From: a virus
DNA: 25,614 nucleotides
Virus record (IMG/VR): IMGVR_UViG_3300034101_002041
Location: 1 to 25,614 of that record
Reading direction: 5' to 3' (one strand)
In this document: positions 1 to 25,614 of the stretch, piece by piece
Position numbering within the stretch: the first letter of the stretch is position 1
Layout of the letters: each line of letters starts with the position of its first letter
Notes under the pieces: generated by a model
Told to the model about the DNA's origin: nothing
Databases searched by the model: none
The model's input: only the letters and a program-made list of their open reading frames with translations
Position numbers and translations under genes: made by a program

Positions 1-26
1 TTTTTGGAATTGCTGAACCATCTAAG

Positions 27-45
27 TTTTGCCAAAGAGGCAAAA
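27..45 (-). terminator. Hairpin downstream of the tRNA genes
   Basis: A perfect 7-bp inverted repeat (TTTTGCC / GGCAAAA, 5-nt loop) lies directly after the 3' end of the Met tRNA in the direction of transcription. It could stop transcription or mark a processing end of the tRNA transcript. There is no clear U-tract after it, so the terminator role is inferred from position. Confidence 0.35.
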
Positions 46-119
46 TGGCGGATCTGGGAATTGAACCCATATTCCTCCAGGTTATGAGCCTGGCGTGACT
101 ACCGTTACACTCATCCGCG
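46..119 (-). tRNA. tRNA-Met or initiator tRNA (CAU)
   Basis: A cloverleaf can be drawn by hand. The acceptor 2-7/66-71 pairs fully, the D-arm contains GG, the 5-bp anticodon stem closes a 7-nt loop reading CTCATAA (anticodon CAU), and the T-loop is TTCAATT. Position 1:72 is a C:C mismatch, a hallmark of bacterial initiators, but the anticodon stem has only two of the three initiator G:C pairs. Initiator, elongator and Ile2 identities stay open. The discriminator is A73 and no CCA is encoded. Confidence 0.85.
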
Positions 120-120
120 A

Positions 121-203
121 TGCCCACCGGGGGACTCGAACCCCCACACCTTTTCGGCACCTGATTCTAAGTCAGGCGTGACTACCAATTCCACCAGGCG
201 GGC
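121..203 (-). tRNA. tRNA-Leu (UAG)
   Basis: The 7-bp acceptor stem (with one G:T pair) and the anticodon loop CTTAGAA (anticodon UAG) are clear. The long type II variable arm and the T-arm GGGGG-TTCGAGT-CCCCC fit the leucine class. The discriminator is A73, as expected for Leu, and no CCA is encoded. One base separates it from the Met tRNA, so the two are probably cut from one transcript. Confidence 0.93.
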
Positions 204-217
204 TTAGCTTTCCCGAA

Positions 218-784
218 TTAGGGAGAAGGAGAGTTCCTTTTGTAAAAGGGCCCCTTAAAGTAGTTTTGTATAAACTTCGTAGCTGATGCGTTGGAAATGT
301 TTAGTCTTTTGGAAACTTTACCAACCCACCCATAAACATTCAGATTTATATCTGATATTAGTTGAAGTCTACGTTGAACCTCATCTTGAGAGAGTTTGTT
401 TGGATGAGGAACTTTTTTACGAAATTGACAAACTCTCTTGGGGAAATCTTCCCCATATTTTTGTATCTTTTTGTCGAAGATATCCTTCCCCAGGCCCGGA
501 TTATGCTCAAACTTGTCGAGGCAATTCTCGGAACTAGTCCCCCAATAAAGGTGTTCAGGGTTATTACACTTTGCATTTCCACAAGCATGGCACAGAAGGC
601 CAATTTTCATCCCTAAACCTTCACAAGTCGTTTCAAGAAACATACCCAGAAGGGCTCTACAACATCTAGAATCCGCTCCCATTTCTAAACAAGGTTTAGA
701 AAGGTCAAGGTGTCTCTTTCGTTCCTTGTAAGGGAGTTCCATATATTCCCGTAAGGGAACTCTGGATTCGGAGTATATATTCAT
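218..784 (-). CDS. HNH endonuclease inside the tRNA cluster
   Basis: A 188-residue protein with the phage HNH pattern at residues 65-87: C65-x2-C68, C73, then PEHLYWGT with H78, followed by SSEN. This matches zinc-binding HNH nucleases carried as free-standing homing or nicking enzymes in many phages. Residues about 150-175 (GWVGKVSKRLNISNASATKF) look like a helix-turn-helix, possibly for target binding. I start at ATG 784; the open frame continues upstream, but that part lies inside the Gly tRNA. ATG 742 is an alternative with a GGGA element a few bases upstream. Its place between tRNA-Gly(UCC) and tRNA-Leu suggests insertion into the tRNA array. Family assignment is firm; the mobile role is inference. 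Confidence 0.8.
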   Translation of the reverse strand: MNIYSESRVPLREYMELPYKERKRHLDLSKPCLEMGADSRCCRALLGMFLETTCEGLGMKIGLLCHACGNAKCNNPEHLYWGTSSENCLDKFEHNPGLGKDIFDKKIQKYGEDFPKRVCQFRKKVPHPNKLSQDEVQRRLQLISDINLNVYGWVGKVSKRLNISNASATKFIQNYFKGPFYKRNSPSP

Positions 785-825
785 AGAGCATGAGAAAGGA
801 ATATCGAGGGGATTTAATTCCCCTA

Positions 826-896
826 AGCGGGTGACGGGATTTGAACCCGCGACTGGGGCTTGGAAGGCCCTGATGTTCCCACTACACCACACCCGC
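826..896 (-). tRNA. tRNA-Gly (UCC)
   Basis: The acceptor GCGGGTG/CACCCGC is a perfect 7 bp, the anticodon loop is CTTCCAA (anticodon UCC), and the T-arm is CGGG-TTCAAAT-CCCG. The discriminator is U73, normal for bacterial glycine tRNA, and no CCA is encoded. Confidence 0.94.
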
Positions 897-903
897 TTAT
901 GAC

Positions 904-980
904 CTGAACTTTTCAGTTCTGAGGACCTGGCCGTGAGCCCCCCACTTATCGTGGAACTTGGGAAACAGAAATTTCCCTAG
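904..980 (-). other. Spacer between tRNA-Pro and tRNA-Gly(UCC), two hairpins
   Basis: No gene is visible here. Two short hairpins fold on the minus strand: GGGAAA/TTTCCC near 960-977 and GAACT-GAAA-AGTTC near 906-919. They may guide processing of the tRNA transcript. This is inferred from position. Confidence 0.3.
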
Positions 981-1054
981 TCTGGATGGCAGGATTTGAA
1001 CCTGCGACCTGGACTTTCCAAAAGTCCTGAGCTACCAAGCTGCTCTACACCCAG
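981..1054 (-). tRNA. tRNA-Pro (UGG)
   Basis: The acceptor CTGGGTG pairs over 7 bp (one G:T), the D-arm contains TTGG, the anticodon stem GGACT/AGTCC closes the loop TTTGGAA (anticodon UGG), and the T-arm is GCAGG-TTCAAAT-CCTGC. The discriminator is A73 and no CCA is encoded. Confidence 0.93.
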
Positions 1055-1101
1055 ATGGAGTTAGTTTTACGTCTTCCCGGACGAGAGCTTGCTCTAAGCT
1101 T

Positions 1102-1252
1102 TGGCGACGACCTTCGGGTTTGAACCAACACGACTCTGTCCCGAGTGACTAATTCGGTATGCTTCCAGAAAAAAGAAAGTCTCAGAGAGTCAGTCCTAGT
1201 CTTTCTTTTAACTTTTCACACGAGTCTGCCCCTGCCATAGGGGCAAGTCGCC
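1102..1252 (-). ncRNA. tRNA-like element with ~80-nt insert in its anticodon loop
   Basis: Read on the minus strand, four tRNA parts occur in order: a 6-bp acceptor (GGCGAC at 1252-1247 with GTCGCC at the 3' end), a D-arm-like hairpin with GG in its loop (TGCCCC/GGGGCA), a perfect 5-bp anticodon-like stem (GACTC at 1226-1222, GAGTC at 1136-1132), and a T-arm with GGTTCAAACC. Between the stem strands lie about 85 bases instead of 7. They fold into a 9-bp hairpin (AAAAGAAAG/CTTTCTTTT) and a CCGA/TCGG hairpin. The loop opens with GTGTGAA, giving anticodon GUG (His) if the insert sits 3' of position 37. Three extra bases lie between the T-arm and acceptor. It could be an intron-bearing tRNA, a decayed tRNA or a small tmRNA-like RNA. 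Confidence 0.4.
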
Positions 1253-1281
1253 ATCAAGTCACCCCTTATTAAGGGGGTAAG

Positions 1282-1354
1282 TGGAACCTAGGGGGTTCGA
1301 ACCCCTGACCTTCTCCATGCCATGAAGACGCTCTACCAGTTGAGCTAAGGCCCC
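1282..1354 (-). tRNA. tRNA-Ala (GGC)
   Basis: The acceptor GGGGCCT pairs over 7 bp (two G:T), the D-arm is standard (AGCTCAACTGGTAGAGC), the anticodon stem TCTTC/GGAGA closes ATGGCAT (anticodon GGC), and the T-arm is AGGGG-TTCGAAC-CCCCT. The discriminator is A73 and no CCA is encoded. Confidence 0.94.
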
Positions 1355-1426
1355 AAAAAGATTTAAATTGTCAAGGTTCGGATTCGGGAAGTAGAGGGGG
1401 GAACCTCTCTCGCCGACCACCCTTTA

Positions 1427-1494
1427 ACTATAGCCTTCTCTACTGAGAAGGTAAAGCCGGTTTCCCGTTGGAAATAGGGCGGTTAACCGTCCTC
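1427..1494 (-). promoter_or_regulatory. Degenerate hairpin-promoter cassette before tRNA-Ala
   Basis: A -10 box TATAGT (1427-1432) and a -35-like TTTACC (1450-1455) are separated by 17 bases. Upstream is a copy of the GGGCGG hairpin around 1477-1494 with one mismatch. It would drive tRNA-Ala and the RNAs after it. It matches the cassettes found elsewhere in the window. Confidence 0.5.
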
Positions 1495-1515
1495 CCGAAG
1501 GGTCGGGAAGACAAG

Positions 1516-1587
<72 letters not shown>

Positions 1588-1628
1588 AAAAAGATTGGAC
1601 TTATATCTTCGACATTCTTCTGTCGTGA

Positions 1629-1647
1629 TAAAGTTTACCCCACTTTT
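1629..1647 (-). promoter_or_regulatory. Shared 19-bp motif upstream of tRNA-Gly(GCC)
   Basis: The minus strand reads AAAAGTGGGGTAAACTTTA. An 18-of-19 match sits at 9078-9096 ahead of the coiled-coil gene. Here it overlaps a CCCCAC/GTGGGG hairpin. TAAACT could act as a -10 box. A promoter or regulator site is a guess based on the repeat and on its position ahead of expressed units. Confidence 0.35.
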
Positions 1648-1674
1648 TTCGTGGGGTTGATTCCCAACAAAGCC

Positions 1675-1718
1675 AGTATAGCTTGACCTCTTGAGGGCGT
1701 AAAGGGCGGTTTCCAGCC
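1675..1718 (-). promoter_or_regulatory. Hairpin-promoter cassette for the tRNA cluster
   Basis: The minus strand shows an imperfect GGCTGG-AAA-CCGCCC hairpin (1704-1718), then TTTACG (1698-1703), a 17-base spacer and TATACT (1675-1680). It lies directly after the stop of the gene at 1719 and ahead of the tRNAs, so it probably ends one transcript and starts the next. Confidence 0.6.
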
Positions 1719-1976
1719 TCAGCTGATTTGGTTCAGGTTGAAGAAGCAGCGAAACGGTTCACCAACGATCGGTAGGACCACGCTCCCCCTTTGCTCAACT
1801 TCCACCAGCCAGCCCGTGGGCTCTTTGTGAAAACGGGTGATCACTCCCGGCATGGAATCGACGAGCTGGCCGTTGAGACCTTCCATCGAAGCCATACCAT
1901 TCACCCAGACGAGCTGGCCGATTTCCAGAGTGTCTTCACCGCAGATGGTGGGAATGCTCGTGACAATCGCTTCCAT
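1719..1976 (-). CDS. Small hypothetical protein, beta-rich
   Basis: An 85-residue protein I do not recognise. Alternating hydrophobic stretches (IGQLVWVN, GVITRFH, GWLVEVEQRGSVVLPIV) suggest a small beta-barrel, possibly SH3/KOW-like. I start at ATG 1976; a TTG two codons upstream (1982) is in frame. It stands alone between two hairpin-promoter cassettes, with a predicted leader of about 22 nt. Function is unknown. Confidence 0.65.
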   Translation of the reverse strand: MEAIVTSIPTICGEDTLEIGQLVWVNGMASMEGLNGQLVDSMPGVITRFHKEPTGWLVEVEQRGSVVLPIVGEPFRCFFNLNQIS

Positions 1977-2004
1977 GCTCAACTGACTGATTGAAGACCC
2001 CTTA

Positions 2005-2049
2005 ATTATAGGGGTTTTCGAGGAGTGGGTAAAGGGCGGTTTCCCGCCC
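2005..2049 (-). promoter_or_regulatory. Hairpin-promoter cassette after thg1
   Basis: This is the clearest copy of the recurring unit: GGGCGG-GAAA-CCGCCC hairpin (2034-2049), TTTACC (2028-2033), a 17-base spacer and TATAAT (2005-2010). The hairpin begins two bases after the thg1 stop, so terminator and next promoter share about 45 bases. Confidence 0.75.
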
Positions 2050-2051
2050 CT

Positions 2052-2816
2052 TTAGGGGTAGAGCCGGATCTCTTCTGGCTTTTCGCAAGATGACACGACC
2101 GTTCGCTGAACTGGTCCAGTGGGCCTATGTTCCTCCGGAATGTCAGAGTCGGAAAAGTCCTCAGGCTGCAGAGTGACCGTTTTCCTCTTCACGTACGTCC
2201 CTTCCTTAAAGAACAAAGGAAGCTCTTCCCAGGGTGTCCCGTTTTGAGCCAGGAGTTCCTTCATTTCCCTGCAAGTCTTGTTCTGCAAGGACTTGTGGGA
2301 GAAGAACGCACGAGCATACATTGAAACGGAGTTCTTCTGAGCATCTAGAAACCTCCATTGAAAGTTCTCGTAAGCCAGCTCCAGATTCGGTACGGACCAA
2401 ACACGAGAGTCAAAGACAGGATACTTTCCCACCTTTTCCGGTAGGTATCTCCCAAGATTCGCAGAGAAGAACGATCCTGCCATAGAAGCAGTGACGGACG
2501 CCACCTTCTGGAATTTCCCACCAAACCAAAATTCTCGGTTCGAAAACTCCTGCTTGTTTAGGTGCCAGAACAGGGAAATCTCGTCAGACTGACAATACCC
2601 TAGAGTGGCTTCGGTCTGCTCCACCAAAAACTTGGTAGTTTCTACCATGAGGTCGGTGAACCTCTTATCGAAGGGTCTCTGGAGACCTTTGGTGAATTTG
2701 CTGAACGACTTTCCGTCAATTCGGCACATCAAAGGGACGTAAGGGTCTGCTTTCCGTCCCGCTTCGGCCTGTTCGAGGGCTTTCAGCTTGTCACCTAGGC
2801 TATCGGAATGTGACAT
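2052..2816 (-). CDS. thg1: Thg1-family tRNA 5'-end (3'-5') nucleotidyltransferase
   Basis: A 254-residue protein with the Thg1 signature: R32-I-D34-G35-K-x-F for metal and nucleotide binding, and S77-D78-E79-I-S, the second carboxylate pair of the catalytic site. The spacing matches the D29/D76/E77 pattern of the eukaryotic enzyme. The conserved N-x-V-S-M-Y-A-R stretch follows in the middle. Thg1 proteins add G-1 to tRNA-His; Thg1-like relatives rebuild damaged tRNA 5' ends in the 3'-to-5' direction. Which job applies here is unknown. The gene is about 460 bp upstream of the tRNA array, and a CCA-adding enzyme is encoded at 9146-9886. The start at ATG 2816 has no obvious Shine-Dalgarno. The family call is solid. 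Confidence 0.9.
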   Translation of the reverse strand: MSHSDSLGDKLKALEQAEAGRKADPYVPLMCRIDGKSFSKFTKGLQRPFDKRFTDLMVETTKFLVEQTEATLGYCQSDEISLFWHLNKQEFSNREFWFGGKFQKVASVTASMAGSFFSANLGRYLPEKVGKYPVFDSRVWSVPNLELAYENFQWRFLDAQKNSVSMYARAFFSHKSLQNKTCREMKELLAQNGTPWEELPLFFKEGTYVKRKTVTLQPEDFSDSDIPEEHRPTGPVQRTVVSSCEKPEEIRLYP

Positions 2817-2843
2817 TTTTAGTGGGTCGTGAGCTAAGGGGCA

Positions 2844-2880
2844 ATTCTACGGGGACGACGGGCGAAACGCCGAAAAACTC
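2844..2880 (-). promoter_or_regulatory. Putative promoter for thg1
   Basis: The minus strand has a GGCG-TTT-CGCC hairpin (around 2861-2871) followed by TAGAAT (2844-2849), 27 bases before the thg1 ATG. It looks like a diverged hairpin-promoter unit. No good -35 is visible. Confidence 0.35.
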
Positions 2881-2883
2881 AAA

Positions 2884-3096
2884 CTAAACTTTTCCAGGGT
2901 AAATCAGCTCGAGAATAGCATTCATTTCTTCGAGAGTGAGAACGTAGCCCCTCTGAGCTTGCTTACAGGAGGCTTCCTTCAAATACACATCCTTTTCTTC
3001 ACTCCAGCTGGAGAGGTCTGGATCAAAAGCCATGTCCCTCAGGTAGTTGAGTTTGGCAAAGGCTTCTTCGTTTTCAACGAGGGCTCGAATAGTCAT
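2884..3096 (-). CDS. Small hypothetical protein
   Basis: About 70 residues starting MTIRALVENEEAFAKLNYLR and mostly helical in character, with no recognised motif. I use ATG 3096; an in-frame TTG at 3123 would deepen the overlap with the upstream gene. It overlaps the end of the 3074-3298 gene by 23 bases, so the two are probably co-transcribed. Function unknown. Confidence 0.6.
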   Translation of the reverse strand: MTIRALVENEEAFAKLNYLRDMAFDPDLSSWSEEKDVYLKEASCKQAQRGYVLTLEEMNAILELIYPGKV

Positions 3097-3298
3097 TCTT
3101 TTTACTAGTGAGATTGATTTCAATTGAGACCAGGTCCGACCCCAAAGATTCCCCTCTGAAGTCTTCCCTTTTCTGAATCTTGTAGGAAATAGTTGAGACC
3201 GTATGTTCAGGGTATTTCTGAAGAACCTGACTCCGGATTAAGGCGTCTAGTTGATCCTTTGATAGTTTGACTGAGAAATTAGAGAAAAAGTCTTCCAT
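3074..3298 (-). CDS. Small hypothetical protein, paralog of the 6309-6509 product
   Basis: A 74-residue protein beginning MEDFFSNFSVKLSKDQL. It aligns along almost its whole length with the 66-residue protein at 6309-6509: M[ED]DF, [ST]x[DE]Q, IR, KYPExTV, then RGExxG. The charged N-terminus, helix and beta C-terminus suggest a small alpha/beta fold. The conserved KYPE and RGE motifs are probably functional, but I know no family for them. ATG 3298 is the natural start. Confidence 0.7.
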   Translation of the reverse strand: MEDFFSNFSVKLSKDQLDALIRSQVLQKYPEHTVSTISYKIQKREDFRGESLGSDLVSIEINLTSKKNDYSSPR

Positions 3299-3420
3299 TC
3301 TAGTTGTAGGTTGTGTTTTCTGTTGTCATTCCGAAGAACTTTCAAGAACCCTTGCGATAGCCTTAAGGCATTTCGGGCAAGGGACTTGTGCCTGTCGCCA
3401 AGCTCGTCAGTGTGTGACAT
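3247..3420 (-). pseudogene. Small ORF with a Thg1-like N-terminus
   Basis: A 57-codon frame starting MSHTDELGDRHKSL, which matches 9 of 14 residues of the Thg1 start (MSHSDSLGDKLKAL); after that the similarity stops. It has its own TATAAT (3443-3448) and a GAGAAAG element close to the ATG, so it may be expressed. It overlaps the next gene by 52 bases, which argues against a full-length product. Another frame of the same strand encodes CPKCLKAIARVLESSSE before a stop, so a frameshifted small CxxC protein is also possible. Confidence 0.35.
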
Positions 3421-3442
3421 GTCTTTCTCAACTTGTTCTATA

Positions 3443-3471
3443 ATTATACAGCACCCTGAAGAGTCAGGAAA
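3443..3471 (-). promoter_or_regulatory. Promoter ahead of the 3420 small ORF
   Basis: TTTCCT (3466-3471), a 17-base spacer and TATAAT (3443-3448) on the minus strand. Upstream in the same gap are a variant GGGCGG hairpin (3496-3511) and an ATGGG/CCCAT hairpin (3512-3528), just past the stop of the adenylate-forming enzyme gene. The gap as a whole therefore resembles a stretched cassette. Confidence 0.55.
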
Positions 3472-3536
3472 GGCTGAAAACCGTTCATTTCAGGGCGGTA
3501 ATCCGTCCATGGGCTGAAAACCCATTCTGCCTCGAA

Positions 3537-4877
3537 CTACACCAAGGAAACGAAATCTTCTAGCTTCTGATTAGGAAGCTTCTTTAAGGGGGCGTTTTGA
3601 TACGCGAAAGTAATTGTGAATCCATAGCCCAAAGATTCGCAGATAATCTTTCTCAAACTTTCCTCATCTTTTTCGCTTGGAGTGGACTCTACAAAGAAGT
3701 TAGCCTGGAGTGCTTCTGGAGAAGTTTGCCGAATGTGAAATTGCCTTATCGGGACCACTTCTGAAAATTCCCGGTATCCCACTAAAGGCCAAACCTTATT
3801 TCCGTTTGGAAGTGATATCATGTTTCTACTCCTTCCTTTTATAGAACTAAGAGTGTGATGGAAATCATCAGCTGGAATTGCCCAGTCCCCTATGTCATAC
3901 CTGACTAAAGGTGTAGCAAAATTGAAAAGATCGGTGATTACTACACGCCCTATTTCGTCTGGTTTACATCTTTTTCCGCCTTCGTCCAAAACTTCTACGA
4001 TCAGGGAGTAGTTATTAACCGTGTACACCCCTTCAGGGGACACTTGGGTGGCTATTCTCCCAACCTCTGAACTCGAATAGGTGTCGAGGACATTGGCACC
4101 AGTGGCTTCACCGGCCATTTTCCTCACTTCATCTGAAAGTGTTTCTCCGAGGGTTCGGATAACCTTAAGTTGCAAGGGGTTTCTTTTGCCGCTTCCCCAT
4201 ATACTGACATATTCCTTTAGGACGGAGGGAAAAATAATAAGAAGGTCTGGACGAAACTTTTCGAGTTCTTCTAGCTGTGTGAAGACATCTAGCGACGTGG
4301 GGACTGACAGCATGGGTCCCACCCGAAATAAAAGGCTAGTTGCAGGGTCCCATTCCCCGCACTCCTTTAAGACTGTATTACTGGGCTTCACTGAGGCCAT
4401 CCTCCATGAAAAGTCGGTCCCAGACTTTAGGTGTGTCCAAGGGAGCTGAGCCATTCCTATAGCCCTATTAATCGCGGTGCACCGGACCTTTAAGGGAACA
4501 CCAGTGGAACCAGAAGTTCTCGCAGAGTGCAAAGGGAGGTGGTGTTTAGGTACTTTGCTCTCACGGATATCCTTGTAAATGCTTTGAAAGTAGAATTTGT
4601 CTTGAGGTTCTACTAAAGCTAGAAGGTTCGGGAGAGTTAAATCTTTCGAGGTTTCAGGAAAGTTTGTTCTTAATCTCCCTCGAAAATTGGAGCTGACCTT
4701 AGAGAAGTGACTCATAAGGGTCTTCAGATGAAGACGCTGCCTCTCTCTGATCTCATCTTTGGATAGGTTTTCGACTCTTTGTACTTCTGATATTATGCTA
4801 TGGAGGTCCGAAGCGTCCCCTGTCAGGAATGGAATCGGAGGGTCAAAGTCATCGAAACGATAGTTAGCGTTAAACAT
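3537..4877 (-). CDS. PaaK/CapK-like adenylate-forming enzyme
   Basis: A 446-residue protein with hallmarks of the ANL adenylating superfamily, phenylacetate-CoA ligase/CapK branch: P-loop-like T121-S-G-S-T-G-V-P (ATP binding), Y267-S-S-S-E271, and V-I-T-D-L-F followed by R326-Y-D-I-G-D331. These enzymes activate a carboxylate as an acyl-AMP and often pass it to CoA or another acceptor. Length fits the family (about 430-450), so it looks complete. The substrate cannot be read from sequence. Its ATG overlaps the end of the methyltransferase gene by 8 bases (ATGTTTAA), so the two should be translationally coupled. This is unusual cargo for a phage; roles in modifying DNA, tRNA, a small molecule or surface sugars are guesses. 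Confidence 0.8.
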   Translation of the reverse strand: MFNANYRFDDFDPPIPFLTGDASDLHSIISEVQRVENLSKDEIRERQRLHLKTLMSHFSKVSSNFRGRLRTNFPETSKDLTLPNLLALVEPQDKFYFQSIYKDIRESKVPKHHLPLHSARTSGSTGVPLKVRCTAINRAIGMAQLPWTHLKSGTDFSWRMASVKPSNTVLKECGEWDPATSLLFRVGPMLSVPTSLDVFTQLEELEKFRPDLLIIFPSVLKEYVSIWGSGKRNPLQLKVIRTLGETLSDEVRKMAGEATGANVLDTYSSSEVGRIATQVSPEGVYTVNNYSLIVEVLDEGGKRCKPDEIGRVVITDLFNFATPLVRYDIGDWAIPADDFHHTLSSIKGRSRNMISLPNGNKVWPLVGYREFSEVVPIRQFHIRQTSPEALQANFFVESTPSEKDEESLRKIICESLGYGFTITFAYQNAPLKKLPNQKLEDFVSLV

Positions 4878-5595
4878 TCTTTATGAGGTCAATATAGGTT
4901 AGCCTCCACCGAAGCTCACAGTTGCCACTCTCTCTTGAAAATTCTATTCCCACATAGTCGGAAAGGGCGTCGAGAAGACATTTGTCTGAAGGGGAAAGAT
5001 CGAGTCCAAAAAGAAGCTTGCAGAAAGTCAACATATCTGAAACTGCATTGAACACCCACGGGCAGTCTCTTTCTTCAGCGTGCAAGAGGTTTAAACCACT
5101 CTCAAAACCGTGGGAAACGATCTCCTCTGAAGTCCTCCAAATTCCCTTATGGCCTGTGGACGTCCATTCATTGACAAATTCGTCCAGAAAATTCCGAATT
5201 GGGCCACTAAACCCGACGTCTGCCAAATGAAAGTATCCCCCCTCTTCAAGATAAGGGACTACCTCAGATAAAAATTCTTTAGGGTCATTCACATGATGAA
5301 AGGACGCGAGATTAACTACTCGATTAAACTTAATTCGGGAGACTTCGCTGAATTTCTTGACCTTTTCGTTTTGTGGGCAAAAGTCTAGACTCTCAACTTC
5401 AACAGGTGTGTTTAGATTTTCTTCTAAATACCCCCCTAGTGCGGGGAAGTCAAGGATTCTCTCCCTTCCTCTTACGGGGAGTCTCTCGAACAGAGCCTGA
5501 AATTCTTTCCGCCGAGATCCAGGGAAATCCCTCATCGCCCTATCATAAGAAGCTCCCCGGTGCCTGAAGATTCCTTCGTAGTCTGTGGTTTTCAT
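4870..5595 (-). CDS. SAM-dependent methyltransferase-like protein
   Basis: A 241-residue protein. Residues about 45-60 (RERILDFPALGGYLEE) resemble methyltransferase motif I, though the usual GxGxG is degenerate. A central RVVNLASFHHVNDPKEFLSEV stretch followed by YLEEGGYFHLADVG matches the motif II/III region of class I (Methyltransf_11-type) enzymes. The C-terminal half is helical and may bind substrate. ATG 5595 has AGAGGG 7 bases upstream. Overlap with the adenylate-forming enzyme gene suggests both act on one product. Fold call moderate; substrate unknown. Confidence 0.65.
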   Translation of the reverse strand: MKTTDYEGIFRHRGASYDRAMRDFPGSRRKEFQALFERLPVRGRERILDFPALGGYLEENLNTPVEVESLDFCPQNEKVKKFSEVSRIKFNRVVNLASFHHVNDPKEFLSEVVPYLEEGGYFHLADVGFSGPIRNFLDEFVNEWTSTGHKGIWRTSEEIVSHGFESGLNLLHAEERDCPWVFNAVSDMLTFCKLLFGLDLSPSDKCLLDALSDYVGIEFSRESGNCELRWRLTYIDLIKNV

Positions 5596-5679
5596 TATAC
5601 GGCCCTCTATTCGGGGCGTGATTTTAAGTTGTTCAGACTCTTTTAAAGAAGATGAACTCGCAGTGACTTTCCGGAAGGC

Positions 5680-6039
5680 TCAAATTAATCCCTCGAGAAC
5701 GTCAATAGCCTCCGGGGGCCAGTATGTGCCTGATCCCCACTCTGGTTTCTCTTTGCTCAGACAGAAACACTCAAAAGTCTCCCCATCTACTGAAAGCTCA
5801 GGCTTAGCCCAGTTCGATGAGAGGTAGGTGTAAGTTTCTTCTCGGGGGACGATAGACCCTTTTGAAAAGATTAGTCCACCGGTCCACTCCCAGTCCGATT
5901 GAAGTCCCGCAGCGGCTTCCTTAAGTGTTCCTAACAGGAGTCTGTCCCGTATAATTTCTGCTGCTTTGATCCAATCGAAAACCATCATTGGTGAATCGCG
6001 GTTCATCCGACTCCATATGGTCGCTGATGCTGTGTCCAT
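5680..6039 (-). CDS. Hypothetical protein
   Basis: A 119-residue protein, tryptophan-rich (WSR, DWIKAAE, WEWTGG, NWAKPE, WGSG, YWPP), with a helical N-terminal half and a beta-like C-terminal half. I do not recognise a family. ATG 6039 is used, nine bases after the gene at 6049. It seems to close a four-gene group running from 6509. Confidence 0.6.
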   Translation of the reverse strand: MDTASATIWSRMNRDSPMMVFDWIKAAEIIRDRLLLGTLKEAAAGLQSDWEWTGGLIFSKGSIVPREETYTYLSSNWAKPELSVDGETFECFCLSKEKPEWGSGTYWPPEAIDVLEGLI

Positions 6040-6048
6040 TTTGCTTTC

Positions 6049-6312
6049 TCAGTTTACTTCTGCCCAATCCCTGAGATCTACGATCTCGAACCAGTCGCAG
6101 TTCTTAATGTAACTGCCACCACTCACTTTGTAAGTCGTGTGGATGCTTTTGACCTCCCCTTTTCGCTTGCCACTCTGAAAGTAGGTGGGGAACTCGAGAA
6201 ACTCCACTTGGGAGCGAGCTTCCTCACAGGTTTCATAGCAGGCTACCCAGTCACCTGTTCCAGACTCCGGGTAATACCCTGAGCCGGCAATCAGAAGAAA
6301 AGGCTTCGTCAT
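6049..6312 (-). CDS. Small conserved-looking phage protein
   Basis: An 87-residue protein beginning MTKPFLLIAGSGYYPESGTGDWVACYETCEEA. The LLIAGSxYYPxSGTGDW opening is one I associate with small proteins of unknown function in large phages; this is recollection, not a search. Start ATG 6312 overlaps the stop of the upstream gene as ATGA, indicating coupled translation. Function unknown. Confidence 0.65.
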   Translation of the reverse strand: MTKPFLLIAGSGYYPESGTGDWVACYETCEEARSQVEFLEFPTYFQSGKRKGEVKSIHTTYKVSGGSYIKNCDWFEIVDLRDWAEVN

Positions 6313-6509
6313 TTCTTTTTCATCTTGAGGGTGACACCTTTCACCTTTGTTCCATAGTGTTCGCCCCTCATGTCGTACTCCGCTTCAGTCTTGAAGTCAA
6401 TCTTTTCAACAGTGAACTCAGGGTATTTCCGGAAGACTGCATCTCGAATAATGAAGAGAACTTGTTCGGGGGTCAGGTCTACTGTTACGTTGAGGAGGAA
6501 GTCGTCCAT
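6309..6509 (-). CDS. Small hypothetical protein, paralog of the 3074-3298 product
   Basis: A 66-residue protein (MDDFLLNVTVDLTPEQV...KYPEFTVEKIDFKT...MRGEHYG) clearly related to the protein at 3074-3298, which points to a duplication. It has a lysine-rich C-terminus. ATG 6509 follows an AAAGGAA Shine-Dalgarno and lies about 25 bases from the TATACT box of the 6534 cassette, so it is probably first in its group. Function unknown. Confidence 0.7.
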   Translation of the reverse strand: MDDFLLNVTVDLTPEQVLFIIRDAVFRKYPEFTVEKIDFKTEAEYDMRGEHYGTKVKGVTLKMKKK

Positions 6510-6533
6510 TTTCCTTTAGAAACCACTGAGTTC

Positions 6534-6578
6534 AGTATAGTGGCGGTTTGCGAGGGAGTATAGGGCGGTTTCCCGCCC
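6534..6578 (-). promoter_or_regulatory. Hairpin-promoter cassette
   Basis: GGGCGG-GAAA-CCGCCC hairpin (6563-6578), then TATACT as a -35-like hexamer (6557-6562), a 17-base spacer and TATACT as -10 (6534-6539). It should drive the group starting at 6509. The rest of the gap up to 6687 holds no confident gene; an 18-codon frame at 6591-6647 (MRGFGGTKRAVTYFVSRE) preceded by GAGAGA is the only candidate. Confidence 0.6.
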
Positions 6579-6687
6579 CTTTCAGGGTTCCTATTCCCTG
6601 GAAACGAAATAGGTAACGGCACGCTTTGTGCCACCAAACCCCCGCATTCTCTCAGAATTCCTGGATCTATAGTATCCGGTAACGAGT

Positions 6688-6915
6688 TTAGTTCAGGAGA
6701 TAGACACGAGAGTCGTCCGGCACTAAAATAACCTTCAGCCCCGTGTCTGAAAATTGAGCTTCCATGATCTCCCTAAAGGAGGAAACCTTTTCCTCAGTGT
6801 AGCCTGGTGGAATGGTGACTACGACTACCCTGGTTAGATCTCCCGGTGTGGTAGCCTTTGAGGTTTTGCTGAGGTTCTTAGGTAGATCCCCGTTGTTTGT
6901 TGCAGTTACTGTCAT
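6688..6915 (-). CDS. Small hypothetical protein
   Basis: A 75-residue protein with a Thr/Ser/Asn-rich, probably flexible first 28 residues, then an apparent beta-alpha-beta-beta unit (TRVVVVTIPPGYTEEKVSSFREIMEAQ, LKVILVPDDSRVYLLN). No family recognised. It lies 11 bases after the 6927 gene and is probably co-transcribed with it from the 7345 promoter. Confidence 0.6.
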   Translation of the reverse strand: MTVTATNNGDLPKNLSKTSKATTPGDLTRVVVVTIPPGYTEEKVSSFREIMEAQFSDTGLKVILVPDDSRVYLLN

Positions 6916-6926
6916 AGATGAAAAGA

Positions 6927-7301
6927 CTACCCGATTAGCTCAACAAGTTCTCTAAAGTAATCGTGAACTTCAGGTAGACCTCCCGAGCAACCGTAATTCC
7001 ATGCCAAGGAGAAACACTTTTCGGCTTTCTCTGAGTTGGTTAGACCCTCCTCCCTAAACAAGTCCTCTTTGAACTCTTCTTCTAAGCTAACCTTCTCCTT
7101 AAGGTAAGTCTGTTCGTGAGCGAGGTACCCTTCTCTATCGAAAACTACCTCTTCAACTGCTCCGTTTGGGACTTCATCTATCTGGGAGAAGGGTTTCTTA
7201 ACTAGAATAAGCTTTCCCCTCTTGTAATAATATATCACAGTGTAGTTGGCTTTACTCGGGTACTCGGTAGCGAGAGTCGTGTAGTAGGAGTATGGTTTCA
7301 T
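6927..7301 (-). CDS. Hypothetical protein
   Basis: A 124-residue protein from ATG 7301 (MKPYSYYTTLATEYPSK); an in-frame TTG at 7319 is possible but less likely. The N-terminal part is beta-like and tyrosine-rich (NYTVIYYYKRGKLILVKKPF); the C-terminal part is an acidic helix region. No family recognised. It is first in its group behind the TATAAT at 7345. Confidence 0.6.
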   Translation of the reverse strand: MKPYSYYTTLATEYPSKANYTVIYYYKRGKLILVKKPFSQIDEVPNGAVEEVVFDREGYLAHEQTYLKEKVSLEEEFKEDLFREEGLTNSEKAEKCFSLAWNYGCSGGLPEVHDYFRELVELIG

Positions 7302-7344
7302 TTTTGAAGCCGGGGTCAAATCCTAAAGTTCAATTGAACGATAA

Positions 7345-7386
7345 ATTATAATCCCGGGACCGCAGGGTATTCCGGACTTCCCGGGA
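7345..7386 (-). promoter_or_regulatory. Promoter with inverted repeat
   Basis: TATAAT (7345-7350) is preceded by two copies of the palindrome TCCCGGGA (7352-7359 and 7379-7386) that can pair as a stem. This is the same hairpin-then-TATAAT layout as the cassettes but with unrelated sequence, and no clear -35. Confidence 0.4.
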
Positions 7387-7390
7387 GTTT

Positions 7391-7423
7391 GCGCCGCGCA
7401 TCCGCCGCGCATCCGCCGCGCAC
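7391..7423. repeat. Three tandem 11-bp GC-rich repeats
   Basis: Units GCGCCGCGCAT, CCGCCGCGCAT and CCGCCGCGCAC follow the stop of the collagen-like gene. The local base composition is much more GC-rich than the neighbours. On the minus strand it could fold as part of the mRNA 3' end. Confidence 0.7.
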
Positions 7424-7435
7424 CCCCTGGCGGAC

Positions 7436-7978
7436 TTAACGTATCGTGAACCAGTTTTCGCCACGACGAAAAACTCTAACAGACTCGTAAGGAGTAGCCA
7501 TTGTGTAGTCCCCCTGCCCGTCAATTAGAGAAGGGGGCTCTGGCTTGACTATTACCTTTCTGTTTCCGATGGGCGGCTCCATCTCCACCTTCACGATGTA
7601 CTCAATGCAGCTATCTTCATCGCTCTTCAGGGTCACCGTTACGCTCTCTTCACTATCCACACCTATGTAGTAATCAAACTCTGTGGCCGTATAGTCTTGA
7701 CTCACCTTTATACAGGGTCTAAGGGATGGTCCCGGGGGTCCTGGGGGTCCTGGGGGTCCTGGGGGTCCTGGGGGTCCTGGGGGGCATTCTTCTTTACAGT
7801 CCTCTTCGGAATCGTTATCTATGTTGATATTAACGGTTCCCGGTGAAGGTTGATGGAGAAGCTTTGTGATCTCTGCTCGAGTGACCTGTATCATGGATTC
7901 TAGCTTCGGGTCGTTCGACCTTTGGTACTGAGCTAGAAGGTTGTAGAGATCGATAAGTTTTCTTTCCGCTGAGTCCAT
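7436..7978 (-). CDS. Collagen-like protein, probable virion fibre
   Basis: A 180-residue protein: helical N-terminus (1-40), acidic linker, a collagen stretch of six GPP triplets at about residues 67-84, then a C-terminal beta domain ending DGQGDYTMATPYESVRVFRRGENWFTIR. The collagen part implies a trimer, and this type of C-terminus often ends trimeric phage fibres. No signal peptide is seen. It follows another likely structural gene (8036) and is separated from it by a terminator. Fibre, capsid decoration or tail appendage are all possible. Confidence 0.7.
   Translation of the reverse strand: MDSAERKLIDLYNLLAQYQRSNDPKLESMIQVTRAEITKLLHQPSPGTVNINIDNDSEEDCKEECPPGPPGPPGPPGPPGPPGPSLRPCIKVSQDYTATEFDYYIGVDSEESVTVTLKSDEDSCIEYIVKVEMEPPIGNRKVIVKPEPPSLIDGQGDYTMATPYESVRVFRRGENWFTIR
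7737..7785. repeat. 9-bp tandem repeat encoding GPP
   Basis: About five copies of GGGGGTCCT on the plus strand (AGGACCCCC on the coding strand). Each unit is exactly three codons, so copy-number slippage changes the collagen rod length without breaking the frame. Confidence 0.85.
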
Positions 7979-7993
7979 GGTTGTCTTAAATGG

Positions 7994-8016
7994 AAAAGGA
8001 GGGGTTGAACCCCTCC
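7994..8016 (-). terminator. Rho-independent terminator
   Basis: The minus strand shows a 7-bp stem GGAGGGG/CCCCTCC with a 5-nt loop and then TTTT. It lies about 20 bases after the stop of the coiled-coil gene, making that gene a single transcription unit with the 9070-region promoter. Confidence 0.75.
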
Positions 8017-8035
8017 CGGTGTTTCGTAGCTGAAC

Positions 8036-8953
8036 TCAGCGAACAGCGTTGCTGGTAGAGGACTGCCCGACCCCAGCCATGGTACCAAAGTTTACCATCC
8101 CTTGGCGGGTCTCAGCAATTTGGCTGTTGAGAGCGTTCAGTTGGGAGTTCACCTGAGAGCTCAGAGCAGCGAATTGTGTGTTGAACAGACCATCCCGAGC
8201 ACCCCAGTAATCGTGGCGGCAGTGTTGAAGGTCAGTGTTGCGCTCAATGAGGAGACGATTGAGTTCATCATTCTTGAGAGAATTGATGAGGTCACGGGTC
8301 TTCTCGTTTTCATAACCGACCTGCTTGCTAAGTTCAAACTTGCTCTCGGCAATTTCCTTGCTGAGTTGAGATTGACCTAGGGCAACAGCGGCGGCAACTT
8401 TAGCGGACTCAAGAGCAGCAGCAGTGGCTCCCCTTTCAGCAGATAGAAGAATCTCGGTGCTGAGCTTTTGTGCAGCCATATCTGTGGCAGCCTTTAGGGC
8501 AGCTACATCACGAGCAGCATCAAAGTCCCTGGCCTGTGCAGAAAGGTAAAAGTCGGTGGCTCTTTGCTGAATTTTGTCAGCAGCCTCGTCGATCTTCACC
8601 TGGTTGTTGTGTCCTGTTGTCAGGATGTCACGGTTGGTTGATTCGGAGTGCTCAGCGATGGCGTATTTAATTTCGCCATGCCCTTTGCTAACCTCTTGGC
8701 GAATGTCAGAGGCTTCCTTGAGCACATTGCGCTCAATGGTTGCGTGGTCGCGGTAGAGATTTAGAATGTCTGTGGAATTAAGTTCCATGGGATTTTCAAG
8801 ATTTTCTTCAGAGTTTTCTCGCACTTCAGTCGCGGGAGGTTTAGGTCCCACCACGATAGGACTTTCGGAAACGGGGCCTGGTTGAAGGGGGGCCTGTGCG
8901 TTGAGTGCCCCACTCGGCTCTTTTCCGAGATCGGTTGTATTTGTAGTTGTCAT
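8036..8953 (-). CDS. Long coiled-coil protein, probable virion component
   Basis: A 305-residue protein. Residues 1-60 are Pro/Thr-rich and probably disordered. About 65-260 are strongly helical with alanine-rich heptads (RDFDAARDVAALKAATDMAAQKLS and similar), and the end is QGMVNFGTMAGVGQSSTSNAVR. No enzyme motif or membrane segment. Its own promoter region, long leader and strong terminator suggest high expression, as for a structural protein; that is inference. ATG 8953 has GGGGGAGA upstream, inside a hairpin. Confidence 0.65.
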   Translation of the reverse strand: MTTTNTTDLGKEPSGALNAQAPLQPGPVSESPIVVGPKPPATEVRENSEENLENPMELNSTDILNLYRDHATIERNVLKEASDIRQEVSKGHGEIKYAIAEHSESTNRDILTTGHNNQVKIDEAADKIQQRATDFYLSAQARDFDAARDVAALKAATDMAAQKLSTEILLSAERGATAAALESAKVAAAVALGQSQLSKEIAESKFELSKQVGYENEKTRDLINSLKNDELNRLLIERNTDLQHCRHDYWGARDGLFNTQFAALSSQVNSQLNALNSQIAETRQGMVNFGTMAGVGQSSTSNAVR

Positions 8954-9077
8954 TACACGATCTCCCCCTGAGGGGGTGCGAGAGCCTGAGCTCCCGGGAT
9001 GTGTTAAGAGGGAATTATGTAATTCCGCGAAAGCAGAGCTATAGAATTCCGTCGAAAGTGACGTTGATTGTCACTGG
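8954..9077 (-). promoter_or_regulatory. Structured 5' leader with hidden ribosome binding site
   Basis: The stretch ahead of ATG 8953 holds no gene but several hairpins on the minus strand: AGTGAC/GTCACT, GGAATT-ACAT-AATTCC, GAGC-TCAG-GCTC, and CCCCC-TCA-GGGGG (8964-8976). The last covers the Shine-Dalgarno GGGGGAG. This may tune translation or protect the mRNA. Seen by eye; no energy computed. Confidence 0.45.
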
Positions 9078-9096
9078 TAAAGTATACCCCACTTTT
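9078..9096 (-). promoter_or_regulatory. Shared 19-bp motif, possible promoter
   Basis: AAAAGTGGGGTATACTTTA on the minus strand, matching 1629-1647 at 18 of 19 bases. TATACT could be a -10 box; transcription would then begin near 9070 and give a leader of about 115 nt for the coiled-coil gene. Confidence 0.4.
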
Positions 9097-9111
9097 AGAC
9101 CCTGGCCCTAT

Positions 9112-9137
9112 AAAAAGACCCCCCTTGAACAGGGGGC
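9112..9137 (-). terminator. Rho-independent terminator after cca
   Basis: The stem CCCCC/GGGGG with a 7-nt loop is followed by GTCTTTTTA on the minus strand, nine bases past the cca stop. It is the best classical terminator in the window. Confidence 0.85.
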
Positions 9138-9145
9138 CTCAAAGT

Positions 9146-9886
9146 CTACTTTTCCTTTAGGGACGGCATTAGACGAAGTCCGTCTCGAAAGATAGCCTCT
9201 AGGGTCTGGGCCGGAAGCTCAGCAAATAGCCGCAAGGAGGCCAGAGTGTCTGCATGAAGCATCTTCTCGAGCTCTTCGCGAACACGATTCACATGGACGC
9301 CAGCCAGCATCTCAGCTGCGAAAGGCCCCCAAAGAACTTCTCGAGTCCTCTCCTCGAAGAGGAAACCCTTGGTGACGCTGAACCGAAAGCCTCGCAGGAC
9401 TCGCAGTCCATCCTCGGTTATTCGTTCCAAAGGGTCCCCCACGAAGCGAAGCTGCCGAGCCCTTAGGTCCCCTTGACCTCCCACCAGGTCCACCAAGGTG
9501 CCGTCAACAGTGCGGCACAAAGCGTTAACGGTGAAGTCTCTACGGAAGATGTCATCCTCCAGGGAGCCAGGCAGGACGTAGTCGGGGCGACGACCGTCGC
9601 TGTAGGGGCCATCTCGCCGAGCCAGAACAAAGTCGGCGTCCCGCACTCGCTGGCGAAGAAGGTGACCGACAGGAACTTGAGCACGAATCGTCTGGAATTC
9701 GGGCTTGCTCTCAAAGATCTTAAAACCTTCGCTCCGGAGCTGTTCCTCCAGAGCAGCGAAAGCCTCCTCGACATTGTCAAACATGCCTTCACGGGCAACG
9801 ACCGAAAAGTCAACGTCTTTAGTGGACAGGCCCAGCAGTCCATCCCTCACACAGCCGCCGACTTCGTAAAAGGTGAAGTTTTCCAT
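9146..9886 (-). CDS. cca: CCA-adding tRNA nucleotidyltransferase
   Basis: A 246-residue class II enzyme that adds or repairs the CCA end of tRNA. Seen: G10-G-C-V-R-D-G-L-L-G (nucleotide binding), D24-V-D26 (the two catalytic carboxylates), R115-R-D-F-T-V-N-A-L (ribose/sugar motif), and E157-D-G-L-R-V-L-R164-G-F-R (template motif with Arg and Asp). It is shorter than most bacterial enzymes (about 370-450) and lacks the distal body/tail part, which is often reduced in compact forms. None of the six tRNAs here encodes CCA, so they need such an enzyme. The -10 box TATAAT is six bases from ATG 9886, predicting a leaderless mRNA. A poly(A) polymerase relative is possible, but the context favours CCA addition. 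Confidence 0.9.
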   Translation of the reverse strand: MENFTFYEVGGCVRDGLLGLSTKDVDFSVVAREGMFDNVEEAFAALEEQLRSEGFKIFESKPEFQTIRAQVPVGHLLRQRVRDADFVLARRDGPYSDGRRPDYVLPGSLEDDIFRRDFTVNALCRTVDGTLVDLVGGQGDLRARQLRFVGDPLERITEDGLRVLRGFRFSVTKGFLFEERTREVLWGPFAAEMLAGVHVNRVREELEKMLHADTLASLRLFAELPAQTLEAIFRDGLRLMPSLKEK

Positions 9887-9892
9887 GAGTTA

Positions 9893-9937
9893 ATTATAGG
9901 GCGGTTTTGCGGGGAAGTGTAGGGCGGTTTCCCGCCC
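9893..9937 (-). promoter_or_regulatory. Hairpin-promoter cassette for cca
   Basis: GGGCGG-GAAA-CCGCCC hairpin (9922-9937), TACACT (9916-9921), a 17-base spacer and TATAAT (9893-9898). The ATG of cca follows after TAACTC, so a start 7 bases past the -10 would fall on the ATG itself. Confidence 0.7.
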
Positions 9938-10230
9938 TACGGTGTCTGGTTTCCTTTCAGACCAGAGCGAAATGCTTCAGGGCTCCGGGGTACAAAGCCG
10001 ACATCATAGATGTCGTCATCACAGTCTAGAAAGTACACATAGTTTTGTGTCCAGACATAAAACTTCTGCGAATCGACCCTAGAGGGGAGTTGGGATACAT
10101 CCCCGTAAGATTGGGGGATGGGAATATCCAACCAGCTCTCCCTGGATACGATGACGTCTTTCCAGTCATCTCGGTTGATTTCCATCGCCTTGGCGAACAT
10201 TTCGCGAAGTGAAGTGAATGAGTTTTCCAT
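9937..10230 (-). CDS. Hypothetical protein
   Basis: A 97-residue protein: an N-terminal helix (MENSFTSLREMFAKAMEINRDDW), then beta-like segments with KFYVWTQNYVYFLDCDDDIYDVGF. No family recognised. Its ATG shares one base with the stop of the upstream gene (TAATG), a sign of coupling. Its stop touches the hairpin of the cca cassette. Confidence 0.6.
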   Translation of the reverse strand: MENSFTSLREMFAKAMEINRDDWKDVIVSRESWLDIPIPQSYGDVSQLPSRVDSQKFYVWTQNYVYFLDCDDDIYDVGFVPRSPEAFRSGLKGNQTP

Positions 10231-10424
10231 TAGAGTGCGAAAGCGGTGATAGTGTACTCAGTTCCAGCAAAACCCTTGGTACGCTTGTTCAGCATATCGT
10301 CGCGGAACCTACAGGTAGATTCGCGATTGGCGAAGCGCATAGTCTCGGTGTGGAGGACATCTCCGTAGGTGTGGAGGACCTTGGTGAGGGTGGCAGTGAT
10401 CATCGCAGTAGGGTTCTTTTCCAT
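10230..10424 (-). CDS. Small hypothetical protein, predicted leaderless mRNA
   Basis: A 64-residue basic protein (MEKNPTAMITATLTKVLHTYG...). No family recognised. CATAAT is six bases from the ATG (CATAATTAAGTCATG), the same geometry as cca. The first codons, MEKN, resemble the starts MENS and MENF of the next two genes. Confidence 0.6.
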   Translation of the reverse strand: MEKNPTAMITATLTKVLHTYGDVLHTETMRFANRESTCRFRDDMLNKRTKGFAGTEYTITAFAL

Positions 10425-10430
10425 GACTTA

Positions 10431-10495
10431 ATTATGGCTCACCTCAGCCACAACTATTGCTAATTTTCGCAAGAAAAGTGGGCGGTTTCCCGCCC
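10431..10495 (-). promoter_or_regulatory. Hairpin-promoter cassette, two-hairpin form
   Basis: GGGCGG-GAAA-CCGCCC hairpin (10480-10495), a second hairpin TTTTC-TTGC-GAAAA (10464-10477), and CATAAT (10431-10436). The hexamer at -35 spacing (CAATAG) is poor. Confidence 0.55.
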
Positions 10496-10516
10496 CTCGA
10501 ATCTCGCAGATTCCGG

Positions 10517-10807
10517 TCAGGAATCCGTGAAGTCGAAAACCATTCCGTTAGCCTTGAGGTTAATGACTCGACTTGCGTCGAAGGAGCGCCACGCCCCCTC
10601 TCCCCCATTGGTTTTGGCGACGCGAAAGTCGCGCACTCGGAAGATATTTGCATTGGTATTGGAAGCCCCCGTCCCTCTCACCTCCTGACGATCCCGGGGG
10701 TTAAACTGGATGGTTCGGGTGGAGCCGTCCTTCTTAACGAACTTCACAGAGACGATGGTGGAACCGGTTTGATTCAGAAACTTACGGATGGTCGCAGGGT
10801 CAGCCAT
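10517..10807 (-). CDS. WYL_2/SH3-like small phage protein
   Basis: A 96-residue protein. VSVKFVKKDGSTRTIQFNPRD near residues 19-40 and GAWRSFDASRVINLKANG near the end fit the small SH3-like beta proteins of many phages (WYL_2/DUF2693 type), whose role is unknown. I choose ATG 10807 (MADPATIRKF); the frame stays open upstream past the 10860 promoter, so a longer start is unlikely. Transcribed alone between two cassettes. Confidence 0.65.
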   Translation of the reverse strand: MADPATIRKFLNQTGSTIVSVKFVKKDGSTRTIQFNPRDRQEVRGTGASNTNANIFRVRDFRVAKTNGGEGAWRSFDASRVINLKANGMVFDFTDS

Positions 10808-10859
10808 GGGTCGTGAGGTGTTTTCTGGGGTGGGTTCGGTCAGTGAACCCAATGAACTT

Positions 10860-10905
10860 ATTATAGGTCGTTTCGCCCCTTCTGGTAAAGGGCGGTTTCC
10901 CGCCC
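10860..10905 (-). promoter_or_regulatory. Hairpin-promoter cassette
   Basis: GGGCGG-GAAA-CCGCCC hairpin (10890-10905), TTTACC (10884-10889), an 18-base spacer and TATAAT (10860-10865). It drives the 10807 gene with a leader of about 45 nt. Confidence 0.7.
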
Positions 10906-10925
10906 TCAAAAGGAGGGCCCGAGCT

Positions 10926-11498
10926 CTACGAGCTCAACCAGGTCCCCCTTACGGGACCACAGGAAGATCTCCACATCCTCAGAAGTTTTGCGATTTGTTC
11001 TTCGCTCATTTGATTGAGCAATTGTTTGGCCTGCTCAACCTGGTGATCATTTGGATTATCAAAGGTGGATTTTGTGTTAATTTCATAGGCACCCTCACCG
11101 TAGATTTCTACGATGGCCCAATGTTCATTACCAGACGTTGATGTTCCGTTCTTGTTATATTGTCCAACTTCGGACAAATTATAATTAGGAGTCACTTTCG
11201 TGATGTGCTTAGATCCCCGGGCCAATTTCACATAAACCTTTTGGCCCACAAAATCATCTAGGTTGATATTGGGTGCCTTTTGGGCGATACCCTTATCTTC
11301 AAATGGAGTCAGGATTTTAATAATCCTAGGTTTTGACATTCCTACTCCAGACTCAGTGAACAACCAACCGGAAATCTTATAAGGATACACTATATCTGGA
11401 TAAGGTGTATCCTTTACAAGTGGTCCAGCTAATACAGATTGGTCACGAAGTTCAACGACGATGGTTTTACCAACGTATTGTGAAAGGTCGATAGTCAT
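10926..11498 (-). CDS. Hypothetical protein with two Sm/SH3-like repeats
   Basis: A 190-residue protein. Two similar units are visible: residues 4-45 (DLSQYVGKTIVVELRDQS...) and about 78-118 (NLDDFVGQKVYVKLARGS...). Both begin DxxxxVGxxxxVxL, typical of small LSm/SH3-like barrels. A C-terminal helical tail (QVEQAKQLLNQMSEEQIAKLLRMW) follows. RNA or protein binding is possible but unproven. Base composition is more AT-rich than its neighbours. No promoter is obvious, so it may be read from 12659 onward. Confidence 0.6.
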   Translation of the reverse strand: MTIDLSQYVGKTIVVELRDQSVLAGPLVKDTPYPDIVYPYKISGWLFTESGVGMSKPRIIKILTPFEDKGIAQKAPNINLDDFVGQKVYVKLARGSKHITKVTPNYNLSEVGQYNKNGTSTSGNEHWAIVEIYGEGAYEINTKSTFDNPNDHQVEQAKQLLNQMSEEQIAKLLRMWRSSCGPVRGTWLSS

Positions 11499-11548
11499 AG
11501 GGTTAAATTAAGAATGGTTACTCCGGAATCTTTGAACCTGGGGCACGA

Positions 11549-12199
11549 TTAAGAAACCTCCCACAACTTTTTAGAGCCGTTCCGAAAGATACGAGTGTAG
11601 TCGTCGTGAAGAGTCTTCATCGTGCTGGGGGACATGGGCCCGAAGGAATATAGCTTTTTCTTTCCATTCGGGACAGGAATCCAGCCCCCGTCTTCTTGAA
11701 CATTCGAGTCAAACAGACAAAGCTCAACTTTCCTCCCTTTCTCGAAATGCTTTTGAAAAAACTCTAGAAATTCGGAAGGGTTGTAGGACCTCTCAGTGCC
11801 GATCAGCTCACCCGACACGAGGTTCCTGCTGATACCTTTGCGAATCTCGGAAGCTTCCTCGGAGGTAACGGGAAAATGGGCCTCAATGTACAGATACTCG
11901 TTAGGGTCAAAGCCGGCCGAGCACTCAACCTCGATCTTTAATCTAATCGGGCAAAGGGAAGTCCCTGAATACCACCCTTTGTTATTTTGGCAATTTGCAA
12001 GAAAGCGTAAAGCTGCTGGATGGCCCCCCGTCAATTCTGCCCTCTCACAAGTCATCCAAACCACCTCCCGAGAGAACCCCTCTTCAGACAGGTTCTCGAT
12101 ACCAAGAGTTCTCACACCAGCCTCAAAGCTATTGAGTTCTCGGTTTAGACCTTTCACTCGTCCGGCTTCTTGAGTGATGTGAAATTCGTAACGGGTCAT
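11549..12199 (-). CDS. Hypothetical protein
   Basis: A 216-residue protein (MTRYEFHITQEAGRVKGLNREL...). Mixed alpha/beta with a C-terminal GPMSPSTMKTLHDDYTRIFRNGSKKLWEVS. No motif recognised; no signal peptide or membrane segment. ATG 12199 lies 46 bases after the 12246 gene, probably one transcript. Function unknown. Confidence 0.6.
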   Translation of the reverse strand: MTRYEFHITQEAGRVKGLNRELNSFEAGVRTLGIENLSEEGFSREVVWMTCERAELTGGHPAALRFLANCQNNKGWYSGTSLCPIRLKIEVECSAGFDPNEYLYIEAHFPVTSEEASEIRKGISRNLVSGELIGTERSYNPSEFLEFFQKHFEKGRKVELCLFDSNVQEDGGWIPVPNGKKKLYSFGPMSPSTMKTLHDDYTRIFRNGSKKLWEVS

Positions 12200-12245
12200 T
12201 TGATAAGTGTGAAATGGAACTCTTAGTTGTTGGAAAAAAGAGGAA

Positions 12246-12659
12246 TCACCGAAAGAGGAAAACCCAATAGGGATAGCCGTTCGATTTGTTGCACCCTTCG
12301 ATGATTTCGCAAAGGGTCAGACCCGGCTTCTCCAGAAATTCCTCCAGAAATTTCTGAATCTTCATGGGGTCCCGATTTGACCAATTCTGTCCTTCGTTTC
12401 CGAAATGCTTCATACAGAGCTCGTCGTGCTTTTTGAAGTCCCACCCAAGAAGGCGATCAGAGTAGACCGAGTCTGTGTGATTGAGTCTCCCGGAGTGTTT
12501 CCAGATAGTGAAAGGGTCGTAGCTGTACGGGTGAGAGAACTTGGTTTTGACCCCTTTCGGTGGGTTGAAGAAATCAACCGTCCCCCAAGAGATTTCGCCC
12601 AAAAGTAATTCAGATATGAAATCACTGAGTTCTTTCTCGCTTTTTCGAAGGGGGTCCAT
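12246..12659 (-). CDS. Hypothetical protein
   Basis: A 137-residue protein rich in aromatic residues (SHPYSYDPFTIWKHSGRLNH, RLLGWDFKKHDELC). No family recognised. It is the first gene after the 12703 cassette and starts at ATG 12659, with a leader of about 35 nt. Confidence 0.6.
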   Translation of the reverse strand: MDPLRKSEKELSDFISELLLGEISWGTVDFFNPPKGVKTKFSHPYSYDPFTIWKHSGRLNHTDSVYSDRLLGWDFKKHDELCMKHFGNEGQNWSNRDPMKIQKFLEEFLEKPGLTLCEIIEGCNKSNGYPYWVFLFR

Positions 12660-12702
12660 AAGGTGAACAGGGGAAACAGTTGGGGTTTAGACCTATCACT
12701 CA

Positions 12703-12747
12703 ATTATAACGTCAATCCTGTCCCTCGGAAAGGGCGGGAAACCGCCC
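12703..12747 (-). promoter_or_regulatory. Hairpin-promoter cassette
   Basis: Hairpin GGGCGG-TTTC-CCGCCC (12732-12747; loop sequence inverted relative to most copies), TTTCCG (12726-12731), a 17-base spacer and TATAAT (12703-12708). It sits directly after the stop of the cREC-like gene. Confidence 0.65.
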
Positions 12748-12748
12748 C

Positions 12749-13126
12749 TCACAAAGGAGCGGCTGGGTATTTCTCAGCGAGTCTGAGGAACTTCTCCCAT
12801 CTCTCTGGTCGAGTCGCGCTCATAACCTTGAACTGATGGAGAGACCAGCGAATAGACCACGCTATACGATTTCTGCCCACAGGATTCGCAGAGTGGATCT
12901 GAAAGATTGGGGGGACGAAGTCGCCATCCCACCCTTCATTCCAGATTTTGTTTTCCAGCCAGGTGCAAACATCGTATCCGGTTCCTCTCTCATCGTCGCC
13001 CAGGTCGTGATCCAGGGAAACGACTTCGACATCACCCTGCTCAATTAGGGAGATAACCTCGCTTGGCCAGCGGCAACCTACCCACCCTTCAGGCGTGGGT
13101 CTCTCATCGTCCAGGAAGATTTTCAT
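12749..13126 (-). CDS. Cyclic-phosphate-processing receiver-like (cREC) protein
   Basis: A 125-residue protein with the receiver-like acidic cluster L5-D6-D7-E8-R9-P at the first strand, L38-D39-H40-D41-L-G-D44-D45 at the phosphoacceptor strand, then G-T-G-Y-D52-V and a tryptophan-rich end. LDDERP...SLDHDLGDDxxGTGYD is the pattern of the small receiver-like domains predicted to handle cyclic-phosphate RNA ends in RNA repair contexts. That function is a family prediction. It would fit with the Thg1 and CCA-adding enzymes here, although the genes are not in one operon. Confidence 0.7.
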   Translation of the reverse strand: MKIFLDDERPTPEGWVGCRWPSEVISLIEQGDVEVVSLDHDLGDDERGTGYDVCTWLENKIWNEGWDGDFVPPIFQIHSANPVGRNRIAWSIRWSLHQFKVMSATRPERWEKFLRLAEKYPAAPL

Positions 13127-13180
13127 CGAAGTGTGTCCTAAAAAGTCGAGGATTTTCGAAAATGCTCGAAAAAAGTTGTG

Positions 13181-13372
13181 TCACAATTTCTCAGAGAGCC
13201 CTCTCGAGAGCCCATTAAGAAAGCTGGTCCCCATGTGACTCCAGAACTCGGTGTCTGTCAGAGCGTCGGTGACACCCTTCAGAATTTCCGTAGGTGTCGC
13301 AGTCGATAGAGCCTCCTTCTCCTCAGGTGTGAGCTCATTCATAAACTCATTCAGAATCCGGTCGGTGTCCAT
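13181..13372 (-). CDS. Small hypothetical protein
   Basis: A 63-residue acidic, fully helical-looking protein (MDTDRILNEFMNELTPEEKEAL...). No family recognised. It lies between the 13393 and 12749 genes in a three-gene group read from the 13659 cassette. Confidence 0.55.
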   Translation of the reverse strand: MDTDRILNEFMNELTPEEKEALSTATPTEILKGVTDALTDTEFWSHMGTSFLNGLSRGLSEKL

Positions 13373-13392
13373 CTATACTCTAACAGTGGTGA

Positions 13393-13626
13393 TCAGCCGA
13401 GGTGGCCGTAAGCCATTGGCCGGGGAGCTTTCACAGCGGAGACAAGAGTCATTCGCGGTGCCGAACGATTGATCTGGTAACCGTCTTCTTCGAAAAGGTT
13501 CACATAGTAGCGACCATTCGGCAGGAGCCCCGCAGTAAAGTAGGATCCTGGCTCGTCCTCCGTGTAGGCCTGTCCGAAAGTCTCAGCTTCGGTTTCAGTG
13601 GTGAACACAAACTGAAGGTCGTCCAT
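13393..13626 (-). CDS. Small hypothetical protein
   Basis: A 77-residue acidic protein (MDDLQFVFTTETEAETFGQAY...NGRYYVNLFEEDGYQ). Beta-rich in appearance. It is the first gene after the 13659 cassette, with about 25 nt of leader. Function unknown. Confidence 0.6.
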   Translation of the reverse strand: MDDLQFVFTTETEAETFGQAYTEDEPGSYFTAGLLPNGRYYVNLFEEDGYQINRSAPRMTLVSAVKAPRPMAYGHLG

Positions 13627-13658
13627 TCGTTTGGCAGGTCCCTTGACTCGACCCCTTA

Positions 13659-13723
13659 ATTATAGGGCGTTTTCTCCGAAAACGGTGCGTTTTCCGCACG
13701 AGAAACTGGGCGGTTTACCGCCC
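13659..13723 (-). promoter_or_regulatory. Hairpin-promoter cassette, ACCGTT subtype
   Basis: Hairpin GGGCGG-TAAA-CCGCCC (13708-13723), a second hairpin GTGCG/CGCAC (13685-13699), ACCGTT (13681-13686), a 16-base spacer and TATAAT (13659-13664). The same ACCGNT-N16 layout recurs at 16367, 16965 and 19014. Bases 13641-13665 are identical to 16349-16373. Confidence 0.7.
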
Positions 13724-14013
13724 TATTCGTCTTCGATCAGCCGCGCCTGCCCTTCCTGAAGAAGGAATCCAAGAGCAGCCGCAGGGTACACTGCCCGGAA
13801 CTTATACTGTTTTCCATTCTTGCTCACCTTATTCAGGTGACAAAGCGTTGAACTCTGTGAATTTTGGGAGATCTCAGTGATACGGTAGAAGCCAGGGCCT
13901 ATCTTCGGGGGGAAGCACTCAGTCTCAATTTCCTCACTGATTTGAATCACCCTCCCCTTTTCAAAGCACCTTTTCATTCGTTCACAAGAACAATTTGGCT
14001 GCTCTGAGTCCAC
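13723..14013 (-). CDS. Small hypothetical protein, GTG start
   Basis: A 96-residue protein with an N-terminal C-S-C...C pattern (C8, C10, C16) and a beta-like body (GPGFYRITEISQNSQSSTLCHLNKVS). The start is GTG 14013, supported by AAAGGAGGTGG six bases upstream, the strongest Shine-Dalgarno in the window. It overlaps the end of the interrupted frame at 13974 by 40 bases. Function unknown. Confidence 0.7.
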   Translation of the reverse strand: MDSEQPNCSCERMKRCFEKGRVIQISEEIETECFPPKIGPGFYRITEISQNSQSSTLCHLNKVSKNGKQYKFRAVYPAAALGFLLQEGQARLIEDE

Positions 14014-14384
14014 TTCTCCACCTCCTTTTCGGTTACGGCTATCGGTAAGAACTTTTTCTTCTTGTCCCGAGGCTGAAGCATTTCGTAGTACCTGGTTTCT
14101 GGGATTGGCTTCCAGTCCGGGTTATCTTCTTTCACAGTTACCCAGACATCCCACTTTAGAGGGCCGTGGTAATCATACTCTTCGAAAAATTATTCGTTGT
14201 AGAGACAGTAAGTTCGAAAGTAGTACCTCGGATGGTACTTCTTAGACCACTTGAAGTATTCGTCTACCGTGGACTCCCGAAAAGCCTTTCGAATGTCCAT
14301 GGTGCCGACGTAACGGATCACGTAGGGACCGTAGTAGTCGCTTAAATGAGTCGCCAACAAAGGGACCACGCTCCCAGCGGTCAT
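13974..14384 (-). pseudogene. Hypothetical gene split by an in-frame TAA
   Basis: From ATG 14384 a 64-codon frame ends at TAA 14192-14190, but the same frame stays open for another 71 codons to TGA 13976-13974. The second half (EYDYHGPLKWDVWVTVKEDNPDWKPIP...) is protein-like and has no start codon near its beginning. The simplest reading is one 136-codon gene with a nonsense mutation; readthrough or a sequencing error are alternatives. The motif DYYGPYVIRY in the first half and DYHGPLKWDV in the second look like repeats. No function recognised. Confidence 0.6.
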
Positions 14385-14603
14385 TTAGGCCCCTCTAGAA
14401 AACTCTTGGCTCGCTCCCTCATCACCCTCGCTATAACGAGTCACGCAGGGGGTATAGCAGTCGAAAATCTGCTCGGCTAAGGCACTTTTCATTGGGTATT
14501 CAGTTGAACCTAAGTTCGATTTGAGGGATTGAGTGAATAACGGCCTGGAAGGAAGGCGAAGCCAGCTAACGGATCTGACCTGGGGATTTTCTTCCTCACT
14601 CAT
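14385..14603 (-). CDS. Small hypothetical protein, related to the next gene
   Basis: A 72-residue protein. DCYTPCVTRY near residues 48-57 matches DYYGPYVIRY of the following gene at both protein and DNA level, so this may be a shortened duplicate. Its start (ATG 14603) overlaps the previous stop as ATGAGTGA, and its stop abuts the next ATG (TAAATG). Function unknown. Confidence 0.5.
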   Translation of the reverse strand: MSEEENPQVRSVSWLRLPSRPLFTQSLKSNLGSTEYPMKSALAEQIFDCYTPCVTRYSEGDEGASQEFSRGA

Positions 14604-15003
14604 TGAGGACTTCGTAGGTTTCCTCGAAAATCTCTTTCTTCACAACTCCGTACTTCCCTTCGCCATGTCTAACAATAATGTCCACGGAAGAGTTGTACTG
14701 AAGGGTTTCTCCCCAAGAAGTGTTCACGGTTCCGGAATGGTTTGCCTCCTTGGCACTCTTGATGATCTTGATTGGACTGCAGGTTCCGTCTCCGTTGTCT
14801 ACCTTGAGCTCTCTAAAGGTTGAGGGGGGCATCGGATACTTTTCACCCCGAGGGCCAGTTAGGATATAGAAACCACGGTGATAGGATACTTCTCCTTCCA
14901 GGGTATCCAAGGTTCCATCATTCTCGGCAACTTCGAAGGGGTCTCGTGTGGGCCTCTTAAATGCTTTAAAGGAACCTTCTTGAAACCATTGTTCAGTGAT
15001 CAT
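14596..15003 (-). CDS. Hypothetical protein
   Basis: A 135-residue protein with VSYHRGFYILTGPRGEKYPMPPSTF in the middle, a pattern I associate loosely with small phage proteins carrying a PGDYG-like turn. The C-terminal RHGEGKYGVVKKEIFEETYEVL may be a second, weaker copy. Overlaps the upstream membrane-protein gene by 11 bases. Function unknown. Confidence 0.55.
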   Translation of the reverse strand: MITEQWFQEGSFKAFKRPTRDPFEVAENDGTLDTLEGEVSYHRGFYILTGPRGEKYPMPPSTFRELKVDNGDGTCSPIKIIKSAKEANHSGTVNTSWGETLQYNSSVDIIVRHGEGKYGVVKKEIFEETYEVLNE

Positions 15004-15376
15004 TTTGAATTTCTTGGTTAATTGTTTTTGAGCGTTCCGCCATTGTATAGGCGATTAGAAATGTGATTAAGTAGACGATTGCCAGAATAGGGTGCCCGAA
15101 ATACACAAGGGTCAGGATATAGGTCGCAGAAAGAAGCCTCCCCGATTTCTGGGGGTACTTCTGTGTCTTGTTGTTCTCCGCAACCTTTCTCCAAGCGTCT
15201 TCGCCCTGACTTTCGAGGCCGACGTAAATCAGGACAACAAGAATGAAGGCTATCCAGATAAGGAACCCTGTTAGGTTCATGAAGCCGCTAATCCCCTTAA
15301 CTGTCCCTAGAAACAAGGAAGTTCCGAAGAAAGCGTTGTATCCAAGAAATTTCAGGAAGTCTTTCAATTTTTCCAT
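14993..15376 (-). CDS. Small integral membrane protein
   Basis: A 127-residue protein with hydrophobic segments at about residues 13-30, 36-54 and 83-110; the last is long enough for two short passes. A charged loop (LESQGEDAWRKVAENNKTQKY) separates them. It probably sits in the host inner membrane. Holin, superinfection exclusion or other membrane roles are possible, but no lysis gene lies next to it. ATG 15376. Confidence 0.6.
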   Translation of the reverse strand: MEKLKDFLKFLGYNAFFGTSLFLGTVKGISGFMNLTGFLIWIAFILVVLIYVGLESQGEDAWRKVAENNKTQKYPQKSGRLLSATYILTLVYFGHPILAIVYLITFLIAYTMAERSKTINQEIQNDH

Positions 15377-15389
15377 ATTTTTGTTTTCC

Positions 15390-15869
15390 TCAGGACATCA
15401 CGGAGAAGCTGTTTTCCAGGTATTGCGGAAGGCGATTCATGTAGTTCTTATCAAACGACCAGATCACATCGTTTTCGATGTCCCACCAGAAGTCTGTGCA
15501 GAAGTACTTCTCCTGGGGATAATTCGCACCGAAACGAAAAACTTCCTTCAGTTGGGGATTACCGAACCGTAACTCCTTGAGAAACTCGGTATATTTTTCA
15601 AAGTCTTCCTCATTGAAGCAAGAGAAAACTCGCAGGGGGCTCTCATCCTGGGTGATCCACCGGACCAGACGGGTGGCGTGATAGGGAGCGCTGCGAATCC
15701 TGCGCAGGGAAGCGGGAAGAGCCCCAAACTCAAATTCAGAAGAACCCATGTAGTCCAGGCGTAGGGACTTCGTGAGAGTGGCCCCCTTCGGGTCCGCCAG
15801 AGGCCTTCGGATTTCCGCTCTCTGAATCAGCCAGGGTTCGGTGAATTTCTGAATTAGGGTCGATGCCAT
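15390..15869 (-). CDS. Conserved phage protein with LDYMGSSEFEFGALP motif
   Basis: A 159-residue protein. L-D-Y-M-G-S-S-E-F-E-F-G-A-L-P at residues 38-52 is a motif I recall from proteins of unknown function across unrelated phages (recollection, not a search). The C-terminal half contains FRFGANYPQEKYFCTDFWWDIENDVIWSF. Probably an alpha/beta protein acting in the cytoplasm. Part of the run of genes from 16341 to 13723. Start ATG 15869. Confidence 0.65.
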   Translation of the reverse strand: MASTLIQKFTEPWLIQRAEIRRPLADPKGATLTKSLRLDYMGSSEFEFGALPASLRRIRSAPYHATRLVRWITQDESPLRVFSCFNEEDFEKYTEFLKELRFGNPQLKEVFRFGANYPQEKYFCTDFWWDIENDVIWSFDKNYMNRLPQYLENSFSVMS

Positions 15870-15902
15870 TTTCGTGTGAGAGAAGAAAAGTGCAGAAACG
15901 CC

Positions 15903-16103
15903 TCAAGAGGCGAGGTGGAAGCTTATGTTTGTGACCTTTAAGTGGGCCACATAGTTGTCGTATTCTTTCTGCCAGTGAGAGGCTTTTTCCAGGAGCTTCT
16001 GGAAGTAGTCAACATCAGGAATCCCCGCTGCCAAGTAGGTGTTGGCGGTTCGGGTCCAGAAATTTCGCTGGAGAATAACTTCGTCGCCGTGGTTGGTGAG
16101 CAT
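15903..16103 (-). CDS. Small hypothetical protein
   Basis: A 66-residue, helix-rich protein (MLTNHGDEVILQRNFWTRTANTYL...). No family recognised. Co-directional with, and close to, its neighbours. Other open frames over the same bases look like shadows because they lack a plausible start context. Confidence 0.5.
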   Translation of the reverse strand: MLTNHGDEVILQRNFWTRTANTYLAAGIPDVDYFQKLLEKASHWQKEYDNYVAHLKVTNISFHLAS

Positions 16104-16137
16104 GGTAGAGAAACAGAGGGGCTTCTAGCAGGGGCAT

Positions 16138-16341
16138 TTAGGAAGCCAGGGCCACCCAGCTGCACCCGTCCTCTACACTTGAAGTCACCAAACCCTTCTT
16201 GACGAGAGAGCCGAGCACGCCAGCGGTCTCACGGGTCTCGTCGGCAAGCTCGTGGAGCCAGCCACAGCCAGGCTCGTCCATACCTTCGGTAATAGCAGCC
16301 AGAAGGGTTTGCTCTTTGGCAGTAAGGGTGACAGCGGACAT
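16138..16341 (-). CDS. Small winged-helix-like protein
   Basis: A 67-residue protein: LTAKEQTLLAAI, then ELADETRETAGVLGSLVKKGLVTSS and a short beta end (GCSWVALAS). This order of helices ending in LVKKGLV fits a MarR-like winged helix-turn-helix, suggesting DNA binding. ATG 16341 follows CAAGGAAG and is about 26 bases from TATAAT. It could regulate the group it leads. Confidence 0.55.
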   Translation of the reverse strand: MSAVTLTAKEQTLLAAITEGMDEPGCGWLHELADETRETAGVLGSLVKKGLVTSSVEDGCSWVALAS

Positions 16342-16366
16342 GAGGCTTCCTTGACTCGACCCCTTA

Positions 16367-16431
16367 ATTATAGCGTGCTTTCGCCGAAAGCGGTGGGTTT
16401 CTCTTGCGAGAAACTGGGCGGTTTACCGCCC
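16367..16431 (-). promoter_or_regulatory. Hairpin-promoter cassette, ACCGTT subtype
   Basis: Hairpin GGGCGG-TAAA-CCGCCC (16416-16431), second hairpin GTTTCTC-TTGC-GAGAAAC (16397-16414), ACCGCT (16389-16394), a 16-base spacer and TATAAT (16367-16372). It is the sister copy of the 13659 cassette. Confidence 0.7.
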
Positions 16432-16944
16432 TACCTTCACCGCTGCGGACATGAACACCCACCCTGCGTTGTGCATCCAAGAGTGGCTCTCCCTGTCATC
16501 AAAGATCACAGACTCCCCCGCTTTCAACCTCGTCATGTGACCGGCTGTGTAAAGCTCCCCTTCGTGGAACAATTCCCACTCACGATTCGACCCCTTAGGC
16601 GAATCGGCGGTCCGAAAACCCCCGAGGAAGGTTAGAAGAGTTAAACCGGATATGTCGTCGTCATGGGTGGGGACGGACCCCCAACCGAATATCAAAGTTC
16701 TCTCAGGAACTCGTGGGTGCAGTTTGTAAATGTTCCGTGAAACTTCGTTCAGACGGGAAAGACAAAGGTCAACAGACGAGTAGAGGTACTCCGGGAGATT
16801 GACGGTGGCTATCTTATTGTAGCCGTAATCAGGGTTGTGGGATAAGTGTCGACCCCATGTGCTGTTCCAGACCTCTTTCATGACCTTCTCGAAGTGGATT
16901 TGCTCAGGGGATAGGGCCCCCGGAATACTAATTGCTTTCTTCAC
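16423..16944 (-). CDS. Possible 2OG-Fe(II) oxygenase (double-stranded beta-helix)
   Basis: A 173-residue protein. T-H94-D-D96-D before a GLTLLTFLGG strand, then H136, KAGESVIFDD, and H154/H158 near the end, follow the HxD...H order of 2-oxoglutarate/Fe(II) dioxygenases or cupins. Such enzymes hydroxylate or demethylate small molecules, proteins or nucleic acids and are common in cyanophages. The substrate is unknown, and the arginine or lysine for 2-oxoglutarate is not certain. Its stop falls inside the hairpin of the 16367 cassette. Confidence 0.5.
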   Translation of the reverse strand: MKKAISIPGALSPEQIHFEKVMKEVWNSTWGRHLSHNPDYGYNKIATVNLPEYLYSSVDLCLSRLNEVSRNIYKLHPRVPERTLIFGWGSVPTHDDDISGLTLLTFLGGFRTADSPKGSNREWELFHEGELYTAGHMTRLKAGESVIFDDRESHSWMHNAGWVFMSAAVKVGR

Positions 16945-16964
16945 AGCTGGATTTGCTTTCCCTT

Positions 16965-17029
16965 ATTACAGGGTGCTTTAAAGAATAACGGTGCGGATTT
17001 TCGAAAGAAAATTGGGCGGTTTCCCGCCC
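16965..17029 (-). promoter_or_regulatory. Hairpin-promoter cassette, ACCGTT subtype
   Basis: Hairpin GGGCGG-GAAA-CCGCCC (17014-17029), second hairpin ATTTTC-TTTC-GAAAAT (16997-17012), ACCGTT (16987-16992), a 16-base spacer and TGTAAT (16965-16970). It lies just after the nadA stop and drives the 16944 gene. Confidence 0.65.
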
Positions 17030-17031
17030 CT

Positions 17032-17952
17032 TTAGGAAAGCTCCAACATTCTCTTCAACGGCTCAAGGGCTCTCTCACGTAGGTCCTCTTTTATCTCGAT
17101 TCGAGGGCCCAAGTCCCGAAGGCAGTTGCGAACTTTTTCGATTGTGTTCAATTTCATGAACGGGCACTCGTTACAACTGCAACCGTTTCGGTTCGGGACG
17201 GTCAAGAGTGTCTTTCCGGGGACCAAACTCTTCATCTTGTGAAAGATCCCCGGCTCCGTCAAGACTATGAAGGTGTCCGCACCGCTTTCTTGAACTCTCT
17301 TAAGGAGAGCGCTAGTGGACCCAATGAAGTCCGCCATTCGAAGGAGCACCTCTTCGCACTCCGGGTGGGCAATCACCTCGCACCCCGGATTCGCTAGCCA
17401 AAGCTCCATAAATGCCTCTTCACTGAACGCTTCGTGAACCTGGCAGCTTCCGTTCCACAAAACCATGTCCCGCCCCGTCTGCCCTTCAACCCAACGACCA
17501 AGGTTTTTGTCGGGGGCGAAGATTATAGGTGTCCTTTCGGGAACACTTTGAACCATGCGGACAGCGTTGCTGCTTGTGCAAATTAAATCGCTTTGGGCCT
17601 TAATCTCCGCCGAACAGTTGATGTAACTGATTACGAAGTGGTTCGGGTATTCTTCCTTGAACTTTCGGAATTCTCCTGGCGGGCACCCCTCAGCCAAACT
17701 ACAACCTGCATTGAGGTCCGGGAGGAGGACAGTTTTCGTGGGGTTCAGGATCTTAGCAGTCTCTGCCATGAAATGTACTCCGCAGAAAACAATCACGTCT
17801 GCTTGAGTTTCCGCAGCTTTTCTGGAAAGGTCCAGGGAATCCCCGACGAAATCTGCGACGTCCTGAATCTGAGAGTCTTGGTAGTAATGGGCGAGGATCA
17901 CAGCGTTGCGCTGTTCCCTGAGCTTCTGAATCTCGTCGAGGTGGCTTTTCAT
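17032..17952 (-). CDS. nadA: Quinolinate synthase NadA
   Basis: A 306-residue protein that condenses iminoaspartate with dihydroxyacetone phosphate to quinolinate, the precursor of NAD. It has ILAH22[19 protein letters not shown], and the three regions that bind the [4Fe-4S] cluster: G83-C84-S-L-A-E-G-C-P, N-G-S-C170-Q-V-H-E-A-F, and N-G-C-S-C-N-E-C263-P-F-M-K-L-N-T. The length is normal and all key motifs are present, so it should be active. No nadB or nadC is visible, so substrate and next step would come from the host. It starts 4 bases after the 17957 gene, so the two form an operon. A phage copy may support NAD supply during infection. Confidence 0.95.
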
Positions 17953-17956
17953 TTGA

Positions 17957-18676
17957 TCACATCGGTGGGAGTTTTGGACCGTTGCTCGACTCTGCCAGGA
18001 GGGCTTTCTCTCCCGCCTTTAGGAGGGCATTAGTTGAATACGCTTCGATCTCGGCTTTTGCAGCCTCTACGATGTCCTCCGTAGCCTCCTTGAAGGAAGT
18101 CACTGCGAAGTTCAGGTTGGAGGGGAGATTTCCCACCCTGTTTTCCAAAGACTTCGATAGTTCCTTCAACTTGGTCTTGCTCACAGACTTTTCCTCGGTG
18201 AGTTTACGAAGATTCTCCGAGATTGTCCGAATCTCCTCGAGGGCACTCCTCAAGCTCTCTTTGAACTCTGCGTTAAACTGGTCCTTTCGGCTCTCTTTTG
18301 GAACCTCGATTGAGGGCACCACCTCATAGGAACTTCCTGGGGAGGGAGCGTAAGAGAGGGTCACAGGAGTCGCTTGGGATCGTCCCGACCCAGAGACAAA
18401 TCTGGCCCACTGGGCTTCTGACATATGGAACTCAAGGAGAGTTCCCGTCGGAAACTGCCAATCCCGTCCTAGCTCCCTTTCATTCTTTGCCGTCTGAATC
18501 GTAACCGAAATGAAGTGGTTGTGTGAAAGGTCGGACCCGAACAGATTAACCCCTGGGCTTGCTTGAGGTCGACTCACAGTCACGAGTCCGAAAGCCGGGT
18601 GGGTGGAACGAATAGCCCCCTTCTTCGAGAGGGAATCTACTGATTCAAAGTGTGGCGGTTGAGATTTCTTAATCAC
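17957..18676 (-). CDS. Hypothetical protein with coiled-coil tail
   Basis: A 239-residue protein. The N-terminal half ([35 protein letters not shown]...[30 protein letters not shown]) looks like a compact beta domain that I recall from conserved phage proteins of unknown function. Residues about 130-220 form a long charged helix, probably a coiled coil. Start GTG 18676, with AAGG about 12 bases upstream. It leads nadA from a good sigma70-type promoter. Confidence 0.6.
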
Positions 18677-18706
18677 CGGAGTTTGACCTTGTGTAGTGTG
18701 TGGCTA

Positions 18707-18734
18707 ATTATCTATCAGTGCAAGAACCAGTCAA
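18707..18734 (-). promoter_or_regulatory. Sigma70-type promoter of the nadA operon
   Basis: TTGACT (18729-18734), a 16-base spacer and GATAAT (18707-18712) on the minus strand, 30 bases before GTG 18676. The -35 matches consensus in five of six bases. It lies in the end of the upstream gene and lacks the GGGCGG hairpin, so nadA may be regulated differently from its neighbours. Confidence 0.65.
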
Positions 18735-18987
18735 CTTCCCGTTCAGCCTGTTCAATCTCGTTTTGAAACTGAAAGAAAGTGTTCACGACGTCTTCAACAG
18801 GGTTATCCGACTCCGAGGAAACGTGATCACGAGCGACCACGAAAAGCTCCTGGTAAAGGTTGTCGAAACCTTCTTTGGTTCCGCAATACCCGACCCACGC
18901 GTCATCATGGAGCATAGTGGAGTGAAGTTCAATGGCCGCCGAGAGGGCAACAGCCTCGGGGGACACGGTGTCGATAACTTTCGTCAA
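18715..18987 (-). CDS. Hypothetical protein
   Basis: About 90 residues (TKVIDTVSPEAVALSAAIELHSTML...), helical and acidic. The longest start behind the 19014 promoter is TTG 18987; the next ATG would give about 66 residues. Similar helical proteins of this size occur in many phages, but I recognise no family. Function unknown. Confidence 0.5.
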   Translation of the reverse strand: MTKVIDTVSPEAVALSAAIELHSTMLHDDAWVGYCGTKEGFDNLYQELFVVARDHVSSESDNPVEDVVNTFFQFQNEIEQAEREVDWFLH

Positions 18988-19013
18988 AGCTGTAAGGCGT
19001 AACTCACCCTTTA

Positions 19014-19078
19014 ATTATAGCCCGGTTCTGGCTAAAACGGTTCGACTTTTCGTTAGAAAAGTGGGCGGTTTACCGCCC
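19014..19078 (-). promoter_or_regulatory. Hairpin-promoter cassette, ACCGTT subtype
   Basis: Hairpin GGGCGG-TAAA-CCGCCC (19063-19078), second hairpin ACTTTTC-TAAC-GAAAAGT (19045-19062), ACCGTT (19036-19041), a 16-base spacer and TATAAT (19014-19019). The first hairpin touches the stop of the upstream gene. Confidence 0.7.
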
Positions 19079-19722
19079 TAGAAGGGGTGGCTCGGAGTTA
19101 GAACCACGGGGCTAGGGGAACCCTTGACTCTAGCGAGGTAGCCGCAATGCTCCTCGCTCCAAATCGGTGTGTCGTAACAGGAGTCAACGACGGTAGAAGT
19201 AGGGATATGGGGATAGCCGTAAGAGAATCTTTCGTTAATGGAGTCGATTTCCCTCTGAGTCATCTTTCCAGCTCCACACCCGATCGTACTCGCCCTCCAG
19301 CTCAATTTCCATGTCAGGAATTCGCTTTCAGCAATGGTGCCACCGCACCGGTAGATTCGGGCAGGAGAGTAACCGACATACCGGGGGTCTCCGGGTTGCC
19401 CGACCTCAACAGACACGAAGCAGTCATCTTGCCACGCCCAGTCTTGACTGTCAGAAGGCGAAAAGATGGTGTACACAAAGAACCTGTCGAGATCAGTTTC
19501 GTAGTTGCAGGAGTTGTCGCGATAAGCGATGGTGTACTGCTTTCCGGTGAGCTCCTTCAAGTGTCCTAGAACCTCGGAAGAAGAACTTTCCAGCCAGTCC
19601 TCCTCAAGAAGGCTCTGAAGTTCTTCGGGAAGGTCTAGAGGCTGACCTAGGGACTCTTTTAAGTGGTCCTCTAAGGAGATCACACAGTAGTGGAACTCAG
19701 GGTCGTATATGATTTCAGCCAT
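19078..19722 (-). CDS. Hypothetical protein
   Basis: A 214-residue protein from ATG 19722 (MAEIIYDPEFHYCVISLEDH); an in-frame GTG at 19788 would overlap the upstream gene. Acidic, with many tryptophans and several cysteines (C97, C125, C149, C175, C206 approximately). No family recognised. It follows the 19730 gene by seven bases. Confidence 0.6.
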   Translation of the reverse strand: MAEIIYDPEFHYCVISLEDHLKESLGQPLDLPEELQSLLEEDWLESSSSEVLGHLKELTGKQYTIAYRDNSCNYETDLDRFFVYTIFSPSDSQDWAWQDDCFVSVEVGQPGDPRYVGYSPARIYRCGGTIAESEFLTWKLSWRASTIGCGAGKMTQREIDSINERFSYGYPHIPTSTVVDSCYDTPIWSEEHCGYLARVKGSPSPVVLTPSHPF

Positions 19723-19729
19723 TGCTGGA

Positions 19730-20005
19730 TTAGTAGGTTTCTTCGAGGGGTGCAGATGGGAGGACCCATTCAATATTGAAAGTTTCACACTGGGCGAGGA
19801 AATCCTCTTTTGAGGTCGCGTAGACGTAGCCGATCCCTCTCGCTGAAATCTGTGTTACGGAATCAAAAACTTTCGTCTGAGCTACGTCTCTGACTACCTG
19901 ACCGAATCCCCAGTCGTAATTCGCGTAGCATATGACGGAACATTTTCGAGAAAGCTCCCAGAGCTTTTCGTAGTCTCGAGAAAGAGAGTATATATGGTCA
20001 TTCAT
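19730..20005 (-). CDS. Hypothetical protein
   Basis: A 91-residue alpha/beta protein: MNDHIYSLSRDYEKLWELSRK, then VICYANYDWGFGQVVRDV and IGYVYATSKEDFLAQC. No family recognised. It sits between the zinc-finger-like 20017 gene and the 19078 gene in a compact group. Confidence 0.6.
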   Translation of the reverse strand: MNDHIYSLSRDYEKLWELSRKCSVICYANYDWGFGQVVRDVAQTKVFDSVTQISARGIGYVYATSKEDFLAQCETFNIEWVLPSAPLEETY

Positions 20006-20016
20006 GGGAGACTTTT

Positions 20017-20340
20017 CTACTCAACCTGAGGAACACGACGTTCAGCTTCTAAGCGAGTGCGACTTCTACCGATGTGATAGCCGTCACAGAAGGCGCACTT
20101 GTAGACACTGAATGTCGCTCCGTGTTTTTCTGCCATTCTTGAAGCTGCCTTCTTGGCAGACTTTTCGCTATACGACACCTTTGGTGTTCCCGTCCTTAAA
20201 GATATGTGGGAGTTGCGAGAGAAAAGTCCCCACGCAACACCTGTCACAAAGAAGTTTCGAAAAGCTCTCCCCAAGGGTAGCTGGTCCTTAAGGGCCAGAG
20301 CTAGATTCCTCAAAGAGAGTCGTACTTTTTCACCAGCCAT
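20017..20340 (-). CDS. Small basic protein with CxxC-H knuckle
   Basis: A 107-residue, strongly basic protein ending in a zinc-knuckle-like Y-K-C81-A-F-C84-D-G-Y-H88-I-G-R-S-R. Short phage proteins with ...KCxFCxxxHxGR ends are common and probably bind nucleic acid; this is inference. The start at ATG 20340 overlaps the Toprim gene by 31 bases; a later start at MAEKHG is possible. Confidence 0.6.
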   Translation of the reverse strand: MAGEKVRLSLRNLALALKDQLPLGRAFRNFFVTGVAWGLFSRNSHISLRTGTPKVSYSEKSAKKAASRMAEKHGATFSVYKCAFCDGYHIGRSRTRLEAERRVPQVE

Positions 20341-20846
20341 TGAACATACTCATTGGGGCAATCACCAAGATCCTGCCCGTCTTCCGGACAGTATTCTACG
20401 AAATTTCCAAACTTCGCCAGCTTTCTGCCAGCCTTGTCATTATCAGCGACGACAACCACAGGGCGAGCGAGGCATTGCAACCAGTTTCCAAGGTCCCTTT
20501 GAGGGTCATTGCAACATACTGCCAGAGCGGGCTGTCCGAGGTCTGTTAGACGGGCAGCATCAAAAACACCTTCAGTTAGGAAAACTGGGCCTGAGCTTTG
20601 GTACAGGCTTTCAAGACCCCAAACTCCGTGAGTCGGCTGCTTTCTGTAGGTGAAATAGCGGGCTTCCCTCGGACCACGTTTTTGTGGTGTCTTGGGGGCA
20701 TCCGGGCGATGCTGCTGGAAACCCACCAAAGCTCCGGAAAGGTTGTAGAGGTAAAACGTAACAGTCCTTTCCTCTTCGTCCAGAACTGGGCGATGAAGGT
20801 CCTCGCGGAGGTGTCTCCTCTTCAGGTATTCTCGTAGAGTTTCCAC
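20310..20846 (-). CDS. Stand-alone Toprim-domain protein (primase-like)
   Basis: A 178-residue protein. V-F-L-T-E92-G-V-F-D-A and V-V-V-V-A-D135-N-D137-K-A-G-R carry the glutamate and DxD metal ligands of Toprim domains, as in DnaG-type primases and primase-helicases. Residues 25-70 (TVTFYLYNLSGALVGFQQHRP...YFTYRKQPTHGVWGLE) match the primase segment before Toprim. Zinc-binding and helicase domains are absent, so a partner or a split primase is likely. The start is GTG 20846; an in-frame TGA lies just upstream. It may act in replication. Confidence 0.75.
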   Translation of the reverse strand: METLREYLKRRHLREDLHRPVLDEEERTVTFYLYNLSGALVGFQQHRPDAPKTPQKRGPREARYFTYRKQPTHGVWGLESLYQSSGPVFLTEGVFDAARLTDLGQPALAVCCNDPQRDLGNWLQCLARPVVVVADNDKAGRKLAKFGNFVEYCPEDGQDLGDCPNEYVQWLVKKYDSL

Positions 20847-20868
20847 GGGAGGTTCTTCGACTCACTTT

Positions 20869-20912
20869 ATTATAGTGAGTCGCCAAGACGAGTAAAGGGC
20901 GGTTAACGGCCC
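20869..20912 (-). promoter_or_regulatory. Hairpin-promoter cassette for the Toprim gene
   Basis: Imperfect GGGCCG-TTAA-CCGCCC hairpin (20897-20912), TTTACT (20891-20896), a 16-base spacer and TATAAT (20869-20874). Confidence 0.65.
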
Positions 20913-21133
20913 CTCTTAGCTTGCTCTTCGGTTATCCGTATCAGTTGAGAAGGGTATTGCTTGAATTCCCCTTCCCCTCCAACAGCCGCTCCCTGCCAAG
21001 GTTTCGGAAAGTTCACAAAAGCGTAACACTTCGTGAATCGAAGGATCTTTCCGATAGCAAAATCCCTATAACCAGGGATAACTAAGACCACTAGATCCCC
21101 TATCGAGAGTTCTTGACCCAAGAAATCTTTCAT
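20903..21133 (-). CDS. Small beta-barrel-like phage protein
   Basis: A 76-residue protein: DFLGQELSIGDLVVLVIPGYRDFAIGKILRFTKCYAFVNF. The order G-Q-x-L-x-x-G-D-x-V followed by G-x-I-x-x-F is typical of small SH3/KOW-like phage proteins of unknown role. ATG 21133 lies three bases after the stop of the 44-residue membrane peptide gene. Confidence 0.6.
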   Translation of the reverse strand: MKDFLGQELSIGDLVVLVIPGYRDFAIGKILRFTKCYAFVNFPKPWQGAAVGGEGEFKQYPSQLIRITEEQAKRGR

Positions 21134-21136
21134 GAG

Positions 21137-21271
21137 TCAACGACGATAAGGAGAGTTCCAGTAAGAGCGCCAAACGCTAACAAGAATAACAATCGTCGAA
21201 GCAACACCAGCAAGGCCAAGGAAGGTAACAGCATCACCTTGAAAAGAATAAGAAGCGACAGAAGGGTCCAT
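21137..21271 (-). CDS. 44-residue single-pass membrane peptide
   Basis: MDPSVASYSFQGDA, then one hydrophobic segment (VTFLGLAGVASTIVILVSVW), then a short basic tail (RSYWNSPYRR). The positive-inside rule puts the N-terminus outside. ATG 21271 is about 17 bases after the expected transcription start of the 21295 cassette. A 60-codon leucine-rich frame over the same bases starts at GTG 21312, upstream of that promoter, so I prefer this frame. It could help lysis or act on a host membrane complex; unknown. Confidence 0.5.
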   Translation of the reverse strand: MDPSVASYSFQGDAVTFLGLAGVASTIVILVSVWRSYWNSPYRR

Positions 21272-21294
21272 GATTTCGGGACGGGTTCGAACTC

Positions 21295-21339
21295 ATTATG
21301 GGTCGAGAACACTCCCCCGTAAAGGGCGGTTTCCCGCCC
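21295..21339 (-). promoter_or_regulatory. Hairpin-promoter cassette
   Basis: GGGCGG-GAAA-CCGCCC hairpin (21324-21339), TTTACG (21318-21323), a 17-base spacer and CATAAT (21295-21300). It drives the 44-residue membrane peptide and the 20903 gene. Confidence 0.65.
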
Positions 21340-21412
21340 ACCTTCGTCTGAGTTCTAGTTGTCGTCGGATCTGTTTCGGGACATCTCGATCAGAGAGAGT
21401 TCCAATTTCAAG

Positions 21413-21601
21413 CTATTTAGACTTTCCTTTAGGTTCGAGTTTTCGAAGGATAATTCTTCCTGCGAAGGCTTCGATTGACAAAGAGTCCCCTTCTTTCCAG
21501 GAAACTGCTTCAAGAATCTCTTCAGGGAAGTCCAGAAGGAGGTTTCCTTCCTCGTCACTGCCGAGGGTCGTGGTGACGGAGTCATGTTGTTCAAAGGGCA
21601 T
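21413..21601 (-). CDS. AbrB/MazE-like DNA-binding protein
   Basis: A 62-residue protein. GSDEEGNLLLDFPEEILEAVSWKEGDSLSIEAFAGRIILRKL is the swapped-hairpin pattern of AbrB/SpoVT and MazE-type domains: a strand ending in a proline, P-x-x-[IL]-L, then [WL]-K-E-G-D. These dimers bind DNA as regulators or antitoxins. No toxin-like partner is recognised. ATG 21601 overlaps the 21591 gene by 11 bases. Confidence 0.7.
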   Translation of the reverse strand: MPFEQHDSVTTTLGSDEEGNLLLDFPEEILEAVSWKEGDSLSIEAFAGRIILRKLEPKGKSK

Positions 21602-21782
21602 TATTTTCAATAATCTGGAGGTCCAGCCTCGGGTTCGACATTAGCAAGTCGTTTCGTAGATTCTGAATTCTCTTACGGTCGGAAGAGGAGTTGGAGAGCT
21701 CAACGTGGACTTTCACGATACTTTTATCTCTAAACTCAACGAGTTTCAAAGCCCCAAGGGGGAAATTTCTTGAAGGGATCAA
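21591..21782 (-). CDS. Small hypothetical protein, TTG start
   Basis: A 63-residue protein (IPSRNFPLGALKLVEFRDKSIVKVHVELSNSSSDRKRIQNLRNDLL...), one strand-rich half then a basic helix. Only a TTG (21782) fits as start. TATAAATA lies 18 bases upstream. It could be a partner of the AbrB-like product because the genes overlap, but no toxin motif is visible. Confidence 0.45.
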   Translation of the reverse strand: MIPSRNFPLGALKLVEFRDKSIVKVHVELSNSSSDRKRIQNLRNDLLMSNPRLDLQIIENNAL

Positions 21783-21799
21783 CGTCTTAAGAATTTAAC

Positions 21800-21807
21800 T
21801 ATTTATA
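21800..21807 (-). promoter_or_regulatory. TATAAATA box
   Basis: TATAAATA on the minus strand between the Dps-like gene and the 21591 gene. It is identical to the late promoter core of T4-type phages, but with a single copy noted here an ordinary -10 box is as likely. Confidence 0.3.
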
Positions 21808-21829
21808 GCTCCACGCAAGCCAAGTAAAC

Positions 21830-22270
21830 TCAGAGACCTAAAAAGGCCTGGAGAAGGTATTGAACTGAAAGGGTCTTGTCGGATAGGTTCTGAATGTGGT
21901 TCTCGAGGGCGGGAAAGCGAGGGTCTGGTTCCAGTTTATCGATTTTCTCTAGAAAGAGTGTCAAGGAAGCCATCAGAGAAACTGAGTAGTCCAGAATCAG
22001 AGCTGCCAGTTCCTTGCAATTGTAAGAGTCTAAGGCTATGCCGGGGCCAGAGAATTCTTCAAAACCAGGGCTGTATTGAAATGCCCGTAGAGTCTCAATC
22101 AGACCGTCCATTAACCCTGAAAGGTCGTCGTAAATTCTTCCAAACAAAAGGTGAGAACCATAGAAGTCGGTACCACGGACATTCCAGTGGGACATTCTGG
22201 AGACCATGATAGCGTCATTCAGGTCCTTGATGATTCTTGCTGAATAGGATTGTAGCTCTTTCGGATTCAT
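21830..22270 (-). CDS. Dps-like ferritin-family protein
   Basis: A 146-residue four-helix-bundle protein. S-H28-W-N-V-R-G-T-D-F-Y-G-S-H40-L-L-F-G44...D55-G-L-I-E59 matches the Dps ferroxidase pattern (H51, H63, D67, D78, E82 in E. coli). The D67 equivalent is Gly44, so one iron ligand is missing. Dps proteins store iron, detoxify peroxide and bind DNA; here there is no basic N-terminal tail for DNA binding. I start at ATG 22270, which overlaps the upstream stop as ATGA; a TTG three codons earlier is possible. Confidence 0.75.
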   Translation of the reverse strand: MNPKELQSYSARIIKDLNDAIMVSRMSHWNVRGTDFYGSHLLFGRIYDDLSGLMDGLIETLRAFQYSPGFEEFSGPGIALDSYNCKELAALILDYSVSLMASLTLFLEKIDKLEPDPRFPALENHIQNLSDKTLSVQYLLQAFLGL

Positions 22271-22521
22271 TTTTGGCAAGCGTAAAGTTCGATGAAGATG
22301 GATTTGCCTCGGCGATTTAGAACGAGGAATTCGTTGTCGGGGTTGTAGTTTGACAGAACGGTAAGTAGGTTTTCCTCAAACTCCGACTCCTGTTCTACAG
22401 AGACTTCCGCCTGAAGCTTAGAAACTTCGTTCCATGGGAAAAAGAAGCATTCCCCTGGGGAGACTAGGTGCACTCCCCGAAGGCCCCTGTACTTTTCAAA
22501 GCTCTTGGACAAAGTTTCCAT
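22267..22521 (-). CDS. Small hypothetical protein
   Basis: An 84-residue protein (METLSKSFEKYRGLRGVHLVSPGECFFFPWNEV...NEFLVLNRRGKSIFIELYACQK), mixed beta and helix with an acidic centre. No family recognised. Its stop overlaps the Dps-like start and it begins one base after the 22523 gene, so the three are probably one operon. Confidence 0.6.
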   Translation of the reverse strand: METLSKSFEKYRGLRGVHLVSPGECFFFPWNEVSKLQAEVSVEQESEFEENLLTVLSNYNPDNEFLVLNRRGKSIFIELYACQK

Positions 22522-22522
22522 T

Positions 22523-23137
22523 TTAATATACTATCTGCCAGTTTCCGTCCTTCTTCTTTGAGATTTCAAACTTGAAGCTCTTGCCCCCATCCTCTCCTTG
22601 AGAGTCGTAGAAGATTCCTGAGAAGCTCCCCCCGTCTTCTCCCTGTAGGTAACGATTTGCCTTGTTGGGGGGATTTCCTGTTAAGTCCGTCACCGAAGTC
22701 ACCCCGTCGGTGTAGACCGAAGAAATGACTTTCTTTAGGAAAAGTTCCATCTTGTCGGACATATCCTTTTCGCTTTCTGCGAAGTTGGCGAAATCCTCTG
22801 AGAAAGAAAGTTGCTCGTCAGTGACTGAGAGCAGCTTTTCAGCCTGGATCTCCAGAATAGACTCAAGGTTCGGCCAACTTTCAGGTTCCGTGTGGGATAA
22901 TTTACGAACAACCTCGGAGAATTCCTCGTAAGTTCCCTCAGATAAACTTACTTTATTCAGGAGGTTGAGAAGGCTAACTTTTCCGTCAGAGTACTCAAAA
23001 CCAAGACCCTCAAGGTAAGAGTCGGGGATTCGATTTAAGTCCCCCCCGGACCCCTTCCAAAGGGTATCTGCCACCCTTAAGGAAGTGTCTCTGTTTACCC
23101 TATCTCCCGAAAATGAGGGGTTTTTGTCCAGCACCAT
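22523..23137 (-). CDS. Hypothetical acidic protein
   Basis: A 204-residue protein, acidic and serine-rich (EGLGFEYSDGKVSLLNLL..., SVTDEQLSFSEDFANFAESEKDMSDKM). The tail GEDGGKSFKFEISKKKDGNWQIVY has repeated GEDGG turns. No family recognised. It is the last gene with accessory-region character before the base composition shifts at the tail module. Confidence 0.6.
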   Translation of the reverse strand: MVLDKNPSFSGDRVNRDTSLRVADTLWKGSGGDLNRIPDSYLEGLGFEYSDGKVSLLNLLNKVSLSEGTYEEFSEVVRKLSHTEPESWPNLESILEIQAEKLLSVTDEQLSFSEDFANFAESEKDMSDKMELFLKKVISSVYTDGVTSVTDLTGNPPNKANRYLQGEDGGSFSGIFYDSQGEDGGKSFKFEISKKKDGNWQIVY

Positions 23138-23299
23138 GAGTTGGTCTTCGTGTCCACTAAGTGAATTTACCCCTTACCTTAAGACCCGAACGTTGCAATT
23201 TGCGACTTTGAGAACGAGTTTCCGCCATTTGACATTTTTTGGGGGTGAGCTAGTGCTAATTGGCCTTCAACACCTCGTAGACGGGGACTCTTGTGGGGG
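23138..23299. other. Gap between accessory region and tail module
   Basis: No convincing gene, hairpin-promoter cassette or terminator. Only an 18-codon minus-strand frame (MSNGGNSFSKSQIATFGS) is visible. Base composition changes just to the right of this stretch. Confidence 0.5.
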
Positions 23300-24229
23300 T
23301 TACGGTATAGCCGCCGCGATGGCGTTGATCAGTGCGGTCACGCGGGCGTCAAGTAGGGCGAGATCGAGGGATTCGCCGATGGAGTAGCAGGCGATGCGGG
23401 CGTTGGAAAACACCGCGTTTCCATTGCGGCAGAAAACAAAAGTAGATATGTTGTCTGGGGTGTTAGAAGTCAATGCCGCGTTAGTATTTGTCCCGGCTCG
23501 TCGTGACGTAAAAGAAGAAGAAACTGATCGGCTTGCCCCCAAAAAGCCTGTGTCTGGACTTGCGGCTGCTATGGACTGGACGCTAGTGTTATTAACAGAG
23601 AAGTTTGTAGTAGATGCAGTCAAGTCACTCGCTATTTGACAAGTGCCTGGAACTGCTGCCGCATTTGTCCCCAAATGAATCCCGGGCGCACCAGACTGAG
23701 CTGCTGTCAGGAAAACACTCACATGTTTATTGTTTTGCGGATCAGCGTTGTTATTTCGGCCGGTGTTCAGATAGTTATTCGTTCCATTCCCCGCCGTCCC
23801 CGTTTTTCGGTTGTAATTCCACCCGCCTTCAGTGCCAAACCGTGTCGGCGCAGGCCCCACCAACGGCACCAACGCCCCGGCCAGTGTGCGGGCTCCGGCC
23901 ATGATCGGCGCGGCCTTGATGATGCTGTTGGCTTGGCTCAGCACGCCGCCGCTGGTGCCCAGATCGCCAACGTTGATTGAGTCGCGGATGAACACCCCGT
24001 AGTCGAGGCCCACAGGGCCATTCATCCCCACCCGCCACTGGGTCTGCAGTTTCAGGAACCACGCCAGCGCTTCGCAGTTCTCCAGCAGGATCCCGAACGT
24101 CTTGGGCCGCTGCTCTGCCTCAGGCACCTCCAGGCCGAACATGGCCGCAGCGTCGGCCGCGTCCTTGCCGTCGTCAGCATCACCCTTCGCGGCGCCAGCG
24201 AGGAACAGCGCCGCGTCGATCAGTTTTTT
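23300..24229 (-). CDS. GT-type tail chaperone extension fused to a tail-fibre-like C-terminus
   Basis: This frame has no start of its own; it is entered from the 24678 gene by a -1 shift at 24229-24223. It first reads KKLIDAALFLAGAAKGD..., then LAWFLKLQTQWRVGMNGPVGLDY (to about 23998), the pattern of the DUF1799-type tail assembly chaperone second part. Instead of ending there, it continues into RDSINVGDLGTSGG..., PLVGPAP..., NRKTGTAGNGTNNYLNTGRNNNADPQNN, GFLGASRS and YSIGESLDLALLDARVTALINAIAAAIP, which resembles the tip domains of cyanobacterial phage and prophage fibres. GC content falls inside this part. A real fusion after deletion and a misassembly are both possible. Confidence 0.6.
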   Translation of the reverse strand, partial: KKLIDAALFLAGAAKGDADDGKDAADAAAMFGLEVPEAEQRPKTFGILLENCEALAWFLKLQTQWRVGMNGPVGLDYGVFIRDSINVGDLGTSGGVLSQANSIIKAAPIMAGARTLAGALVPLVGPAPTRFGTEGGWNYNRKTGTAGNGTNNYLNTGRNNNADPQNNKHVSVFLTAAQSGAPGIHLGTNAAAVPGTCQIASDLTASTTNFSVNNTSVQSIAAASPDTGFLGASRSVSSSFTSRRAGTNTNAALTSNTPDNISTFVFCRNGNAVFSNARIACYSIGESLDLALLDARVTALINAIAAAIP

Positions 24230-24678
24230 GCGCGGAAGCCTCCAGCCTTCGCTGCTGACTTCTCAGTGGGCCGGCCGACGCTTTCGGTCCACGCATTGAA
24301 GATGGCCGACGCGGCACCTTGCATCTGCAGCATCCGCGCCTTGGTGGCTGGCGTGAACTCCAGCGGCTCATCATCCTCGCCCACCACCTCATCACCCCAG
24401 CCACAGAGCACCTCGGCCGCCAGGTCCTGGTAGGTGCAGGGGAGCTCCTCAGTGACGGGCTCTAGGTCGGAGCTGCCCCGGTAGTCCCTAAGCGCCTCGT
24501 AGCGCCTGACCGTGGCCACCACCAGCGCGTTGTGCTGCTCGTTCAGCTCATCGCACTCTTCCTGGTCGAGCATCCGAAAATGCGCGGTGAAGGTGTAAGC
24601 CTTCTTTACGCCTGATTTAGACGGCAGGTCAACACTTACCGGCCACTCGACGTGGTCCGGCTGGTACAGATGGAACAT
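24220..24678 (-). CDS. Tail assembly chaperone (gpG-like)
   Basis: A 152-residue acidic protein following the major tail protein gene by six bases, the place of gene G in lambda-like siphoviruses. It ends GGFRAKN with TGA at 24222-24220, right after a slippery A AAA AAC. The G product coats the tape measure protein during tail assembly and is made in excess over the frameshifted GT form. Start ATG 24678. The identification rests mainly on order and frameshift geometry; the sequence itself is diverged. Confidence 0.7.
   Translation of the reverse strand: MFHLYQPDHVEWPVSVDLPSKSGVKKAYTFTAHFRMLDQEECDELNEQHNALVVATVRRYEALRDYRGSSDLEPVTEELPCTYQDLAAEVLCGWGDEVVGEDDEPLEFTPATKARMLQMQGAASAIFNAWTESVGRPTEKSAAKAGGFRAKN
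24223..24229 (-). promoter_or_regulatory. -1 ribosomal frameshift site (A AAA AAC)
   Basis: The zero frame reads GCA AAA AAC TGA. Slipping back one base re-pairs AAA and AAC as AAA AAA and continues CTG ATC GAC, opening the long 23300 frame. It fits the X XXY YYZ rule and lies one codon before the stop of the chaperone gene, as in many tail G/GT pairs. Confidence 0.8.
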
Positions 24679-24684
24679 GGCGAA

Positions 24685-25614
24685 TCAGAAGAAAACGAGG
24701 CGGGTTTCGTCGTTGCCGGCTGCGGACTTGGGCAGCGCGGTAAATGGTATCTGCAGCATGCTGACCCCGTCAGAATCAGGGAACGAGAGGTCGCCGCTGA
24801 TCGCGGCCTTGGGGCAGAAGAAGATGGAGCTTTCGGTAGCCGTCGTGCCCTGCTGCACAACGAACGGGCCATCGCTGGCGCCGCTGTTGTCAGCTGCAGC
24901 GGTGAAGAAATTCTTCGTCGCCACAGGCGGGTTCTCGATCGTGATTGTGCCGTTCGGGTTGGGGCGGTCGGTGATGCGAGCGTGAGGTTCGCAGCCGATC
25001 AGCGAGCGGAACACGGTTGACAGGCCCCAGTCGAAGGTGAAGCCTTCGGAGCAGGGATCAAAGCCTTGGAACCGGATTGCCTTGGTGTGGGTCGGGGTGA
25101 CGGGCACCGGCTCGGCTTGGTTGCTGTAGACGAATCCTTCAGCGCTCCTAGCGGTGGGGGTGGTGTAGCGGCCGACGCCGGTGATGGTGAAGGTGCCGTA
25201 GCCGTTCAGGGTGCTGTTGAGGGCCGGGCTGCCGCGGAATCCATCGATCCGGTGAACGTTGGCGCCATCCTTCACCGCCACGATGGTGCAGCTGCTGCCG
25301 TTGCCGAACGTGCTGATCGGCTGCAGCAGGGACAGCGCGGGGATCTTGTAGCCCACTGCGCCGCCGGTGAACGATGCGGTAGAAGGAACCACCGTCACCT
25401 GCCTGGTGGCCCCGTCGTGCGCCACGATCACGCCTTTGTGGCCCGTGTTGGCGCCGCTGGTGATCTCGATTGGCAGCCCCAGGTAGGCGTCGCTTGCGGG
25501 GTTGCTGCCGCCCAGGTCCGCCAGGGTGAGGGTGTTGGCGCCGCCTGCGGTGGCAGTGCCGGTCAGTTCGGCGAATGCCGAGACGTTCATACCGGCTGCC
25601 TGCAGCAGTGGCGT
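24685..25614 (-). CDS. Major tail (tube) protein, partial at the window edge
   Basis: An ATG at 25590 gives 301 residues, but the frame is open to the window edge and the eight extra codons read TPLLQAAG, typical of tail tube proteins, so the true start is probably outside. The body is beta-rich with many Gly/Thr/Ser (LTGTATAGGANTLTLADLGG, GFRGSPALNSTLNGYGTFTITGVGRYT, AIRFQGFDPCSEGFTFDWG). It is followed by the tail chaperone pair, as in lambda-like phages. It would polymerise into the tail tube. Codon use is much richer in G and C than in the accessory genes. Confidence 0.7.
   Translation of the reverse strand, partial: TPLLQAAGMNVSAFAELTGTATAGGANTLTLADLGGSNPASDAYLGLPIEITSGANTGHKGVIVAHDGATRQVTVVPSTASFTGGAVGYKIPALSLLQPISTFGNGSSCTIVAVKDGANVHRIDGFRGSPALNSTLNGYGTFTITGVGRYTTPTARSAEGFVYSNQAEPVPVTPTHTKAIRFQGFDPCSEGFTFDWGLSTVFRSLIGCEPHARITDRPNPNGTITIENPPVATKNFFTAAADNSGASDGPFVVQQGTTATESSIFFCPKAAISGDLSFPDSDGVSMLQIPFTALPKSAAGNDETRLVFF

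Follow-up and report, generated by a model that had tools for sequence, protein, structure and literature searches.

Results

Three predicted RNA-end genes on a probable jumbo phage fragment

The sequence analysed here, referred to as the window, is the entire 25,614 b IMG/VR fragment IMGVR_UViG_3300034101_002041, which probably derives from a jumbo phage. It carries genes for a Thg1-like protein (TLP), a nucleotidyltransferase of the CCA-adding type and a cREC (cyclic-phosphate processing receiver-like) protein, all on the minus strand, together with six tRNAs (Met, Leu, Gly, Pro, Ala and Gly; Table 1). The three genes are present as a first-pass annotation had claimed, since all were matched by Pfam and the first two also by PHROGs. 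Among the larger and relevant proteins of this fragment, small ORFs aside, comparison with Pfam or PHROGs gave no match to an RNA ligase, polynucleotide kinase or phosphatase.

Table 1. Features of the window, by position
Feature	Position	Strand	Basis or remark
tRNA-Met(CAU), no CCA	46..119	-	two methods; C1xC72 mismatch, initiator-like
tRNA-Leu(UAG), no CCA	121..203	-	two methods
tRNA-Gly(UCC), no CCA	826..896	-	two methods
tRNA-Pro(UGG), no CCA	981..1054	-	two methods
tRNA-Ala(GGC), no CCA	1282..1354	-	two methods
tRNA-Gly(GCC), no CCA	1516..1587	-	two methods
Palindrome and promoter-like element 3' of Thg1, directed at a small gene and the tRNA array	2005..2049	-	sequence pattern only
Thg1-like protein (TLP), 254 aa	2052..2816	-	PF04446, phrog_4717; best solved match BtTLP 4kgk; predicted 3'-5' polymerase, tRNA 5' ends
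Compact nucleotidyltransferase of the CCA-adding type, 246 aa, without body and tail	9146..9886	-	PF01743; 233-255 aa family; AlphaFold; class II CCA fold
Palindrome and promoter-like element TACACT-17-TATAAT, ending 6 nt 5' of the CCA start codon	9893..9937	-	sequence pattern only
cREC protein, 125 aa	12749..13126	-	PF20274

The proposal that these genes occupy separate transcription units is plausible in that promoter-like patterns precede the CCA gene (9937-9893) and the tRNAs (at 2049, 1714 and 1465), and none was found within 3.7 kb upstream of Thg1. The CCA mRNA is probably leaderless.

The Thg1-like protein is of the bacterial repair type

The Thg1 protein matches PF04446 (E 3.7e-28, 98.5 bits against a cut-off of 29.2) and phrog_4717 (E 2.8e-70). 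TLP-type enzymes repair truncated 5' ends in vitro. The best solved match of the phage protein is the Bacillus thuringiensis TLP (BtTLP; 4kgk, E 4e-33), a 5' end-repair enzyme (PDB 4kgk; PMC3701042) with which it shares the catalytic Asp, Lys and Arg positions: D34, D78, K104 and R138 align to BtTLP D30, D75, K99 and R131, respectively, and the metal-binding D34 and D78 are invariant across nine phage homologues. Because BtTLP is the best match, and because M stands at the position of BtTLP M158, where human and yeast Thg1 have N, its sequence assigns it to the bacterial repair type with the catalytic residues kept. It differs from BtTLP in that R47 takes the place of K43, the BtTLP residue in contact with the activating ATP, and in carrying about 45 extra C-terminal residues that are unaligned. 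A search of the available papers found no report on the biochemistry of a phage TLP.

A compact CCA enzyme family that lacks the body and tail

The CCA enzyme, identified in the first-pass annotation as CCA-adding, matches PF01743 through its head (E 2e-18) and phrog_24229 (E 2.3e-52), a 245-position phage family labelled tRNA nucleotidyltransferase with no mention there of domain loss or gene context. The identification holds for the head, the neck and the catalytic motifs, but the protein, at 246 aa, has no counterpart to the second half of the CCA-adding enzymes known so far. A truncated pseudogene can be ruled out, as 50 homologues fall in the same size class (233-255 aa in 50 of 50 sampled orthologues). 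Relatives in IMG/VR were recovered by profile search (80) and not by a single-sequence scan (0), and the family is almost entirely viral. Across the 50 homologues the VGGxVRD, DxD, RRDF and EDxLR motifs are invariant or nearly so, with GGxVRD, DxD and RRD of the head invariant; PF01743 is present in all and PF12627 in 34, and D159 and R162 of the neck motif (EDGLR at 158-162) are invariant.

In known class II CCA-adding enzymes the tRNA elbow is gripped by the body and tail domains. The AlphaFold model of the compact enzyme (pLDDT 95.5) predicts a head-neck fold matching CCA enzymes with a Z of about 20.7, and the match spans the first ~225-285 residues of class II enzymes of ~370-400 residues. 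The protein has the head and neck fold and all the catalytic motifs in common with the bacterial class II enzymes 1miv and 6qxn but is without their body and tail, a tRNA-contacting part of roughly 140-180 residues. The compact family keeps the class II catalytic head and neck without the body and tail.

The cREC protein

By its profile match the cREC protein is clearly a member of PF20274 (E 2.5e-25, 89.4 bits against a cut-off of 27), and this match, with two conserved catalytic Asp sites, upholds the earlier cREC-like identification; D6, D7, D39, D41 and an HSxN motif are invariant in seven phage homologues. The domain is experimentally uncharacterised (PMC9503650). In several contigs Thg1, compact CCA and RNA ligase genes lie near cREC, a context of the RNA-repair kind that has no histidine kinase.

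CCA-less tRNAs are ordinary in this group

The three bases 3' of the discriminator in the six window tRNAs are TTT, TCG, TAG, CTA, CTT and CTT, confirming that CCA is encoded in none of the six. These tRNAs had been placed within 2052-13126; they span 45-1587, outside that interval. It had also been stated that the six need CCA. Among 146 tRNAs located close to Thg1 genes of phages, however, only 1 encodes CCA, and such a commonplace state is not in itself proof that a phage enzyme is needed.

Two further ideas about the tRNAs were rejected. TLP editing of the 5' ends of mismatched phage tRNAs gained no support, as clean 1:72 mismatches were confined to initiator-like Met(CAU) tRNAs, in a rough test in which some of the tRNA stems were parsed wrongly. 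The stretch at about 1100-1254 was considered as a concealed, insertion-bearing tRNA-His (GTG), but neither ARAGORN with introns nor Rfam detected one, and the stretch showed no conservation in the loci compared or in NCBI phages.

The genes are loosely linked across phages

The commonest recurrent neighbour of phage Thg1 is cREC. Under a chance model of uniform placement and independent contigs, with near-duplicates (G028/G031 and G107/G113) included, Thg1 and cREC lay <=10 kb apart in 8 of 13 contigs (1.6 expected) and the compact CCA gene lay near cREC in 7 of 17 (2.6 expected, p 0.007), being directly adjacent to it in three contigs. An RNA ligase was found <=2 kb from the compact CCA gene in five contigs (1.5 expected) and from cREC in three (0.5 expected). 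More generally, RNA ligases, PNKP/HAD-type phosphatases and RlaP recur beside Thg1 or the compact CCA gene, and an RNA ligase is encoded by 23 of 33 Thg1 contigs, by 27 of 41 compact-CCA contigs and by the relatives G001, G002, G005, G049 and G082.

Individual genomes show how compact such arrangements may be. The order cREC, RNA ligase, compact CCA, Thg1 is common to G116 (23 kb of 373 kb) and G117 (36 kb of 430 kb), and in G005, a 277 kb relative, Thg1, CCA and cREC fall within 7.5 kb, with a tRNA about 0.2 kb past Thg1. One cyanobacterial MAG contig has an RNA ligase, a tRNA array, the compact CCA gene, PIN and RlaP in succession, and a second has KptA near the compact CCA gene.

The expectation that the three genes travel together was only partly borne out. 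Thg1 and cREC, and compact CCA and cREC, are closer than chance, but the linkage of Thg1 to CCA was not significant (2/16; 3/8 in a second test, p 0.08), only 5 of 34 cREC-selected contigs have Thg1, and in the close relative G049 the three genes are present and dispersed 28-110 kb apart. The three-gene set is thus not obligatory, and its linkage is real yet loose.

Discussion

The window had been read as encoding a tRNA repair kit. The linkage across phages, the TLP type of the Thg1 protein and the RNA ligases of relatives speak for such a function, whereas a strict kit does not fit the lack of significant linkage between Thg1 and CCA, the absence of Thg1 from most cREC phages and the dispersal of the three genes in G049; a ligase was, moreover, not found in the window, itself a fragment. 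On balance we lean towards the view that the window genes are parts of a loose, modular set with which a jumbo phage maintains tRNA ends. We infer the activities and substrates of this set, and its role against host nucleases, as follows. The compact CCA enzyme would most likely add or restore CCA on the CCA-less phage tRNAs and on host tRNAs with trimmed 3' ends, and the TLP would most likely rebuild missing 5' nucleotides, templated by the acceptor strand on the 3' side. The most likely task of the cREC protein would be to open the 2',3'-cyclic phosphates that arise when nucleases cut tRNA, or else a cyclic ADP-ribose phosphate of related kind, after which the break would be sealed by an RNA ligase whose gene lies in another part of the genome.

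It could be argued that cREC is instead an anti-signalling enzyme, acting on cyclic nucleotides or ADP-ribose derivatives of CBASS- or Thoeris-like defences, and that its proximity to Thg1 reflects a common counter-defence region and not tRNA chemistry. The domain was originally defined from NAD/ADP-ribose contexts (PMC7824862, PMC9503650). In six related phages Acb1, a 2H enzyme known for cutting CBASS signals, lies directly or closely upstream of Thg1. As cREC also has RNA ligases and the gene for the compact CCA enzyme as immediate neighbours, we consider this a minority possibility. A role confined to maturation and quality control, in which the CCA enzyme and the TLP serve phage tRNAs (CCA addition and 5' trimming errors) in the absence of host attack, appears rather unlikely. 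It is consistent with the CCA-less tRNAs found 3' of Thg1 both in the window and in G005, with cyanophage S-CBWM1, where the compact CCA gene stands immediately before a 22-tRNA array, and with Thg1 contigs that hold up to about 55 tRNAs; however, CCA-less tRNAs are normally served well enough by host CCA enzymes, and the RNA ligases, PNKP/HAD phosphatases, RlaP and cREC that recur next to these genes point to broken RNA and hence to more than maturation. 

Similarly improbable is the absence of any functional link, whereby three independent accessory genes have gathered in the same early-gene regions of large phages. Each gene is common without the other two, all three correlate with large genomes, and the ribonucleotide-reductase control (cREC or CCA in 0 of 17 contigs) is too small to rule this reading out, its contigs being much shorter and the result only directional. 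Against it, linkage exceeds uniform placement, compact CCA and cREC adjoin in three contigs and a four-gene order is repeated. Finally, eukaryote-like addition of G-1 to tRNA-His, suggested only by the annotation name of phrog_4717 (tRNA-His guanylyltransferase), is very improbable given the TLP type of the protein, the lack of a tRNA-His in the window and the G that already precedes parsed position 1 in the two tRNA-His found near phage Thg1 genes (one parse being uncertain).

The overall idea of RNA repair in such phages is already in print (PMC7824862, PMC2904730). Iyer, Burroughs and Aravind 2021 (PMC7824862) proposed that jumbo phages clean up cyclic phosphates, add CCA and repair 5' ends, naming cREC, the CCA-adding enzyme, Thg1 and RNA ligases as predicted components; the accessible part of that paper reports whether the components are present and links cREC with RNA ligases, without the compact CCA family or a linkage of Thg1 or CCA to cREC. 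The Thg1 and CCA genes of Xanthomonas phage XacN1 have been described as tRNA processing (PMC5852040). That one genome holds two Thg1 genes, a CCA enzyme that matches the window enzyme weakly (35 percent), 56 tRNAs and a cREC-like match, and its genes, unlike those of the window, are unclustered. The general idea being known, the present work adds the compact CCA family together with its linkage.

This study may also bear on how CCA enzymes work. We suggest, tentatively, that in large phages a virus-specific, half-size CCA-adding enzyme works without the tRNA-holding domains, perhaps aided by a partner, and forms the 3' end module that, with cREC, an RNA ligase and a 3'-5' polymerase, reverses host attack on tRNA. 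A well-ordered and widely conserved phage family without body and tail would show the minimum for protein-templated CCA addition, or would turn out to be an RNA-end enzyme that has a different target. For cREC, an experimentally uncharacterised domain, the linkage provides a concrete and testable context, and the repair of damaged tRNA by phage TLPs is now a directly testable question.

Window genes and tRNAs

The minus strand holds nearly all genes of the 25,614 b viral fragment, among them cREC (a receiver-like protein predicted to process cyclic phosphates), a compact CCA enzyme, a Thg1-like protein and a tRNA array, in this order. All three proteins match their families well over the cut-offs and none of the six tRNAs encodes CCA. 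Thus the first-pass annotation, which described a tRNA repair kit with CCA-less tRNAs, was right about the components, although the interval it assigned to them misses the tRNAs, which lie downstream of Thg1.

Coordinates of features in the window and fetched loci
Feature	Sequence	Position	Strand
tRNA array	window	45-1587	
tRNA-Met(CAU)	window	46-119	-
HNH-type ORF	window	218-892	-
RNA-like segment	window	1100-1254	-
Palindromes, first to last	window	2034-21324	
Thg1-like gene	window	2052-2816	-
PaaK-like ligase and SAM methyltransferase	window	3537-5595	-
Protein with collagen-like GPP repeat	window	7436-7978	-
Compact CCA gene	window	9146-9886	-
cREC gene	window	12749-13126	-
NadA gene	window	17032-17952	-
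tRNA-Met(CAU)	L108	16128-16202	
Compact CCA region	L411	761-5638	
Compact CCA region	L412	206-5509	

A perfect GGGCGG-N4-CCGCCC palindrome occurs 11 times, against almost none expected from shuffles, mostly in intergenic regions, and several copies are followed by a TATAAT-like box. Before the CCA gene the box ends 6 nt from the ATG, and other copies lie upstream of tRNAs; G005, the closest complete relative, has two copies in 20 kb. Palindrome and box may form a terminator-promoter element marking units, Thg1 perhaps being the last gene of one starting near 6578, which agrees with the earlier proposal of separate transcription units.

The unpaired 1:72 position of tRNA-Met(CAU), CxC in the window and by our reading AxC in L108, is kept in relatives via different bases, as in initiator tRNAs; the phage tRNA may be an initiator. 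The HNH-type ORF within the array, a weak match, is possibly a homing endonuclease. Between tRNA-Ala and tRNA-Pro lies an RNA-like segment with a closing stem (GGCGAC/GTCGCC) and a T-loop-like TTCAAAC, whose folding is a little more favourable than that of shuffled sequences (z -2.1); it is not a recognised tRNA, and conservation was not found in the fetched loci. A complete quinolinate synthase, NadA (PF02445, E 2.9e-118), is unusual for a phage, matching only 9 NCBI phage records, and could support NAD synthesis to counter defences that deplete NAD.

Thg1-like protein

The best solved match (E 4e-33) is BtTLP from Bacillus thuringiensis (4kgk), whose role is to restore truncated 5' ends, not to add G-1 to tRNA-His (PMC3701042). 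BtTLP residues D30, D75, K99 and R131 align with D34, D78, K104 and R138, whereas K43 is replaced by R47. At the M158 site the window protein, like BtTLP, has M, in contrast to the N of yeast and human Thg1. Matches extend to 127 NCBI phage records and at least 583 IMG/VR stretches; Thg1 was noted in phage 201phi2-1 in 2010, together with the possibility that it serves repair in response to host defences (PMC2904730).

Just upstream of Thg1, a PaaK-like AMP-binding ligase (446 aa; one weak match only among NCBI phages) overlaps a SAM methyltransferase (241 aa). Two relatives whose Thg1 is 64-67 percent identical (L002 and L003) carry EF-Ts and, by sequence reading, AlaRS-like, CysRS-like and peptidyl-tRNA hydrolase genes.

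Compact CCA family

The window CCA enzyme (246 aa) has at least 80 relatives in an IMG/VR scan; 50 sampled ORFs have a median length of 245 aa (range 233-255), and the majority carry a conserved hydrophobic-x-P-T motif or close variant at the C-terminus. The motifs VGGxVRD, DxD, RRDF and EDxLR vary little or not at all. A confident model from the 50 sequences (pLDDT 95.5, pTM 0.89) matches class II CCA enzymes (Foldseek TM ~0.7 of query, 0.45-0.5 of target; VIA Z 20.7 across 211-215 residues), but only in their head and neck. The family is close to virus-specific, because just 4 of the 80 best cellular matches are compact: two cyanobacterial MAG contigs, a fragment from one of the same MAGs, and a contig that, with its DnaB-like helicase, looks like phage. 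It corresponds to phrog_24229 and its existence is therefore already catalogued; a description of its architecture was not found in the literature consulted.

Both cyanobacterial regions are probable RNA-repair islands. L412 encodes RNA ligase, a tRNA array, compact CCA, a PIN protein and RlaP, in that order, and in L411 compact CCA follows a VWA-domain protein, with KptA near. These contexts are independent evidence connecting the family with RNA repair.

Linkage in phage genomes

Among 48 Thg1-selected contigs, each at least 60 kb, CCA-type enzymes occur in 16 and cREC in 13. Thg1 is no more than 10 kb from cREC in 8/13 (1.6 expected), for which 7/12 is fairer since G028 and G031 are duplicates; linkage of Thg1 to CCA was not found in this set. 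When Thg1 neighbours were clustered without prior choice, cREC ranked first, followed by a membrane protein and Acb1. A Pfam scan of the 281 neighbours within 4 kb also recovered RNA ligase, RlaP, HAD_SAK_2, NAPRTase, EF-Ts and RF-1. Six large relatives (L113, L114, L115, L116, L118 and L119) have an Acb1-type 2H anti-CBASS phosphoesterase directly or closely upstream of Thg1.

The 41 compact-CCA contigs contain cREC (17), RNA ligase (27) and Thg1 (8). Compact CCA and cREC are within 10 kb in 7/17 (expected 2.6; p 0.007, assuming, like all linkage p values here, uniform placement and independent contigs) and directly adjoin in three. RNA ligase is within 2 kb of compact CCA in five (expected 1.5; two near-duplicates) and of cREC in 3/13 (expected 0.5). 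The order cREC, RNA ligase, compact CCA, Thg1 runs in one direction in G116 and G117, and a 41 kb relative (G082; CCA 62 percent identical) has compact CCA, RNA ligase and Thg1 inside 8 kb. In G005 (277 kb) compact CCA, cREC and Thg1 (66, 50 and 65 percent identical to the window) lie inside 7.5 kb on the same strand, with a tRNA ~0.2 kb after Thg1, 55 tRNA matches overall and RNA ligase 35 kb away; this suggests that the window comes from a genome about as large. Same-strand counts mean little, as such genomes are largely one-directional.

Of 34 contigs selected by cREC, 5 have Thg1 and 10 have CCA, and in G049 (279 kb), whose cREC is the closest (56 percent), the three genes are present but dispersed. 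The gene set is modular rather than obligatory. Ribonucleotide-reductase control contigs, too short to be decisive, had cREC in 0/17 and CCA in 0/17.

Discussion

For cREC, the strongest rival to a repair role is destruction of immune signals, because in other phages Acb1 occupies cREC's place next to Thg1. Repair and maturation of tRNA ends would be the most likely function of the gene set. The general tRNA-repair hypothesis is already in the literature (PMC7824862); what is new is the compact CCA family, together with the linkage measurements.

What the first reader, a model, noticed from the sequence alone, without database searches (positions are those of the whole stretch)
23300..24229. 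Tail chaperone frame runs directly into a fibre-like domain; tape measure gene missing
After the normal end of the GT-type extension (about 23998) the frame continues without a stop into a tail-fibre-like tip domain. The expected next genes (tape measure and tail tip) are absent, and small accessory genes follow. Either an in-frame deletion joined two distant tail genes, as in a defective prophage or satellite, or two sequences were joined in assembly.
Basis: partly seen in the sequence, partly recalled or inferred. Interest (0 to 1): 0.7.

Follow-up and report, generated by a model that had tools for sequence, protein, structure and literature searches.

The report
Chimeric contig joining two cyanophages
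The odd gene is two ordinary tail genes of a small cyanobacterial phage spliced at a shared 10-base word, sitting at the end of a contig that otherwise belongs to a different, much larger phage, so it is most likely a sequencing or assembly chimera rather than a new kind of tail protein.

Summary
The open frame is real (minus strand, 24142-23300, 280 aa), but the GT chaperone does not run past its normal end. It is cut short. In 43 of 43 related contigs this DUF1799 domain continues for 33 or more residues (...VFIQCAKDEGVKRRDRVWLLEDLRLIEREYLGAARG) and stops; where checked, an intact 1060-1332 aa tape measure gene follows. The window switches within 10 bases, at a word present in both genes (GTGTTCATCC, 23986-23995), into about codon 51 of a fibre-tip gene (phrog_17104). 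In intact relatives that gene lies upstream of the chaperone (about 3.4-3.6 kb), so an in-frame deletion cannot give this order. Cyanosiphovirus DNA ends at the fibre stop codon (about 23300). Everything left of it (48-49% GC) is largely collinear with a 277-kb phage that has a sheath-like protein and no detectable DUF1799; there, 14 of 14 relatives carry a glycosyltransferase where the window has the fibre. No other IMG/VR or GTDB contig matches the join. The tape measure is absent because the siphovirus tail module is only a 2.3-kb end piece. Best reading: a chimeric contig from two unrelated phages, with microhomology at the internal join. Reads were not available, so true recombination is not excluded.

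The parts
24685..25614 (-). major-tail-type protein of a cyanosiphovirus, 5' end cut by the contig end (open)
   Evidence: phrog_290 E 6e-6; intact 397-aa homologue in L058 etc.; tblastn to S-CBS1, S-LBS1, S-CBS3; about 95.6% DNA identity to L053/L058
24220..24678 (-). G-type tail assembly chaperone, intact
   Evidence: phrog_569 E 4e-10 and weak Phage_TAC_4, below its cut-off; same position in the intact relatives read
24223..24229 (-). -1 slippery heptamer A AAA AAC at the end of G
   Evidence: in the window; present in the G/GT overlap of 42 of 42 relatives checked
23996..24142 (-). GT (DUF1799) segment, truncated; about 33-36 C-terminal residues missing
   Evidence: PF08809 profile positions 18-48 of 80 against 12-77 in intact relatives; 43/43 relatives have the complete end
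23986..23995 (-). 10-bp shared word GTGTTCATCC (VFI in the same frame in both genes) = the join
   Evidence: side-by-side DNA of GT-type and fibre-type relatives; 12-base scan switches from 100% GT-like to 100% fibre-like here
23300..23985 (-). fibre-tip gene (phrog_17104) from about codon 51 to its stop; first 47-50 codons missing
   Evidence: phrog_17104 E 6e-59; about 80-91% DNA identity to cyanosiphovirus fibre genes at 24005-23721 and about 80-93% at 23410-23293; intact 277-291 aa genes in L005, L047
23138..23299 (.). 162-bp stretch of no known relative; siphovirus homology ends at the fibre stop codon
   Evidence: DNA after the fibre stop differs from siphovirus relatives; GC 0.49 against 0.57-0.69 in the siphovirus relatives sampled; no hits
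1..23137 (-). segment of a large phage with non-tail genes: 204-aa protein, ferritin/Dps-like, primase-like, NadA, tRNA nucleotidyltransferase, Thg1-like, HNH
   Evidence: 15 gene products matched to the 277-kb record L109-L122, most of them collinear over its first 37.5 kb; families

Best explanation
The 280-aa frame is not a functional gene form. It is a chimeric join at the end of a metagenomic contig. The right 2.3 kb (23300-25614) comes from a cyanosiphovirus (distantly S-CBS1/S-LBS1-like, 64% GC). Within it the DNA jumps, at a 10-bp word shared by the GT chaperone gene and the fibre-tip gene, from GT into the fibre-tip gene that normally lies about 3.4-3.6 kb upstream. At the fibre stop codon the contig passes into a large phage lineage (48-49% GC) whose 277-kb relative has a sheath-like protein; it makes up the other 23 kb. 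The probable mechanism is microhomology template switching during DNA amplification or library making, or a faulty assembly path. The two-parent composition and the switch points are shown; the laboratory or assembly origin is inferred.
For: Intact GT end in 43/43 related contigs; TMP of 1060-1332 aa after GT in the five intact contigs read, confirmed as TMP by profile for one. Sharp switch at a 10-bp shared word, an event of about 8e-6 for a random join. Fibre-tip gene upstream of MTP and GT in relatives. Siphovirus homology ends at the fibre stop. Left part has no DNA match to any siphovirus locus but matches the 277-kb record, which has a weak sheath hit and no DUF1799 hit. In 14/14 relatives of the left part a glycosyltransferase lies where the window has the fibre. 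No other record matches the join. MDA chimeras are known to join at 2-21 bp of complementarity (PMC1855051); chimeric contigs were common in simulated viromes (PMC4247695).
Against: The GT::fibre join is in frame (1 in 3 by chance) and keeps an open frame. Ten bp is too short for an ordinary k-mer assembler error, so a real DNA molecule, in vitro or in vivo, must be assumed unless the true parents share more. The fibre sits where the left lineage has variable fibre-tip genes nearby, so the left phage might really own a fibre of this type. No reads were available; whether the sample was amplified is unknown.
Confidence: 0.8

Rival explanations
1. Natural illegitimate recombination: the large phage took up a siphovirus block (MTP-G-GT-N::fibre-C) near its fibre-tip locus, making a hybrid fibre or a dead fragment.
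For: Fibre-tip modules of this family occur in siphoviruses, an Autographiviridae phage and S-CBWM1, so they move between phage groups; the left lineage has variable tip genes near this locus; the join is in frame.
Against: Siphovirus part undecayed and about 95.6% identical to siphovirus contigs; an MTP and chaperones would have no use in a phage with its own tail; no second record with the join; join lies 1.6 kb from the contig end.
Confidence: 0.15
2. In-frame deletion in a siphovirus, prophage or satellite joined GT to a downstream fibre and removed the tape measure and tail tip.
For: GT and a fibre domain are fused and no TMP follows.
Against: The matching fibre-tip gene is upstream of MTP, G and GT in intact relatives, so a simple deletion gives the opposite order; what follows is a different phage.
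Confidence: 0.03
3. The long chaperone is a normal family form with a fibre-like C-terminal domain.
For: Continuous open frame.
Against: 43/43 relatives end normally; the conserved second half of DUF1799 is missing.
Confidence: 0.01

Closest known systems
Lambda-type G/GT tail assembly chaperones (DUF1799, PF08809) of cyanosiphoviruses
   Same: G gene, A AAA AAC slippery site and first 52 residues of the GT segment match intact relatives closely (about 80-90% protein identity)
   Different: the last 33-36 residues and the following tape measure gene are missing; fibre sequence follows
phrog_17104 fibre-tip proteins (277-291 aa in L005, L047)
   Same: C-terminal about 230 residues, with conserved 5' and 3' blocks and a variable middle
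   Different: first 47-50 residues missing; placed after GT instead of before the tail terminator
Chimeric contigs and MDA template-switch chimeras (PMC1855051, PMC4247695)
   Same: abrupt switch of parent sequence at a short shared word; two unrelated genomes in one contig
   Different: 85% of MDA chimeras are inverted, here GT and fibre keep direct orientation; reads were not examined

Membership tests
GT tail assembly chaperone (DUF1799) | complete DUF1799 domain of about 80 positions | tested here: not met
   only positions 18-48 matched; intact relatives 12-77
GT tail assembly chaperone (DUF1799) | -1 slippery site at the end of G | tested here: met
   A AAA AAC at 24223-24229, in 42/42 relatives
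GT tail assembly chaperone (DUF1799) | tape measure gene directly downstream | tested here: not met
   none in the window; present in the five intact relatives read
phrog_17104 fibre-tip protein | full-length match of about 264 positions | tested here: not met
   window matches 54-264; L005 gene matches 1-264
chimeric contig | adjacent segments with distinct best relatives and composition | tested here: met
chimeric contig | absent from independent assemblies | tested here: met
chimeric contig | read depth or read pairs broken at the join | not testable with these tools
   no reads available
defective prophage or satellite | integrase, attachment sites or satellite hallmark genes | not tested
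   no dedicated search; none among the gene products identified

The most novel reading that the evidence does not exclude
A large contractile-tailed cyanophage really carries a siphovirus-derived block in which microhomology recombination fused the start of a tail chaperone to a host-recognition tip, a natural hybrid adhesin formed across phage types.
Probability: 0.1. Interest if true: 0.4.

Novelty: not a real feature. Interest (0 to 1): 0.1.

Why it matters
Mainly as a warning. The record reads as one 25.6-kb virus, but its last 2.3 kb belong to another phage. Gene-fusion, host-range or taxonomy claims drawn from the right end of this contig, such as a chaperone-fibre fusion or tape-measure loss, would be wrong. 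If read data showed the join to be real, it would be a case of cross-type adhesin capture.

Tried and rejected
In-frame deletion: rejected by gene order. Natural long family form: rejected by 43 relatives. Fibre native to the relatives of the left lineage: no phrog_17104-like match in 5 of their records, so not shown, though weakly possible (several of those records are fragments). Second microhomology at the fibre stop: the other frame reads ...GGYTVTPTRVPVYEVLKAN* across it and looks like the tail of another ORF, but searches for a donor found nothing relevant; left open. Excess of contig ends inside the fibre gene as a sign of graph branching: the fibre is cut in about 6 of 41 contigs, roughly what contig length alone would give by a rough estimate, so not used. 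Structure prediction was not run because a chimera's fold would not inform.

Full report
Observation. The record is a single 25,614-bp linear virus contig. On the minus strand a 280-aa frame (24142-23300) holds a DUF1799 segment (residues 21-51, PF08809, above its cut-off) and a fibre-like segment (residues 75-280, phrog_17104, E 6e-59). The frame is open from about 24262 and overlaps the end of the G-type chaperone gene (24220-24678) across a -1 slippery heptamer A AAA AAC at 24223-24229, which 42 of 42 relatives keep. So a G/GT arrangement is present. No tape-measure-sized ORF exists in the window.

What the relatives show. A search of IMG/VR with the 280-aa protein returned two main sorts of contig: those matching residues 1-59 at about 80-90% and those matching residues 48-280 at about 42-62%; none matched across the whole length in one piece. 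Of the contigs with the GT gene, 43 of 43 have a frame that goes on from ...DYGVFI (or a close variant) with QCAKDEGVKRRDRVWLLEDLRLIEREYLGAARG or similar and then stops (several of these contigs are near-duplicates). In the five intact contigs read gene by gene a gene of 1060-1332 aa follows (directly in four of them; in L058 after two small genes), a tape measure protein by profile in the one tested. The GT domain in the window is therefore cut in its conserved core, not followed by an addition after its normal end.

The join. Aligned in register, the window is GT-like down to 23986 and fibre-like from 24005. The two gene types share only GTGTTCATCC without mismatch there (window 23986-23995), in the same frame. 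In 12-base steps the best identity changes from 100% GT-type to 100% fibre-type at this word. Shared words of 10 bp or more at a random join have a probability near 8e-6, so the join was guided by the short homology. A degenerate search for any gene bearing the joined peptide found no other record in IMG/VR or in GTDB genome contigs.

Gene order excludes a deletion. In L005, L023 and L047 the order is: fibre genes, fibre-tip gene (277-295 aa), a 149-153 aa gene, major tail protein, G, GT, tape measure; the 149-aa gene of L005 is a tail terminator by profile. In L005 and L047 the tip gene's VFI word is about 3.4-3.6 kb upstream of that in GT. A deletion would leave the first part of the tip gene fused to the end of GT. 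The window has the reverse product, as in a backward jump, a tandem duplication or an excised circle.

The other side. Siphovirus homology ends at the fibre stop codon. GC falls from 0.63 in the last 100 bp of the fibre to 0.49 after it; in the siphovirus relatives sampled it stays at 0.57-0.69. The 23 kb to the left has no DNA match to any of the loci found by the fusion protein. Its gene products match a 277-kb record, most of them in the same order over its first 37.5 kb. That record has a weak tail-sheath match, under the family's cut-off, and no DUF1799 match, and shows no match to the window's MTP, G, GT or fibre. In all 14 relatives of the 204-aa gene (22523-23137) a glycosyltransferase lies directly upstream, where the window has the fibre.

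Interpretation. The contig holds DNA of two unrelated cyanophage-like lineages, and the siphovirus part is itself rearranged at a microhomology. In lambda the T part of gpGT binds the major tail protein while the G part binds the tape measure (PMC5009743); a GT lacking the second half of its domain, with no tape measure gene beside it, is not expected to work (inference). Template switching at short complementarities of 2-21 bp is documented for multiple displacement amplification (PMC1855051), and chimeric contigs are common in simulated viromes (PMC4247695). A microhomology chimera made in amplification or library preparation is the likeliest cause; an assembly path error is possible if the true parents share a longer word than the sampled relatives; in vivo recombination is not excluded. 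No reads were available, so this step is inferred.

Verdict. An artefactual or non-functional fusion; low interest as a biological feature, useful as a flag on this record.

Noticed in passing
17032-17952 (minus): Intact NadA (quinolinate synthase, E 3e-118) in the large-phage part, with a 73% identical homologue in the 277-kb record: an NAD-synthesis gene in this phage lineage.
   Followed up: partly
2052-2816 and 9146-9886 (minus): tRNA-His guanylyltransferase (Thg1-like) and a tRNA nucleotidyltransferase, both about 65% identical to the 277-kb record.
   Followed up: partly
21830-22279 (minus): Ferritin/Dps-like small protein next to the 204-aa gene, conserved in synteny in the large-phage relatives.
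   Followed up: no
23240-23330 (minus): A second frame reads GGYTVTPTRVPVYEVLKAN* across the fibre stop codon and looks like the C-terminus of another ORF, a possible second microhomology join; no donor found.
   Followed up: partly
L083, L095, L082 upstream of the 204-aa gene: Collagen-like fibre gene (L083, L095) and, further down, a tip-like gene that differs completely between relatives (laminin-G-like, glycine-rich or repeat-like by eye), then a glycosyltransferase: a variable host-recognition locus.
   Followed up: partly
window 23300-24005 and loci L002-L043: Fibre-tip genes keep about 285 bp at the 5' side and about 100 bp at the 3' end at roughly 80-93% DNA identity around a diverged middle, suggesting tip exchange through conserved flanks.
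   Followed up: partly
PHROG families 680, 569, 17368: These G and GT chaperone families are labelled 'tail length tape measure protein', as are some database entries (Pseudomonas phage PS-1); the label looks wrong.
   Followed up: no
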